Source: Sulfurimonas sp. HSL3-2 (lineage in GTDB: Bacteria > Campylobacterota > Campylobacteria > Campylobacterales > Sulfurimonadaceae). From it: 64,000 bases of DNA. The stretch spans positions 682,001-746,000 of the forward strand of contig NZ_CP147917.1 in NCBI RefSeq assembly GCF_039645965.1, read 5' to 3'. Made by a program: the position numbers and the translations under genes. The notes below the pieces were generated by a model that made no database searches, was not told the origin of the DNA, and worked only from the letters and a program-made list of their open reading frames with translations. Of this stretch, positions 1-64,000 are shown in pieces. Numbering within the stretch: the stretch's first letter is position 1; every line of letters begins with the position of its first letter.

Positions 1-224
1 TTACAGACAGAGAGACCCTGGACATGGAGCGCTTTGAAAATCTCGGTGTTATCAAAAATGAAGCTCTTTTTGATGAAAGACTTTTGAATGAATTTGAAAC
101 AACGATAAAAATGTATAAGACAAATCTATCGTGGACAAAAGAGCAGATCGTCACTTTATTTTTTAAGATGATTCCGGGTTTTGGACATAAAGAAACAGGT
201 AAATATTTAGATGGAAAGATGTGA
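1..224 (+). CDS. C-terminal fragment of an unidentified protein at the window edge
   Basis: The reading frame is open from the window edge (first full codon at 3) to a TGA at 222-224, so only the last 74 codons are visible and the true start lies upstream. The ATG at 24 is internal because the frame reads TDRETLD before it. The tail is charged and soluble and ends GHKETGKYLDGKM. I do not recognise a catalytic motif. By position, just before an O-acylation pair and legC-like genes, it could be the end of a nucleotide-sugar enzyme such as a LegB-type 4,6-dehydratase, but that is only inference from context. Three bases separate it from the next gene. Confidence 0.5.
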   Translation, partial: TDRETLDMERFENLGVIKNEALFDERLLNEFETTIKMYKTNLSWTKEQIVTLFFKMIPGFGHKETGKYLDGKM

Positions 225-227
225 TAG

Positions 228-1688
228 ATGCTGTTTAACTCATACGAATTTATATTTTTCTTCTTACCATTTACTTTTTTTGTATATTTTTATCTACTCC
301 AGAAACGTTTAACAGTAGGTGCGAGAGGATTCATAGTATTCGCATCACTATTTTTTTATTCTTGGTGGAACGTAGTCTATCTTCCACTTATACTCTCATC
401 TATGCTTTTTAACTATGTCATAGGGAACAGTTTAAACGAGAATTTTTCAAAAGCAAAAGTCGGTAAAAAAACGCTTCTTATCTTTGGAATAATCTCGAAT
501 CTCGCATTGCTCGGATACTTTAAATACAGCGACTTTTTTATACAAAACGTAAACTTGGCATTTGAGAGTTCCATATCACTTTTACATCTAGCTCTTCCAC
601 TTGCCATCAGCTTTTTTACTTTTCAACAGATCGCATATCTTGTTGACAGCTATAGAGGTGAGACCAAAGAGTATGACTTTTTAAACTATGCACTATTTGT
701 GACTTTCTTTCCTCAACTAATCGCCGGACCTATCGTACATCATTCGGAGATGATGCCTCAGTTTGCGAGTAGATGGAACTTAGCAAAAAACTACAAAAAT
801 ATAGCAACCGGACTTTTTATATTTTCCATAGGATTATTTAAAAAAGTGGTCATCGCAGATACTTTTTCCGTATGGGCGACAAACGGATTTGATCATGCTG
901 TTACACTAAACATGCTTGAAGCCTGGGTAACCTCACTTTCTTATACATTCCAACTTTACTTTGACTTTAGCGGATATACGGATATGGCCATAGGTGCAGC
1001 ACTTTTATTTAACATAAAACTGCCGATCAACTTTAACTCCCCTTATAAAGCTACCAGTATTCAGGACTTTTGGAGGAGATGGCATATCACGCTTTCAAGA
1101 TTTTTAAAAGACTACATCTATATCCCTCTTGGCGGAAATAGAAAAGGAAACTTTAGAACATATACAAATCTGATGGCTACGTTCATACTAGGCGGTATCT
1201 GGCATGGTGCGGGATGGACATTTGTTTTTTGGGGATTTTTACACGGTATTGCATTAGTTATCAACCATATCTGGAGGTCTATAGGACTTAAACTACCGAC
1301 TATATTTGCATGGTTTATCACTTTTAACTTTATCAACATCGCTTGGGTCTTCTTTCGTGCCAAAGAATGGAATGATGCTATTAAAGTCTTGAGTGGGATG
1401 ATGGGATTTAATAATATAGTCTTGCCAACATTTTTAGTAAATCAACTATACTTTTTAAAAAATTATCATGTTGAATTTGGAGGATTTTTAGTCAACATAA
1501 AAGGGGATCTTTCTATGTTCATTTGGTTGATTGCTGGTTTTGTTTTAATTTTATTTTTTAAAAATTCAAACGAATCTATAAATCTTTTTAAACCAAGCAT
1601 AAAAATATCTTTAATAACAGCTTTTTTATTAGTGTTTAGTGTACTATCTCTCACAAAAGCAAGTGAGTTTTTGTATTTTAATTTTTAG
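228..1688 (+). CDS. MBOAT family O-acyltransferase (AlgI/PatA-like)
   Basis: This is a polytopic inner-membrane protein of 486 residues, the usual length of the AlgI/DltB/PatA branch of membrane-bound O-acyltransferases. It starts MLFNSYEFIFFFLP, typical of the family. The conserved FWRRWHITLS segment is followed by GGIWHGAGW with the putative catalytic His near residue 326, and a second conserved His in GFLHG near 339. Known members move an acetyl group across the membrane and pass it to a periplasmic partner that esterifies a glycan. The next gene encodes a membrane-anchored SGNH-like protein, which fits that partner. In this locus it probably O-acetylates the polysaccharide made by the surrounding genes; the substrate is inferred. 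Confidence 0.9.
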   Translation: MLFNSYEFIFFFLPFTFFVYFYLLQKRLTVGARGFIVFASLFFYSWWNVVYLPLILSSMLFNYVIGNSLNENFSKAKVGKKTLLIFGIISNLALLGYFKYSDFFIQNVNLAFESSISLLHLALPLAISFFTFQQIAYLVDSYRGETKEYDFLNYALFVTFFPQLIAGPIVHHSEMMPQFASRWNLAKNYKNIATGLFIFSIGLFKKVVIADTFSVWATNGFDHAVTLNMLEAWVTSLSYTFQLYFDFSGYTDMAIGAALLFNIKLPINFNSPYKATSIQDFWRRWHITLSRFLKDYIYIPLGGNRKGNFRTYTNLMATFILGGIWHGAGWTFVFWGFLHGIALVINHIWRSIGLKLPTIFAWFITFNFINIAWVFFRAKEWNDAIKVLSGMMGFNNIVLPTFLVNQLYFLKNYHVEFGGFLVNIKGDLSMFIWLIAGFVLILFFKNSNESINLFKPSIKISLITAFLLVFSVLSLTKASEFLYFNF

Positions 1689-1696
1689 GTTGACAT

Positions 1697-2788
1697 ATGC
1701 ATAATAAAAAATTTATTTTTATTGTTTTTATTACTTCGCTTTTGATGATGATTTTTGTTGGAGTTGTAAATTTTGTTGTTGATCCTGGATATGTATATTT
1801 AAAAAAATATTATAATACAAAGACAGATGAATATGTGAAAAAAATATTTATGTCTAAACAAGGGCTGGTATCTGAAGGCTGGAATGAACGTGTTGTTAAA
1901 ACAGCTATGGCGAAGTATGCCGGTGATTTTGACTGTATTCTACTTGGTTCCAGTCATATTATGCAAGTATCAAGTGTAAGAAAAACAGGGGATATCCAAA
2001 AAGTTTGTACTAAATTGTTAAACTTGGGCGTCAGTGGAGGTAGTTTTGAGGACATGGCAGTTTTTACAAATATTATATTAGAAAATAAAGAAAAACCGAA
2101 ACAGGTCTTTCTTGATATTGATCCATGGACTTTAAAATTTGGAATGGATAAGCGATATCAAATTAACCAATTATATTATGATAGTTTAATTAAAAAACTT
2201 GATGATAAGACGCAAAAATTTAATCATTTTGATTATCAAATTTCATTAATAAAAAATTTGTTTAATTTAAAATACTTCTTTAGAAGTTTAAAAGAATTAA
2301 ATACAATTTTTAAAGAACCTCAGATTGAATTGCCTAAAAATAATTTTACATATAATAATGGGTACCTTAAAGCTTTGACATTGCCAGATGGTAGTCATTT
2401 ATATGCAACTAAATGGATGAATGAACAAAAAGTGAAAATTAAACAGTTGCCATTAGGTGGAGGAGATTATAAAATTAATGGTAAAGACTATGATGAAAAA
2501 GTCGTTGAGTATTTAATAAAAATTATTAAATTATACAAAGTGCATGATATAAAAGTTAGTTTTATAATGACTCCTTATCATCCAAATGTCTTTAAAGTAA
2601 AATCTAAAACAGTAAAACATATTGAGGAAGTAGATAAAATAGTTACCAAGATATCTAAGGTATATGGTATTAGTGTATATGGTAGTTTTTTTCCAGAAAA
2701 GTTAGGATGTAAAGATGATGAGTTCTTGGATTTTATGCATCCAACTACACAATGTTTAGATAAAATACAATTTGGGAAAATAAAATGA
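1697..2788 (+). CDS. Membrane-anchored SGNH-like protein, probable O-acetylation partner of the MBOAT
   Basis: The N-terminus (residues about 5-28) is one hydrophobic anchor; the rest (363 aa in total) would face the periplasm. SGNH-type signatures are visible: GSSH around Ser86 as block I, LGVSGGS as a later glycine block, and a C-terminal DFMH (Asp345, His348) that matches the DxxH of block V. This is the expected architecture of AlgJ/AlgX/PatB-like proteins that receive acyl groups from an MBOAT channel. The gene lies 8 bases after the MBOAT gene and its ATGA overlaps the start of the following aminotransferase. Its base composition is more AT-rich than either neighbour, which suggests a separately acquired segment. 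The function is inferred from motif and context. Confidence 0.7.
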   Translation: MHNKKFIFIVFITSLLMMIFVGVVNFVVDPGYVYLKKYYNTKTDEYVKKIFMSKQGLVSEGWNERVVKTAMAKYAGDFDCILLGSSHIMQVSSVRKTGDIQKVCTKLLNLGVSGGSFEDMAVFTNIILENKEKPKQVFLDIDPWTLKFGMDKRYQINQLYYDSLIKKLDDKTQKFNHFDYQISLIKNLFNLKYFFRSLKELNTIFKEPQIELPKNNFTYNNGYLKALTLPDGSHLYATKWMNEQKVKIKQLPLGGGDYKINGKDYDEKVVEYLIKIIKLYKVHDIKVSFIMTPYHPNVFKVKSKTVKHIEEVDKIVTKISKVYGISVYGSFFPEKLGCKDDEFLDFMHPTTQCLDKIQFGKIK

Positions 2789-3924
2789 ATAATATAGTCG
2801 AGTTTGTTCAAGATACTTATAAAACAAAAGAGTTCATACCTTTGCATGAACCGAGATTTACGGGCAATGAAAAGAAATATCTGAATGAATGTATCGACAG
2901 TACTTTTGTCTCATCTGTCGGAAAATTTGTAGATGAATTTGAAAAAAAGATCGCTGATTTTACAGGCGCAAAATATGCCATAGCTACAACAAATGGGACA
3001 AGTGCTTTACATATTTCGCTACTACTTGCAGATGTGCAAAAAGATGATGAGGTAATAACTCAGCCCTTGACGTTCATCGCTACATGTAACGCTATAAGTT
3101 ACTGCAATGCAAAACCGGTCTTTGTCGATGTAGATCTCGATACGCTTGGACTTTCTCCGTCATCATTAGAGAAGTTCTTAGATGAGAACTGCGAGATAAA
3201 AGAGAGTCGATGTATAAATAAAACTACAGGAAAAACTATAAAAGCCTGTGTACCGATGCACACTTTTGGACATCCGTGCAGAATCGATGAAATAAAAGAT
3301 ATCTGTGAGAAATGGCATATAGTTTTAGTCGAAGACGCAGCAGAGAGTCTTGGCAGTTATTATAAAGGCAGGCATACGGGGACTTTCGCAAAGTTGGCTG
3401 CTATCAGTTTTAACGGAAATAAGATCATCACTTCAGGCGGCGGCGGCTGTATCATCACAGATGATGAGGAACTGGCAAAAAAAGCCAAACATATAACGAC
3501 GACTGCAAAGGTACCGCATAGATGGGAGTACACGCACGATATGATAGGCTACAACTATCGTCTGCCGAATCTCAATGCCGCACTTCTTGTAGCACAACTC
3601 GAACAACTGGAACTGTTTTTACAAAACAAAAGAGAACTTGCAAAAGAGTATGAAGAGTTTTTTACCAATATAGCCGATATAACATTTATAAAAGAACCAC
3701 AACAGAGTAGGTCAAACTATTGGTTACATGCGGTCTTGTTAAAAGACAGAGCAGATAGGGACGAGTTTTTGAAGTTCACTAATGATAACGGTGTAATGAC
3801 AAGACCTATCTGGACATTGATGAACAGACTTGAGATGTTTAAAGAGTGTCAATGTACAGACCTTACAAACTCTATCTACCTTGAAGACAGAGTCGTCAAT
3901 ATCCCAAGTTCGGTGAGAATATAG
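2785..3924 (+). CDS. legC: LegC-like PLP-dependent sugar aminotransferase (DegT/DnrJ/EryC1/StrS)
   Basis: This 379-residue protein belongs to the DegT family of PLP enzymes that aminate nucleotide-linked keto sugars. The likely Schiff-base lysine is Lys213 in [14 protein letters not shown], and VEDAAESLG (Asp184) contacts the PLP pyridine ring. The N-terminal extension before the FIPLHEPRF segment is typical of LegC-type members that sit next to NeuD and NeuB genes. LegC makes the 4-amino-4,6-dideoxy intermediate of legionaminic acid. The start overlaps the previous stop by 4 bases (ATGA), and the NeuD-like gene starts directly after its TAG. A PglE-like paralogue at 30766 serves bacillosamine. 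The exact sugar is inferred from the neighbouring NeuB and PtmE homologues. Confidence 0.8.
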   Translation: MNNIVEFVQDTYKTKEFIPLHEPRFTGNEKKYLNECIDSTFVSSVGKFVDEFEKKIADFTGAKYAIATTNGTSALHISLLLADVQKDDEVITQPLTFIATCNAISYCNAKPVFVDVDLDTLGLSPSSLEKFLDENCEIKESRCINKTTGKTIKACVPMHTFGHPCRIDEIKDICEKWHIVLVEDAAESLGSYYKGRHTGTFAKLAAISFNGNKIITSGGGGCIITDDEELAKKAKHITTTAKVPHRWEYTHDMIGYNYRLPNLNAALLVAQLEQLELFLQNKRELAKEYEEFFTNIADITFIKEPQQSRSNYWLHAVLLKDRADRDEFLKFTNDNGVMTRPIWTLMNRLEMFKECQCTDLTNSIYLEDRVVNIPSSVRI

Positions 3925-4497
3925 ATGGAAAAGATTATTCTTATCGGCGGCGGCGGTCATTGTAAATCCTGCATCGATGTGATCGAACAGGAAGGCAGAT
4001 TCCAGATCGCAGGTATAATCGATAAGGCTCAACCAATAGGGACAAAAGTCTTAGGTTATGAAGTCATAGGCAGTGATGACGATCTAAGCGAATTTGCACA
4101 AACATATAGATTCGCGCTTATTGCGGTCGGACAGATCAGATCTTCAGATGTAAGAGTGAGACTCTTTGAGCTGGCAAAAAATGCAGGGTTTGAACTGCCT
4201 ATAGTCATCTCTCCAAGAGCTTATGTATCAAAACATGCTCAAGTAAAAGAGGGTACGATAATCATGCATGACGTTCTGGTAAATGCTGATGCAAACATAG
4301 GCAAGAACTGTATCATAAACTCAAAAGCTCTTGTAGAACATGATGCGATCGTAGAAGATAACTGCCATATATCCACCGGTGCGATCATCAATGGGGGAAC
4401 AGTAGTAAGATCAAATACATTTTACGGAAGCAATGCTACTTCGAAAGAGTATGTAGAGGCATCTGGTTTCGTAAAAGCCGGAAGTGTGTTAAAATGA
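3925..4497 (+). CDS. legH: NeuD/LegH-like sugar N- or O-acetyltransferase
   Basis: The 190-residue protein has the two-part layout of PglD/NeuD enzymes. An N-terminal Rossmann-like half opens with IILIGGGGHCKSCIDVI, the glycine-histidine signature of this family. A C-terminal left-handed beta-helix is built from hexapeptide repeats (for example EGTIIMHDVLVNADANIG). These enzymes transfer acetyl from acetyl-CoA to an amino sugar made by the preceding aminotransferase. It starts at the base after the legC-like stop and its own stop overlaps the next gene by 4 bases. Acetylation of the 4-amino group of the LegC product is the simplest role, but O-acetylation of a nonulosonate is possible because NeuD proteins also do this. 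Confidence 0.8.
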   Translation: MEKIILIGGGGHCKSCIDVIEQEGRFQIAGIIDKAQPIGTKVLGYEVIGSDDDLSEFAQTYRFALIAVGQIRSSDVRVRLFELAKNAGFELPIVISPRAYVSKHAQVKEGTIIMHDVLVNADANIGKNCIINSKALVEHDAIVEDNCHISTGAIINGGTVVRSNTFYGSNATSKEYVEASGFVKAGSVLK

Positions 4498-5282
4498 ATA
4501 AAAAAATAGCTTTTTTAACCACTGTTTTTCCCATGAATATAAATTACTTATGGGATTTTTTTAATTCATTGAAAATACAGACTTTTAAACAATTTGATGT
4601 TATTGTTGTGAACGATGGTTTTGATTATTTTGAAGACATAAGAAGTAAATATAAAGATCTTAATATTATTGAATTAAAATACTCAAATACACCGGCAAAA
4701 AATAGAGAATTTGGTATAAATTATTGTATTGACAATAAATATGATGTACTGATATTTGGTGATAGTGATGATTATTTTTCTGAAAATAGAGTTGAAAAAT
4801 TAGTAGAATTGTTAAGTGACTGTGATATTGTAGTAAATGATTTGTCCTTATTTAATGAAAATGGTGTATATGAAGAAAAATATATCTCTAATAGAGTTGA
4901 GAATAATGCAATTATTGATATAGAATTTATAAAAGATAAAAATATTTTTGGTTTATCTAATACAGCTATTAATTTAAATATTTTGGGAAAAGTGACATTT
5001 TATGAGGAAATCGTTGCGGTTGATTGGTATCTGTTTTCAACTTTATTGCTTAAAGGGAATAAAGCTGTTTTTACAAATGAAACAGAAACTTTTTATAGAC
5101 AATATTCGGATAATACTGTCGGTTTAGGGCAATTATCTATAGAAGCTGTAGAAAAAGGTAAGTTGATAAAACAAAAACATTATGAGATGTTAAAAAAAGA
5201 AAATGCTATTTATAAAAATTCATATGCTGTAAATAGTGAAAAAAAGAATATAAAAAATCCACTTTGGTGGGAACAAATATAA
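4494..5282 (+). CDS. Glycosyltransferase family 2
   Basis: The protein (262 aa) shows the GT-A fold signature of family 2: an N-terminal beta-alpha nucleotide-binding start (KKIAFLTTVFP), VVNDGFD, and a metal-binding GDSDDYF motif near residue 92. No membrane segment is visible, so it should act at the cytoplasmic face of the inner membrane, adding one sugar to the lipid-linked repeat unit. It lies between neuD-like and neuB-like genes, a position that in related clusters often holds the hydrolysing epimerase (LegG/NeuC), which is absent here. The gene is clearly more AT-rich than the legC/legH pair before it, suggesting a separate origin. Donor and acceptor cannot be told from sequence. Confidence 0.8.
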   Translation: MNKKIAFLTTVFPMNINYLWDFFNSLKIQTFKQFDVIVVNDGFDYFEDIRSKYKDLNIIELKYSNTPAKNREFGINYCIDNKYDVLIFGDSDDYFSENRVEKLVELLSDCDIVVNDLSLFNENGVYEEKYISNRVENNAIIDIEFIKDKNIFGLSNTAINLNILGKVTFYEEIVAVDWYLFSTLLLKGNKAVFTNETETFYRQYSDNTVGLGQLSIEAVEKGKLIKQKHYEMLKKENAIYKNSYAVNSEKKNIKNPLWWEQI

Positions 5283-5296
5283 TAAGGACATGATAG

Positions 5297-6358
5297 ATGA
5301 AAGTGCAATTAACTAAAAAGAAAGAAATCTATAATTTTTCTAAGCCATATATAATAGCTGAGTTGGGTTCAAACCATAACGGTGATATGAAGTTGGCTAG
5401 AAAACTTATTCTTGAGGCTAAAGAAGCAGGGGCAGATTGTGTAAAGTTTCAAAGTTGGTCAAAAAATAGTATTTTTGCAAGAAAAAAATATGAAGACAAC
5501 TACTTTATAGCCGATGACTATAGAGATAGAACAGACTATACTCTTGAAGAGATAGTTGATGCTTATTCTATTTCAGAGGAAGAGCTATTAGCGATGAAGA
5601 GTTTTGCAGATGAGATAGGTATAGATTGTACTTCGACACCATTTAGCAAGAAAGAAGTAGACTTCTTAGTTGACAAGATGGATACACCTTTTATAAAGGT
5701 CGCTTCTATGGATCTTAATAATTATCCATTTTTGGAGTATTTAGCTAAGAAAAATAAGCCCATAATTATTTCTACAGGATTAAGTGAACTTTATGAGATT
5801 GATAAGGCCGTACATACAATAGAAAAAGCGGGGAATAATCAAATAGTAATTTTACACTGTGTCTCGACTTACCCTCCAATCGACTCAGATGTGAATTTAA
5901 ACAATATAAAAACATTAATGCAAACATACCCTGAGTATCCTATAGGGTTTTCAGATCATACACTAGGTACAGCTATACCATTAGCATCTGTAGCACTTGG
6001 TGCTTGTATGATAGAAAAACATTTCACACTTGATAAAAATATGGAAGGCTGGGATCATAAGGTCTCAGCAACAAAAGATGAGATGAAAGAGATAGTAGAC
6101 AATTCAAAACGAATAAATGAAGCACTGGGTTCTTTTAGAATAACAGCAACGGAAAGCAATGAGAAAAAGAGAGAGTTCAGAAGAAGCATTGTATTGACTA
6201 GAGAGATGAAAAAAGGTGAAGTGATTCAACTCGACGATATAGATTACAAACGTCCTGGTGGAGGATTCGATCCTGAGATGACTGACTTTATAGTTGGAAG
6301 AACTGTGAATAAAGATCTGGCATTTGATCATATTCTGGCACAAGAGGATATTCTTTAA
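5297..6358 (+). CDS. legI: NeuB/LegI-family nonulosonate synthase
   Basis: NeuB-family enzymes condense phosphoenolpyruvate with an N-acyl-mannosamine-type sugar to give a nine-carbon 2-keto-3-deoxy acid. The 353-residue protein has the TIM-barrel landmarks PYIIAELGSNHNGD at the start, GADCVKFQSW, CTSTPFS, FIKVASMDL, ISTGLS, HCVSTYP, and PIGFSDHT followed by EKHFTLDK. The C-terminal 60 residues form an antifreeze-like SAF domain (RSIVLTREMKKGE). An RBS-like AAGGAC precedes the ATG. The next gene, a PtmE-like guanylyltransferase, points to the GDP-linked legionaminate route of Campylobacter rather than sialic acid. Pseudaminate or another nonulosonate remains possible. Confidence 0.85.
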   Translation: MKVQLTKKKEIYNFSKPYIIAELGSNHNGDMKLARKLILEAKEAGADCVKFQSWSKNSIFARKKYEDNYFIADDYRDRTDYTLEEIVDAYSISEEELLAMKSFADEIGIDCTSTPFSKKEVDFLVDKMDTPFIKVASMDLNNYPFLEYLAKKNKPIIISTGLSELYEIDKAVHTIEKAGNNQIVILHCVSTYPPIDSDVNLNNIKTLMQTYPEYPIGFSDHTLGTAIPLASVALGACMIEKHFTLDKNMEGWDHKVSATKDEMKEIVDNSKRINEALGSFRITATESNEKKREFRRSIVLTREMKKGEVIQLDDIDYKRPGGGFDPEMTDFIVGRTVNKDLAFDHILAQEDIL

Positions 6359-7386
6359 TGGACTATAAAAAGTACTGTCACAAACTATCTAAATTAAAGA
6401 CATTTGATGATATTCTTATCGCCCTAGAACAAACAGGTATCGGTTCATTAGTTGTTGTGGACGATGATTTCATTTTAGTAGGTGTAATTACAGATGGTGA
6501 TATTCGTCGTGCCCTTTTAAAAAAAGAGACAGATATTAGTAGTATTATTAACTATTATCCTGAAATTTGGCTGGATACTCAAGCTAGACAAGCAGGTATC
6601 AACCATATGAAAAAAATTCATAGAAATATTTTACCTATACTAAATCAAGATAAAAAAGTTATAGATATTTTATGTTTAGATGAAATTAGTTTTGATACGG
6701 TATCTAATCCTGTTATTATTATGGCTGGTGGATTGGGTACAAGACTCCATCCGCTGACTAAAGATACACCTAAACCTATGTTGCCGGTAAATGGTAAACC
6801 TATTTTAGAAAGAATAATAGAAAAACTTATCAATCAAGGTTTTCAGCAGTTTTATATTTCTATTAATTATCTTGGTGAACAGATAAAAGAGTACTTTCAA
6901 GATGGTGCAAAATGGGACGTTTCAATACAATATCTTGAGGAAACAAAGAGGTTAGGAACGGCGGGTGCACTTTACCAGTTAAAAAATACGATTTCAGAAC
7001 CTTTTATTGTTATGAATGGAGATATTATAACGGATTTGAATTTTAGAGATCTATTAGATTTTAGAAAAACAACAAATAGTTTGTCTACTATGTGTATCTA
7101 TAAACAGGTTCATCAAGTTCCATTCGGAGTTGTTGAGTTTGATGATCTTAAAAAAATGGTTTCGATTAAAGAAAAACCAAAAAATGAATACTATGTGAGT
7201 ATGGGGATTTATGCTATTTCTCCTGAATCACTTCAGTATATCCCTGAAAATGAATTCTATGATATGCCTACATTATTTCAAAATATATTAGATAGTGATA
7301 AATTTGTTAATGTATATTTGTTTGATGGATTATGGAATGATATAGGCCGAGTTGAAGATTATAAATCTGCTAACTTATTAAATTGA
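6358..7386 (+). CDS. ptmE: PtmE-like sugar-1-phosphate nucleotidyltransferase with N-terminal CBS pair
   Basis: Residues 1 to about 115 form two CBS motifs (VVDDDFILVGVITDGDIRRAL is the first), which commonly bind adenosine nucleotides and may regulate the enzyme. From residue 120 a nucleotidyltransferase domain follows, with GGLGTRLHPLT and PKPMLPV as the nucleotide-binding loop, MNGDIITD as the metal site, and IKEKPKNEYYVSMGIYA. This fusion is the architecture of Campylobacter PtmE, which makes GDP-glucosamine for legionaminic acid. Its start overlaps the final base of the neuB-like gene. Guanylyl specificity is inferred from this match in layout and neighbours; other sugar-1-phosphates are possible. 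Confidence 0.8.
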   Translation: MDYKKYCHKLSKLKTFDDILIALEQTGIGSLVVVDDDFILVGVITDGDIRRALLKKETDISSIINYYPEIWLDTQARQAGINHMKKIHRNILPILNQDKKVIDILCLDEISFDTVSNPVIIMAGGLGTRLHPLTKDTPKPMLPVNGKPILERIIEKLINQGFQQFYISINYLGEQIKEYFQDGAKWDVSIQYLEETKRLGTAGALYQLKNTISEPFIVMNGDIITDLNFRDLLDFRKTTNSLSTMCIYKQVHQVPFGVVEFDDLKKMVSIKEKPKNEYYVSMGIYAISPESLQYIPENEFYDMPTLFQNILDSDKFVNVYLFDGLWNDIGRVEDYKSANLLN

Positions 7387-7405
7387 TATAACTAAAGAGG
7401 TATTT

Positions 7406-8122
7406 ATGAATAAAGTTGCAATAATTCTACAAGCAAGAATGAACTCTACGAGAAGACCTTATAAAATTGCTGCTCTTTATAAAGAAAAGCCGTTATTGTA
7501 TTGGCAATTACAAAGAATAAAGAAAAATAAATATGTCAAAGACATTATAGTTGCGACAACAGATCAGGACTTAGATGATGTAACAGAATTTATTGCTTTA
7601 CAAGCTGGAGCAAAAGTTTTTAGAGGTGATGTTAATGATGTTATGTTAAGGTATATAAATGCTGCAGAAGAACATGATATAGAATATATTATTAGAGTGT
7701 GTGGCGATGATCCTTTAGTTGACCCTGAATGCATAGAATATCTTTGTAAAGAAGTGATGGATAGTCAGTATGATGTTATTACAGCTAGTCATAATCAAGG
7801 ATGGTTATTGGGAACGTCGGCAGAAGCATTTTCTTTACACTCTCTCAAAAAAGCATATAAAAATTCTTCGCAAGAAGAAAAGGAGCATGTGGTAATTCAT
7901 TTTTATAATAATCAAGATACTTATAAAATACATAAAATTGTTCCAAAAAATATTTTTCATGAAATTTCTTTGTCGGTAGATTATCAAGAAGATGTTGAAA
8001 ATGTTTTAGATGTTTTGAACTTCTTTGGAAATATTGATTTCTCTCATGAAGAGTTGATAAATGGTTTAAAAGGCAATAGTATAAAACTTACTCATAAGAG
8101 AATAGATAAATATAATATATAA
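7406..8122 (+). CDS. SpsF-like cytidylyltransferase-family protein
   Basis: The 238-residue protein begins VAIILQARMNSTRRPYK, the nucleotide-binding loop of the CMP-NeuNAc/KdsB-like superfamily in its SpsF branch, and continues with CGDDPLVDPECI as the metal-binding segment. SpsF-type proteins occur next to NeuB homologues (SpsE) in spore-coat and flagellar or capsule glycan loci, where they are presumed to activate or transfer an acidic sugar. It follows the ptmE-like gene by 19 bases with an RBS (AAAGAGG). The usual RxxSxRxPGK loop is altered to RMNSTRRPYK, so substrate binding may differ from a true CMP synthetase. Function is inferred. Confidence 0.7.
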   Translation: MNKVAIILQARMNSTRRPYKIAALYKEKPLLYWQLQRIKKNKYVKDIIVATTDQDLDDVTEFIALQAGAKVFRGDVNDVMLRYINAAEEHDIEYIIRVCGDDPLVDPECIEYLCKEVMDSQYDVITASHNQGWLLGTSAEAFSLHSLKKAYKNSSQEEKEHVVIHFYNNQDTYKIHKIVPKNIFHEISLSVDYQEDVENVLDVLNFFGNIDFSHEELINGLKGNSIKLTHKRIDKYNI

Positions 8123-8130
8123 GGAATACA

Positions 8131-9507
8131 ATGAATTACAAAAAATCTTTTGAAATAAATGAAAAACTACATGCCTTAGTACCGGGTGGTAGCCATACAT
8201 ATAGTAAGGGAGAAGATCAGTTTCCTTATAACTCGCCAAGAATTATGTCACATGCTAAAGGTGCTTATACATGGGATGTTGACGGTAATAAATTTATCGA
8301 TTGGGCCATGGGAAACAGGGTTTTTATCTTAGGACATGCATTTGATGAGGTAGATAATGCTGTAATAGATACAATCAAAAGAGGCACGAACTATACAAGA
8401 CCGGGAATTTTGGAATATGAAACAGCAGATTATTTAATTAACGAACATTTTGATAAATTTGATATGATTAAATTTGGTAAGAATGGTTCAGATGTTACTA
8501 CGGCTGCCATAAAGTTGGCAAGAGCATACACTGGACGGAAATATGTTTTAGTTTGTGGCACGCATCCATTTTTTTCAATTCATGATTGGTTCATTGGTTC
8601 AACTGACATGAATAGTGGTACCTTAGACACAGAGCGACAGTACACTATTAAATTTTTCTATAATGATAGAGAAAGTGTAGAAAAAGCTTTTGATCAATAT
8701 AAAGATCAAATCGCTGCTATTATTTTAGAACCTGTAAAAAATGATTCCCCTTATTTAGACGCACAAGAGAGTGACCTTCACTTAGAAACATTGATTCAAA
8801 AAAATAATTCTTCTGAAAATAACTTTTTGAAATATTTAAGAGAAAAAGCTGATAAAGAGGGTAGTGTTTTAATCTTTGATGAAATGATTTCAGGAATGAG
8901 GTTCGATACAAAAGGTGCACACTCTTTATATGGTGTTTATCCGGATCTGTCCACTTTTGGTAAGTCAATCGCGAATGGTTATTCATGTTCTTTCTTAGTT
9001 GGCAAGAAAGAGATTATGGAACTTGGTGGATTAAAACATAAAAAAGAAAGAGTCTTTTTACTATCGCAAACACATGGTTCGGAAACTACTGGATTTGCAG
9101 CAACACTGGCTACATTTAAAGCATCTAAGAAATATAATGTATCAAATCACGTGTGGAATCTTGGACGAAAACTGAAGAGTGATTTTAATACATTAGTAAA
9201 TAATGAAAAGGTAGCCGATTATTTTAAAATAATCGGTTTTGATGCAAATCCTCAAATATTATGTACAAAGAGAACAGGTGAATTTTGGCCGGAACTACAT
9301 ACTTTTTTTCATGATATCGTTATTAATGAAGGTGTTTTTATTCCATGGATTACAATTACACTAAGTCATACGGATGAACATTTGCATATAACTATGGATG
9401 CTATACGTAAAGCGATCAAAACATTAAAGCCAATTATTGAAAACAATGAAGTAGAAAAATTATTAGTCGGTGATCCTGTTAAACCTGTATTTAGAAAGTA
9501 TAATTAA
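8131..9507 (+). CDS. Class-III PLP aminotransferase (glutamate-1-semialdehyde aminomutase-like)
   Basis: This 458-residue protein is a fold-type I, class III PLP enzyme. Visible landmarks are VPGGSHTYSKG at the N-terminus, the ILEP segment with Glu200, LIFDEMISGMR with Asp250 contacting PLP, and Lys278 in STFGKSIANG as the Schiff-base lysine. It is longer than HemL (about 430 aa) and carries an insertion around residues 205-240, so it is a specialised relative rather than the haem enzyme. Homologues in polysaccharide loci are thought to aminate a sugar-derived keto or aldehyde group. It is followed at once (no gap) by a nitrilase-family gene, implying a shared substrate line. The reaction is not known. 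Confidence 0.75.
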   Translation: MNYKKSFEINEKLHALVPGGSHTYSKGEDQFPYNSPRIMSHAKGAYTWDVDGNKFIDWAMGNRVFILGHAFDEVDNAVIDTIKRGTNYTRPGILEYETADYLINEHFDKFDMIKFGKNGSDVTTAAIKLARAYTGRKYVLVCGTHPFFSIHDWFIGSTDMNSGTLDTERQYTIKFFYNDRESVEKAFDQYKDQIAAIILEPVKNDSPYLDAQESDLHLETLIQKNNSSENNFLKYLREKADKEGSVLIFDEMISGMRFDTKGAHSLYGVYPDLSTFGKSIANGYSCSFLVGKKEIMELGGLKHKKERVFLLSQTHGSETTGFAATLATFKASKKYNVSNHVWNLGRKLKSDFNTLVNNEKVADYFKIIGFDANPQILCTKRTGEFWPELHTFFHDIVINEGVFIPWITITLSHTDEHLHITMDAIRKAIKTLKPIIENNEVEKLLVGDPVKPVFRKYN

Positions 9508-10290
9508 ATGAGATTGGCTCTTGTATCACTTGACCAAGTTTGGGAAGATAAACAATCTAATTTGACATTGTGTGAAGAATATATTAGAAAAGCATCTAAC
9601 GAAAAAGTAGATTTGATCGTTTTCCCGGAGATGACCTTAACCGGTTTCTCGAATAATATAAATTTGACAGCTGAACATAAAGAAGATAGTACTACTATAA
9701 AACTCTTTTCAGAACTTTCTGAAAAATATAGTCTGGCAATTGTTTTTGGTGTTGTAATACAAGATGGCAAAAAAGCATTAAATAAGTCTATATTAATTGA
9801 TACATCTGGAAAAGTCGGCGGAGAGTATTCAAAAGTACATCCTTTTAGCTTTGCCGGAGAAGACAAGTACTTTAACTCAGGACATCAACTTTGTATAGTC
9901 AATTTTAATCACATGAAAATAGGCTTATCTATTTGCTATGACTTGAGATTTCCTGAGTTGTACAGTGCATTAGCTGAAAAAAGTGACTTAGTGGTTAATA
10001 TTGCAAACTGGCCGGCTAAAAGAATTGACCATTGGAATACATTACTCAAAGCTAGAGCCATTGAAAATCAAGTCTATATGGCAGGAGTTAATAGAGTCGG
10101 TAAAGATGCAAATGGATTGGAATACATAGAGAGTAGTAGTTTATTTAATGCGAATGGTGAACTTTTAGAGCATAAGCAGATAGATAATATGAAGATATAT
10201 GAAGTTGATAAAACCTGGACTAAAAAGTTTAAAGAACAGTTCAATACAACTGATGATAGGAAGATTGATTTTTATAAGGAAATACTTTAA
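9508..10290 (+). CDS. Carbon-nitrogen hydrolase (nitrilase superfamily amidase)
   Basis: All three catalytic residues of the nitrilase superfamily are visible: Glu41 in FPEMTLTGF, Lys109 in YSKVHPFSF, and Cys143 in LSICYDLRFPELY. The 260-residue length and the YDLRFPE context match the omega-amidase/Nit2-like branch. It would hydrolyse, or by acyl transfer form, an amide on a small molecule in the cytoplasm. It begins immediately after the class-III aminotransferase stop and overlaps the next SDR start by one base (TAATG). Its presence between aminotransferase and SDR genes of a glycan locus suggests a step on an amide-bearing sugar precursor, or supply or removal of an amino donor; this is inference. 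Confidence 0.8.
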   Translation: MRLALVSLDQVWEDKQSNLTLCEEYIRKASNEKVDLIVFPEMTLTGFSNNINLTAEHKEDSTTIKLFSELSEKYSLAIVFGVVIQDGKKALNKSILIDTSGKVGGEYSKVHPFSFAGEDKYFNSGHQLCIVNFNHMKIGLSICYDLRFPELYSALAEKSDLVVNIANWPAKRIDHWNTLLKARAIENQVYMAGVNRVGKDANGLEYIESSSLFNANGELLEHKQIDNMKIYEVDKTWTKKFKEQFNTTDDRKIDFYKEIL

Positions 10291-11060
10291 TGTTAAAAGA
10301 TAAAGTTGTTGTAGTGACAGGTGGTGCAGGATTAATCGGTAAAGAATTCATTAAAGCAATTGTAAACAATAATGGTATCGCGATAATCGCTGACATAAAT
10401 GAAGCAATCGGTATAGAGGCAAAGAATGATTTATCAAATAAACTAAATACTAATAGAATAGATTTTATTCAACTTGATATTACTTCTAAAGAATCTTTAA
10501 TAAAGTGTATAAAGTATGTAAATGAAAAATACGGGAAAATAGATGCCCTGGTGAATAATGCATATCCAAGAAATAAAAATTACGGTAGAAATTTTTTTGA
10601 TGTGGAGTATAGTGATTTTGTAGAAAATATTGGCTTAAATTTAGGTGGTTATTTTACAACTTCACAACAGTTCGCACATTATTTTTCAAATCAAAAATAT
10701 GGCAATATAATAAATATTAGTTCCATTTACGGTGTAATTGCTCCACGATTTGAAATATATGAAAATACAGCTATGAGTATGCCCATAGAATATGCAGCTA
10801 TTAAAGCAGCACTTATTCATCTTACAAAATATATGAGCAAGTATTTTAAAGGTATGAATATACGAGTAAATACACTTAGCCCTGGCGGTATTTTAAATAA
10901 TCAACCTAAAGATTTTTTAGAAAAGTATAATAGCTATGCTAGTACAAAAGGTATGTTGGATCCTAGTGATCTTACAGGAAGTTTGATCTTTTTACTTTCC
11001 GATTCAAGCAAGTATATAAATGGACAAAATATAATAATTGATGATGGATGGTGCTTGTGA
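10290..11060 (+). CDS. ptmA: PtmA-like short-chain dehydrogenase/reductase
   Basis: A classical SDR of 256 residues. It opens with VVVTGGAGLIGKEF, a TGxxxGxG cofactor motif, followed by NNAYPRN in place of NNAG, the catalytic Ser in NISSIYG, and YAAIK as the YxxxK pair. The C-terminus INGQNIIIDDGW is the usual SDR closing strand. The modified NNAYP segment and overall length fit PtmA of the Campylobacter flagellar legionaminate locus, which sits close to PtmE and NeuB homologues there as here. A second SDR at 17064 is of a different subtype. The substrate is not evident from sequence. Confidence 0.7.
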   Translation: MLKDKVVVVTGGAGLIGKEFIKAIVNNNGIAIIADINEAIGIEAKNDLSNKLNTNRIDFIQLDITSKESLIKCIKYVNEKYGKIDALVNNAYPRNKNYGRNFFDVEYSDFVENIGLNLGGYFTTSQQFAHYFSNQKYGNIINISSIYGVIAPRFEIYENTAMSMPIEYAAIKAALIHLTKYMSKYFKGMNIRVNTLSPGGILNNQPKDFLEKYNSYASTKGMLDPSDLTGSLIFLLSDSSKYINGQNIIIDDGWCL

Positions 11061-12172
11061 AAATAATTTTCATACCGAATTTACCTTATACTTATAGAGA
11101 CCATGAAAGATTTGGTGTAAAGTATTTTTTAGATAAAGGTTATGATGTTGAAGTTATGGATGTACATAAGATTTTACTTCCAAAGTATAAAGAACAAGTT
11201 GATATCGAGTATTATACATTTTCAAAGCATTGGGAACCAAATAATGTTGATGAAATAATTTCAAGTGTAAAACAACTGTCTTCTGAGGACTTTTTATTTT
11301 TTTACATTAATAGTTATGAAGGTATGAAACTTCTTAATCAGATGAAAGATAATACCAGGGCCAAATTTATTACTTATGTCGGTGGAAGTATTCCTACCAG
11401 TACAGTTTTTTGTAATAAGGTAAAAAAAATTAAAGCATTGTTAAAACCACTTGTTAAGAAATATTTACCAAAATATCGAGCCATGAGATTCGAAACAGAT
11501 ATATTTGTATCCGGTTCGCCTAAAGATGAACTGATATTTCCTTATTTAATAGATAAAAATACACAGTTGATAAAATCAAATTCTAGAGATTATAATCTTT
11601 GTCTAAATTCTAAACCTTATCAAAATTCTAAACCTTATTGTGTTTTTTTAGATACAGATGTAATAGATGCAAGTGATTATATTCTTTTTGGTAATAACAT
11701 CCAAAAAGATATAGATCAATATATGAATAAACTTATTAAATTTTTTAAATGGATTGAAGAAGAATACAATATAGAAGTAATCATTGCAGCACATCCTAAA
11801 TCAAGAATATATAAAGATAAGAATGAAATAGATGGGATCAAGATAGAACATGGGAAAAGTGTCGAATTAGTACAAGGATGTGAATTCGTTATTAATGAAG
11901 GAACAACAGCTATATCTTATGCTGTATATTTTGAAAAGCCATCAGTCTTTTTTACATTTAAAGAAATTGATTTTTTTTATGAACATTGTTGTAGTTTTAC
12001 GAAAGCTTTGAAAAAAGAAATCATCAATATTGATCATTTAGATATAGACTTATTTAAAGAGGAATTATTAAATAAGAATTATAAAGATTATAAATATCAA
12101 TACTTGACCTACAATGATGATAAGATATATACTTTTGATAAAATTGAAACTTTTTTAAAAAGAGTTAAATGA
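11057..12172 (+). CDS. Probable GT-B-type glycosyltransferase or glycan-synthesis protein
   Basis: I chose the GTG at 11057 because it overlaps the previous TGA as GTGA and gives MKIIFIPNLPYTYRDHERFG; an ATG at 11048 is possible but reads into the upstream gene. The 371-residue protein has no membrane segment. Its C-terminal half has features of the GT-B fold seen in capsule synthesis and glycerophosphotransferase-like enzymes: VIIAAHPKSR, then GCEFVINEGTTAISYAVYFEKPSVFF, a nucleotide-sugar binding loop layout. The family cannot be named with confidence. It sits directly before the flippase gene (4-base overlap), as expected for a repeat-unit glycosyltransferase. Confidence 0.6.
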   Translation: MKIIFIPNLPYTYRDHERFGVKYFLDKGYDVEVMDVHKILLPKYKEQVDIEYYTFSKHWEPNNVDEIISSVKQLSSEDFLFFYINSYEGMKLLNQMKDNTRAKFITYVGGSIPTSTVFCNKVKKIKALLKPLVKKYLPKYRAMRFETDIFVSGSPKDELIFPYLIDKNTQLIKSNSRDYNLCLNSKPYQNSKPYCVFLDTDVIDASDYILFGNNIQKDIDQYMNKLIKFFKWIEEEYNIEVIIAAHPKSRIYKDKNEIDGIKIEHGKSVELVQGCEFVINEGTTAISYAVYFEKPSVFFTFKEIDFFYEHCCSFTKALKKEIINIDHLDIDLFKEELLNKNYKDYKYQYLTYNDDKIYTFDKIETFLKRVK

Positions 12173-13665
12173 AAGATAGTTTAAAAAGACGATATGCTAT
12201 TAAGCTATTGGCAAATATTATTGTCGGTATAATCAATGCAGTTATTATAGCATTGGTCCCAAAAGCCCTCGGTCCCATTGCATATGGACAGTTTGTTTAT
12301 TTACAAGAATTTTTTATGAAAATTATAGGCTTTTTGGATATGGGTAGCTCTATAGCATTCTTTACAAAACTTTCTGCAAAACATACTAGAAAAGAATTGA
12401 TAACATTTTATTTTATCTATTCTTTTTTGGTGTTATGTTTAGTTTTTAGTTTTATATTTATTGTTGATTCTACTGGTTATTTAAACTCTTTGTTACCTGA
12501 TATTTCAAATACATATGTTTATATGGGATTGTTTTTTGGGTTTTTTACTTGGTTAACACAGATCTTCATCAAAATATCAGATGCTTATGCCTTCACAGTT
12601 TCTGTAGAACTAATTAAAATCGGACATAAACTTGTAACCTTATTATTACTTATATATTTTATCTATATGACTATATTTGATCTAAAAAAGTATTTTGTCT
12701 TTCATTATATTGCATTAGGTTCTTTTATATTTATACTTATATGGTTTTTTATAAAAAATGATTTGTTTAATAAAAGTATATTATCACTAAATTTTGGTTT
12801 TAAGAAAGTATCAAAAGAATTTTTAGATTATTGTCATCCATTATTTATAAATACAGTAATAACAATGTGTGTAGGTTTATTTGACATCTGGCTTTTACAA
12901 ACCATAGCAGGAAGTAAGCAGATGGGATTTTATGGATTGGCATATAGTCTTGCTGCTATGTGTTTTTTATTTACGAGTGCTATGACACCTATTATTACAA
13001 GAGAGTTTAGTAAGTCTTATGAGCAAAAAGATTTAGAACAAATGAAAAGACTTTTTTATAGGTACATCCCTATGCTGTATAGTATAGCAGCTTACTTTTC
13101 AGTATTTATATCAATAGAAAGTGAAAATGTACTTAGTATATTTACAGATGAAAAGTATAAAGGAGCTTTTCTTGTACTTGTTATTATGGCGTTTTATCCT
13201 ATTCATCAGACTTATGGACAATTAAGTGGAAGTATATTTTATGCGACAGGCCAAACGAAGCTTCTCAGAAATATAGCTTTAGTAGTACAGCCTATAGGTA
13301 TGTTGTTGACTTTTGTATTTGTATATACTTTAGATCTTGGTGCAGTTGGTTTAGCATATAAGATGATTATAGTCCAGTTTATAGGAATAATTGTGCAGCT
13401 TTATTTTAATTCGAAGTTTTTAAAACTTGATATCAAATATTTTTTATGGCATCAAGTTTATTCAGTAGTTTTTTTTATATTGATAGCTTTTATTTCAAGT
13501 AAGATTATATCGCTTACATCTCCTTTATATGAGTTTTTAATATCAGGTTTTATATATACACTTTTAGTTACAATTGGCGCTTATATTTTCCCACAAGTTT
13601 TTGCGACAAATAGAGAAGAGTTAAGATTGAATTTTTCGAGGTTAAAAAATGTCATTAAAAAATAA
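12169..13665 (+). CDS. wzx: Wzx-type oligosaccharide flippase
   Basis: The protein (498 aa) is hydrophobic throughout with about 12-14 membrane segments, and its start KLLANIIVGIINAVIIALVP followed by LGPIAYGQFVYLQEF is characteristic of the polysaccharide export/MATE-like Wzx family. It should flip the undecaprenyl-diphosphate-linked repeat unit from the cytoplasmic to the periplasmic face. A Wzy-like polymerase is encoded at 20224, so the locus uses the Wzx/Wzy route rather than an ABC exporter. The gene overlaps its neighbours by 4 bases upstream and 17 bases downstream. Confidence 0.9.
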   Translation: MKDSLKRRYAIKLLANIIVGIINAVIIALVPKALGPIAYGQFVYLQEFFMKIIGFLDMGSSIAFFTKLSAKHTRKELITFYFIYSFLVLCLVFSFIFIVDSTGYLNSLLPDISNTYVYMGLFFGFFTWLTQIFIKISDAYAFTVSVELIKIGHKLVTLLLLIYFIYMTIFDLKKYFVFHYIALGSFIFILIWFFIKNDLFNKSILSLNFGFKKVSKEFLDYCHPLFINTVITMCVGLFDIWLLQTIAGSKQMGFYGLAYSLAAMCFLFTSAMTPIITREFSKSYEQKDLEQMKRLFYRYIPMLYSIAAYFSVFISIESENVLSIFTDEKYKGAFLVLVIMAFYPIHQTYGQLSGSIFYATGQTKLLRNIALVVQPIGMLLTFVFVYTLDLGAVGLAYKMIIVQFIGIIVQLYFNSKFLKLDIKYFLWHQVYSVVFFILIAFISSKIISLTSPLYEFLISGFIYTLLVTIGAYIFPQVFATNREELRLNFSRLKNVIKK

Positions 13666-14416
13666 ATTAAAAAATAATGAATTAACATTAGGTTCTTGGA
13701 TAACAATAGGTCATCCAGCCGTAGTAGATATCATGGCAAGTGCAGGTTTTGAATGGTTAGTAGTAGATATGGAACATACCTCAATAGACCTGACAACGGC
13801 TCATAACCTTATAGCTACCATTCAGGCTAACGGCATGAAGGCATTGGTTAGAGTGAGTAAAAATGAAGAAGTAATCATCAAAAGAGTGCTTGATATGGGT
13901 GCAGATGGCATAGTAGTTCCTATGGTCAAGTCAAGAGCAGAAGCATTAGAAGCCATAGATTATGCAAAATATCCTCCTATCGGTAAAAGAGGGGTAGGCC
14001 TTTTTAGAGCACAAAAGTATGGTTTAGGTTTCGATGAATATAAGAAGTGGGTTAATGAAGAGCTTGTCATTATCGCTCAAATAGAACATTATCAAGCAGT
14101 AGATAATATAGAAGAGATTATTACAACCGATGGAATAGATGGAGTGATTATAGGGCCTTATGATCTATCGGGCTCTATGGGATTTCCTGGAGAATATCAT
14201 AGAGATGATGTCAAAGAAGGTATAGCAAAAGTACTTAGAATATGTAAAGAAAAAAATGTACCGTCAGGTTTTCATGTTATAGAATCAGATCCGACAAAGT
14301 TGCAACAAAGAATAGATGAAGGGTGTACGTTTTTAGCATATAGTTTAGACTTTTTCTTTCTAGGCGATTCAGCACGAAGTGGAATGAAAAATATCAAAGA
14401 AGGATTAAATAAATGA
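13649..14416 (+). CDS. HpcH/HpaI-family class II aldolase
   Basis: The 255-residue protein has the family pattern GSWITIGHPAVVDIMASAGFEWLVVD, then DMEHTSID, GADGIVVPMVKS, GKRGVGLFRA, IAQIEHYQAV (metal-binding Glu) and GPYDLSGSMG (metal-binding Asp). Known members (HpaI, GarL, RhmA) reversibly join pyruvate to an aldehyde to give a 2-keto-3-deoxy or 4-hydroxy-2-keto acid. The next gene, overlapping by 4 bases, encodes a KdsB-like CMP transferase whose normal substrate is a 2-keto-3-deoxy sugar acid. The two would form a logical pair, aldol synthesis then activation. The catabolic role usual for this family is unlikely inside a polysaccharide locus. The aldehyde acceptor is unknown. Confidence 0.85.
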   Translation: MSLKNKLKNNELTLGSWITIGHPAVVDIMASAGFEWLVVDMEHTSIDLTTAHNLIATIQANGMKALVRVSKNEEVIIKRVLDMGADGIVVPMVKSRAEALEAIDYAKYPPIGKRGVGLFRAQKYGLGFDEYKKWVNEELVIIAQIEHYQAVDNIEEIITTDGIDGVIIGPYDLSGSMGFPGEYHRDDVKEGIAKVLRICKEKNVPSGFHVIESDPTKLQQRIDEGCTFLAYSLDFFFLGDSARSGMKNIKEGLNK

Positions 14417-15180
14417 ATATAATATCAATAATACCTGCCAGAATGGGATCAAGCAGATTCCCTGGAAAACCAATGGCAGATATCTTAGGCATGCCGATGA
14501 TCGGACATGTGTATAAACGAGTAAAAATGAGTAAAACTCTTAGTGAAGTCTATGTGGCGACTTGTGATAAAGAGATATATGATTATGTGGAGTCTATTGG
14601 CGGGAAAGCCGTGATGACAAGTGATTGTCATGAAAGATGCAGCGATAGATGTGCAGAAGCTATGCTTAAGATAGAAAAAGATACAAATCAAAAATGTGAC
14701 ATCATGGTAATGGTACAAGGTGATGAACCGTTAACATTTCCTGAGATGATAGATGAAGCTGTACAGCCCATGCTTGAAGATAAAAATATTTTGATAACAA
14801 ACTTAGTAGCAGACATAGATTCACTTGAAGCTTTTGAAAATCCAAATGAAGTAAAAGTAGTTATGGATAAGTTTAGTAACGCTATATATTTTAGTAGAGA
14901 GCCGATTCCAAGTAGAAAAAAAGGTGTCCTTGATGTACCTATGAAAAAACAAGTATGTGTCATACCTTTCACTAGAGATTTTTTGCTTGAATATAACCAA
15001 ATGGAACCAACACCTTTGGAAATTATTGAATCAGTAGACATGATGAGGATTATTGAAAATGGTATGAAAGTCAAAATGGTACCAACACAATACATTACCA
15101 AAGCAGTTGATACACAAGAAGATTTAGATAAAGTTTGTTCAATAATGAAGAAAGACACTTTAAAGGATATATATATATGA
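14413..15180 (+). CDS. KdsB-like CMP-sugar-acid synthetase (second-copy type)
   Basis: This 255-residue protein has the signature of 3-deoxy-manno-octulosonate cytidylyltransferase: IIPARMGSSRFPGKPMADI as the CTP loop, VYVATCD, VMVQGDEPL with the metal-binding Asp, YFSREPIPS, and a C-terminal VDTQEDLDKV. True KdsB has TSxxHxSGTDR in the middle; here the segment reads TSDCHERCSDRCAE, an altered sugar-binding loop. It is coupled to an aldolase gene rather than to kdsA, so it probably activates a different 2-keto-3-deoxy acid as the CMP sugar. It could in principle be the cell's only KdsB, but its setting argues against this. Confidence 0.8.
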   Translation: MNIISIIPARMGSSRFPGKPMADILGMPMIGHVYKRVKMSKTLSEVYVATCDKEIYDYVESIGGKAVMTSDCHERCSDRCAEAMLKIEKDTNQKCDIMVMVQGDEPLTFPEMIDEAVQPMLEDKNILITNLVADIDSLEAFENPNEVKVVMDKFSNAIYFSREPIPSRKKGVLDVPMKKQVCVIPFTRDFLLEYNQMEPTPLEIIESVDMMRIIENGMKVKMVPTQYITKAVDTQEDLDKVCSIMKKDTLKDIYI

Positions 15181-16157
15181 AAGAAAATGATATTCGCCCA
15201 AGTGATCTATTTCAGAAATATATAGATCTTGGGGTTGAAGATATAAAACAATTTTTTTTAAATGCATTATTAAAGCCAATTAATTGCCCGGCATGTAATA
15301 AAAAAGGTGTATTTGCTTTTAATAAATTAGGATTTTATTATGAAGAATGTTCAGAATGCAAAACATTGTATGTAAGCCCTAGACCTGAAAAAAAAGCATT
15401 TGAACTATATTATAGTGATTCTAAATCAAGTCAATTTTGGGCAAATGAATTTTATAAAGAAACAGAAAAAGAGCGTAGAGAACAAGTTTGGAAGCCCAAG
15501 GCAAAACTTGTATTAGATGTTATTAAGTCTTTAAATGATATTCAATCTGTTGTTGATATCGGAGGCGGATATGGGATTTTTATAGAAGAATTAAAAAAGC
15601 TTGATAATAATCTTGATCTATTAGTAATAGAGCCTTCAACACAATTGGCTAATGTATGTAAAGCTAAAGAGTTAAACGTAAAGTGTTGTTTTTTTGAAGA
15701 AGTAAACACTGATGAGTTACCATATGCAAAAACTCTTTATACAAGTTTTGAACTATTTGAACATTTATATGATCCAAAAGTTTTTCTTGAAAAATTATTT
15801 TCTTCAATGAAGTCTAATGATGTCTTTTTGTTTACTACTTTAAATGGAATGGGCGTAGATATTCAAACTTTATGGGAAAAGTCTAAATCTGTATCCCCTC
15901 CTCATCATCTTAATTTTTTTAATCCTAAATCAATAGAAAAGTTATTAGTAGAAGTTGGTTTTGAAGTTTTAGAGATATCTACACCAGGAAAGTTAGATAT
16001 AGATATTATGAATAATAATATATTAGATATTAAAGATAGATTTTGGAAAAATTTTTTAGAACAATCCTCAGAGTCTGAAAAAGCCAATATGCAAAAATTT
16101 ATTTCTGAACATTTATTAAGTTCGCATATGATGATTTTATGTAAAAAAAGAGGATAA
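15177..16157 (+). CDS. Class I SAM-dependent methyltransferase with N-terminal zinc ribbon
   Basis: I place the start at the ATG at 15177, which overlaps the previous TGA as ATGA and has AAAGGA upstream; a TTG at 15135 in frame is less likely. The protein (326 aa from this start) has a four-cysteine ribbon early on (CPACNKKG ... CSECKTLYVSPRP), followed by a Rossmann methyltransferase domain with VVDIGGGYGIFIEEL as SAM motif I and FELFEHLYDP, a typical motif around the active site. Zinc-ribbon methyltransferases of this layout include sugar C-methyltransferases and small-molecule methylases of natural-product and glycan loci. It sits between the KdsB-like and radical SAM genes. Target atom and sugar are unknown. 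Confidence 0.8.
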   Translation: MKENDIRPSDLFQKYIDLGVEDIKQFFLNALLKPINCPACNKKGVFAFNKLGFYYEECSECKTLYVSPRPEKKAFELYYSDSKSSQFWANEFYKETEKERREQVWKPKAKLVLDVIKSLNDIQSVVDIGGGYGIFIEELKKLDNNLDLLVIEPSTQLANVCKAKELNVKCCFFEEVNTDELPYAKTLYTSFELFEHLYDPKVFLEKLFSSMKSNDVFLFTTLNGMGVDIQTLWEKSKSVSPPHHLNFFNPKSIEKLLVEVGFEVLEISTPGKLDIDIMNNNILDIKDRFWKNFLEQSSESEKANMQKFISEHLLSSHMMILCKKRG

Positions 16158-16164
16158 GAAAAAA

Positions 16165-17067
16165 ATGATTGAAAGATTTATTGACTCCAGTACAAAAAGA
16201 AAAAAAATTATAGTCAAAGATAAACTACGGTATTTTGATAATATTCCTGTTTTTTCAATTGTTGAGTTTAATATATATGGGAATTGTAATAGAGACTGTA
16301 GCTTTTGTCCAGTCTCAAATCCTGAGATTTATGAGAAACGACATGAAGGTATTTCTATTGAACTTTTCAGTAAGGTTATAGATGATTTAGTTGAAATTAA
16401 CTATCAGGGAAAGATTCTTTTTTCCGCTTTTTCAGAACCGCTTCTACATAAAGAATTAGAGATATTAATATCTAATGCAAAAAGCAAATTACCAAATACA
16501 AGAATTGAAATAGTCTCCAATGGAGATTTACTTACAGTTAAAAAATTAAAGTCAATTTTTGATGCAGGATTGGATACTATTAGCATAAGTATGTATGATG
16601 GTGACCATCAAATAGATCATTTTACTCAAATGGCAAATGAATGTGGATTGAATGATTCACAAGTGATTTTAAGAAGGAGATATCTAAAAGATGGTAACTA
16701 TGGATTAACTATATCCAATAGAAGTGGATTAATTAATTCTAATGAGTTTAGAGACAAAAATGAAGAGATTATTTCTGAATTACCTTTAAAAAGTAAATGT
16801 TATTATCCATTTTATATGATTCTTGTAGATTATAATGGTGATGTTCTGCTATGTCCTCATGACTGGAGCAAAAAATTAAAATTTGGTAATTTAACTAAGA
16901 ACAGTATATGGAACATTTGGAAAAGTAAAGTATTAAATAGTTTAAGAGGACGATTGGCAAACTCGGATAGAAACTTCAACCCATGCAAGAGTTGTGATGT
17001 ACTAGGGACTGTTATTGGTGAAGATAGTTTTGACGCATGGCTTCTTTCAGGAGAAATTGAAAAATGA
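16165..17067 (+). CDS. Radical SAM/SPASM-type enzyme
   Basis: The radical SAM cluster motif CxxxCxxC is present at Cys41, Cys45 and Cys48 (CNRDCSFC), followed by FSAFSEPLLHKEL, the SAM-binding strand. The C-terminal third carries further cysteines, in CYYPFYMILVDYNGDVLLCP and NPCKSCDVLG, that match a SPASM or twitch auxiliary iron-sulfur domain. At 300 residues it is compact. Such enzymes modify peptides or carry out dehydrogenation, epimerisation or C-C bond chemistry on small substrates; several act on sugars. It lies within an overlapping run of oxidoreductase genes, so a sugar or sugar-acid substrate is more likely than a peptide. No precursor peptide gene is visible nearby. Confidence 0.85.
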   Translation: MIERFIDSSTKRKKIIVKDKLRYFDNIPVFSIVEFNIYGNCNRDCSFCPVSNPEIYEKRHEGISIELFSKVIDDLVEINYQGKILFSAFSEPLLHKELEILISNAKSKLPNTRIEIVSNGDLLTVKKLKSIFDAGLDTISISMYDGDHQIDHFTQMANECGLNDSQVILRRRYLKDGNYGLTISNRSGLINSNEFRDKNEEIISELPLKSKCYYPFYMILVDYNGDVLLCPHDWSKKLKFGNLTKNSIWNIWKSKVLNSLRGRLANSDRNFNPCKSCDVLGTVIGEDSFDAWLLSGEIEK

Positions 17068-17777
17068 AGACAGTGCTAATTACAGGTGCCAATAGTGGAA
17101 TCGGATTTACAACAGTAAAGCTTTTTCTTGAGAATGGATATAAAGTTTTTGCACACTATAATACCAGTAAAAATAATTTAGAAAAAATAAAAACTGATAA
17201 ACTTATTTTATTGAAATCAAATTTTAAAAACATTGAAGAAGTTGAAAATTTATTTGAAATGGTTACTAAACAGACCCCAACTATAGATATACTTGTTAAT
17301 AATGCAGGATTATATGCTCCTGCAGATAACTTTAGTGGGCTAGGTATAAAGTTATTTGATGATGTCTTAAATGTAAATTTAAAAGCACCATTTTTATTGT
17401 CTAAAAAATTTATAGAGTTAATGAAAAATTATAAAAGGGGTAAGATTATAAATATATCTAGTATCGGTGTTAAATATGGTGGTTCTATAAAATCCATGCA
17501 ATATACTATAGCAAAATCAGCTTTAGAAACTATGACTCTTGGATTTGCTAAAGAAGGTGCTAAATATAATATTTTAGTAAATGCATTAAGAGTAGGGGTT
17601 ACTGATACTAGTATTCATAGTAAAGTAAAGGATAAAAATATGAAGGAAAGGATCGAGATGATACCTTTGAAAAGAATGGCTAAACCAGAAGAGATATCAG
17701 AGTATATATTGTTTTTATCTTCTGAAAAAAGTAATTTTACGACTGGTAGTATTATTACAATTTCAGGTGGTGAATAG
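17064..17777 (+). CDS. Short-chain dehydrogenase/reductase (FabG-like)
   Basis: A 237-residue classical SDR with VLITGANSGIGFTTVKLF as the TGxxxGIG cofactor motif, LVNNAGLY, the catalytic Ser in NISSIGV, and YTIAK as the YxxxK pair. The closing strand TTGSIITISGG is typical of FabG-like reductases. It overlaps the radical SAM gene by 4 bases and the following D-2-hydroxyacid dehydrogenase by 1 base. In this setting it likely reduces or oxidises an intermediate of the same pathway rather than a fatty acyl-ACP. The substrate cannot be read from the sequence. Confidence 0.8.
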   Translation: MKTVLITGANSGIGFTTVKLFLENGYKVFAHYNTSKNNLEKIKTDKLILLKSNFKNIEEVENLFEMVTKQTPTIDILVNNAGLYAPADNFSGLGIKLFDDVLNVNLKAPFLLSKKFIELMKNYKRGKIINISSIGVKYGGSIKSMQYTIAKSALETMTLGFAKEGAKYNILVNALRVGVTDTSIHSKVKDKNMKERIEMIPLKRMAKPEEISEYILFLSSEKSNFTTGSIITISGGE

Positions 17778-18697
17778 TGAAAATAGTAGTAACATCACCA
17801 TCATTTTCAAGTAATGAAGTTCTTCAAAATGAGATATTCCATTACTTTCCAAATGCTAAGTTGAATTTGGAAGGAAAAAGATTTTCCAAAGATGAATTGA
17901 TAGAGTATATAAAAGATGCGGATGGAGTTGTTATTGGATTAGAACCGATTGATAAAGATGTCCTTGAACACTGTCCAAAGTTAAAAATTGTATCTAAGTA
18001 TGGTGTCGGATTAAATAATATTGATTTAAAAGAATGTGAACAACGAAGTATTGCTATAGGATGGACAGGTGGAGTGAACAGACTCTCTGTATCAGAGATG
18101 ACATTAGGATACATGCTGATGTTAGCAAGGAATTTATATGTTACATCAAATCAGTTAAAAAATGGTATCTGGAATAAATCTGGTGGATTTCAGCTAAGTG
18201 GTAAAACAGTAGGAATAATCGGCGTTGGCTTTATAGGTAAAGACCTGATTAGACTTTTGAAACCATTTGGATGTAAAATATTAGTAAATGACATTATTGA
18301 TCAAGATGAATATTATAAGCAAAATGATTTGATAAAAGCTTCAAAAGATGAAATATTTAGAAGTTGTGATTTTGTTACAATACATACTCCATATGATGAA
18401 AGTACGAAAAATATGGTGAATCAAGAAATACTTAGTAACATGAAAAAAAGTGCCTTCATTATAAATAGTGCAAGAGGTGGTATAGTTGATGAAGTGGCTT
18501 TGAAGTATGCTCTTCAGAACAATATAATAGCCGGAGCAGCAATTGATGCTTATTCGGAAGAACCTCCTAGTGATAAAGAGTTTTTGTCATTAGAAAATTT
18601 AATTTGTACGCCTCACATCGGTGGAAATGCGAAAGAGGCTGTAGAAGCTATGGGCATGAGCGCTATTAAACATTTAGTGGAGTTTTTTAATTTATGA
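17777..18697 (+). CDS. D-2-hydroxyacid dehydrogenase (SerA-like)
   Basis: GTG start overlapping the previous TAG by one base. The 306-residue protein matches the NAD-dependent D-2-hydroxyacid dehydrogenase family: VSKYGVGLNNID, the dinucleotide-binding GIIGVGFIGKDL near residue 147, INSARGGIVDE with catalytic Arg233, the acidic residue in DAYSEEPP (about 261), and His280 in CTPHIGGN. It lacks the C-terminal regulatory ACT domain of housekeeping SerA, so it is a short, dedicated form. It would interconvert a 2-keto and a 2-hydroxy acid. Together with the nearby aldolase and KdsB-like genes this is consistent with handling a sugar-derived acid, but the direction of reaction is unknown. Confidence 0.85.
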   Translation: MKIVVTSPSFSSNEVLQNEIFHYFPNAKLNLEGKRFSKDELIEYIKDADGVVIGLEPIDKDVLEHCPKLKIVSKYGVGLNNIDLKECEQRSIAIGWTGGVNRLSVSEMTLGYMLMLARNLYVTSNQLKNGIWNKSGGFQLSGKTVGIIGVGFIGKDLIRLLKPFGCKILVNDIIDQDEYYKQNDLIKASKDEIFRSCDFVTIHTPYDESTKNMVNQEILSNMKKSAFIINSARGGIVDEVALKYALQNNIIAGAAIDAYSEEPPSDKEFLSLENLICTPHIGGNAKEAVEAMGMSAIKHLVEFFNL

Positions 18698-19572
18698 AGA
18701 AAGTAATAGTTTTTGGTGGAAGCGGATTTTTAGGATCATATGTTGCTGATGAGCTTACAAGAAAAAATTACGATGTTACAATAGCAGATATTAATAAATC
18801 AGACTACATACAGAACAATCAAAAATTTGAGAGTATAAATATACTTGACATAGAAAGCATAATAGAACTTATAAAAGATGCTGATGTCGTTTATAATTTT
18901 GTTGCCATTGCAAATCTTGATGCAGCTATACATGATCCTATAAATACGATAAGTATTAATGTTATAGGAAACTTGAATATTCTAGAAGCTTGTAGAAGAA
19001 ATGGTAACATTAAAAGATTTATTTATGCTAGCAGTGCTTATGCATTAAGTAATGAGGGTTCTTTTTATGGTATAAGCAAACAATCTTCAGAAAAACTGAC
19101 AGAAGAATATTATAAAAGATATGGTTTAAAATATACAGTCATCCGATATGGTTCTTTATATGGAGAAAGAGCAAGTCATAACAACTACATCTATAATCTT
19201 TTATATGATGCTATACATTCTGGTGAATTGCTTTACAAAGGTGATGGCGAAGATCTAAGAGAATATATACATGCAGCGGATGCTGCTAAACTTTCTGTAG
19301 ATATATTAGAAGATGACCAATATGAAAATGAACACATTATATTGACCGGTATGGAAAAACTTAAAAGAATAGAATTGTTAACTATGATAAATGAAATTAT
19401 GCAAAATAAATTAAGTATAAAGCAGATATCAGATGATAATATGGGACATTATAGAATTACACCTTATACTTTTCATCCAACAACGGCAAAAAAGCTTGTT
19501 GCTAACCCATACATTGACTTAGGACAGGGATTACTTGAATGTATACAAGAGATACATAAAGAGAGTAAATGA
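18694..19572 (+). CDS. NAD-dependent epimerase/dehydratase (extended SDR)
   Basis: The 292-residue extended SDR begins VIVFGGSGFLGSYVADEL (GxxGxxG), with FIYASSAYAL holding the catalytic Ser and YGISK as YxxxK, then RYGSLYGERA and GEDLREYIHAADAA, the substrate-binding stretch of nucleotide-sugar epimerases. It overlaps the 2-hydroxyacid dehydrogenase and cyclase genes by 4 bases on each side. Family members catalyse 4-epimerisation, 4,6-dehydration or keto reduction of nucleotide sugars. Because its partners act on acids, a CMP- or NDP-linked uronic or ulosonic substrate is conceivable, but this is inference. Confidence 0.85.
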   Translation: MKKVIVFGGSGFLGSYVADELTRKNYDVTIADINKSDYIQNNQKFESINILDIESIIELIKDADVVYNFVAIANLDAAIHDPINTISINVIGNLNILEACRRNGNIKRFIYASSAYALSNEGSFYGISKQSSEKLTEEYYKRYGLKYTVIRYGSLYGERASHNNYIYNLLYDAIHSGELLYKGDGEDLREYIHAADAAKLSVDILEDDQYENEHIILTGMEKLKRIELLTMINEIMQNKLSIKQISDDNMGHYRITPYTFHPTTAKKLVANPYIDLGQGLLECIQEIHKESK

Positions 19573-20231
19573 TTTTTTTATCGTATGTATTAAAGCAGAA
19601 TACACCGACTTATGGTGATAGAAACCGATTCGAGATCATTAAGAAAAATGCTATATCAAAAGGGGATATAGCAAATGACAGTTTTATGTCTACTACTGTA
19701 CATATAGGGACACACATAGACATGCCATATCATTTTTATGACAATGGGCAGACCATAGAAGACTTCGATCCTAAATTCTGGGTGTTTGAGAATCCATTGA
19801 TAGTCGAGATAACCCCCAAAGACCTAATAATTAAAGACGAATTGATAGCTAAATTAAGTGATATAAAAGATAATGGGTTTGATATTTTGATAATTAAAAC
19901 TGGAATCTGTCATATTAGAGATGAAAAAAGATTTTGGAGTGAAAATTATGGATTTCATCCTGATATTTATGATTTTTTAATTGATAAATTTCCAAAGGTA
20001 AGAGTATTTGGATTTGATTCTATATCAGTTTCTAGTTTTACTGACCGATTGTTAGGTAGAGAAGCACATAAAAGATTTTTAAATCCTGAAAAACCGTTAC
20101 TTCTTCTTGAAGATATGGATCTAAGAAACATAGATGAAAAATCAACTTTCGGTAAGATAATAGTAGCACCACTTCGAATATCAGATTGTGATGGATTACC
20201 TTGTACTATTATGGGATTTCCCAATGACTGA
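19569..20231 (+). CDS. Cyclase-family (kynurenine formamidase-like) metal-dependent hydrolase
   Basis: The defining motif HxGTHxDxPxHF is present at His45-His55 (HIGTHIDMPYHF), and FGFDSISVSSF with a later SCDGLPCTIMGFP end fits the 'cyclase' (KynB-like) fold. At 220 residues it is normal length. Characterised members hydrolyse N-formylkynurenine, isatin or related amides and lactams. No tryptophan-degradation genes are near; instead it closes the overlapping run that began with the aldolase. A role in forming or opening a lactone, lactam or formamide on a sugar acid fits the setting. It shares 8 bases with the following polymerase gene. The reaction is not known. Confidence 0.8.
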   Translation: MIFLSYVLKQNTPTYGDRNRFEIIKKNAISKGDIANDSFMSTTVHIGTHIDMPYHFYDNGQTIEDFDPKFWVFENPLIVEITPKDLIIKDELIAKLSDIKDNGFDILIIKTGICHIRDEKRFWSENYGFHPDIYDFLIDKFPKVRVFGFDSISVSSFTDRLLGREAHKRFLNPEKPLLLLEDMDLRNIDEKSTFGKIIVAPLRISDCDGLPCTIMGFPND

Positions 20232-21534
20232 CAGATTTACGGAAAATAATATTTTTTTGATAAAAAATACTTTGCTGATAAGTATTATAATATCATGGTT
20301 TATATATACAGGTATAGGTTTTAATTTCAAAGGGACGCCAATAGATATATCGAAGATTGTTATATTAGGTACACTATTAGTATTTTTATATGGTAAATTT
20401 AAGTATCAAGTTAATAAAATAGACATAATATTCCTAATTTACATCGTATCACAAGTTTTATTCTCTATATTTTATGTAAGCTTTTATATTCAATTTATGT
20501 ATCTATTATATTATATATTGTTTTATTATTTGTCATATTTTATTGCTCGAATAATTTTTGATAAAAACTATATATTCGAGGACTTCATCAAATATATTAG
20601 CTATATAACTATTATTCTACTCTCTATAATGATATATTTACATGTTAGTAATAATTATTATTTTGATAATTATAGAATAGCATATCACCATAGTATATTA
20701 GAATACTCCCATACATATAAGAGAATATTTAATGAAATTGATATGGGTAATTCCTTCGTAGGTCAATTTGTGAATCCGAATACATCGGTCCAATTTCTCG
20801 GTATGTTGATGGTGTTTTTATTACCATATTATCTATGGAAAGTAAATAAAACTAATATTGTACTTTTTTCTATAACCTCAATATTTCTTATAGTAAGTAT
20901 GGCTATGACACAATCAAGAGCAGGCCTGATTATTATATTAATGCAGTTTATTATATTAATAATAATAAGATATAAACATAGTATGAAAGCATCAATAATA
21001 TTTGTAGGATTCTTATCTATCTTGTGGCTAATAGATAAAAATATAGTGTTATATTATTTTTATCTTTTTACTAATTTAGGCACATATATAGATCAAACGA
21101 AGTCTTTAGTTGAGTCAATGCCTTCAGAACATTTAGATCGAGTATATTATTATAAATTATTTTTTGACTATGTAATAGATAGTAATTTAAATTTTTTATT
21201 TGGTTATGGGCCGTTGGTGCATAAACTGAATGTTAATATTAGGGGAATTACGGATTTAGCATGGGTCTTTAATACATTTTTACAAGTAGGATTAATCTCA
21301 ATTTCTATTTATGCAGTCTTTTATATAAAAATATTAAACGAAGCATGGAAAGTTTATAAAATCAATAAACTAAAGTATAAGGGACTCTTTAAATATATAA
21401 TTGCAGTTTTTTTGGGGATGATTGTTGTTTCCATTCCTGGTTATCAAGCAATATTAAATCCAGTATATTTTTTTATGATAGGTGCACTTGTATCCTTAGT
21501 ATATAATCATAAAATCGAGATAAATAATGATTAA
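20224..21534 (+). CDS. wzy: Wzy/O-antigen ligase-like polymerase
   Basis: I chose the ATG at 20224 (MTDRFTENN), which overlaps the cyclase stop by 8 bases; an ATG at 20188 is in frame but would overlap much further. The protein (436 aa from this start) has about 10-12 membrane segments and a large periplasmic loop in the second half (residues about 290-360, containing ESMPSEHLDR and FGYGPLV), the layout shared by Wzy polymerases and WaaL ligases. MTQSRAGLIIIL in the middle is a typical Wzy_C motif. As the only such protein in the locus and with Wzx present, polymerase is the more likely role. The gene is extremely AT-rich. Confidence 0.8.
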   Translation: MTDRFTENNIFLIKNTLLISIIISWFIYTGIGFNFKGTPIDISKIVILGTLLVFLYGKFKYQVNKIDIIFLIYIVSQVLFSIFYVSFYIQFMYLLYYILFYYLSYFIARIIFDKNYIFEDFIKYISYITIILLSIMIYLHVSNNYYFDNYRIAYHHSILEYSHTYKRIFNEIDMGNSFVGQFVNPNTSVQFLGMLMVFLLPYYLWKVNKTNIVLFSITSIFLIVSMAMTQSRAGLIIILMQFIILIIIRYKHSMKASIIFVGFLSILWLIDKNIVLYYFYLFTNLGTYIDQTKSLVESMPSEHLDRVYYYKLFFDYVIDSNLNFLFGYGPLVHKLNVNIRGITDLAWVFNTFLQVGLISISIYAVFYIKILNEAWKVYKINKLKYKGLFKYIIAVFLGMIVVSIPGYQAILNPVYFFMIGALVSLVYNHKIEINND

Positions 21535-22144
21535 AAATATTTTATGGGATTTTGATGGTGTAATTCTTGATAGTATGAAGATCAAAGGTGATGGATTTGT
21601 AGAACTTTTTAAAGAATATGATAAAGATAAAGTAAGTTTATTGGAAAAATATCATTATCAAAATGGAGGAGTATCTAGATTTGAGAAGATAAAATACTTT
21701 TATAATACAATTCTTAATAGAGAAATAAGTGAAGAAAAAATTACTGCCTTAGCCATAGAGTTTGCAAAGATTATAGAAAAAAAACTTTACCAAAAAGAGA
21801 ACCTCTTTGAAGAAAGCGTTGAGTTTATAAAAATGAATTATAAAAACTTTGACTTTCATATAGTTTCCGGAGCAGAACATAAAGAATTAAATGAGCTTTG
21901 TCAATATTTTGGTTTATCTCAATATTTTAAAACTATAAATGGAAGTCCAACTAGTAAAGAAATTTTAGTTATGAATATTGTAGAAAAATATCATTATAAA
22001 AGAGATGAGACGATCTTAATCGGTGATGCTATGACTGATTATAATGCAGCAATAAAAAATAATATTAACTTTTATGGATATAACAATCCGGAATTAAAAA
22101 AAAATGGACCATATATAGACAGTTTTAAGGATTTTAAAATATGA
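21527..22144 (+). CDS. HAD-superfamily phosphatase
   Basis: The catalytic motif I is WDFDGVILDS with nucleophile Asp8 and acid/base Asp10; motif II lies in IVSGA, and motif III/IV in GDAMTDYNAA. The 205-residue size with a helical cap between residues about 17 and 85 is that of a phosphoglycolate phosphatase-like HAD. It probably dephosphorylates a small sugar or sugar-acid phosphate. In nonulosonate and Kdo synthesis such a phosphatase removes the phosphate left after condensation or before activation, so it may serve the aldolase/KdsB-like branch. Start overlaps the previous gene by 8 bases and the stop overlaps the next by 4. Confidence 0.8.
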   Translation: MIKNILWDFDGVILDSMKIKGDGFVELFKEYDKDKVSLLEKYHYQNGGVSRFEKIKYFYNTILNREISEEKITALAIEFAKIIEKKLYQKENLFEESVEFIKMNYKNFDFHIVSGAEHKELNELCQYFGLSQYFKTINGSPTSKEILVMNIVEKYHYKRDETILIGDAMTDYNAAIKNNINFYGYNNPELKKNGPYIDSFKDFKI

Positions 22145-23652
22145 ATTCACGAGAATTAAATGAATCATATTTACAACATAAACAAAAGTTTCAAAACTAT
22201 ATAAACGTGATTAAAAAAAGCAGTCCTTGGGATATCTATACTATAGTGAATGCCACTTTGATAAAAAATCCATATACAACAGTTTTCCCACTAAGATTTT
22301 TCAAAAAAGAGTTAAAAAACAACAATCTAATATTCTCTTTTTGTAAAAATATTGGTTTGTTTTATATTAAAAACATTTATCTATACCTTTCTTTTTTTAT
22401 AGCTTTTATTCTCTATAAAATTTATTATAAAAAACAAAGAAAAAATGAATTGAAAACTATTATAGATATTTTTGGATTAGTAGATAAAACAAATAAAGAC
22501 GGTGTCTTTAGTGAGCATTATTTAACAGGAATATATGATGTATTTGAAAAATATAATCAACAATATACTATTTTGCTTCGTTTATATGGATTGGGTAGAA
22601 ATCCATTTAAATTAATAAAATTTCTAAAAATTATTAGGGAAGATAAAAGAGACATCATTTTTGAATATGAATTTTTAAAATTTAATGATTTTTTAGATCT
22701 GTTTATTTTATGCGTATTGTATCCATTTAAGACACTTAGACTTATACAAAAAGAGCGAATAGAACAAGATAAAATTTTTAATGAATCAATTATAGAAGAT
22801 ATAAGATATTTCAATTTAGATAGTTTGAATCGGTATATACTGGGCAAAAACTTATCAAGAATACAATCGATAGAGAAAATTTATTCTTGGAGTGAGTTTC
22901 AAGTCATTGAAAGAAGTTTTAATTACGGAGTTAGAAAGAACAATAATGATATTAAGTTAATTGCTTGTCAATTCTATCTTAATTATGAATCATATTTTAA
23001 TACCTATATCGATGATTTAGATTATGATATGTTGGCATCGCCGCATGAAGTGCTTGTGAATGGACAGTATTATGTATTAGATAGAGATAAAGTTAAATAT
23101 GCTAGAGGTGTTTCTTTACGATATAAAAATATTTTTCATTTTCAAGGTGTTATAGAAGAAAAAAATATTTTACTTTTAGGTTCATATATGGAAAAAGATA
23201 CACAATATATGCTTGAGAGTGTGAAAGATTTTAAGAATGTAATATTTAAAAATCATCCTGCAGTTGATATTAGTATATTTGGAAAATTATCTACAAATAT
23301 AGCTATTTCCAATGAAAATATTTATGAACTTTTTAAAAATACAAAACTTGTGATAGGTACCGCATCCGGTACTGCTGTTGAAGCAGTCGCTTGTGGTATC
23401 TCTGTCATAATTATAGCAAGTCAGGACAATCTTACCGTTAATCCGTTGGTTGAACATGGAAAAGGTGAGATTTGGGATATTGCTTTCAGTAAAGATGATG
23501 TACCTACTTTGTATAATAAACTTTTAAATTATAGAAAAAATAATATAGAAAAAATAAAGAGTATATCTTTGTGGTATAAAGAGAACTTTTTCATTGAACC
23601 AACAGAAGAAAAAATTGTTAAATTGTTTAAATTAGATAAGGAAAAGAAATAG
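22141..23652 (+). CDS. Large uncharacterised surface-carbohydrate protein, GT-B-like C-terminus
   Basis: This 503-residue protein has a short hydrophobic stretch at about residues 75-97 (IYLYLSFFIAFILYKIYY) and is otherwise soluble. The C-terminal part shows NILLLGSYMEKD, FKNHPAVD, and VIGTASGTAVEAVACGISVIIIA, the layout of a GT-B nucleotide-sugar site (an HP motif followed by a Gly/Ala-rich loop). The N-terminal 250 residues have no motif I recognise. It resembles the large surface-carbohydrate proteins found in O-antigen loci rather than a standard glycosyltransferase. It lies between the HAD gene and the CDP-hexose genes. Function is uncertain. Confidence 0.6.
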   Translation: MNSRELNESYLQHKQKFQNYINVIKKSSPWDIYTIVNATLIKNPYTTVFPLRFFKKELKNNNLIFSFCKNIGLFYIKNIYLYLSFFIAFILYKIYYKKQRKNELKTIIDIFGLVDKTNKDGVFSEHYLTGIYDVFEKYNQQYTILLRLYGLGRNPFKLIKFLKIIREDKRDIIFEYEFLKFNDFLDLFILCVLYPFKTLRLIQKERIEQDKIFNESIIEDIRYFNLDSLNRYILGKNLSRIQSIEKIYSWSEFQVIERSFNYGVRKNNNDIKLIACQFYLNYESYFNTYIDDLDYDMLASPHEVLVNGQYYVLDRDKVKYARGVSLRYKNIFHFQGVIEEKNILLLGSYMEKDTQYMLESVKDFKNVIFKNHPAVDISIFGKLSTNIAISNENIYELFKNTKLVIGTASGTAVEAVACGISVIIIASQDNLTVNPLVEHGKGEIWDIAFSKDDVPTLYNKLLNYRKNNIEKIKSISLWYKENFFIEPTEEKIVKLFKLDKEKK

Positions 23653-23653
23653 C

Positions 23654-24427
23654 ATGAAAGTACTATTATTAGCTGGCGGATTCGGGACAAGACTGAGTGA
23701 AGAAACAGACATTCGGCCAAAACCTATGGTAGAAGTTGGAGGGAAACCAATCTTATGGCATATAATGAAGATATATTCTCATTACGGATTTAATGACTTT
23801 GTAGTACTGCTTGGATATAAAGGCTACTACATAAAAGAATACTTTGCCAATTATTTCTTACATCAAAGTGATGTGAGTATAGATTTGAAAAACAACAATA
23901 TGGAAATATTGAATAATTCAAGTGAACCATGGAAAGTGACATTGATAGATACAGGTCTAAATAGTTTGACAGGTAGCCGTATAAAAAAAGTTCAAAAATA
24001 TGTAGGAAACGAGCCGTTTCTGCTCACATATGGTGATGGTGTGAGTGATGTAAATATTGAAAAATTAGTACAGTTTCATAAATCTCACGGAAAAGCCGTA
24101 ACAATGACATCTGTACAGCCAGAAGGTAGATTCGGAGCACTTAATATCACGGATGATCTTCAAGTAACACATTTTAAAGAGAAGCCTAAAGGTGACGGAG
24201 GCTGGATAAACGGTGGTTTTTTTGTATGCGAATCTAAAGTATTTGATTACATATCTGATGGTGATAATATTGTTTTTGAACAAGAACCATTGCAAAATCT
24301 TGCAAATGACGGTGAATTATTTACATATAAACATCATGGATTTTGGAAACCAATGGATAGCTTAAAAGATAAGAATGATCTTAATAAGCTTTGGGATGAG
24401 AATACAGCCCCATGGAAGGTATGGTGA
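23654..24427 (+). CDS. rfbF: Glucose-1-phosphate cytidylyltransferase
   Basis: RfbF makes CDP-glucose from CTP and glucose-1-phosphate. The 257-residue protein starts MKVLLLAGGFGTRLSEETD and continues RPKPMVEVGGKPILWHIM, the characteristic RfbF pattern. LLTYGDGVSDV gives the metal site, and GGWINGGFFV and GFWKPMDSLKDK are also typical. The length matches the family. It is followed by the CDP-glucose 4,6-dehydratase gene with a one-base overlap. A single base separates it from the preceding stop. Confidence 0.95.
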   Translation: MKVLLLAGGFGTRLSEETDIRPKPMVEVGGKPILWHIMKIYSHYGFNDFVVLLGYKGYYIKEYFANYFLHQSDVSIDLKNNNMEILNNSSEPWKVTLIDTGLNSLTGSRIKKVQKYVGNEPFLLTYGDGVSDVNIEKLVQFHKSHGKAVTMTSVQPEGRFGALNITDDLQVTHFKEKPKGDGGWINGGFFVCESKVFDYISDGDNIVFEQEPLQNLANDGELFTYKHHGFWKPMDSLKDKNDLNKLWDENTAPWKVW

Positions 24428-25527
24428 TGTTCGAAAACGTTTACAAAAATAAAAAAGTCCTAGTTACGGGGCATACAGGCTTTAAAGGCAGTTGGCTGAC
24501 AATTTGGCTTTTAAAGTTGGGGGCGAATGTTGTAGGTGTTTCAAAAGATGTCCCGACTACTCCTTCAATGTTTAAAGAGTTGAAATTGGATACTAGAATC
24601 AAACATTATTTAGAGGATATTCGAGATCTTCAAAAAATGATAGAAATTGTTTCTGACGAGAAACCGGATTTTTTATTCCATCTGGCTGCACAACCTATCG
24701 TATCCACATCATATAGTGATCCGATAGAAACGATATCATCAAATGTAATGGGTACGACAAATATTCTGGAAGCTCTAAAAATATCGAATCATATTTGTAA
24801 AGCAGTCATAATTACTAGCGATAAAGCTTATGATAACGTCGAGCAGGTTTGGGGCTATAAAGAAGATGATAAAATGGGAGGCAAAGATATATATAGTGGT
24901 AGCAAAGGTGCTGCAGAGCTTATAATAAAATCATATTATCACTCCTTTTTCAAACACGATGGCTGTAATGTCAGATTGGCGATAGGAAGAGCGGGCAATG
25001 TTATCGGTGGCGGGGACTGGGCCAAAGACAGGATCGTTGTAGACTGTGTGAAAGCCTGGAGCGAAGAGAGAACCGTTGAGATTAGAAGTCCAAGGGCTAC
25101 AAGACCTTGGCAGCATGTACTAGAACCTTTAAGTGGCTATTTGAATCTGGGTGCGCAGTTATATATAGATGAAAGCTTACATGGTGAGGCTTTTAATTTT
25201 GGTCCAAGGGCAGAACAAAATCATACGGTAGAAGAATTGTTGATAGATTTGAGTAAATATTGGCACTTTCGTGATATATCCAGAGCTTATAAAATCACCG
25301 ATGATATTCTATTTCATGAAGCAGGGTTGTTAAAATTAAATTGTGACAAGGCTTTGTTCTATTTAAAATGGCAAGCAAATTTGGATTATAAAGACACTAT
25401 AAGATTTACCAGCGAATGGTATTACGATTTTTATAAAAAAAAGACTAATCTATTTGATAAGACTATTGAACAGATCCAAGAATATGAGAATATGGCAAAA
25501 GCAAAAGGGTTAAAATGGACGGAGTGA
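24427..25527 (+). CDS. rfbG: CDP-glucose 4,6-dehydratase
   Basis: The start is taken at the ATG at 24427, overlapping the rfbF TGA as TGATG; an upstream in-frame ATG at 24412 would lie inside rfbF. The protein (366 aa) has VLVTGHTGFKGSWLTIWLL, the GHTGFKGSW variant of the cofactor motif that marks RfbG, then LAAQPIVSTSY, ITSDKAYDN (the Thr-Asp-Lys type active site) and YSGSKGAAEL (YxxxK). RfbG converts CDP-glucose to CDP-4-keto-6-deoxyglucose. No CDP-4-keto-6-deoxyglucose 3-dehydrase (RfbH) follows, so the product is probably a 6-deoxy rather than a 3,6-dideoxy hexose. Confidence 0.95.
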   Translation: MFENVYKNKKVLVTGHTGFKGSWLTIWLLKLGANVVGVSKDVPTTPSMFKELKLDTRIKHYLEDIRDLQKMIEIVSDEKPDFLFHLAAQPIVSTSYSDPIETISSNVMGTTNILEALKISNHICKAVIITSDKAYDNVEQVWGYKEDDKMGGKDIYSGSKGAAELIIKSYYHSFFKHDGCNVRLAIGRAGNVIGGGDWAKDRIVVDCVKAWSEERTVEIRSPRATRPWQHVLEPLSGYLNLGAQLYIDESLHGEAFNFGPRAEQNHTVEELLIDLSKYWHFRDISRAYKITDDILFHEAGLLKLNCDKALFYLKWQANLDYKDTIRFTSEWYYDFYKKKTNLFDKTIEQIQEYENMAKAKGLKWTE

Positions 25528-25922
25528 TATTGCGACCTTTGAAGCAGATATGTCATCCTAAAGGTGATGTATATCATGCTATGAAAAAAAGCGATATTGG
25601 ATTTGAAGGATTTGGTGAAGCTTATTTTTCTACGATAAATAAAGGTGATATCAAAGGATGGAAAAAACATACTAAGATGACTCTAAATTTAGTAGTACCA
25701 ATTGGAGAAATAGAATTTGTTGTATATAATGAGAGAACAAAAGAGTTCTTCAGTATAAAATTATCAAAAAAGAACTATCAAAAACTTACTGTAAAGCCTG
25801 ATTTATGGATGGCTTTTAGAGGGATAGGAGAATATAATATGCTTTTGAACTTGGCAAACATCGAGCATGACCCGGATGAAGCAAAAAATATTGATTTAAA
25901 AGATATCAAATATGAATGGTAA
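25515..25922 (+). CDS. dTDP-4-dehydrorhamnose 3,5-epimerase-related cupin protein
   Basis: This small cupin (135 aa) has features of the RfbC-like family: DVYHAMKKSD, IKGWKKHTKMTLNLVVPIG as the first cupin strands, and KLTVKPDLWMAFRGIGEY. At 135 residues it is shorter than true RmlC (about 180). In CDP-hexose clusters such a protein epimerises the 4-keto-6-deoxy sugar at C3 and/or C5 before reduction. It overlaps rfbG by 13 bases and the following reductase gene by 11 bases; a GTG at 25524 is an alternative start. The His and Tyr catalytic pair of RmlC cannot be assigned with certainty here. Confidence 0.75.
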   Translation: MDGVILRPLKQICHPKGDVYHAMKKSDIGFEGFGEAYFSTINKGDIKGWKKHTKMTLNLVVPIGEIEFVVYNERTKEFFSIKLSKKNYQKLTVKPDLWMAFRGIGEYNMLLNLANIEHDPDEAKNIDLKDIKYEW

Positions 25923-26820
25923 AAAAAATGTTCTAATTACGGGAGGTACAGGATATATCGGTTTTGATTTGGTACACTCGTTAATTCAGAGACAGAACTG
26001 TAATATCGCAGTTTTGGTTAGAGATGTTGATACGGTAAATGAATATTTAAAAGAAAGAGTAATTTGTATAGATAGTAATAGTAAAAATTTAAAATCCGAG
26101 ATTCTAAATTTTAACCCTGAAGTCGTTATTCATTTAGCGGCATATTCTACAAGTCTAGATTCCATAGATGAAATTCATAAACTTATCGAGTCCAATATAA
26201 CTTTTACAGCATTATTGCTAAATGCATTAGAAGGTAGTGATCTTAAATTATTTGTAAATACAGGATCTTTTTCAGAATATTATTATAATAATGAAACTAT
26301 AAGTCCAACTTATTTCTATTCTGCAACGAAGACATCTGCGAAGTATATAATAGAATACTTTAGTAAAAAAAATAATTTTAAAATGATAAATGCAATACTC
26401 TATAGTGTGTACGGTAAAAAGAACAAAAATAAAAAAGTTATTGATTATGCTATGGCATCACTCGATTCGAATGAACAGGTTAAGATGAGTAGCGGAGATC
26501 AAATACTGGATTTCATACATATAGAGGATGTAATAAGTTTTTATATAAATTTAATAGATAATTATACAAATCTAAATATTACAAAGCAGGATTATTTTGT
26601 TGGTACGGGAAAAGGTATATCTATTAAAGATTTAGTTTTTCTTTTAGAAAAAGAGATGAATCAAAAAGCAAATATCTCTTGGGGTGGAAATAAAAGCCGC
26701 AAGAGAGATACGATCCATGCTAGTGCCAATATTGTAAAGAATTTAGAAGATTTGCTCTGGTCTGCAAAAATAGATATTCGTACGGGAATAAAAAAATATA
26801 TTGATAAAGAAATAATATAA
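25912..26820 (+). CDS. Extended SDR, probable CDP-4-keto-6-deoxyhexose reductase
   Basis: The 302-residue protein has VLITGGTGYIGFDLV as cofactor motif, VIHLAAYST, the catalytic Ser in FVNTGSFSEYY, and YSATK as the YxxxK pair, then SGDQILDFIHIEDV near the C-terminal half. After RfbF, RfbG and a 3,5-epimerase-like protein, a 4-keto reductase is the missing step, as in routes to CDP-6-deoxy-gulose or CDP-6-deoxy-altrose type sugars. The identity of the final sugar cannot be decided from sequence. It overlaps the next gene by one base. Confidence 0.75.
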   Translation: MNGKKNVLITGGTGYIGFDLVHSLIQRQNCNIAVLVRDVDTVNEYLKERVICIDSNSKNLKSEILNFNPEVVIHLAAYSTSLDSIDEIHKLIESNITFTALLLNALEGSDLKLFVNTGSFSEYYYNNETISPTYFYSATKTSAKYIIEYFSKKNNFKMINAILYSVYGKKNKNKKVIDYAMASLDSNEQVKMSSGDQILDFIHIEDVISFYINLIDNYTNLNITKQDYFVGTGKGISIKDLVFLLEKEMNQKANISWGGNKSRKRDTIHASANIVKNLEDLLWSAKIDIRTGIKKYIDKEII

Positions 26821-27632
26821 TGAAACAAAATGATCCTTTGATCTCAATAGTCATTCCTATTTATAATGCGGAAAAGTATTTAAAAGAAACAATAGAATCT
26901 GTAATTGCACAATCTTATAAAAACTTTGAGCTTTTATTAATCAATCATGCCTGTACCGATAATAGTATTTCTATTATGGAAAACTATAAAGCTAAAGATA
27001 ATCGTATACAGATCATAACTCTTGATGTGAATAAGGGCGGCCCCGCGTACCCGAGAAATATCGGGATTGATAATGCAAACGGCGATTATATAGCATTTCT
27101 TGATTCTGATGATGTCTGGTTGAAAGAGAAGCTGGAGAAAGAAGTTGAAATTTTGGCTGACAATGATTATGATATTATACATACTCTGGCCTATACCATC
27201 GATACAAAAAGTAATATGACAGGATTCTTGAACAATCAGAGAGTGTATAATATACTTCATCCTTTTTTGAATGATCTTACAATCTTATATTGTTCAAATT
27301 ATATTAATATCAATACTGTATTGATGAAAAAAGATAAAAAGATAAAATTTCGTGAAGATAGTTATCTCATAGCTTTAGAAGATTGGTTTTTCTGGATAGA
27401 ACATTTGCATAACGGAAAAAATTTTTTTCTTCTTAAAGAGAATCTTATTAATTACAGAGTCGATATGGACTCTATGTCAAACAGAAAGACAGATAAAAGT
27501 TATAAAAAAGCATTTTATCTTTACGCATTACTGCTCAATGATAATAAAATATCCTTAGGATTGTTTATCTCTTGTTACATTATAAATACATTGAAAACGA
27601 TACTTAGAAATATAAAAATAAAATTAAAATAG
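26820..27632 (+). CDS. Glycosyltransferase family 2
   Basis: A GT-A type enzyme of 270 residues: LISIVIPIYNAEKYLKETI at the N-terminus, the alpha/beta segment VIAQSYKNFELLLINHACTDNS (the usual ND.STD reads NHACTDNS here), AYPRNIGIDNANGDYIAF, and the metal-binding LDSDDVW near residue 97. An ED segment (ALEDWFFW) further on is the probable catalytic base region. The C-terminus ends in a hydrophobic, basic tail that may lie on the membrane. It directly follows the CDP-hexose genes and may transfer that sugar; the pairing is inferred from order only. Confidence 0.85.
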   Translation: MKQNDPLISIVIPIYNAEKYLKETIESVIAQSYKNFELLLINHACTDNSISIMENYKAKDNRIQIITLDVNKGGPAYPRNIGIDNANGDYIAFLDSDDVWLKEKLEKEVEILADNDYDIIHTLAYTIDTKSNMTGFLNNQRVYNILHPFLNDLTILYCSNYININTVLMKKDKKIKFREDSYLIALEDWFFWIEHLHNGKNFFLLKENLINYRVDMDSMSNRKTDKSYKKAFYLYALLLNDNKISLGLFISCYIINTLKTILRNIKIKLK

Positions 27633-27646
27633 CAATAGGTGATTAT

Positions 27647-28462
27647 ATGGTAACGTTAATTATTGGAAAGAATAGTAATCTATCTAATGCTCTATACTCC
27701 AAGGTGAAAAATTGTTTTTTAATCTCATCTAGAGAACTCCTAGAGAACATTGATATATTATCCAGATTTAAGGATAGACGTGTCAATATCATTTTTAATA
27801 ATTTTCAACAAGCTATACAATTGAACAACCTTGAAAATGCGAGTAGTTATATAACGAACTCAATTTTAATAACCGCAAAAGTTCTTGATTATTTTAAGAC
27901 GGTAGATATCAATAAGATCATATACACAAGCAGCAGTTCAGTATATGGAAACAATATTTTATGCAATGAAAAAGATGAATTAAAGCCTATGAATTTGCAT
28001 GCATCCTTAAAAGTTGCAAATGAAAAACTTATAGAAAAATACTGCAACGATGCAGGCATAGACTATACGCTAGCAAGAATATTCAATATGTACGGCGGAG
28101 ATGATAATTTTTCCATAGTAAGCAAGATCATAAACGCATATAAGACAGATCAGGAACTGACTATTGTTAATAACGGTAATGCGATCAGAGACTTTATACA
28201 TATAGACGATGTGGTTGAGATATATGTACGTTTACTAGGAATAACCGGTCGGAATATCATAAATATTGGAACGGGAAATGGAAGTTCGATAAAAAATATA
28301 CTTGATTTTCTGGCAAACAATAAAATCACAGTTAGAACGAAAAATATTTTTAGAGATGAATTGAAAACATCGACTGCAGACATAAGATTACTAGACAATG
28401 TACTTCATAAAGATAATTTCATAAAAGTAGAGGATTACTTGAGACAAGAGCTCAATATATGA
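27647..28462 (+). CDS. Epimerase/dehydratase-like SDR with altered active site
   Basis: This 271-residue protein is a shortened extended-SDR. The cofactor loop reads IIGKNSNLSNAL instead of a clear GxxGxxG, and the catalytic YxxxK position reads HASLK, so the Tyr is replaced by His while the Lys and the upstream Ser (IIYTSSSSVYG) are kept. Later segments are normal (LARIFNMYGG, NGNAIRDFIHIDDV, NIGTGNGSSIKNIL). The missing Tyr could mean a changed reaction, for example a dehydratase or a non-redox role, or loss of activity. An AGGTGA RBS precedes the ATG. It lies between a GT2 gene and the pgl-like genes, overlapping the latter by 4 bases. Confidence 0.7.
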   Translation: MVTLIIGKNSNLSNALYSKVKNCFLISSRELLENIDILSRFKDRRVNIIFNNFQQAIQLNNLENASSYITNSILITAKVLDYFKTVDINKIIYTSSSSVYGNNILCNEKDELKPMNLHASLKVANEKLIEKYCNDAGIDYTLARIFNMYGGDDNFSIVSKIINAYKTDQELTIVNNGNAIRDFIHIDDVVEIYVRLLGITGRNIINIGTGNGSSIKNILDFLANNKITVRTKNIFRDELKTSTADIRLLDNVLHKDNFIKVEDYLRQELNI

Positions 28463-29595
28463 AAAAGATTATAATGATAACAACAGTACCTATGAGTTTG
28501 GCTACATTAGTCAAAGGCCAGGCAAAGTACTTGTCAAATTATTATGAAGTGAAGTTAGTGACCTCATATGCTGCAGAAAATAAAGAGATAGCAGCTTTTG
28601 AAGGCGTAGAGCTAAAAGCCATAGATATGACCCGTCAGATAACTATATTAAAAGATCTGATCGCTTTAATGAAAATATTTTTTTATATACTTCACGAAAA
28701 ACCGGATGTCGTATACACATTCACACCAAAAGCAGGATTGCTCGGCATGATTGCGTCTTTTATGGCAAGAGTCCCCGTGCGAATTCACAATATTGTCGGT
28801 ATGCCGCTCATGGAAGCAGTAGGCAAGAAGAAAACTCTTTTAATGTTTATAGAAAAGTTGACGTATTTTTTTGCTACCGATCTATTTTGTAATAGTTTTG
28901 GACTCAAAGAGTATATAAATATAAATTTGACGAAAAGAGAGGTCAAAGTAATAGGCCAGGGCTCTATTAACGGTGTCGATACAGAATTTTTTCGTAACAA
29001 GACGACAAAAGATGAACAGATAAATATCAGAAATGCCCATGGCATTGATGAAAATGATTTTGTCATAACATTCGTCGGTAGAATCGTAAAGGATAAGGGT
29101 ATCAATGAGTTGGTTGAATCATTCATTGAATTAAATCAGAAGTATACTAATCTGAAATTACTGCTTGTAGGAGATTACGAAGAACATCTTAATCCTATTA
29201 AAAAAGAGAATAAGAGTTTGATGGATAGTTCAAAAAACATCATTATGGTAGGTTTTCAAAAAGATATTAGAGACTTTCTAGCCATAAGTGATCTGTTTGT
29301 CCTCCCCTCATATAGAGAAGGGCTTCCTAACTCTCTCATAGAAGCCGGCAGTTTCGGGATCCCATTACTCGCAACGAACATTAATGGATGTAATGAAATA
29401 ATCGTACACAAAAAGAACGGAATATTGGTAGAGAAAAAAGATAAGAAAAGCCTGCAAGAAGGTATTGAATTACTACTGACCGATAAACAGCTTTATCAAA
29501 AGATAAAATTAGAAGTTAGAGATGATATTATTCATAGATACGATCAAAATTACTTTTGGAAAGAGTTGAAGAATGAACTTGAAACAATTATTTGA
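28459..29595 (+). CDS. Glycosyltransferase family 4 (position of pglA)
   Basis: The 378-residue GT-B enzyme has an N-terminal acceptor half ([24 protein letters not shown]) and a C-terminal GT4 donor domain with [18 protein letters not shown], then [23 protein letters not shown] containing the ExxxxxxE retaining-enzyme motif. It lies immediately before pglC-, pglD-, pglE- and pglF-like genes, the place PglA holds in Campylobacter jejuni, where PglA adds GalNAc to undecaprenyl-diphospho-bacillosamine. The N-terminal sequence is more like general lipid-linked oligosaccharide GT4 enzymes, so only the position supports PglA. It probably adds the second sugar of the repeat unit. Overlaps the next gene by 23 bases. 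Confidence 0.85.
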
Positions 29596-30172
29596 TAAAA
29601 TCTTAGCATTAGTTTTGATCATACTTTTTTCACCGATCTACATCATTGTATCCTTGCTTATCTTGTTGAAAATGGGAAGACCGATATTTTTCAGACAACA
29701 AAGACCGGGATACAAAGAGAAAATATTCGGGATATATAAGTTTCGTACGATGACAAATGAAAAAGATGAAAACGGTGAACTTCTACCGGATGAAAAAAGA
29801 TTAGTAGGCATAGGAAAGTTTATAAGAAGTACAAGTTTAGACGAACTGCCGCAACTTTTTAATGTTTTAAAAGGGGAGATGAGCTTTGTAGGTCCAAGAC
29901 CGCTTTTGATCGAATACCTGAACTTGTATAATGAAACTCAGAAAAGAAGACACGATGTTTTACCCGGTATCACTGGTTGGGCACAAGTGAATGGACGAAA
30001 TGCTATAAGCTGGGAGCAAAAATTTGAATATGATGTCTGGTATGTCGATCATAAATCTTTTTCTCTTGACATGAAGATACTTTGGCTTACTTTTTTAAAG
30101 GTATTGAGAAGAAGTGGTATTAGTTCAGACTCTAGTGTTACTATGGAGAAGTTTAGAGGCACTAAGTCGTGA
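29573..30172 (+). CDS. pglC: PglC-like initiating phosphoglycosyl transferase
   Basis: A small monotopic phosphoglycosyl transferase of 199 residues, the minimal PglC size. One reentrant membrane helix ([21 protein letters not shown]) leads into [36 protein letters not shown] with the catalytic Asp-Glu pair, VGPRPLL and [16 protein letters not shown]. PglC transfers phospho-diNAc-bacillosamine from UDP to undecaprenyl phosphate on the cytoplasmic face, starting the glycan. The genes after it (pglD, E, F) supply that sugar. It overlaps the preceding glycosyltransferase gene by 23 bases. Confidence 0.92.
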
Positions 30173-30765
30173 ACAGTATATATATTTATGGTGCAAGCGG
30201 ACATGGACTGGTCGTTGCAGACATAGCAAGACTATGTGGATATGATGAGATAATATTTATAGATGACGGGAATAACGAATATGCAGTTTTTGAAAGTATC
30301 AAAGAAAATATTCATATACCTATAGCACTTGGAATAGGAAGCAATACAGTAAGAGCCTCTCTATTTGAAAAGGTCAAAAAAATTGGCTTTGAGATAGTCA
30401 GTCTGGTACATCCTAGTGCTATTGTATCCTCAAGCAGTAGTATCGGAATAGGAACAGTCGTTATGCCTAATGTCGTCATAAATGCAAAGGCAGATATCGG
30501 TGATGGAGTGATATTAAATACGGGATCGATCATAGAACATGAATGTGTAGTAGAAAATTTTGTACATATTTCACCTAATGCAGCTTTGGCAGGTGGTGTA
30601 AAAATCGGAGAATTAACCCACATAGGCATAGGTTCTAGTGTGATACAAGGTATAATTATAGGAAAACAATCGATTATCGGTGCAGGTTCCGTCGTAGTGA
30701 AAGATATAGGCGATTTTAAAAAAGCATATGGGAACTATTGCAAGGAAATAGAGGATATAAAGTAG
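30169..30765 (+). CDS. pglD: PglD-like UDP-4-amino-sugar N-acetyltransferase
   Basis: GTG start overlapping the pglC stop as GTGA. The 198-residue protein opens [18 protein letters not shown], the glycine-histidine UDP-sugar binding signature of PglD, and ends in a left-handed beta-helix with hexapeptide repeats ([20 protein letters not shown]) and the active-site His segment [11 protein letters not shown]. PglD acetylates the C4 amino group of UDP-4-amino-sugar to give UDP-2,4-diacetamido-bacillosamine. A paralogue (LegH/NeuD-like) at 3925 serves the nonulosonate branch. Confidence 0.92.
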
Positions 30766-31872
<1,107 letters not shown>

Positions 31873-31874
31873 AG

Positions 31875-33620
31875 ATGGGTTTTGTTGATAAAAGAATATT
31901 AAACTTTATAGTGATAATTACATTAACCTTTATAACGTTTGCATGGACATTTTTTATATTTCATATGCCGTTTAATATTAATGTCGTTTTGATTGTCTTA
32001 GGTGTACGAGTCTTGGCTTCATTATTGATATTTAAAGATTATTCTCTTTCTTGGAGTAAAGCGACGCAAAAGACATTTTTACTAAAAAGCCTTGTCTACA
32101 TTGCAGCATTTTCGATCTACCTGCCTGTATTATACGGAAAAGTCAGATTTGCCTTTTTAGCTTCCGAACTTTTTTTATATCTGTTTTCTATAAATTTTGC
32201 GATGTATTTATATTACTATTTAGTGAATAAAAGCCAAATCAGTAAATCAAAAACTGTTGTGATATATGGAGCAGGTAAGGCAGGGATAAAACTTGAAGAA
32301 GAATTCAGTCATAGCGAGTACAAAGTAAAATACTTTGTTGATGATGACAAGATACTTCAAAAAAGATCGATAGACGGTATACGGATAGTATCAAAAGAGG
32401 AATTAAAAGAAAAGATAGAGCAGGATAACAAGTTAGATCTGCTTGTTATTGCTATGCCTTCAGCTTCTCATGAAAGAGTTAAAGAGATATACGACAAGCT
32501 GAGTGTTTATTTTAAAGCTATCAAGGTCTTGCCTGCATTTGATGAGATACTCAGAGATAAAGACTTTGCGAAACAATTAAAAGATATCTCGGTAGAAGAT
32601 CTACTTGCAAGACATCCTAAAGACTTGGATAAGAGTGTTATAGAAAATTTCATTAAAGACAAAACGGTTCTTATTACCGGTGCAGGCGGAAGTATAGGAA
32701 GTGAGATAAGTAGACAGTGCGCTAGTTTTGGCGCAAAACAACTGATACTTTTAGATCATAGTGAATTTAACTTATACAGTATTGCCGAAGAGCTAAGTGA
32801 ATGTGATCCGGTATTTGTAATGCAGTCAGTGGTAAATAAAGAACTGTTGGACAAGACATTTGAACAGTATAAGCCTGATATTGTCATGCATGCAGCAGCA
32901 TATAAGCATGTACCTTTAGTAGAAGAAAACATATCAGAGGCTATTATAAATAATGTGATAGGGACTAAGAACGCTATCGATTGTGCTATAAAACATAAAG
33001 TGAAAAAATTTGTACTTATATCTACAGATAAAGCAGTAAGGCCTACTAACGTTATGGGAACGACGAAGAGGATTTGTGAAATGTATGCTCAAAATGTGGA
33101 TGCATCTTTTGATGGTAATACTACAGAAATCGTAGCAGTACGCTTTGGAAACGTTCTTGGAAGTAGTGGAAGTGTAATCCCGAAATTTAAAGCACAAATA
33201 GAAAGTGGTGGACCAATTACTGTGACTCATCCTGATATAACCAGATATTTTATGCTTATCAATGAGGCCTGTGAACTTGTACTTCAAGCAGGTGCTATCG
33301 CAAAAGGCGGCGAAATATTTATTTTAGATATGGGTGAACCTGTAAAAATCATAGATCTGGCAAAAAAAATGATTTCATTATCTGGTCATGATGATATAGA
33401 AATAGAGTTTAGCGGATTAAGAGCAGGTGAAAAGTTATATGAAGAGTTACTTATCGATGACAGTGATGCAAAAACACAATATGAGTCGATCACTGTGGCA
33501 GGAAAGACAGATTATGATATATCAAAATTAAATGACGATATTGCAGAGTTGATAAGTACAAATGATAAGTTAGCTAAACTAAAAGAGATCGTACCGGAGT
33601 TTAATCATAATAAAAACTAA
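31875..33620 (+). CDS. pglF: PglF-like UDP-GlcNAc 4,6-dehydratase
   Basis: I use the ATG at 31875; a TTG two codons earlier (31869) is possible. The protein (about 581 aa) has four N-terminal membrane helices (residues about 8-120), a small CoA-binding-like Rossmann domain starting VVIYGAGKAGIKLEEEF, and the large SDR domain with VLITGAGGSIGSEISRQ. The active site ISTDKAVRPTNVMGTTK shows the Thr-Asp-Lys triad with Met in place of the usual SDR tyrosine, known for PglF. It converts UDP-GlcNAc to UDP-4-keto-6-deoxy-GlcNAc, the first step toward bacillosamine. It is the last gene of the glycan locus. Confidence 0.93.
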   Translation: MGFVDKRILNFIVIITLTFITFAWTFFIFHMPFNINVVLIVLGVRVLASLLIFKDYSLSWSKATQKTFLLKSLVYIAAFSIYLPVLYGKVRFAFLASELFLYLFSINFAMYLYYYLVNKSQISKSKTVVIYGAGKAGIKLEEEFSHSEYKVKYFVDDDKILQKRSIDGIRIVSKEELKEKIEQDNKLDLLVIAMPSASHERVKEIYDKLSVYFKAIKVLPAFDEILRDKDFAKQLKDISVEDLLARHPKDLDKSVIENFIKDKTVLITGAGGSIGSEISRQCASFGAKQLILLDHSEFNLYSIAEELSECDPVFVMQSVVNKELLDKTFEQYKPDIVMHAAAYKHVPLVEENISEAIINNVIGTKNAIDCAIKHKVKKFVLISTDKAVRPTNVMGTTKRICEMYAQNVDASFDGNTTEIVAVRFGNVLGSSGSVIPKFKAQIESGGPITVTHPDITRYFMLINEACELVLQAGAIAKGGEIFILDMGEPVKIIDLAKKMISLSGHDDIEIEFSGLRAGEKLYEELLIDDSDAKTQYESITVAGKTDYDISKLNDDIAELISTNDKLAKLKEIVPEFNHNKN

Positions 33621-33698
33621 AAGTATGGCAAATTGCAATAAGTTTTGAAAAAGTTTATTTTTACTATATAGTGTTCCAATCAACTAAAAGGAGTTAAA

Positions 33699-33947
33699 AT
33701 GAAAATTTTAGCAATGATGGTAATTGGAATAAGTTTATTATTTGGTGCTGTTGACATAAATACGGCAAATAAAGGTCAGTTGATGAATCTCAACGGTATC
33801 GGCGATAAAAAAGCGGATGCAATTTTACAATACAGAAAAGAGCACTGTTTTAAAAATGTCGATGATATGGTTCTCGTAAAAGGAATCAGTAAGAAATTTA
33901 TTGAAAAAAACAGAAAAGATTTAACTGCAAGCAAATGTAAGATCTAA
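33699..33947 (+). CDS. Secreted ComEA-like helix-hairpin-helix protein
   Basis: This 82-residue protein has a signal peptide (MKILAMMVIGISLLFGAV) and then a single ComEA-type helix-hairpin-helix repeat domain: DINTANKGQLMNLNGIGDKKADAILQ followed by VDDMVLVKGISKKFIEKN. Such periplasmic HhH proteins bind DNA without sequence preference and, in competent bacteria, help DNA cross the outer membrane. It stands alone, with its own AAAGGAG RBS and an upstream AT-rich promoter-like region. A role in DNA uptake fits the ComEA family, but no competence genes are adjacent. Confidence 0.85.
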   Translation: MKILAMMVIGISLLFGAVDINTANKGQLMNLNGIGDKKADAILQYRKEHCFKNVDDMVLVKGISKKFIEKNRKDLTASKCKI

Positions 33948-33968
33948 TCATATCTTGGTATAAAAATA

Positions 33969-33998
33969 AAATGCTATAATTGCGATATTATAGCATTT
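33969..33998 (+). promoter_or_regulatory. Perfect 12-bp inverted repeat overlapping an extended -10 element
   Basis: The arms at 33969-33980 (AAATGCTATAAT) and 33987-33998 are exact reverse complements with a 6-base loop. The left arm also contains TGCTATAAT, an extended -10 consensus for the trpG/pabA gene starting at 34017. It could be an operator over the promoter, or the end hairpin of the comEA-like transcript, though no T-run follows. Confidence 0.55.
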
Positions 33999-34016
33999 GA
34001 AATAAAGAGATATTTT

Positions 34017-34586
34017 ATGATTTTAATGATCGATAATTATGATAGTTTTACTTATAACATAGTTCAGTATTGTCTGGAACTTGGTGCAGATCTGAAGGTT
34101 ATACGTAATGATGAACTTACTTTGGAAGAGATTATTGCTTTAAGACCTGAAAAGATTGTCATCTCCCCCGGTCCTGCAACGCCTGATGATGCGGGTGTGA
34201 CTTTGGAAGTTATTGATTATTTTAAAGATAAACTCCCGATTCTTGGCATCTGTTTAGGTCACCAAAGTATTGCTCAAGTATATGGCGGGAAAGTAGTACG
34301 TGCAAAAAACATGATGCACGGTAAGACATCGATAATGGAACAATCAATTGAGTGTGATATTTTTAAAAAAGTTCCTCAGCAGTTTCGTGCGACTAGATAC
34401 CATTCACTGATCGTTGAAAAAGAAAACCTTCCTGAAGATATCAAACCGACTGCGTATAGTATAGATGATCATGAGATAATGGCATTGCAGATAAAAGATA
34501 AGCCGATTTACGGTGTGCAATTTCATCCGGAATCGATTATGAGTGAATTTGGTTATGAGATCATAGGAAATTTTTTAAAATTATGA
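34017..34586 (+). CDS. trpG: Glutamine amidotransferase subunit of anthranilate/aminodeoxychorismate synthase
   Basis: Class I glutamine amidotransferase of 189 residues. It begins MILMIDNYDSFTYNIVQYC, has the oxyanion region VISPGPATPDDAG, the nucleophile Cys79 in GICLGHQS, and the His170/Glu172 pair in QFHPES. It supplies ammonia to TrpE (tryptophan) or PabB (folate). No trpE, trpD or pabB gene is adjacent, so it may serve as a stand-alone, possibly amphibolic, TrpG/PabA. It overlaps the next gene by 4 bases. The choice between trpG and pabA cannot be made from sequence alone. Confidence 0.9.
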   Translation: MILMIDNYDSFTYNIVQYCLELGADLKVIRNDELTLEEIIALRPEKIVISPGPATPDDAGVTLEVIDYFKDKLPILGICLGHQSIAQVYGGKVVRAKNMMHGKTSIMEQSIECDIFKKVPQQFRATRYHSLIVEKENLPEDIKPTAYSIDDHEIMALQIKDKPIYGVQFHPESIMSEFGYEIIGNFLKL

Positions 34587-35767
34587 AAAAATATTTCATC
34601 TTATTCCTAATAATAGGGTTAGATGTCCTTTTTTTATTGTATGAAACTTCTCAGTTATCAATAGGATATAGTGAAGTCAGTCTCTTAAATGGTGGTTTTT
34701 CTGTTTTAAAATATATAGAAAATTTTTCTTTTTATATTTTTGGGCAAAATGACTTAGCTCTTAGACTGCCGATGATCATCCTGCATATTTCGAGTGCCTT
34801 ATTGCTTTTTCATCTCTCGAAGAGATATCTTAAGTACGACAGAGACAGGATATGGTTAGTAGTAGTATTTATACTGCTTCCAGGAGTACTGAGTTCTTCC
34901 ATTGTAGTTAACAGTGCCGGCTTAGTTATTTTCTCACTTTTCTTATATTTAAATCTATATAGTATAAACCCATACTTTAAGTACCTGCTGCTTATACCGA
35001 TCTGGTTTGTAAGCCCGAGTATTATATTTTTATATTTAGGACTTACTTTTTATTCAATAAAAGAGAAAGACTATAAGTTTGCTTTGTTTAATATTATTCT
35101 TTTTTCATCTTCATTATATGTAAATGGATTTGATACTACGGGCCTTCCCAAAGGACACTTTTTAGATACCTTAGCTATTTATGCTGCCATCTTTACTCCC
35201 ATAGTTTTCGTATATGTATTTTATATCTTATATAGAAGGTATGTGACATCAAGAGAAGATATACTTTGGTATATCTCATCAACAGCTCTTTTAATATCAT
35301 TGTTATTATCGTTTAGACAACGGTTACATCTAGAGGATTTTGCTCCATACATATTAGTGGCACTGCCGATAGCGGCACAAACATTCTATCACTCATATAG
35401 AGTAAGATTGAAACAATTTAGAGGAACCTATAAGACAATATTTATAATTTCATTTTTATTCTTATTGTTAAACGCAACAGTAGTACTTTTCAATAAATAT
35501 ATATATATTATTTTGGATAATCCAAAAGAACATTTTGCATATGATATGCACATTGCAAAAGATCTGGCAAGCAAATTAAAAGAAAAAAATATCACTTGTG
35601 TGAATGCAAACAATAAAAAATTACAATTAAGATTAAAGTTTTATGGAATTGACTTTTGTAAAGACTCGACTCTCACCTCAAGTAAGCGTAAAGAGTCAAA
35701 ACTTGTTACTATAAGTTACAAAGGTCATAAAGTCTATAGAAGTTATGTTACTAAAATAAACAAATAG
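34583..35767 (+). CDS. Polytopic membrane protein resembling GT39/ArnT-type glycosyltransferases
   Basis: The 394-residue protein has about 9-10 hydrophobic segments and a soluble C-terminal tail of about 75 residues. The segment FGQNDLALRLPMIILHISSALLLFHLSKRYL matches the region of GT39/ArnT-like lipid-linked sugar transferases where the first periplasmic loop ends. The acidic motif expected near the start of the first loop is weak here (GYSEVSLLNGG), so activity is uncertain. Translational coupling (ATGA) to trpG/pabA looks incidental to function. It could glycosylate a surface molecule in the periplasm; no substrate can be named. Confidence 0.65.
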   Translation: MKKYFILFLIIGLDVLFLLYETSQLSIGYSEVSLLNGGFSVLKYIENFSFYIFGQNDLALRLPMIILHISSALLLFHLSKRYLKYDRDRIWLVVVFILLPGVLSSSIVVNSAGLVIFSLFLYLNLYSINPYFKYLLLIPIWFVSPSIIFLYLGLTFYSIKEKDYKFALFNIILFSSSLYVNGFDTTGLPKGHFLDTLAIYAAIFTPIVFVYVFYILYRRYVTSREDILWYISSTALLISLLLSFRQRLHLEDFAPYILVALPIAAQTFYHSYRVRLKQFRGTYKTIFIISFLFLLLNATVVLFNKYIYIILDNPKEHFAYDMHIAKDLASKLKEKNITCVNANNKKLQLRLKFYGIDFCKDSTLTSSKRKESKLVTISYKGHKVYRSYVTKINK

Positions 35768-35821
35768 AGACATAAATACCCCTAAGAATTATAAATACAA
35801 GATATCAAAAAGATAATTTGT

Positions 35822-35829
35822 GCTACAAT
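35822..35829 (+). promoter_or_regulatory. Extended -10 promoter element for aclBA
   Basis: TGCTACAAT (35821-35829) is an extended -10 element 36 bases before the aclB ATG; no good -35 box lies 17 bases upstream, as is common in Campylobacterota. A strong RBS (TAAGGAG, 35854-35860) precedes the start codon. Confidence 0.55.
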
Positions 35830-35865
35830 CATCCCCAAATATTCAACTAAAAGTAAGGAGTTGCA

Positions 35866-37185
35866 ATGGCTCAAAGAGCGATTCGTGAATACGACGGTAA
35901 AGCAATTTTCTCTAAACACTGGGAAAAGTATTTCAGCGGGTTCCATTATGGATTTAAATCTGTATTGGTAACAAGTGGTGCTGAATTAAAAGCAAAAGCT
36001 GAGGAGCATGGTTTTGAATGGTTGAAACAAGAACCTCTTGTAGCAAAACCGGACATGCTGTTTGGTAAGCGTGGTAAAAATGATCTTGTTCTATTTAAAA
36101 CAAATAAACCAGGTGATGTGACATTAGCTGATGCCGCTGCTTGGATAGATGAAAAAATGTCTCATACGACTACACTATTATCTGGTCAACATGGGCAGTT
36201 AACTCATTTTATAGTTGAGCCATTTACTCCGCACTCTCAAGAACAAGAATACTATATCTCTGCGACAACTGTCGGTGAAGATGATGTACTTTATATGTCT
36301 GCAGAAGGCGGTATGGAAGTAGAAGAAGGTTGGGATGAGAAAGTTAATGAAGTAGCTATTCCAATTAATATGAATGATGCAGATATGGAACACGCTATTA
36401 AAGCAAATATTCCTTCTGATATTCAAGCAAAAGATAAAGAATCATTCATATCATTTGCAATTCAATTCTTTAAATTTTATCGTGATATGAACTTTGCATA
36501 TTTAGAGATCAATCCGATCGTTATGCTAGATAACAACGAAATGGCGATCTTAGACCTTGTTGCACGTTTAGATGACACTGCAGGTTTTATGATGGCTGAT
36601 TCTTGGGGTGATATCGAATATCCGACAGCGTTTGGTATGGAAGATCAGTCTCCTGAAGAGAAAGCTATTGCAGAAGCAGATTCAAAATCAGGTGCTTCAC
36701 TTAAACTTACTATCCTTAATCCACTTGGCCGTATCTGGACAATGGTCGCGGGTGGTGGTGCTTCAGTTGTTTATGCTGATACTATTGCAGATTTAAGCGG
36801 TGATGTAAAAGAACTTGCTAACTACGGTGAGTACTCGGGTGGACCGACTACTGGTGAAACAAAGTTCTATGCAGACACTTTGATAGATCTTATGACACGT
36901 CACAAAGATGCTAAAGGACGTAATAAGATCCTTATTATCGGTGGAGCTATCGCTAACTTTACTGACGTTGCAAAAACATTTACTGGTATCATCCAGTCAT
37001 TTGAAGAAAATGTTGCAAAAATGAAAGAACATAACGTACAAATTTATGTACGTCGTGGTGGGCCTAACTATGAAAAAGGTCTTAAAGATATTAAAGAAGC
37101 AGCAGATCGTCTAGGTCTGTACATAGAAGTTTACGGACCAGAAACACATGTTACTGACATCGTTCGTATGGCTTTAGAGAAGTAA
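35866..37185 (+). CDS. aclB: ATP-citrate lyase, beta (small) subunit
   Basis: This 439-residue protein is the ATP-grasp-type small subunit of the two-subunit ATP-citrate lyase. It begins MAQRAIREYDGKAIF, and shows the ATP-grasp segments LVAKPDMLFGKRGK and YLEINPIVML, then the succinyl-CoA-synthetase-beta-like domain with VAGGGASVVYADTI and GEYSGGPTTGET. With AclA it splits citrate to acetyl-CoA and oxaloacetate using ATP and CoA, the key step of the reductive TCA cycle in autotrophic Campylobacterota. It forms an operon with aclA, 10 bases apart. The presence of this enzyme is strong evidence for autotrophy by this cycle. Confidence 0.95.
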   Translation: MAQRAIREYDGKAIFSKHWEKYFSGFHYGFKSVLVTSGAELKAKAEEHGFEWLKQEPLVAKPDMLFGKRGKNDLVLFKTNKPGDVTLADAAAWIDEKMSHTTTLLSGQHGQLTHFIVEPFTPHSQEQEYYISATTVGEDDVLYMSAEGGMEVEEGWDEKVNEVAIPINMNDADMEHAIKANIPSDIQAKDKESFISFAIQFFKFYRDMNFAYLEINPIVMLDNNEMAILDLVARLDDTAGFMMADSWGDIEYPTAFGMEDQSPEEKAIAEADSKSGASLKLTILNPLGRIWTMVAGGGASVVYADTIADLSGDVKELANYGEYSGGPTTGETKFYADTLIDLMTRHKDAKGRNKILIIGGAIANFTDVAKTFTGIIQSFEENVAKMKEHNVQIYVRRGGPNYEKGLKDIKEAADRLGLYIEVYGPETHVTDIVRMALEK

Positions 37186-37195
37186 GGAGATATTA

Positions 37196-39013
37196 ATGGG
37201 TGCATTATTTACTAAAGATACACAAGCAATTTTTTGGAATAACAACAAAAGCGCAATTCAGCGTATGCTTGATTATGACTATACTATTTCTCGTGAAAAG
37301 CCATCTGTTGCAGCTATCGTAGCTCCAACATCAAATAACAAATTTGAGAAGTTTTTCTATGGACCGGATGAGATAATGGTTCCGGTTTTCCGCTCAACTA
37401 CTGAGGCGGCACAAGCTTTCCCAAAAGCTGATGTACTTCTTAACTTTGCATCATTCAGAACAGCGTATGATGTGACAATGGAAGCAATAGCAATCAAAGG
37501 TCAGTTTAAAACTGTTATGGTTACTGCAGAAGGTATCCCAGAAAGACTTGCAAGAAAGATGAATCAATCAGCTCGTGATGCTGGTGTTACAGTAATCGGA
37601 CCTGCAACTGTCGGTGGTATCGCTCCGGGTGCATTTAAAATTGCAAACGTTGGTGGAACTATTGAGAACATAGTTAATTCTAAACTTCACCGTGCAGGTT
37701 CTTGTGGTCTTGTAACTCGTTCAGGTGGTCTGTTTAACGAACTTTCTAACATCATCGCTATCAACGCTGACGGTATTGCAGAAGGTGTTGCGATCGGTGG
37801 TGACCGTTTCGTTGGTTCAGTATTTATCGACAATCTTTTACGTATGGAAAGTAATCCGGAAGTAAAATATATGATCCTACTTGGTGAAGTAGGCGGTACT
37901 GAAGAATATAAAGTGATCGAAGCTGTTAAAAACGGTCAAATTAAAAAACCTATCATCGCATGGTGTATCGGTACTATTGCAAAACACTTTAGTTCAGGTG
38001 TTCAATTCGGTCACGCAGGTGCAAGTGCAAATGCTGACGCAGAAACAGCAGCTGCTAAAAACAAAGCGATGGCAGAAGCTGGGATATATGTTCCAGAGTC
38101 ATTCAATGATCTACCAAACAAGATCAAAGAAGTTTATACAAAATTAAAAGCTGACGGTATCATCACAGATATAGCTGAACCTGAACTAAAAGTGGTTCCA
38201 AAAGTACGTCGTGCAAAAGAGTTTATTTGTACGATTTCTGATGATCGTGGTGATGAAGCAACATATGCAGGGTATCCTATATCTTCAGTTGCAACTCCTG
38301 ACACAGGATTTGGTATCGGTGATGTTATTTCACTTCTATGGTTCAAAAAACGTTATCCAAAATGGGCTACTGAGTATATCGAGACTGTTATCAAAACTGT
38401 TGCAGATCACGGTCCAGCGGTTTCTGGTGCACACAATGCAAAAGTTACAGCTCGTGCTGGTAAAGATGTAATATCTTCACTTGTTACTGGTCTTTTAACA
38501 ATTGGTCCACGTTTTGGTGGAGCGATCGATGATGCTGCACGTTATTTCAAATATGCAAACGATAACGGTATGAGCCCGGCTGAGTTTATCAATTATATGA
38601 AAGCTGAAGGTAAAACTATTTCTGGTATCGGTCACCGTATCAAATCTGTTCGTAACCCGGATCTTCGTGTAAGTGGACTGAAAAAATTTGCTGCTGAGAA
38701 CTTCCCGGCAACTCCGTTACTTGACTTTGCACTTGAAGTAGAAAAACTTACTACAAGTAAAAAAGACAATCTTATCTTAAACGTTGACGGTACAATCGGT
38801 ATCTTGATGGTAGATATGTGGCGTGCACTTGGTTATGCAGAAGACGAGATCGACGGTTTCATCGATGCAGGTGCATTAAATGCATTCTTCGTTGTTGGTC
38901 GTTCGATCGGTTTCATTGGTCACGTTCTTGACGAAAAACGTCTTGGTATGCCGATGTATCGCCATCCAATGGATGATATTCTTTATAACGTTGAAAAAGC
39001 AGAAGAGCTGTAA
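37196..39013 (+). CDS. aclA: ATP-citrate lyase, alpha (large) subunit
   Basis: The 605-residue large subunit has an N-terminal CoA-binding/succinyl-CoA-synthetase-alpha-like half with GPATVGGIAPGAF and the phospho-histidine loop FGHAGASANADAET, and a C-terminal citrate-synthase-like domain from about residue 340 with SGAHNAKVTARAGK, SGIGHRIKSVRNPD and FIGHVLDEKRLGMPMYRHP. It carries the phosphorylated His and the citryl-CoA cleaving site. AAGGAG precedes its ATG. A hairpin terminator spans its stop codon. Together with aclB it is transcribed from the promoter upstream of 35866. Confidence 0.95.
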   Translation: MGALFTKDTQAIFWNNNKSAIQRMLDYDYTISREKPSVAAIVAPTSNNKFEKFFYGPDEIMVPVFRSTTEAAQAFPKADVLLNFASFRTAYDVTMEAIAIKGQFKTVMVTAEGIPERLARKMNQSARDAGVTVIGPATVGGIAPGAFKIANVGGTIENIVNSKLHRAGSCGLVTRSGGLFNELSNIIAINADGIAEGVAIGGDRFVGSVFIDNLLRMESNPEVKYMILLGEVGGTEEYKVIEAVKNGQIKKPIIAWCIGTIAKHFSSGVQFGHAGASANADAETAAAKNKAMAEAGIYVPESFNDLPNKIKEVYTKLKADGIITDIAEPELKVVPKVRRAKEFICTISDDRGDEATYAGYPISSVATPDTGFGIGDVISLLWFKKRYPKWATEYIETVIKTVADHGPAVSGAHNAKVTARAGKDVISSLVTGLLTIGPRFGGAIDDAARYFKYANDNGMSPAEFINYMKAEGKTISGIGHRIKSVRNPDLRVSGLKKFAAENFPATPLLDFALEVEKLTTSKKDNLILNVDGTIGILMVDMWRALGYAEDEIDGFIDAGALNAFFVVGRSIGFIGHVLDEKRLGMPMYRHPMDDILYNVEKAEEL

Positions 39014-39027
39014 GCTCTTTTGTTTTT
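39003..39027 (+). terminator. Rho-independent terminator of aclBA spanning the aclA stop codon
   Basis: AAGAGCT (39003-39009) and AGCTCTT (39013-39019) form a perfect 7-bp stem with a 3-base loop, extendable by two weaker pairs, followed by TTTGTTTTT. The TAA stop (39011-39013) lies in the loop. Confidence 0.75.
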
Positions 39028-39152
39028 CACTCCTTACATGTAAACCACTTCTTTTCTCTCCCTTTCATATATTTATTTTATTTTTCTAATTTACTTTATA
39101 TGACTTTTTCGTTACAATGGAAGAATAATAATTTTATTCTTAAAGAAAAAAA

Positions 39153-39815
39153 ATGAAAAAACCAGCTTTTACTATGTTAGAACTTGTCTTTGTTATTGTA
39201 GCGATAGGTATACTTTCTGCCGTGTTTATCCCAAGGTTTGGACAGAATAAGCTTTCAGAAGCGGCTAATCAATTAATTTCGCATATAAGATATACACAGC
39301 ACTTAGCATTGATGGATGATAAGTTTGATGCAACAGATGGGTCATGGTACAAAAAAAGATGGCAGATAGTTTTTTCTACTGGTGATAATTTTGCTAATAA
39401 TAGACCGTCATACTCAATATTTAGTGATAAAAATGCAAACGGTAATCTTGATCCAAATGAGATCGCACTAAATCCGATAGATAAGACGAAGTATCTTACA
39501 GGGGGTGTTACAGGATATGCACAATTGGATATTCGTAATATGTCGACCTTTGTTGGAACAAAAGAGCTCAACTTAGGTACCAAATACAATATAGATACTA
39601 TCTCTCTATCAGCAAGTTGCAGTACAGGTACTAGAATAGCTTTTGACCATCTTGGCAGACCGTTAAAAGGTCCGTTGACTAATTATACTTCTCCATATGA
39701 TACTTCAGGTGGAAGAGGGCTTGTTAGTGCCCCATGTGATATTACAATGACAAGTTCTTATGGAACAGCTACTATAAGAATTGAGCCTGAAACAGGATAT
39801 GTACATTTACAATAA
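39153..39815 (+). CDS. Type II/IV pseudopilin-like protein with prepilin methylation motif
   Basis: The N-terminus KKPAFTMLELVFVIVAIGIL is a class III signal: a basic leader, cleavage after an Ala (PA|FTMLE), Phe as the first mature residue and Glu at +5, followed by a hydrophobic helix. The remaining residues form a globular C-terminal domain with SDKNANGNLDPNEIAL, which looks like a calcium-binding loop, and two cysteines (SASCSTG, SAPCDI). At 220 residues it fits a GspH/FimT-like minor pseudopilin. No secretion or pilus genes are adjacent. A TACAAT -10-like element lies about 40 bases upstream of the ATG. Confidence 0.85.
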   Translation: MKKPAFTMLELVFVIVAIGILSAVFIPRFGQNKLSEAANQLISHIRYTQHLALMDDKFDATDGSWYKKRWQIVFSTGDNFANNRPSYSIFSDKNANGNLDPNEIALNPIDKTKYLTGGVTGYAQLDIRNMSTFVGTKELNLGTKYNIDTISLSASCSTGTRIAFDHLGRPLKGPLTNYTSPYDTSGGRGLVSAPCDITMTSSYGTATIRIEPETGYVHLQ

Positions 39816-40047
39816 AACTATTTTTGTCAACAGGAAGAGAGTAAGGATATTCATTTTATAAGAAAACCTAATGAAAAAAGAGGGTAAAAATTACATAAAT
39901 CAACAAATTTAAAAATTTCTCTAAAATTCTTTCGAAAACCTCTTGACATTGAATTAAAATTTTCCTATAATTCCCGTCCACAAACGATGAGACCTAAAGT
40001 TTAGGCCTTGAGAGACGAAAGTTTTTCTAGTTTGAGATCATTGAAAA
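39816..40047 (+). promoter_or_regulatory. rrn promoter: Non-coding stretch with the consensus sigma70 rRNA promoter
   Basis: No gene is seen between 39815 and the 16S rRNA (419 bases in all). TTGACA (39943-39948) and TATAAT (39966-39971) are both exact consensus and are separated by 17 bases; transcription should start near 39978. The AT-rich runs just upstream (AAATTTAAAAATTT) could act as an UP element. The rest up to the 16S gene is leader RNA. Confidence 0.85.
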
Positions 40048-40064
40048 CTAAGCAAGTAAATGAC
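40048..40064 (+). other. 5' half of the 16S rRNA processing stem
   Basis: CTAAGCAAGTAAA (40048-40060) is the exact reverse complement of 41829-41841 in the spacer after the 16S gene; with two G-U pairs the stem extends to 17 bp (40048-40064 with 41825-41841). This long duplex looping out the 16S rRNA is the expected RNase III cleavage site. Confidence 0.8.
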
Positions 40065-40233
40065 AAGATAACTAACGAAAGTTAGCAGTTTTTGAGTTTA
40101 CTTAAATAACTAATAACACAACCGTCTATTCATATATTATATATATGTTTAGATACATACATAAAAGACCATTATCTTCGGATAGTGGCGAAGCCAATGA
40201 TTTTTCAATCTTGGGCAAAGATTAGACAAACCA

Positions 40234-41752
<1,519 letters not shown>

Positions 41753-41824
41753 CTAGAGTAAGCATTAAGATTCGTTTCTTAGATGCAATACAAAGAAAAT
41801 CTCACACGAGATGTTAGTTATTAA

Positions 41825-41841
41825 GTTGTTTACTTGCTTAG
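41825..41841 (+). other. 3' half of the 16S rRNA processing stem
   Basis: Pairs with 40048-40064 in the leader as described there; it lies between the 16S 3' end and tRNA-Ala. Confidence 0.8.
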
Positions 41842-41873
41842 TCCTGAGTGATCAGGCTATATTATTACTTGAT

Positions 41874-41949
41874 GGGGAATTAGCTCAGCTGGGAGAGCGA
41901 CTGCCTTGCACGCAGTAGGTCAGCGGTTCGATCCCGCTATTCTCCACCA
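41874..41949 (+). tRNA. tRNA-Ala (anticodon TGC)
   Basis: The 76-base gene starts GGGGAAT, has the D-arm AGCTCAGCTGGGAGAGC, the anticodon loop CTTGCAC (anticodon TGC), the T-arm with GGTTCGATCC, and the acceptor partner ATTCTCC followed by an encoded ACCA end. It is the only tRNA in the 16S-23S spacer; a tRNA-Ile(GAT), often present beside it in bacterial spacers, is not found. Confidence 0.97.
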
Positions 41950-42032
41950 TCTTTTCATTATGAAGTTTAACACCAGACCTAGATGTAGGTTTAGTGTTAG
42001 ACTTTTAAGTCTAAGAAGTTCATTAAATTATT

Positions 42033-42131
42033 ATTGTTAAAGTCAACTAAAGTAAAGAAATAGAAGCGATTCTATGGATTGAAATTACAACTACAACAGA
42101 TCACTGTCTTATGTTAAGTAAGGCAGTGAGC
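42033..42131 (+). other. 5' half of the 23S rRNA processing stem (two blocks)
   Basis: ATTGTTAAAGTCAAC (42033-42047) is the exact reverse complement of 45124-45138, and TAAGTAAGGCAGTGAGC (42115-42131) of 45074-45090. Between them ATTACAACTACAACAGATC pairs loosely with the matching stretch after the 23S gene. Together they form a long duplex that brings the 23S ends together for RNase III. Confidence 0.75.
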
Positions 42132-42156
42132 GCACGATCTAGAAATAGATCAACTT

Positions 42157-45072
<2,916 letters not shown>

Positions 45073-45073
45073 A

Positions 45074-45138
45074 GCTCACTGCCTTACTTAGTGTAAGAGT
45101 GGTCTGTTGTTGTAATACGACCTGTTGACTTTAACAAT
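45074..45138 (+). other. 3' half of the 23S rRNA processing stem
   Basis: 45074-45090 and 45124-45138 pair exactly with the two blocks upstream of the 23S gene (42115-42131 and 42033-42047). A second hairpin, CAATTGGATATA with TATATCCGATTG, lies between here and the 5S gene. Confidence 0.75.
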
Positions 45139-45201
45139 ACTAAACCCCCTGTAAATCCATAGCAATTGGATATAAGCGCATCTAGGTGCTTTTATATCCG
45201 A

Positions 45202-45320
45202 TTGTCTAGGTGGCTATAGAGAGAGGGAAACGCCTGGCCCCATTCCGAACCCAGAAGCTAAGCCTCCCATCGCTGATAATACTGCACCTTTCAGGTGTGG
45301 AAACGTAGGTCGCCGCCTAG
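45202..45320 (+). rRNA. rrf: 5S ribosomal RNA
   Basis: The sequence has CTAGGTGGCTATAGAGAG at the 5' end, CGCCTGGCCCCATTCCGAACCC in the middle (the conserved loop C region is CCGAACCCAGAAG) and GGTCGCCGCCTAG at the 3' end. CTAGG and CCTAG pair as the terminal helix, and ATCCGAT / ATCGGAT just outside extend it as a processing stem. Confidence 0.93.
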
Positions 45321-45421
45321 TTATCGGATTTACTACTTCATATTTCAATCACTTTTAAATCTTATAATTAACAATATATCTCTTAGATGTTTTTTATTGT
45401 TTCATACTTACAATCGTTCTT

Positions 45422-45847
45422 TTATACGATCTCTTTTATATATAAAGATCCTTTTTTTTGATAATCGTCTCTTATTATTAATCTAGTCAATTCCAGATCG
45501 TCATTTTCAATTGAAAAAATTATATTTTTGCACATGTTCATTTTTGCATAGTCTATTAAATAAGATAACATCTCATTATTGTATTTCAGAGTGTTTTTAG
45601 TTTTAATCGTTATGAATTCATATACATGTAAGTGTTTTTTATAGAATAAACTTGTTTCAATTTTTACTCCTATATATGATATAGGTACATCTTTCTCAAT
45701 AATAGTGAGAATTTTATAATTTTCTTTTCTCATCTCATATATCAGATCTTCAAATTCTTTATAGCTAATATCACCTTTTTCATGTTGTAATATTTCATAT
45801 GCTACGTGTAATTCGGTCAGGGTGATTTCTCTTATTTGCATTTTCAA
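45422..45847 (-). CDS. Small GNAT-like acetyltransferase protein
   Basis: The 141-residue protein starts MKMQIREITLTELHVAYEIL, as many GNAT N-acetyltransferases do, and follows the beta-alpha order of the family: KILTIIEKDVPISYIGVKIE as the central strands, then NNEMLSYLIDYAKMNMCKNIIFSIE. The acetyl-CoA loop (Q/RxxGxG/A) is not visible between the strand and helix, so it may be an inactive or divergent member. It lies alone, convergent with the rRNA operon and divergent from the adhesin gene. I cannot name a substrate. Confidence 0.6.
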   Translation of the reverse strand: MKMQIREITLTELHVAYEILQHEKGDISYKEFEDLIYEMRKENYKILTIIEKDVPISYIGVKIETSLFYKKHLHVYEFITIKTKNTLKYNNEMLSYLIDYAKMNMCKNIIFSIENDDLELTRLIIRDDYQKKGSLYIKEIV

Positions 45848-45862
45848 TCTTTATCTGTAATA

Positions 45863-45876
45863 TGTACTCAAGTACA
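45863..45876. promoter_or_regulatory. Dyad upstream of the adhesin gene (possible operator)
   Basis: TGTACTCAAGTACA has two 6-base arms that are exact reverse complements around a CA centre, 63 bases before the adhesin start and upstream of a TATACT-like -10 (45904-45909). A LuxR-family regulator is encoded with the secretion genes, so this could be its operator. It also lies 15 bases before the divergent acetyltransferase-like gene. Confidence 0.35.
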
Positions 45877-45939
45877 ATATCTTAATTTTATTTATTATTC
45901 TACTATACTAGTAATTAATTATCTATGCAGGAGTTCAGT

Positions 45940-48900
45940 ATGGCAGCAGTTATCGGAAAAATTGAGAGTTTAGATGGGAAATTTTATGCTAAAAGCGCTG
46001 ACGGTTCACTTAGAGTCTTATCCAAAGGTGATGAGATATTTGAAGGCGAAGTCGTTGTTGGTGATAAATCAAACTCTTCTATCGATAGTATTATTGTTTC
46101 AACGGTTGATGGTACTGATGTTGTACTGCTTGGTTCAAATGAACAACTCTTTGATGCATCATTGTCTGCTGAGCCGTTTTCTCAGGATGAAGTGGTAAAT
46201 AACAGTGATGGGATCACTAATATTATTAACAAATACGGTAACGATGTAAATATAGATGATTTAGAGACTGCAGCCGGAGCTGATGGAGCATCAGTTGTAG
46301 AGTCAACTGACGACATTAAAGCTGATTTCCATAATATGAATAATAGTTTTTTAAATATAAGTGCTTCATTAAGAGATGCACATATTCCACAAACTCCTTT
46401 TGATCAAAATGACAAGATTGATAATGGCCTTATACTTTCACAATATAATGAACTTACAAAAGATGTGAGTGTAAGTACACTGAATGCAGACCTATCAGAT
46501 GAAACGAATTCAGGATCAACAGCAGATACGATCACAAATGATGCAACACCGACTATCACAGGAACTACAGAGGGAGGCGCGACAGTTGTAATTACAGATG
46601 AAAACGGTAATACAGTCGGCTCAACAGTTGCTGATGAGAACGGTAATTATACGATCACGACAACAGAGCTTCCAGAAGGTTCAAACGATCTAACAGTAAC
46701 AGCGACAGATGCAGCAGGGAACACAGCGGAAATAACTCAAAACGTTACAGTAGATACAAGCGCGACAGCGGGTGTAGTTACAGTAGATACAATAGCAGGC
46801 GATAATATCATCAACGCACAAGAAAACGGAGAAGCGACACAGACGGTTTCAGGAACAGCGACAGGCGGTGATATATCAGCAGGCGATAGCGTAACAGTTA
46901 CAGTAAACGGAAACGACTATACAACAACAGTAGCAGAAGACGGAACATATTCAGTAGAAGTTGCGACATCAGACCTAGTTGCAGACGGCACAGTAGATGT
47001 AACGGTATCATCAACAGACGACGCAGGAAACAGTGTAGATACGACAGGTACTTCAACAGTAGCAGTTACAGTAGATACAAGCGCGACAGCGGGTGTAGTT
47101 ACAGTAGATACAATAGCAGGCGATAATATCATCAACGCACAAGAAAACGGAGAAGCGACACAGACGGTTTCAGGAACAGCGACAGGCGGTGATATATCAG
47201 CAGGCGATAGCGTAACAGTTACAGTAAACGGAAACGACTATACAACAACAGTAGCAGAAGACGGAACATATTCAGTAGAAGTTGCGACATCAGACCTAGT
47301 TGCAGACGGCACAGTAGATGTAACGGTATCATCAACAGACGACGCAGGAAACAGTGTAGATACGACAGGTACTTCAACAGTAGCAGTTACAGTAGATACA
47401 AGCGCGACAGCGGGTGTAGTTACAGTAGATACAATAGCAGGCGATAATATCATCAACGCACAAGAAAACGGAGAAGCGACACAGACGGTTTCAGGAACAG
47501 CGACAGGCGGTGATATATCAGCAGGCGATAGCGTAACAGTTACAGTAAACGGAAACGACTATACAACAACAGTAGCAGAAGACGGAACATATTCAGTAGA
47601 AGTTGCGACATCAGACCTAGTTGCAGACGGCACAGTAGATGTAACGGTATCATCAACAGACGACGCAGGAAACAGTGTAGATACGACAGGTACTTCAACA
47701 GTAGCAGTTACAGTAGATACAAGCGCGACAGCGGGTGTAGTTACAGTAGATACAATAGCAGGCGATAATATCATCAACGCACAAGAAAACGGAGAAGCGA
47801 CACAGACGGTTTCAGGAACAGCGACAGGCGGTGATATATCAGCAGGCGATAGCGTAACAGTTACAGTAAACGGAAACGACTATACAACAACAGTAGCAGA
47901 AGACGGAACATATTCAGTAGAAGTTGCGACATCAGACCTAGTTGCAGACGGCACAGTAGATGTAACGGTATCATCAACAGACGACGCAGGAAACAGTGTA
48001 GATACGACAGGTACTTCAACAGTAGCAGTTACAGTAGATACAAGCGCGACAGCGGGTGTAGTTACAGTAGATACAATAGCAGGCGATAATATCATCAACG
48101 CACAAGAAAACGGAGAAGCGACACAGACGGTTTCAGGAACAGCGACAGGCGGTGATATATCAGCAGGCGATAGCGTAACAGTTACAGTAAACGGAAACGA
48201 CTATACAACAACAGTAGCAGAAGACGGAACATATTCAGTAGAAGTTGCGACATCAGACCTAGTTGCAGACGGCACAGTAGATGTAACGGTATCATCAACA
48301 GACGACGCAGGAAACAGTGTAGATACGACAGGTACTTCAACAGTAGCAGTTACAGTAGATACAAGCGCGACAGCGGGTGTAGTTACAGTAGATACAATAG
48401 CAGGCGATAATATCATCAACGCACAAGAAAACGGAGAAGCGACACAGACGGTTTCAGGAACAGCGACAGGCGGTGATATATCAGCAGGCGATAGCGTAAC
48501 AGTTACAGTAAACGGAAACGACTATACAACAACAGTAGCAGAAGACGGAACATATTCAGTAGAAGTTGCGACATCAGACCTAGTTGCAGACGGCACAGTA
48601 GATGTAACGGTATCATCAACAGACGACGCAGGAAACAGTGTAGATACGACAGGTACTTCAACAGTAGCAGTGGATACACAAGCAAGTGATATGGGTAGTT
48701 TAGCTATTACAAACATCGTGGATAATATCGGTGATCTAAGTTCTGTGACAATAAGCGGTACAGGTGCAGAAGCGGGTAATACTATTACTCTTTATGATGA
48801 AAATAATAATGCAGTAGCAACGGCAACTGTCGATGCAAACGGTACTTGGAATGCAGATATAAGTCATCTTGACGGTACACCTATAAATGATAATGAGTTC

Positions 48901-51342
48901 TTCAAAGTTACTGAAACAGATCCAGCAGGCAATGAGACAGCTCAAACAGATACGACGCATTATGCTCATTATGATTGGGCTGATGCACAGACTGATAATT
49001 ATGATGATTTTGATATGTCGGGCAGTGGAGATGACAGACTTGCAGTCAATGATAATGATCTTAATGACAAATTAGTTGTCGATGGCGGTAGCGGTAACGA
49101 TACGGTCGTATTTAGCGGTAATCTGGCTGATTATACGATAACAACTGATGAAAATGGCAATACGATTGTAACGGAGAACAGTTCAACAGATAGTGACGGT
49201 AACGGAACAGGCGATGTAAACGAACTTAGAAATGTTGAAAACATAGAGTTTGCAGACGGAAAATATGATACGACTACCGGTGTATTTACAGAAAATGATA
49301 CTACGGCCGGTACACCGATTTTAGAAGTTGCTGTTGATAGCAATGTAACAGAGATCATCAGTCAGATAGAAGTTGTCGATACAGATGCAAATCAAGCAGA
49401 CGGTATATATGAACGTGACGGAAACTACTATACGACTCAAACACAAGAGGTTGCAACAAACCAAGTCGATATTGATGCTTTAAGAGAAAAAGGTTATACA
49501 GTAGATGCGGATGGTAATTTCTTTGAAATTGGAAGCGGAGCGAAGATCCAAATAGAACAAGAAGCTACAAGAGAAGTTTCGAAAGTTGTGGATGTCGATC
49601 CAATTATGAAAGTTGCAACTGAAACAACGACTGTTAGAGTTGCAGGTGATGATCATGTAGATGCTGGATCAACAATTGACAAAAACTCGACTGAAACATT
49701 TGATTTTAAAGAACCTACATCAAATGTAGAGATCAACTTTAATAATTTTAATTCAGGAAGCGCGACAATTTTATTCTTGGATGCTGATGGAAATCAGGTA
49801 GGTAGTTCGATCAATCAAAACCCTACTAACGGTTCGGTCGGTTTTAATGTACCAGACGGCGCAGCAAGTATAGAGATACATAATAATAGTAGCAAATACC
49901 ATGGTTCAGGTTTTGAGGTAGAAACTATTTCATATAGAGGTGAATCTCATGATGTTACCGTAGAAGCAGGCGGATTGGTCCCGGATACGGATGCAATGGC
50001 TGCAGCAGGAATTGTTTGGAGTGATACTCAAAGTGTAACACTGACTCAGACACCTACTAATACAGGTAGTGAAACGAATGATCTTCAAAATATAGGGAAT
50101 GTCGGTAACAGCATAGTAGACGGATTCAACCCTGAAGATCATGAAGTCAGTCAAGTATTTGATTTTGGTACCGAATTGGCAAATAGACAAGTTACGATCA
50201 CAGTAGACCTTGATGTTAAAAGCAGTTGGGATCAAAATGCGACAAGTACTCATGATATCTTAACTATAAGTGCAAATGGTCAACCGATTGAAACGCATAA
50301 TTATACAAGCAGTTCATACGACTATAATGCGGGTATTGCTGCCGGAGAAGATTATGAGATGACAGGTACGCATCAATATACTTATGATGTGTATTTAGAT
50401 GAAAATGGACAAGTACAATTAGATTTTATGGTCGCTTCAACTGCTTCCGATGAAGTAGTGAATGTTCATAATATTGAGGTTGCATATGAAGGACAAACAG
50501 GTTATGTACAAACGGTTCAAGAGAGTGAAACATATACGCAGACTGTTTTTGTAGATGCACCTGGTACACAGGTAAATGCTGATGATATTCCTGGCGGAGT
50601 TCCGTACATTATGACAGAACAAACTGTAGAAGTCGCTGCAGAACCGCATATGACTACAGAAGACACTGTTACAGGTTATGAGTACCACATGGATTTTAGT
50701 TCATCATTAACGGATACAGACGGTAGCGAGACTTTATCAAATATCACATTATCGAATATCCCTGATGGAACAAACTTAGTCGATGCCGACGGAAATAGCT
50801 TGTCTTCAAATAGTGATGGAAGTTATACTTTAAATATGGATGATAACGGAAGTGCTAATGTTACATTAGTCAGTAGTACACAAATCGACAGTAATTCTTT
50901 AGATTCTATTACAACATCAGTAACTTCAATTGAAAGCAGTAATGGCAGTGAGACGACATTACAAAGCACGGTCGGCGGACTTGATACATTGATATATGAT
51001 GGAGATATGAACCTTGACCTTGGCAATATAGTCAATAATACGAATACAATCGAATCAATAGACTTAGGAAACGGAACTCAAAATGTTTCTATTTCACTGG
51101 GAGATGTACTTGATCTTACAGATGAAAACAACAGTTTAAAAATCGATGGTGACAGCCAAGACAGTGTGACTTTAAGTGATGATTCAAACGGCGATGGAAC
51201 TGCTGATACAAGCTGGACGCTCGGCGAGTTTAAAACTGATGCGGAAACGGGAGCTACTTATCAAGATGTAACAGGTGTCAGTGATGATGGAAGTAAAGTC
51301 ACATTGGAGATAAATACGCAGATACATGTAGACCATAGTTAA
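45940..51342 (+). CDS. LapA-like giant adhesin with retention module, type I secretion substrate
   Basis: The ATG at 45940 is chosen because CAGGAG lies six bases upstream; the earlier ATG at 45925 overlaps that RBS. The 1800-residue protein opens with a retention module (residues 1 to about 105, MAAVIGKIESLDGKFYAK) and has a TAAG site at 110-113, where LapG-type proteases cut. A first Ig-like domain (about 195-270) precedes six 107-residue Ig-like repeats (271-911). Then comes an RTX-like stretch (GGSGNDTVVFSGNLADYTI) and a C-terminal secretion region ending with LIYDGDMNLDLGNI and DLGNGTQNVSISLGDVLDLTD. No signal peptide. It should be exported by the type I system encoded downstream and held in the outer membrane by its N-terminus, mediating attachment and biofilm formation. 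Confidence 0.92.
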   Translation: MAAVIGKIESLDGKFYAKSADGSLRVLSKGDEIFEGEVVVGDKSNSSIDSIIVSTVDGTDVVLLGSNEQLFDASLSAEPFSQDEVVNNSDGITNIINKYGNDVNIDDLETAAGADGASVVESTDDIKADFHNMNNSFLNISASLRDAHIPQTPFDQNDKIDNGLILSQYNELTKDVSVSTLNADLSDETNSGSTADTITNDATPTITGTTEGGATVVITDENGNTVGSTVADENGNYTITTTELPEGSNDLTVTATDAAGNTAEITQNVTVDTSATAGVVTVDTIAGDNIINAQENGEATQTVSGTATGGDISAGDSVTVTVNGNDYTTTVAEDGTYSVEVATSDLVADGTVDVTVSSTDDAGNSVDTTGTSTVAVTVDTSATAGVVTVDTIAGDNIINAQENGEATQTVSGTATGGDISAGDSVTVTVNGNDYTTTVAEDGTYSVEVATSDLVADGTVDVTVSSTDDAGNSVDTTGTSTVAVTVDTSATAGVVTVDTIAGDNIINAQENGEATQTVSGTATGGDISAGDSVTVTVNGNDYTTTVAEDGTYSVEVATSDLVADGTVDVTVSSTDDAGNSVDTTGTSTVAVTVDTSATAGVVTVDTIAGDNIINAQENGEATQTVSGTATGGDISAGDSVTVTVNGNDYTTTVAEDGTYSVEVATSDLVADGTVDVTVSSTDDAGNSVDTTGTSTVAVTVDTSATAGVVTVDTIAGDNIINAQENGEATQTVSGTATGGDISAGDSVTVTVNGNDYTTTVAEDGTYSVEVATSDLVADGTVDVTVSSTDDAGNSVDTTGTSTVAVTVDTSATAGVVTVDTIAGDNIINAQENGEATQTVSGTATGGDISAGDSVTVTVNGNDYTTTVAEDGTYSVEVATSDLVADGTVDVTVSSTDDAGNSVDTTGTSTVAVDTQASDMGSLAITNIVDNIGDLSSVTISGTGAEAGNTITLYDENNNAVATATVDANGTWNADISHLDGTPINDNEFFKVTETDPAGNETAQTDTTHYAHYDWADAQTDNYDDFDMSGSGDDRLAVNDNDLNDKLVVDGGSGNDTVVFSGNLADYTITTDENGNTIVTENSSTDSDGNGTGDVNELRNVENIEFADGKYDTTTGVFTENDTTAGTPILEVAVDSNVTEIISQIEVVDTDANQADGIYERDGNYYTTQTQEVATNQVDIDALREKGYTVDADGNFFEIGSGAKIQIEQEATREVSKVVDVDPIMKVATETTTVRVAGDDHVDAGSTIDKNSTETFDFKEPTSNVEINFNNFNSGSATILFLDADGNQVGSSINQNPTNGSVGFNVPDGAASIEIHNNSSKYHGSGFEVETISYRGESHDVTVEAGGLVPDTDAMAAAGIVWSDTQSVTLTQTPTNTGSETNDLQNIGNVGNSIVDGFNPEDHEVSQVFDFGTELANRQVTITVDLDVKSSWDQNATSTHDILTISANGQPIETHNYTSSSYDYNAGIAAGEDYEMTGTHQYTYDVYLDENGQVQLDFMVASTASDEVVNVHNIEVAYEGQTGYVQTVQESETYTQTVFVDAPGTQVNADDIPGGVPYIMTEQTVEVAAEPHMTTEDTVTGYEYHMDFSSSLTDTDGSETLSNITLSNIPDGTNLVDADGNSLSSNSDGSYTLNMDDNGSANVTLVSSTQIDSNSLDSITTSVTSIESSNGSETTLQSTVGGLDTLIYDGDMNLDLGNIVNNTNTIESIDLGNGTQNVSISLGDVLDLTDENNSLKIDGDSQDSVTLSDDSNGDGTADTSWTLGEFKTDAETGATYQDVTGVSDDGSKVTLEINTQIHVDHS
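46267..46278 (+). other. TAAG motif encoded in the adhesin, putative LapG cleavage site
   Basis: Codons for Thr-Ala-Ala-Gly at residues 110-113 directly after the retention module. In Pseudomonas LapA the periplasmic protease LapG cuts between the two alanines at positions 108-109, releasing the adhesin. The location here is nearly the same. Confidence 0.6.
46750..48672 (+). repeat. Six tandem 321-bp repeats in the adhesin gene
   Basis: Units start at 46750, 47071, 47392, 47713, 48034 and 48355, each 321 bp (107 codons), beginning with codons for VDTSATAGVVTVDTIAG and ending STVAVT. By reading, the units show no nucleotide differences, including at third codon positions; the last is 3 bases short of a full unit before sequence changes to DTQAS. 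Each unit is an Ig-like bacterial adhesion domain. Confidence 0.95.
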
Positions 51343-51361
51343 TATGGTTTACATTTTTTTT
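51326..51361 (+). terminator. Rho-independent terminator of the adhesin gene
   Basis: ATGTAGACCATA (51326-51337) pairs with TATGGTTTACAT (51343-51354), 12 bp with one G-U pair, and is followed by a run of eight T. The TAA stop of the adhesin lies in the loop. There is no T-run on the other strand, so it serves the + strand gene only. Confidence 0.8.
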
Positions 51362-51362
51362 A

Positions 51363-51965
51363 CTATTTAAGTAGCAGAACTAAAGAGATCCTATCATTTA
51401 CATGTAGCTTCTGAAAGATAGAAGTTACATGTGCTTTTACAGTCCTTGTCGATATCCCCATTTTATTTGCTATTGCTGCGTTTGTAAGACCGTTTAAAAT
51501 ATGCATAATGACCTCTTGCTCTTTTTCCGAGAGTCTTTGTAAAAGAGGTTTTGCATCTTCACTTATTATATTTTGGTTTAATGCTACTAAAGATGCTGTC
51601 AGTTCAGGATATGTCCAGACTTTCGACTCACTTACGGTCTCGATCATCTGTTTGTAGTGTACTTGTAACATTCTTGAGTTTCCATATCCCTTGATACCGT
51701 GAGAAAGTAAAAACTTTCCGGTAGCAATAGTCGGTACTTTCTCAAGAATGATGAGATTTACAGGTGTTAAATCAGAAGAGATCCAGTTATTGACTTCATG
51801 AGAAACAGTGTCATAATCAGCTACGATTATAGAGTTTGGAAACTCTTGAAGATAGGTGAGTAAACTGTTTTCATTATCGAAGTTTTTAAAACTGTTGATC
51901 TCCTCTTTCTTTTCAAACTCCTGAAGCATATTGTAGTCATAACTGAAAAATAGTATTGTCTGCAT
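51363..51965 (-). CDS. LuxR-family response-regulator-like transcription factor
   Basis: I place the start at 51965 (MQTILFFSYDYNM), one base after the HlyD stop; an upstream in-frame ATG at 51986 would overlap that gene. The 200-residue protein has an N-terminal receiver-like half (IIVADYD, NLIILEKVP) that lacks a clear phosphorylation site set, and a C-terminal LuxR helix-turn-helix: LSEKEQEVIMHILNGLTNAAI followed by ISTRTVKAHVTSIFQKL. Proteins of this layout (CsgD-like) regulate matrix and adhesin genes. As the last gene of the secretion operon and convergent with the adhesin, it is likely to control adhesin expression. Confidence 0.85.
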   Translation of the reverse strand: MQTILFFSYDYNMLQEFEKKEEINSFKNFDNENSLLTYLQEFPNSIIVADYDTVSHEVNNWISSDLTPVNLIILEKVPTIATGKFLLSHGIKGYGNSRMLQVHYKQMIETVSESKVWTYPELTASLVALNQNIISEDAKPLLQRLSEKEQEVIMHILNGLTNAAIANKMGISTRTVKAHVTSIFQKLHVNDRISLVLLLK

Positions 51966-51966
51966 C

Positions 51967-53295
51967 TTATCTCTCTGTAAAAACATATTGCTTGGATTTT
52001 AAGATAGGTTTTAAAATATACTCCATAACAGTCTTTTTACCTGTCACGATATTAACATCGACCACCATACCCGGAATGATCCTTAGTGGACGTTCAGGTG
52101 TTCCGAGATAATTCTTTTCCGTCTCTATCTTTATTTGATAATAGGTGTTGTCTTTTTCATCCGTGATGCTGTCAGGGCTGATATTGACGACCTTGCCGAC
52201 CAGTCCCCCGTAAATAGCATAGTCATATGCCGTGAATTTTACCTTTGCTTCTGCACCGGGACGTATAAATGCTATATCTGTCGGTTTTATTTTAACCTCG
52301 AGGTAGAGTTTTTCACTTGTAGGGACTATCTCGACGAGATCCTCTCCCGGTTTGATAACACCGCCGACAGTATTTACAAAAAGCTTTTGAACTATACCGT
52401 TTACAGGTGATCTTACAAGTGTTCTATTGACTTGGTCTGTAAGAGCGACTTGTTCTGCATTTAAGCTTTCGTAGTCTGAAGTTACTTTGTTTAACTCTTC
52501 TCTTTTATCGTTTACGAATTTTTGTTTTGCTTCTATTCTTTTATTTCTATATTCGCTAATTGCTGATTTAAGTCTCGGCAGGGAAGATTTGGCAGCATCT
52601 AGTTTTTGAGTGATATCATTTCCTTCGCGTTTTAGCTTTAGAAAATCGACTTTTGATTTGACTCCCTCTTTTACCATAGGAGCCGTCATCTCGATCTCCT
52701 CTTGCACATATCGAAGAGATCTTTGAATATTGTCTATGCTGTCAAGTGCTTCTTGATACTCCTGTTTTTTCTGCTGGATCTGATCCGATAATGAGTTGTC
52801 TTTTGCAGTGTACTCATTCATGTCCGAATTATAGAGCCTTTTTTCAAGCTGTAGCTGTCTTTTAAATATCTCGTCATCAGTTTGCGGCAGATCAAACGGT
52901 AGAAGATTCGCTTCTGCTTGTAAACGCATTTTTTTTGCTTTTAATGACAGGAGTTTGATCTCATTTGAAGTAGAGTTTGAGATAGACCTTGAATTGTTTA
53001 TTTTTAAGATGATCTGATCTTTTTTAACTTCATCTCCTTCATGAACCATGATCGATTCTACAATACCGCCTTCAAGGTTCTGAATCACTTGATTTTGTCC
53101 GTACGGTATGACTTTACCGCTTCCTCTGGTGATCTCATCAATAGAAGCAAACGATGCCCATATGATAGCAATAAAGATAGTAACGAGCCATATTTTTAAA
53201 ACAGTACTTACTTTAGACGGTGTTCTTTCAAGTATTGCAGCACTAAGGCTCTGCATAAATTCATAGTCTTTTGCATTGAACTCATTCTTAGCCAT
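51967..53295 (-). CDS. HlyD/LapC-type membrane fusion protein of the type I secretion system
   Basis: The 442-residue protein has a short cytoplasmic start, one membrane helix (residues about 29-50, VLKIWLVTIFIAIIWASFAS), a biotinyl-lipoyl-like segment with VIPYGQNQVIQNLEGGIVESI, a long coiled-coil (about 95-290, rich in Glu, Lys and Gln), and a C-terminal beta-barrel with VRSPVNGIVQKLFVNTVGGVI. This is the standard HlyD-family adaptor linking the inner-membrane ABC transporter to TolC. It overlaps the ABC gene by 8 bases. Confidence 0.93.
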   Translation of the reverse strand: MAKNEFNAKDYEFMQSLSAAILERTPSKVSTVLKIWLVTIFIAIIWASFASIDEITRGSGKVIPYGQNQVIQNLEGGIVESIMVHEGDEVKKDQIILKINNSRSISNSTSNEIKLLSLKAKKMRLQAEANLLPFDLPQTDDEIFKRQLQLEKRLYNSDMNEYTAKDNSLSDQIQQKKQEYQEALDSIDNIQRSLRYVQEEIEMTAPMVKEGVKSKVDFLKLKREGNDITQKLDAAKSSLPRLKSAISEYRNKRIEAKQKFVNDKREELNKVTSDYESLNAEQVALTDQVNRTLVRSPVNGIVQKLFVNTVGGVIKPGEDLVEIVPTSEKLYLEVKIKPTDIAFIRPGAEAKVKFTAYDYAIYGGLVGKVVNISPDSITDEKDNTYYQIKIETEKNYLGTPERPLRIIPGMVVDVNIVTGKKTVMEYILKPILKSKQYVFTER

Positions 53296-55450
53296 TAGAA
53301 CCTCCTCCTTGTAGCTGTTTTAAAGCTTCTTCTTTAGGAGCGTCTACTATTATTTTCCCATCATTGAGCACTATCACTCTGTCTACTATTTTGAGCAAAG
53401 CCATTTTTTGTGTGACAAAGATCGATGTCTTATCTTTGAGTGCTTCTTCCAGATTGCTTAACAGCTTAGCTTCCGTTATCTGATCCATAGCATTGGTAGG
53501 TTCATCTAAAAGCATGATCGGTGAATCAAGCAAGAATGCACGTGCAACACCGATACTTTGTCTTTGTCCGCCTGAAAGCCCGGCACCTCTTTCTCCTACA
53601 GGCATCTCGTAGCCTTTAGGATGTTTTTTTACGAACTCTGCTGTCGTACTGATCTGTGCTGCTCTTATCATAGATGCATCACTTGCATGTGTCGCACGAT
53701 ACGTAATATTGTCTTTTAGTGTTCCGCGAAACAGCATAATATCCTGTGAAACATAACCGATATTTTTACGAAGGTCTGCCGGATCCATTTGCTTAATATC
53801 GATTCCGTCAATAAGGACTTGTCCGCTGTCGGGCTCATAAAGTCCGAGGATAAGTTTTTGGATCGTACTTTTTCCTGATCCGATTCTACCGATAAAAGCG
53901 ACATTCTCACCAGGATTTATCTTAAAAGATATATCTTTTAATACTTCAACATCGGTATTAGGGTATTTAAAAGTGACCTCTTTAAATTCAATGACACCGT
54001 TAAAATCAGGTTTCTCCACAAACTTTTTACCGGCAGGTCTTTCACTTGGCTGAGAGATGATATCGTTGATCGTCTGATATGATGTTTTTGTATCTTCATA
54101 GTTTGTCATAAGTGCTGCGACTTGTCCCATAGGAGCAAGTGTTCTTCCTGTCAGGATAACCACAGCGATGAGTCCCCCCATAGAGAGTTCAAAATCTTTT
54201 ATCAAATATGCACCGTAGACCACTACCATTACAGTGTTTAACTGGATAAGCAGCTGTGTGATAGTAGGGATGGAAGCTGATAAGAGACGGGATTTTAATC
54301 CTCTTTCTGCAATCTCGCCTGAGGCTTCTTCCCACTGCCATTGTGCAAGGCTTGATGTCCCCAAAGTTTTTAGCGTCTCAATATTATTGAGTGTCTCGAT
54401 CAAAATAGCACTTTTTTTCGCACTTGCTTCATGCGTACTTTCGATGCTTCTGCGAAGCGGTGTCTTGATAAAAAAAGCATAACCTAGAATGATCATCATA
54501 GTAATAATAGGAATAAAAACAATAGTTCCGCCTATGTAACCGATGACCGCTAAAAATATAATCGTAAACGGCAGGTCAATAACAGCTGCCATCGTCGCAT
54601 TTGTCAAGAAGTTTCGTATAGCGTCAAAGTCTCTGATATTACTTGCAAATGAACCGACGGATGCCGGGTGATGTGCCATTTTCAGGTTCATGACTTTTTC
54701 AAAAACGATCGATGACATAATCACATCGCTTTTTTTGGCAGCAACTTCGAGCAAGTAGGTACGCGTAAACTTTAAAAATGTATCTATACCGTATGCAATG
54801 GTGACTCCTATGGCAAAGACCCAAAGAGTCTCCATCGCATTGTTTGGAACGACTCTGTCATAGACATTCATGGTAAACAGCGGACTTGCTAGAACAAAGA
54901 GGTTGATAAGCAGTGAAGCAAGAATAACATCTTTATATGTGCTAATTGAGAGTTTGATTGTACTCCAAAACCAATGTTTTTGTGTCAGTTGAAGTGTTCT
55001 GGAGTTTTCTTCGCTGTACTCAAAGGCTTTCTTGATCATAAAGGCATAGCCGATGTACTCATCGTCTAATGTCTCGATATCCACCCATTGTTCTATCGCT
55101 TCCTCTGAAGGCATAATGATCTTAGCTTCTTTTCTGTCTTTGCTGAAACTGTCTAGAATACAGGCACCCTGATTCGATAACAGTATGATCATAGGAAGCT
55201 GAAGAGGTGAGATCTGTTGCAGAGGTCTTTTAATAAGAGATGATTTTAATCCGGCTCTCTCCGCTGCACGGGAAAAAAGACCTTTTGAACTGTTGATCGA
55301 GAAAAGTTCTGGAGCCTCTTTGCCCATCTCTACGGGAAGTCCTGCTGTAAGAGCTTCCGCAGAGTAGGGCTTGTGGTAGAGTTTGGTAAATAATACTAGA
55401 CAATCAAGAAGGGAGTCCATTCTTAGATTTTCATAAGATGCTATTGCCAC
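53288..55450 (-). CDS. LapB-like type I secretion ABC transporter (permease/ATPase)
   Basis: The 720-residue protein has three parts. Residues 1 to about 130 are a C39-peptidase-like domain with DSLLDCLVLFTKLY but no full catalytic set, as in LapB. Next is a six-helix exporter domain (about 160-440, with LASPLFTMNVYDRVVPN). Last is an ABC domain with Walker A GRIGSGKST, signature LSGGQRQ and Walker B IMLLDEPTNAMD. The switch region reads FVTQKMALL, with Gln681 where most ABC ATPases have the H-loop His. It should drive export of the giant adhesin. It starts 13 bases after the TolC-OmpA gene. Confidence 0.93.
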   Translation of the reverse strand: MAIASYENLRMDSLLDCLVLFTKLYHKPYSAEALTAGLPVEMGKEAPELFSINSSKGLFSRAAERAGLKSSLIKRPLQQISPLQLPMIILLSNQGACILDSFSKDRKEAKIIMPSEEAIEQWVDIETLDDEYIGYAFMIKKAFEYSEENSRTLQLTQKHWFWSTIKLSISTYKDVILASLLINLFVLASPLFTMNVYDRVVPNNAMETLWVFAIGVTIAYGIDTFLKFTRTYLLEVAAKKSDVIMSSIVFEKVMNLKMAHHPASVGSFASNIRDFDAIRNFLTNATMAAVIDLPFTIIFLAVIGYIGGTIVFIPIITMMIILGYAFFIKTPLRRSIESTHEASAKKSAILIETLNNIETLKTLGTSSLAQWQWEEASGEIAERGLKSRLLSASIPTITQLLIQLNTVMVVVYGAYLIKDFELSMGGLIAVVILTGRTLAPMGQVAALMTNYEDTKTSYQTINDIISQPSERPAGKKFVEKPDFNGVIEFKEVTFKYPNTDVEVLKDISFKINPGENVAFIGRIGSGKSTIQKLILGLYEPDSGQVLIDGIDIKQMDPADLRKNIGYVSQDIMLFRGTLKDNITYRATHASDASMIRAAQISTTAEFVKKHPKGYEMPVGERGAGLSGGQRQSIGVARAFLLDSPIMLLDEPTNAMDQITEAKLLSNLEEALKDKTSIFVTQKMALLKIVDRVIVLNDGKIIVDAPKEEALKQLQGGGSNG

Positions 55451-55463
55451 GTATTCATTCCCT

Positions 55464-57281
55464 CTATTTTAGTTTTTTTACAATAATGTCTACTCTATTG
55501 TTCATCTGTTTTCCGTCAGAAGTCTCATTACTTACTAAAGGAGCTTCGTCTGCTTTAGATAGCACTGTGATGTTCTCTTTTGCGATTCCGGCTTTTTCAA
55601 AGATCGATGAAACTGTCTGTGCTCTGTTTTGCGCAAGTTTAGAGATCTCTTTTTTAGCCAAGTCATCGCTGTCGACATTACCGATAACAGTTAGTTTTAT
55701 TTTGTCAAATCCATAAGGCTGAAGCTGTTTAAGAAGTGCATTTAGTTTGTCAGCTCCATCAGTTGTCAATTCCGAAGAATCATTTTCAAAAGTAAACGGT
55801 GTATATCTTTCAATAACAGAGACATTCGAATCAGTATAAGAACATCCGTAAATATTTTTCATATCTTCTGAAAGAGAGTTGCTGCACAGATCGCTGTCAT
55901 CGACTATCAAGTCATGGTCATTATCGTAAGAGACCATAAGTCCATCGTTGTTGTTAGGTGTTTTGCCGTTTAATCCGACTGAACCGTAGTAGTTTAAATC
56001 GTTATCTGAAAGCACCGTGTCTACAAGCTGTCCCATCGCATCAAGGATTCTATATTTTGCAAGTAAAAGATTGTACTCGTTATTGATGATCTGCGATTTT
56101 GAACCTATAAAGTCATTCTGTGCAGAAAGAAGGTCAAGTAAAGAGCGTCTTCCAAGATCGTATTCTTTTGAATAGAGAGTCAATGTTTTTAAACTATATG
56201 TCTTATAATCTCTTAGATTTTTAAGCTGATCTTTTAGCTTTTCGTAAGAGATCCAAGCTTGGTTTAGATTTTGGATGATCTGTCTGCGAATAGAGTTTTT
56301 ACTTTGAACTTCTTGATGTATTTTGCTAACACTCTTTTGCAGGTTTGCTTCATCAGAAAAACCGTTAAAGAAGTTGTATTTCAGATACGCCATAGCTCTA
56401 AAAGTATCATCGTTCCCTTCTACTCCGCTAAGGTTTTTATTCATCGATTGTGATACTTCTAGATCGACTGTAGGGTAATAGGGTGCTTTTTTCTCTTTAT
56501 ATGTAGCCTGTGCCAGTTCAACATTGTATTTTGCGACAAGGATCGAAGGATTGTTTTGTATAGCACGTTGTGCTGCATCTTCCATAGAAGCAGGAAGAGC
56601 AACGTTTAACTCAGGTTTTTGCATTTCGTCCGGATCTAAATACCTTCCCAGAAATCTCTGCATCGTAAATTTTGCATCCATCAGGCTGTTTTCCTGGACG
56701 ACATAGTTTGATTTAGCGAGTGATAATGATGACTGGATCTTGTTGACCTCTGAAAGAGTAGTCAGACCTGCGTCATATAGCTTTTGTACTTTTCTAAAGA
56801 TCTCATCAGTAATGTCGACATTCTCTTTTGCAGTCTCTAAAAGTTCTTTATTCCTTAAAAGCTCTAAATATGAGCTTACCGTAGAAAATGATACAGAATT
56901 TACTTTTTCGATGTAGCTGTAAGCTGCAGAGATGGTTCTGGCTTCCTGCTCTTTGACCTGATATGTAGTCGCAAAACCGTTAAACAGGTTTTGAGTAAGG
57001 GTCAGTGAGTTTTGATAAACGGAAAGATTGGTATTGACATCTGCAAGTCCCGGTCTGCTTGATTTCTCATTTTTCTCAGTCCCCACACCGAGAGAAAGAT
57101 TCAACTTCGGATAATAACCCGCTTTTGCAATCGAGACATCCTCTTTTGTCGCATTATAGTTTTTTGCTTTTTCAACAATGTCCGGATTTGTCTTTATGAC
57201 CTCTTGAATCGTTGTCCTGAGATCCTGTGCAAAAATCGCAGTTGATACCAGAACAGATAACAGCAATACCCTTTTCATCAA
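55464..57281 (-). CDS. TolC-family outer-membrane channel fused to a C-terminal OmpA domain
   Basis: A signal peptide (MKRVLLLSVLVSTAIFAQ) opens this 605-residue protein. Residues about 20-430 are a TolC/LapE-like outer-membrane factor with two repeated coiled-coil halves (LGRRSLLDLLSAQNDFI near the end of the second). A linker with DNDHDLIVDDSDLC resembles a calcium-binding thrombospondin type 3 repeat. Residues about 485-605 form an OmpA-like peptidoglycan-binding domain (FTFENDSSELTTDGADKLN, later NNRVDIIVKKL). Classical TolC has no such domain; the fusion may anchor the secretion channel to the cell wall. AAGGGG serves as RBS. Confidence 0.9.
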   Translation of the reverse strand: MMKRVLLLSVLVSTAIFAQDLRTTIQEVIKTNPDIVEKAKNYNATKEDVSIAKAGYYPKLNLSLGVGTEKNEKSSRPGLADVNTNLSVYQNSLTLTQNLFNGFATTYQVKEQEARTISAAYSYIEKVNSVSFSTVSSYLELLRNKELLETAKENVDITDEIFRKVQKLYDAGLTTLSEVNKIQSSLSLAKSNYVVQENSLMDAKFTMQRFLGRYLDPDEMQKPELNVALPASMEDAAQRAIQNNPSILVAKYNVELAQATYKEKKAPYYPTVDLEVSQSMNKNLSGVEGNDDTFRAMAYLKYNFFNGFSDEANLQKSVSKIHQEVQSKNSIRRQIIQNLNQAWISYEKLKDQLKNLRDYKTYSLKTLTLYSKEYDLGRRSLLDLLSAQNDFIGSKSQIINNEYNLLLAKYRILDAMGQLVDTVLSDNDLNYYGSVGLNGKTPNNNDGLMVSYDNDHDLIVDDSDLCSNSLSEDMKNIYGCSYTDSNVSVIERYTPFTFENDSSELTTDGADKLNALLKQLQPYGFDKIKLTVIGNVDSDDLAKKEISKLAQNRAQTVSSIFEKAGIAKENITVLSKADEAPLVSNETSDGKQMNNRVDIIVKKLK

Positions 57282-57301
57282 TTTACCCCTTTAATTTTAT
57301 T

Positions 57302-57715
57302 TTAGTCTTCTTTTTCTACCATCTCTTTATATTGTGCAGCCATTTTATCTATCATATCTCTATTAGGAATTTTTCTTGAAGCAGTATATCCGATAATATT
57401 ATCATTCTCATCATATTTTGGAATAATATTTACGATAACCCAGTAAAACTTGCCGTCTTTACGCAGGTTCTTTACATACCCTTCCCACATCTTTCCGCTT
57501 TGTACTACTTTCCACATCTCCTCAAAAGCAGCTTTAGGCATATCTGGATGACGGAGGATGCTGTGTGGCTGACCAATAGCTTCTTTGGCAGAATATCCAC
57601 TCATCTCGACAAACTTTCTATTTACGTAAGTAATGACACCTTTTGTATCTGTTTCAGATATAAGTGTTCTCCCGTCAAAAAATACTTCTTCATTAACTGG
57701 CTTAGGTCTTTGCAT
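57302..57715 (-). CDS. Single PAS-domain protein (Aer-like sensor module)
   Basis: The 137-residue protein is one PAS domain: LISETDTKGVITYVNRKFVEMSGYS, then the loop HSILRHPDMPKAAFEEMW, and the PAC-like strands KDGKFYWVIVNIIP and GYTASRKIP. The HPDMP segment is the pattern of Aer-like, FAD-binding PAS domains that sense redox state. There is no output domain, so it must act on a partner protein. It is the first gene of the minus-strand secretion set, 20 bases upstream of the TolC-OmpA gene, so it may tie adhesin export to redox conditions; this is inference. Confidence 0.88.
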   Translation of the reverse strand: MQRPKPVNEEVFFDGRTLISETDTKGVITYVNRKFVEMSGYSAKEAIGQPHSILRHPDMPKAAFEEMWKVVQSGKMWEGYVKNLRKDGKFYWVIVNIIPKYDENDNIIGYTASRKIPNRDMIDKMAAQYKEMVEKED

Positions 57716-57795
57716 TAATTTACCTTTTTAATAAATATTTTGGAATAGTATATCTTTTATACCCTTATGCAATATTTATATGATAACAGTTGCGT

Positions 57796-57801
57796 TATAA
57801 T
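57796..57801 (+). promoter_or_regulatory. Putative -10 element for mutS7
   Basis: TATAAT lies 37 bases before the mutS7 ATG, preceded by TTGCGT but with no clear -35. The divergent PAS-gene promoter shares this 122-base intergenic region. Confidence 0.45.
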
Positions 57802-57837
57802 TGCATAAAAATAAGTGTAAATAAAAGGTGCCTATAA

Positions 57838-60800
57838 ATGTTATCATCTGACGTAGATAAACTTTTAGACCAGAAAAACAGACTGTTAACCGAGATATAT
57901 TTCGATCTTCAAAAACATTTTGAAGAAAAGTATGGAAACGATACAGTCGTATTTATGGAGATCGGTACCTTTTTTGAAGTCTATGAGATCAATAACGATG
58001 ATGAACAGATAGGTAAAGCAAAAGAGATAGCTGAACTTTTAAACATACAACTTACAAAGAAAAATAAATCCATCATTGAAAACTCTGCAAAAAATCCTCT
58101 TTTAGCCGGAGTCCCTGCGGTTTCGTTTGAAAGATATTTAAATCGTCTTATTCAGGAGCAAAAATACACTGTAGTTGTAGTGAAACAGCGTGGAAAACCG
58201 CCGAAGATCAGCAGGTATATCTCGCAGATCATCTCTCCGGGTACAAACTTTGACTACACCATAGATAATGACGACAACTACATCGTCTCTTTACTTGTGG
58301 ACAAGCACCGTGATATCTATACGGTCGGATACAGCGCCATCGACATCACGACAGGAAAGACATGGCTCTATGAGACACACGGAAGCAGCGAAGACCCGTC
58401 ATATGCGCTAGATGAGGTGTTTAACCTTTTAAACATCTATAAGACAAGTGAGGTCGTGCTTACATTTTTAGATGGAGTGGACGATCAAAGAGCGGTACTC
58501 AACTATCTAGAGATCCCGGAACATTATCATTACACTGTCAATCATGACATCCCCCGCATCGATTATCAAAACGAGCTTTTTGAAAAAGTGTACCAGATAC
58601 AGTCGCTTCTCTCTCCTATAGAGCATCTGGACTTAGAACGCTCGCCAATGATATCGCAGGCGTTAGCGATACTTGTACATTTTGTCATCGAGCATGACGT
58701 ACATATCATTCAGAAGCTCGACCGTCCGAACATCATAGACAACCGCCGTTACATGTACCTTGGCAACAATGCGCTTGAGCAGCTTTCCATCATTTCAAAA
58801 GACAGAAGTGAGATGACGCTTCTTAAGATGCTTGATAAGAGTGCCACGGCGATAGGACGTCGTCTTTTAAAAGAGAGACTTCTAAACCCTATTATGGACC
58901 CAGAAGAGCTGACACGCCGCTATAATCTTATAGACAGAGTCAATTCTCATACTAGATATCTTGAAGAGATCATGCGTGGTATCTATGACTTGGAACGTCT
59001 TTCTCGCCGTCTTGATCTTGGGCGTTTACATCCTTTTGAGATGAATCATATCTATGAGTCGATGATCAATGTCAAGGAACTGATGGGCTACATCAAAAAA
59101 CATAAGATCCAAAAGACGACTTTTGCCGAGCATGAAGTAGACGAGTTTTTAAGAGATATCTCTAAAAGCATAGACCTTGATGTTTCAAGACGCTTTACGG
59201 TAGCTACGATTGACGAGAACTTCTTGATGAGAAGCGTGGATGCGGCAGTAGATACATTAGTGGATGAAAATGCGAAGATGCTTCAGACATTTAATATCAT
59301 TATGGATCATATACAGGAGTTGATAAACGGTGTGACATCAAGCAATTCGACTGGAAGTGTGGCACTTGGAGTTCTTGATAAAGAGGGCTACTATATAACG
59401 CTGAGCAAAAACAGATATTCACTTATCGAGAGTATTTTTAAATCACATGAGATCGATATCGATGGCTTACATGTAAGTTTTAGCGAATTCAGTGTTAAAA
59501 AGCTGACGAACAACGTAAAGATAACATCTCCGTTTTTAGATGAACTCTCAGACAAGATCATGCGAAACAAAACCAAGATAGTCGCACTCGTAAAAGACAG
59601 ATATACACAGCTTCAAGGTGTTTATGAACGCCGTTATGCACTCCTTTTTGATCGTGTAATACAGTATGTTGCAGACCTAGATGTAGCGGTGAGTTCATCA
59701 AAAGTCGCGCAGATGTACAACCATTCAAGACCGATGCTGGTGGATGTCAAGGATGACGAGAACTTTATGCAGATCATGCAGCTGCGCCATCCGCTTATCG
59801 AACTGCAGCAGCGCCGAGGCATCTACGTGCCAAACGACATCGTCATGGGGAACCGCGAATACATGGACGTACCGTATCCGACGACTGTTATGCTTGACGT
59901 ACATGTACATGACGGTCACGACATCAACGGTGTGCTTTTATACGGAATCAATTCAAGCGGAAAATCCTCTTTGATGAAAAGTATCGGTATAGCCGTACTC
60001 ATGGCGCAAAGCGGGTTCTTTGTGAGTGCTTCTGCGATGAAGTTCTCTCTTTTTGAATCCATCTTTACACGTATTGTTTCACGCGACAACCTTGCTAAGG
60101 GACTTTCGACTTTTGCCGTGGAGATGGTCGAACTCAAAAACATCTTTAACCGTGCAAGCGTGAAATCTTTAGTTCTGGGAGATGAGATATCACACGGAAC
60201 GGAGACGCTCTCAGGTGTTGCCATTGTGGCAAGTGCCATCATAAAACTGGCAAAGCTCAGAAGCATATTCTTGTTTGCAACACACCTGCATCAGCTTTCT
60301 ACTATGGGCGAGATCCGCAGACTCAAAAACGTGGTCGATCTGCATCTGAGCGTTGAGTATGATGAAGAGAAAGATATCCTTGTCTTTAACCGCGTACTTC
60401 AAGCAGGCAGCGGAAGCAGTATCTACGGACTGGAATTTGCAAAATCGCTTCATATGGACGGTGAGTTCTTAGATACTGCAAATACGATACGAAAACGCCT
60501 TGCGAACGACTTTGACGAGCTTGAGCTTTTAGTCAAGAAAAAGACGAGCAAGTACAACAAAGAGCTTTACGTCACAAAATGTGTCATCTGCGGGGCTATG
60601 GCTGAAGACGTGCATCACATCTCGCAACAGTCGCTTGCAGATAAAGCCGGCTTTATCGGGCATTTCCATCAAGACCATAAACACAACCTTATACCTCTTT
60701 GTAAAGAACACCATAGATTGATCCACGATGGTAAGATAAAGGTTAGCGGGTTTATAATGACCTCAAAGGGCTTACAGCTTGAGTATGAAGAGATGTTAAA

Positions 60801-60915
60801 ACCGTCTCAGTCTCTTGTCAATGAGGGTGATGAGCTTGCAGTAAACATCATAGAAAAGAAAAAAGAAGAGGTCGAAAAAGAGGAAAAACCTGTTTTAGAT
60901 GATTGGGATTTTTAG
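57838..60915 (+). CDS. mutS7: MutS7-type mismatch-repair protein with C-terminal HNH nuclease domain
   Basis: At 1025 residues this is longer than canonical MutS. The N-terminal mismatch-binding domain carries FMEIGTFFEVYE with the Phe-X-Glu near residues 45-47. Core and clamp domains follow, then the ATPase with Walker A GINSSGKSS (703-711) and Walker B LVLGDEISHGTET. From about residue 910 an HNH-type nuclease follows: CVICG (Cys915, Cys918), DVHHISQ, NLIPLCKEHHRLIH (Cys955, His958). This is the MutS7 subfamily known from Campylobacterota, some giant viruses and octocoral mitochondria, in which one protein both recognises mismatches and may nick DNA. It could replace a MutS/MutL pathway; this remains inference. 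Confidence 0.92.
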   Translation: MLSSDVDKLLDQKNRLLTEIYFDLQKHFEEKYGNDTVVFMEIGTFFEVYEINNDDEQIGKAKEIAELLNIQLTKKNKSIIENSAKNPLLAGVPAVSFERYLNRLIQEQKYTVVVVKQRGKPPKISRYISQIISPGTNFDYTIDNDDNYIVSLLVDKHRDIYTVGYSAIDITTGKTWLYETHGSSEDPSYALDEVFNLLNIYKTSEVVLTFLDGVDDQRAVLNYLEIPEHYHYTVNHDIPRIDYQNELFEKVYQIQSLLSPIEHLDLERSPMISQALAILVHFVIEHDVHIIQKLDRPNIIDNRRYMYLGNNALEQLSIISKDRSEMTLLKMLDKSATAIGRRLLKERLLNPIMDPEELTRRYNLIDRVNSHTRYLEEIMRGIYDLERLSRRLDLGRLHPFEMNHIYESMINVKELMGYIKKHKIQKTTFAEHEVDEFLRDISKSIDLDVSRRFTVATIDENFLMRSVDAAVDTLVDENAKMLQTFNIIMDHIQELINGVTSSNSTGSVALGVLDKEGYYITLSKNRYSLIESIFKSHEIDIDGLHVSFSEFSVKKLTNNVKITSPFLDELSDKIMRNKTKIVALVKDRYTQLQGVYERRYALLFDRVIQYVADLDVAVSSSKVAQMYNHSRPMLVDVKDDENFMQIMQLRHPLIELQQRRGIYVPNDIVMGNREYMDVPYPTTVMLDVHVHDGHDINGVLLYGINSSGKSSLMKSIGIAVLMAQSGFFVSASAMKFSLFESIFTRIVSRDNLAKGLSTFAVEMVELKNIFNRASVKSLVLGDEISHGTETLSGVAIVASAIIKLAKLRSIFLFATHLHQLSTMGEIRRLKNVVDLHLSVEYDEEKDILVFNRVLQAGSGSSIYGLEFAKSLHMDGEFLDTANTIRKRLANDFDELELLVKKKTSKYNKELYVTKCVICGAMAEDVHHISQQSLADKAGFIGHFHQDHKHNLIPLCKEHHRLIHDGKIKVSGFIMTSKGLQLEYEEMLKPSQSLVNEGDELAVNIIEKKKEEVEKEEKPVLDDWDF

Positions 60916-60959
60916 AACACGACTTTAAATCTGTTTACATGTAAAGATGGAGGTGAGTG

Positions 60960-63236
60960 ATGAATTTAAAAGAACCTACAGCCTGTCATGACGGCAGTTG
61001 CGAGATCGGGAAGACATTTTATACCTGTCCGATGCATCCTGAAATACACCAAGATCATCCGGGGACATGCCCAAAGTGCGGTATGGCTTTGGAAAAAGAG
61101 ACACAAACAGTTTCTACGGTAAAAACACAGTACACCTGTCCTATGCATCCCGAGATCATAAGAGACAAACCCGGAACCTGTCCAAAATGCGGTATGGCGC
61201 TCGAATCCGTAACGGTTGAAGTAGAAGAGGAAAACAGAGAACTAAACGATATGAGCCGCCGTTTTTGGATCAGTCTTGTTTTTGCTCTGCCTGTTTTCAT
61301 TGTCGCTATGACAGCCGACCTGGCTCCTGCACTATTGCCGAAAAGTATCTCCATGAAAGAGATCCAATGGTTTGAATTTATCCTCTCTTCTCCCGTAGTC
61401 CTGTGGGGCGGATGGCCTTTTTTTGTCCGAGGATGGCAGTCGCTTCAGACATGGAATCTTAATATGTTCACACTAATCTCCATGGGTGTTGCAACGGCTT
61501 GGATATATAGTATAGTCGCACTTTTTATGCCTCATATCTTTCCTGCTCTGATGCAAACCAATGAGGGACTTGTGCATGTTTATTTTGAAGCTGCGGCAGT
61601 TATTACGGCTTTGGTGCTTCTAGGTCAGGTACTTGAACTAAAAGCGCGATCTAAGACCAATAGTGCCATCAAGACCCTTCTGAATCTTTCTCCAAAGCGG
61701 GCTCACCGCATAGATGCAAAGGGAGAAGAGGAAGAGATAGCTCTTGAAGCTGTTGAGGTAGGAGACACTTTAAGAATCAAGCCGGGTGAGAAGATTCCCG
61801 TGGACGGTGTCGTCATAGAGGGAAAAAGCAATGTCGATGAGTCGATGATCACGGGTGAACCCGTCGTAGTCGCTAAATCTGAAGATGACAGGCTCATAGG
61901 TGCGACACTCAATACAAACGGGACTCTGCTGATGCGGGCCGAGCGTGTAGGAAGCGATACGATGCTCTCACAAATAGTCGACATGGTGGCAAAGGCACAG
62001 CGCTCGCGTGCACCTATCCAGCAACTCGCAGACACGGTATCAGGCTACTTCGTGCCGGCAGTCGTTATATCTGCTGTATTGGCATTTTTAGGATGGTATC
62101 TTTTTGGACCCCAGCCGCGTCTGGCTTACGCTATTGTCGCTGCTGTCTCCGTGCTTATCATCGCTTGTCCCTGTGCTTTAGGTCTTGCAACACCCATTTC
62201 CATTATGGTCGGAACCGGACGTGCGGCACTTTCAGGGATACTCATAAAAGATGCACAGACTTTGGAAACAATGGAAAAAGTGACTACTTTAGTCGTTGAC
62301 AAGACTGGGACTTTGACACAGGGGAAACCGCGCCTTACAAACATAAAAGTTGTAGAGGGATTTGATGAAAACGAGATGCTGCAATATGCCGCAAGTATTG
62401 AAAAAGTAAGTGAACACCCGTTAGCAGAAGCTGTAGTGGAGCGTGCAACAGAGGCCGGTCTGTCTCTTTTACATGTAGGCGAGTTTAATTCAGTTACAGG
62501 TAAAGGGATCGAGGGCAGGATAGAAGGTAAAAAAGTAGTTCTAGGAAGCGAAAAGTTTTTAGAGAGTCTGGACATCGCGACCATAGAGATGAGTGATAAT
62601 GCGGACCTTTTACGTAAAGAGGGTAAAACGGTCATCTTTCTGGCTGTAGAGAACACTTTAGGTGCGATCTTTTGTATAGAAGACCCGATAAAAGAGAGTT
62701 CTAAAGAAGCGGTCAAGATGCTTTTGGATGAGGGCATAAAGGTAGTGATGTTAAGCGGGGACAATGAGCAGACGGCAAATGCCGTTGCAAGAAGATTAAA
62801 TATCAGCGAGGTCTATGCCAACATACTTCCCGAGGGAAAAGGCGAGGTGATCAAAAAGCTTCAGCAGGGCGGCGCAGTCGTGGCAATGGCAGGAGACGGC
62901 ATCAATGATGCTCCGGCGCTCGCCCATGCAGATGTAGGCATCGCTATGGGAGGCGGAACGGATGTCGCCATCGAGAGTGCAGGGATCACTCTGATAAAAG
63001 GGGACCTGATGGGTATCATCAAGGTGATAAAACTCAGCCGTGCGACGATGAAGAACATACGACAAAACCTCTTTTTTGCTTTTGTCTATAACAGTATCGG
63101 TATTCCTGTAGCAGCCGGCTTGCTCTATCCATATTTTGGGATACTCTTATCTCCGGTTATTGCGGCGACAGCTATGAGTTTCAGCTCGGTATCGGTCATC
63201 ACAAATGCACTTCGATTAAAAAACATAAAGATATAG
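60960..63236 (+). CDS. copA: Copper-type P1B ATPase with two N-terminal metal-binding modules
   Basis: I take the ATG at 60960, preceded by GGAGG at the right distance (60949-60953); a GTG at 60957 is possible. The 758-residue protein has two copies of a short YTCPMHPEI...CPKCGMAL module in the first 80 residues instead of the usual CxxC ferredoxin-like domains. The membrane and catalytic parts are typical P1[19 protein letters not shown] with the CPC transport motif (403-405), DKTGTLTQG with phosphorylated Asp447, [10 protein letters not shown] with the HP pair, and [10 protein letters not shown]. It should pump Cu(I) or Ag(I) out of the cytoplasm. It begins 45 bases after mutS7. Confidence 0.92.
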
Positions 63237-63247
63237 GAAAACATTAG

Positions 63248-64000
63248 ATGAATATAGCCGTATCAGGGTGTCTGCTTGGAGAGAAGGTCCGTTATGACGG
63301 CGGTGATAAGCGTGATAGTTTCATAGCCGATGAGCTTGGAAAATATGCCGAGTTTACACCATTTTGTCCCGAAACGATCGTTTTTGGTACTCCGAGACCT
63401 TCAGTCAGACTTGTCACTTTCCAAGAGCAGATAAAAGTACTTAGGAACTGTGACCTAGTAGATGTTACAAAAGAGCTTGAAAAAGGCGTCAGAGAAGAGG
63501 TAAATCGCCTAAAAATTCTAGAACTGACAGGCATCATCTTTAAATCCAGGTCACCAAGCTGCGGTCTAGGCACAACACCGACGTATCAAGAAAACGGTCT
63601 GGAAGAGGGGAAAAGTTACGGACTTTTTGCAAAAGCGTGCAGGGATGAGTATCCACTTTTGCCGATGGAGGAGGAGGGCCGTTTATGCGATCCTGAGGTT
63701 CGAGAAAACTTTGTGATGCAGCTTTTTGCCTACGATGCGTTTGAGACATTTAAAAAAGCATCTCCAAAGATGAAAGAACTTGTCGCATTTCACACAAGAT
63801 ATAAGTTCCTGCTTCAGGCAAAAGATGAAAAGGACTATAGAGAGCTCGGTAATGTGACTGCTAACCGTGAAGGTTTGGAGTTTGGCGAACTTTTTCAAAA
63901 GTATGAGCATCTTTTTAAGACAGCCATCTCAAAAAAAAGCTCCATAAAGTCTATACGAAACGTATTGGAGCATATGGCGGGATTTTTAAAAAATGAATTG
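63248..64000 (+). CDS. DUF523 (TudS-like desulfidase) fused to DUF1722, truncated by the window
   Basis: The frame opens at the ATG at 63248, 12 bases after the copA stop, and is still open at the window end. The first 150 residues are DUF523/TudS: MNIAVSGCLLGEKVRYDGG with Cys8, then Cys40 in TPFCPET and Cys105 in SRSPSCGLG, the three cysteines that bind the [4Fe-4S] cluster of 2-thiouracil desulfidase. After residue about 165 a DUF1722 (YbgA-like) domain starts (FETFKKASPKMKELVAFHTRYKFLL... in part). TudS removes sulfur from thiouracil; the role of the fused form is unknown. Confidence 0.88.
   Translation, partial: MNIAVSGCLLGEKVRYDGGDKRDSFIADELGKYAEFTPFCPETIVFGTPRPSVRLVTFQEQIKVLRNCDLVDVTKELEKGVREEVNRLKILELTGIIFKSRSPSCGLGTTPTYQENGLEEGKSYGLFAKACRDEYPLLPMEEEGRLCDPEVRENFVMQLFAYDAFETFKKASPKMKELVAFHTRYKFLLQAKDEKDYRELGNVTANREGLEFGELFQKYEHLFKTAISKKSSIKSIRNVLEHMAGFLKNEL

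Follow-up and report, generated by a model that had tools for sequence, protein, structure and literature searches.

Which product do eight contiguous genes in a surface-sugar (glycan) gene cluster of Sulfurimonas sp. HSL3-2 serve, and do all eight belong to one pathway? A preliminary description, made from the DNA alone, had read them as a candidate for a single new pathway to a CMP-activated sugar acid. We compared the genes with protein families, solved structures, and related loci in other genomes. All positions refer to the window, which is the whole stretch of 64,000 nucleotides that was analyzed. The eight genes, ALD to CYC, are all located on the + strand and are listed here with their neighbors:

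12169..13665, +, Wzx-like flippase; homologs in 16 loci, mostly directly before ALD
13649..14416, +, ALD, HpcH/HpaI-family metal-dependent aldolase, core (PF03328, 128.5 bits, cut-off 25)
14413..15180, +, KDSB, KdsB/KpsU-like CMP-ulosonate cytidylyltransferase with a sugar site that appears altered, core (PRK13368, TIGR00466)
15177..16157, +, MT, Methyltransf_23 methyltransferase with a CxxC-type N-terminal region, variable decoration (PF13489)
16165..17067, +, RSAM, radical SAM/SPASM protein, variable, paired with SDR2 (PF04055 and PF13186)
17064..17777, +, SDR2, classical short-chain dehydrogenase, variable, paired with RSAM (PF13561/PF00106; synteny)
17777..18697, +, DHG, D-2-hydroxyacid (phosphoglycerate-type) dehydrogenase, core (PF02826 and PF00389)
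18694..19572, +, EPI, short extended SDR of the epimerase/dehydratase family, core (PF01370, 142.8 bits)
19569..20231, +, CYC, cyclase-family (kynurenine formamidase-like) metal hydrolase, core, sometimes absent (PF04199, 62.2 bits)
20188..21534, +, Wzy-like membrane protein, outside the module (weak Wzy_C match below the cut-off)
21527..22144, +, HAD phosphatase of the beta-PGM type, core (PF13419, 58.3 bits)
22141..23652, +, GT, putative GT-B glycosyltransferase, candidate user of the CMP sugar (synteny, predicted fold)

Gene packing in the glycan cluster

The ORF coordinates confirmed the positions of the eight genes, which overlap by 4, 4, 4, 1, 4, and 4 bases and are interrupted by a single 7-base gap (16158-16164), and the Pfam and NCBIfam matches agreed with every family previously named. 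The ORF list extends MT to a TTG at position 15135, the ATG at 15177 being the better fit. The overlaps had been taken as an argument for one pathway. However, the dense packing extends both ways: the flippase gene overlaps ALD, and the Wzy-like gene is followed by the HAD, GT, and CDP-sugar genes. Gene overlap cannot delimit a pathway in a glycan cluster that is this tightly packed throughout. The location of the flippase directly upstream of ALD is conserved in Campylobacterota, while the position of the Wzy-like gene, here between CYC and HAD, is not kept in the relatives. An Rfam scan of positions 1-36000 identified no RNA feature, and scans for promoters and terminators gave results near chance level.

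A recurring core and its exchangeable neighbors

A search for the gene set in other genomes, which the preliminary description had proposed, revealed a core of ALD, KDSB, DHG, EPI, CYC, and HAD that recurs, often in a different gene order, in Campylobacterota, Bacteroidota, Proteobacteria, Omnitrophota, Methanoperedens archaea, and others. The complete six-gene core is present in 19 of the 40 loci that contain ALD and KDSB, and two loci (L028 and L029) contain the six genes without anything between them. In 28 of 39 loci, ALD and KDSB are direct neighbors, and most of the loci that hold a complete cassette have HAD next to EPI or CYC. Where EPI was missing from the flanks, it was located elsewhere in the genome in all ten genomes searched. 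Among 397 genomes of the phylum, KDSB was found in 5, ALD in 10, EPI in 14, and CYC in 14, 13 of which also contain EPI. The genomes with KDSB are nested within those with ALD, and these within those with EPI. The nominal hypergeometric p-values for co-occurrence, which ignore kinship, range from 2e-8 to 2e-22.

MT, RSAM, and SDR2 behave differently. Homologs of MT were identified in 13 related loci, and the remaining loci hold other genes in the same slot. Close homologs of RSAM are confined to L013, L016, L037, and L082/L130 (the L013 genome or a near copy), and they adjoin SDR2 wherever the locus extends far enough. In the relatives, the slots of the three genes are occupied by an acetyltransferase, an FkbM methyltransferase, an aminotransferase, other genes, or nothing. 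Since they are swapped for other genes in most loci, we consider MT, RSAM, and SDR2 to be strain-specific cargo. Thus, the contiguity of the eight overlapping genes notwithstanding, we give hardly any credence to the idea that they constitute one pathway: three of them are replaced or absent in related loci, and HAD was left off the list. What stands of that proposal is the core of ALD, KDSB, DHG, EPI, and CYC, to which HAD is to be added.

The cassette is horizontally mobile and modular. The phyla are intermixed in the KDSB tree, and six-gene cassettes are found intact in distant phyla, reordered without loss of members. The searched collections of plasmids and phages contained no KDSB of this clade, and the search with EPI gave one match, to a plasmid of Acuticoccus.

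The cytidylyltransferase

KDSB scores above the cut-offs for PRK13368 (323.9 over 255) and TIGR00466 (kdsB; 163.1 over 155.2) and below the equivalog cut-off of PRK05450.1-1 (182.5 against 281), and its nearest solved structure is KpsU (1gq9). KDSB could, on these matches, be a capsule-type, KpsU-like CMP-Kdo synthetase that serves ordinary Kdo, with the aldolase and the other genes performing unrelated steps. We consider this very unlikely. While the CTP/Mg motifs PARxxSSRxPGKP, QGDEP, and VDT are retained, the clade has KQVC-IPF, ESVDMMR, SREPIPS, and HERxSDR in place of KHVGIYAY, ESLEQLR, SRSPIPY, and HESGTDR, and the canonical C-terminal sugar-site motifs (HIGIYAY, LEQLR) are replaced in the whole ALD-linked KDSB clade. 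The C-terminal domain of KdsB is the Kdo-binding domain (PMC3149649), and the sugar site is, as judged from these motifs, altered clade-wide. Moreover, the genome encodes its own canonical KdsB elsewhere, which is intact and carries HIGIY and LEQLR. The only KdsA match in the genome (G000:C1:218103) is also located away from the cluster, in which a PEP-dependent KdsA is absent. The KDSB motif furthermore tracks the architecture of the cassette, KQVC-IPF being found with EPI/HAD and KQLG with an AroB-related set. Together with the adjacency of the two genes, these results uphold the earlier claim that the aldolase is coupled to an atypical KdsB-like enzyme.

A different cytidylyltransferase can also take the place of KDSB in otherwise similar cassettes. 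A NeuA-type CTP transferase is located beside ALD and DHG in five loci (L120-L124) and on the Acuticoccus plasmid (L132). Because the cytidylyltransferase can be of the KdsB-type or the NeuA-type, the term Kdo-like is too narrow for the product. A gene for YhcH/DUF386 is added in L120, L121, L123, and L124, and YhcH is a Neu5Ac anomerase that serves an ulosonic-acid aldolase (PMC8141875). L121 and L127 encode CST-I sialyltransferases close to the cassette. The anomerase genes and these sialyltransferases support an ulosonic acid as the product.

The aldolase and its substrate

ALD falls below the cut-offs of the curated equivalogs HpaI (191 against 369 bits), GarL (167 against 407 bits), and YfaU/RhmA (149 against 441 bits). 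The catalytic and metal-binding residues (D..EH, R, E, and the D of GPxDLS) are kept in at least 38 of 40 aligned sequences, in an alignment with a presumed HpaI sequence as its reference row, and they are also visible in the alignments to PDB entries. The solved relatives include 3qz6, YfaU (2vws), and GarL (1dxe). The best-scoring among them are pyruvate enzymes, and 6r62, which is named a hydroxyketoacid aldolase, is also among the relatives. Most HpcH/HpaI aldolases are catabolic, which speaks against the biosynthetic route proposed below.

The identity of DHG could point to another substrate. Its best NCBIfam model is PGDH, with a score below the cut-off, and the 3-phosphoglycerate dehydrogenases are its closest relatives. 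DHG is found in nearly every architecture, with either type of cytidylyltransferase. DHG and HAD might thus make hydroxypyruvate from 3-phosphoglycerate, and its addition to an aldehyde by ALD would yield a 3-hydroxylated rather than a 3-deoxy ulosonic acid. Such a product would explain the altered pocket of KDSB, and the presence of 6r62 among the relatives of ALD is in line with it. However, DHG also occurs without ALD in two loci (L126 and L127), the top-scoring relatives of ALD act on pyruvate, and the genome needs 3-phosphohydroxypyruvate for serine in any case. We therefore regard hydroxypyruvate as an unlikely substrate.

A proposed route to a CMP-activated ulosonic acid

What is observed directly, that is the gene content, the co-occurrence, the exchangeable cytidylyltransferase, and the separate canonical Kdo genes, suggests that the product of the cassette is probably an ulosonic acid, a 2-keto sugar acid like Kdo or the sialic acids, which is activated with CMP and destined for a surface glycan, with the C-C bond formed by an HpcH/HpaI pyruvate-type aldolase rather than by a PEP-dependent synthase. 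EPI, DHG, and CYC would jointly prepare or oxidize a phosphorylated aldehyde, to which ALD, given its family and intact active site, would add pyruvate or a closely related 2-keto acid, forming an ulosonate phosphate. HAD would strip the phosphate, as KdsC does in the Kdo route, and KDSB, from the function of its family and with its altered sugar site, would couple the acid to CMP. GT or a similar enzyme may then transfer the activated acid, and MT and the RSAM/SDR2 pair would add strain-specific decorations. CYC contains the motif HIGTHIDMPYHF and has a solved relative in the kynurenine formamidase 4cz1.

It is also conceivable that DHG, EPI, CYC, and HAD form a separate module that is often combined with ALD and the cytidylyltransferase but has no chemical link to them. 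Its product would be another building block, which could be an acyl group, a cyclitol-like unit, or a further sugar acid. L126 contains DHG-EPI-CYC and a split transketolase, and L127 contains DHG-EPI-CYC-HAD and cytidylyltransferases, both without ALD, and these genes can therefore serve without this aldolase. In L047 and L051, which contain ALD, KDSB, and DHG, the place of EPI and HAD is taken by MocA, SIS, SDR, and an AroB-related cyclase. Yet EPI is present in all ten genomes of the phylum with ALD, and the six-gene cassettes have stayed complete across distant phyla even when reordered, which makes a separate module improbable.

GT, which comes after HAD in the Campylobacterota cassettes, probably belongs to the module. 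It resembles TIGR04326, with a score below the cut-off. A profile search of the PDB with the GT alignment gave chance matches only, and the fold was therefore used for comparison. The predicted structure (pLDDT 87.6) matches GT-B enzymes and contains the HP motif; generic GT-B enzymes and epimerases head the list of matches, with a polysialyltransferase at rank 24. The residues K370 and H372-P373 do not vary among 10 sequences with identities as low as 20%. The generic character of the GT-B matches and the presence of a K-x-H-P motif in CDP-glycerol transferases as well count against the proposed route. The invariant H-P, which is known in CMP-sugar transferases (PMC2169525, PMC10148158), counts in its favor.

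Comparison with known pathways

To our knowledge, the known biosynthesis of CMP-Kdo and CMP-nonulosonates uses PEP-dependent synthases, and ulosonic-acid aldolases are known from breakdown. The cassettes may represent a widespread and modular third route to CMP-ulosonic acids, with an HpcH/HpaI aldolase instead of PEP synthases, interchangeable activation by a KdsB-type or NeuA-type enzyme, and a product unseen in any glycan; we put the chances of this slightly below even. If true, a biosynthetic aldolase route would be common to Campylobacterota (probably also Campylobacter), Bacteroidota, Proteobacteria, and archaea, there would be a new class of acidic surface sugars with the enzymes to make them, and a set of glycan genes that keeps recurring without an assigned function would be accounted for.

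The gene set is apparently undescribed so far, as had been proposed: no published description was found in the main text of openly accessible papers. The preliminary description had named two outcomes as decisive against it, and the results showed neither a set already described for a known sugar nor an ordinary KdsB whose neighbors fail to co-occur elsewhere. Klebsiella K38 presumably contains a 3-deoxy-pentulosonic acid. On it, PMC4616057 gave no useful gene detail, and kdsB1/kdsB2 of Leptospira (PMC4758666) was rejected as a description of the set, which is not described there.

With the Kdo pathway (KdsD, KdsA, KdsC, KdsB), the cassette shares an HAD-type phosphatase and a cytidylyltransferase of the KdsB family as the final enzymes, and its proposed product is a CMP-ulosonic acid. 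It differs in having an aldolase for the PEP-dependent KdsA, an apparently altered KdsB sugar site, and the additional DHG, EPI, and CYC, and in that the genome retains its own Kdo genes outside the cassette. In the sialic acid catabolic operons (YhcH and NanA), too, an aldolase of ulosonic acids occurs together with an anomerase gene of the YhcH/DUF386 type (PMC8141875), but the aldolase of the cassette is of the HpcH/HpaI-type rather than the NanA-type, and the setting, with a cytidylyltransferase and glycosyltransferases, is biosynthetic. Clusters with the TIGR04425 AroB-related putative sugar phosphate phospholyase (L024, L047, L051, and L057) share ALD, KDSB, DHG, and sometimes CYC, whereas MocA, a GmhA-like SIS protein, SDR, and the AroB-related cyclase replace EPI and HAD, and the KDSB motif is KQLG. 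One may speculate that this architecture leads to a C10 or cyclitol product. The nonulosonic acid pathways (NeuB/NeuA, LegI/LegF, PseI/PseF) also provide CMP-ulosonic acids for surface glycans, and share the NeuA-type enzyme with the six loci described above, but the cassette has the aldolase instead of NeuB. The NeuB in the window, at position 5297, is part of another block, which contains a cytidylyltransferase-family gene of its own at position 7406.

The gene cassette and its limits

The window (G000:C1:682001-746000) belongs to a complete 2.24 Mb genome, and its nearest sequences are from the Campylobacterota. It contains a real and conserved cassette, apparently undescribed so far, that probably encodes a new form of the route to CMP-activated ulosonic acids. 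The genes considered are:

13649-14416, HpcH/HpaI-family aldolase (ALD)
14413-15180, KdsB-like cytidylyltransferase (KDSB)
15177-16157, methyltransferase (MT)
16165-17067, radical SAM/SPASM protein (RSAM)
17064-17777, short-chain dehydrogenase (SDR2)
17777-18697, D-2-hydroxyacid dehydrogenase (DHG)
18694-19572, epimerase-family short SDR (EPI)
19569-20231, cyclase-family hydrolase (CYC)
21527-22144, phosphatase (HAD)
22141-23652, putative transferase (GT)

The preliminary description had taken the overlaps between the eight genes from ALD to CYC as a sign of a single pathway to a CMP-activated sugar acid. Their coordinates and overlaps were confirmed by the ORF listing, and their families by Pfam and NCBIfam. 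However, the genes on both flanks (flippase, polymerase-like, glycosyltransferase and CDP-sugar) are packed equally tightly, and overlap by itself can therefore not set the limits of the pathway. The central idea holds, but the gene membership needed correction. For example, HAD lies beyond the eight genes because a Wzy-like gene is inserted in this strain.

A single scan of genome contigs with KDSB as the query identified 73 loci. Synteny and profile searches placed the KDSBs of the window clade mostly beside or near ALD where the contig extends, with the two genes adjacent in 28 of 39 loci. ALD, KDSB, DHG, EPI, CYC and HAD are all present within the fetched flanks of 19 of the 40 loci with ALD and KDSB. 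These six core genes are consecutive, with no gene in between, in L028 and L029, and re-ordered in L034, L037, L038, L040 and L044, of which L037 and L038 lack CYC. The hosts include Campylobacterota, Bacteroidota, Fidelibacterota, Pseudomonadota, Omnitrophota, Methanoperedens and Nitrospirota, among others, and the KDSB tree is incongruent with the phyla, which points to horizontal spread of the cassette.

The interval between KDSB and DHG differs by strain, and its genes look like strain-specific decoration outside the common pathway. RSAM and SDR2 are paired wherever both are visible.

Genes between KDSB and DHG in the window and related loci
Window: MT and RSAM/SDR2
L013, L016: FkbM-like methyltransferase and RSAM/SDR2
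L008: hexapeptide acyltransferase and methyltransferase
L011, L022: sets containing an aminotransferase
L028, L029: empty

Among 397 genomes of the phylum, KDSB was found in 5, ALD in 10, and EPI and CYC in 14 each. The KDSB holders are a subset of the ALD holders, which are a subset of the EPI holders, and 13 genomes share EPI and CYC. The EPI holders are spread over 12 of 68 genera, and the co-occurrence p-values take no account of kinship. EPI was encoded somewhere in all ten genomes searched, namely eight with no EPI in the fetched ALD-KDSB flank and two positive controls (L028, L029). In one such genome, DHG, EPI, CYC, HAD and GT are located on a separate contig (L135).

Activating enzyme and sugar site

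The strongest evidence for the product comes from replacements of the cytidylyltransferase. In L120-L124, which lack KDSB, a 224-residue NeuA-type cytidylyltransferase precedes ALD-DHG-EPI; HAD is present, as is CYC except in L124. On an Acuticoccus plasmid, the aldolase gene is followed, in this order, by those for an acylneuraminate cytidylyltransferase, a phosphoglycerate dehydrogenase, a HAD protein and an oxidoreductase, and L125 combines a NeuA-type enzyme with a divergent 291-residue HpcH aldolase. L120, L121, L123 and L124 also contain a YhcH/DUF386 gene; YhcH acts as a Neu5Ac anomerase in support of an aldolase for ulosonic acids (PMC8141875). CST-I family sialyltransferases are encoded close to the cassette in L121 and L127. 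Together, these gene replacements and neighbors suggest that the product is a CMP-activated ulosonic acid.

Characterized enzymes bind Kdo by the C-terminal domain (PMC3149649). The CTP and metal motifs of KDSB are intact, while its sugar side is changed throughout the clade, from KHVGIYAY to KQVC-IPF, ESLEQLR to ESVDMMR and SRSPIPY to SREPIPS. The histidine of HIGIYAY is presumably a Kdo contact. The genome's own KdsB (G000:C1:1638366) carries HIGIY and LEQLR, and its KdsA is encoded at G000:C1:218103. Most cassettes with an AroB-related cyclase (TIGR04425) have KQLG in place of the window-type motif, indicating that the KDSB pocket tracks the companion enzymes.

L026 and L027 each contain an additional KDSB-like gene, whose distinct motif is IEVCVFPF, and at L027:8777-10555 DHG is fused to an N-terminal domain that is weakly cytidylyltransferase-like (PF02348, just below the cut-off). 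L024:8001-16768 is a mosaic of window-type KDSB, DHG and CYC with a MocA/SIS/SDR/AroB-related set. A further altered KdsB group, with the divergent sugar motifs ESIDLLR, EDIDLNR and VNTP, is present in gut and rumen Bacteroidales (L058-L076); many of these genes adjoin one for a protein of about 508 residues, and none an aldolase gene.

Proposed pathway and transferase

By analogy with KdsA-KdsC-KdsB, ALD would join pyruvate to an aldehyde (phosphate), HAD would dephosphorylate the product and KDSB would then transfer CMP. The catalytic and metal residues of ALD are kept in at least 38 of 40 aligned homologs, where the HpaI row serves as a label only, and the same residues were seen against PDB entries. 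In the NCBIfam search, ALD fell below the cut-off of every known substrate-specific model. EPI, DHG and CYC probably prepare or oxidize the aldehyde; a speculative, chemically reasonable order would be that a lactone is formed and then opened, followed by oxidation of the 2-hydroxyacid. The chief uncertainty of the scheme is that DHG-EPI-CYC may also work with a different enzyme for making the carbon-carbon bond, or in a different pathway, as suggested by the ALD-free cassettes of L126, which has a split transketolase, and L127. At L126:9190-14831, DHG-EPI-CYC lies beside this transketolase and beside a radical SAM protein whose N-terminus is B12-binding-like, possibly the same module with a different carbon-carbon bond former.

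GT (503 residues) has no Pfam match and resembles TIGR04326 weakly. Its predicted model (pLDDT 87.6) is GT-B like by fold comparison, and K370 and H372-P373 are invariant across ten sequences, some at only 20% identity. Both the transferases for CMP-sialic acid and those for beta-Kdo carry an HP motif (PMC2169525, PMC10148158), and the predicted fold and motif are compatible with a CMP-sugar donor, short of proof.

Other features of the window

Upstream, positions 8131-12172 encode a class III aminotransferase (PRK06209 type), a CN-hydrolase, an SDR and a glycosyltransferase-like protein. A counterpart with 65-75% identity precedes Wzx-ALD in L010, and this conserved block may thus be a second linked sugar module. 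Positions 2785-8122 contain a nonulosonate-type block with a DegT aminotransferase, NeuD-like acyltransferase, glycosyltransferase, NeuB, PtmE-like CBS-nucleotidyltransferase and SpsF-like cytidylyltransferase-family gene. A complete rRNA operon and one tRNA occupy 40234-45321, where the called ORFs are spurious. Positions 45925-57281 encode a very long Ig-like repeat surface protein (1805 residues) with near-identical repeats and, next to it on the opposite strand, a type I secretion set, and a 1025-residue MutS with a C-terminal HNH domain is encoded at 57838-60915.
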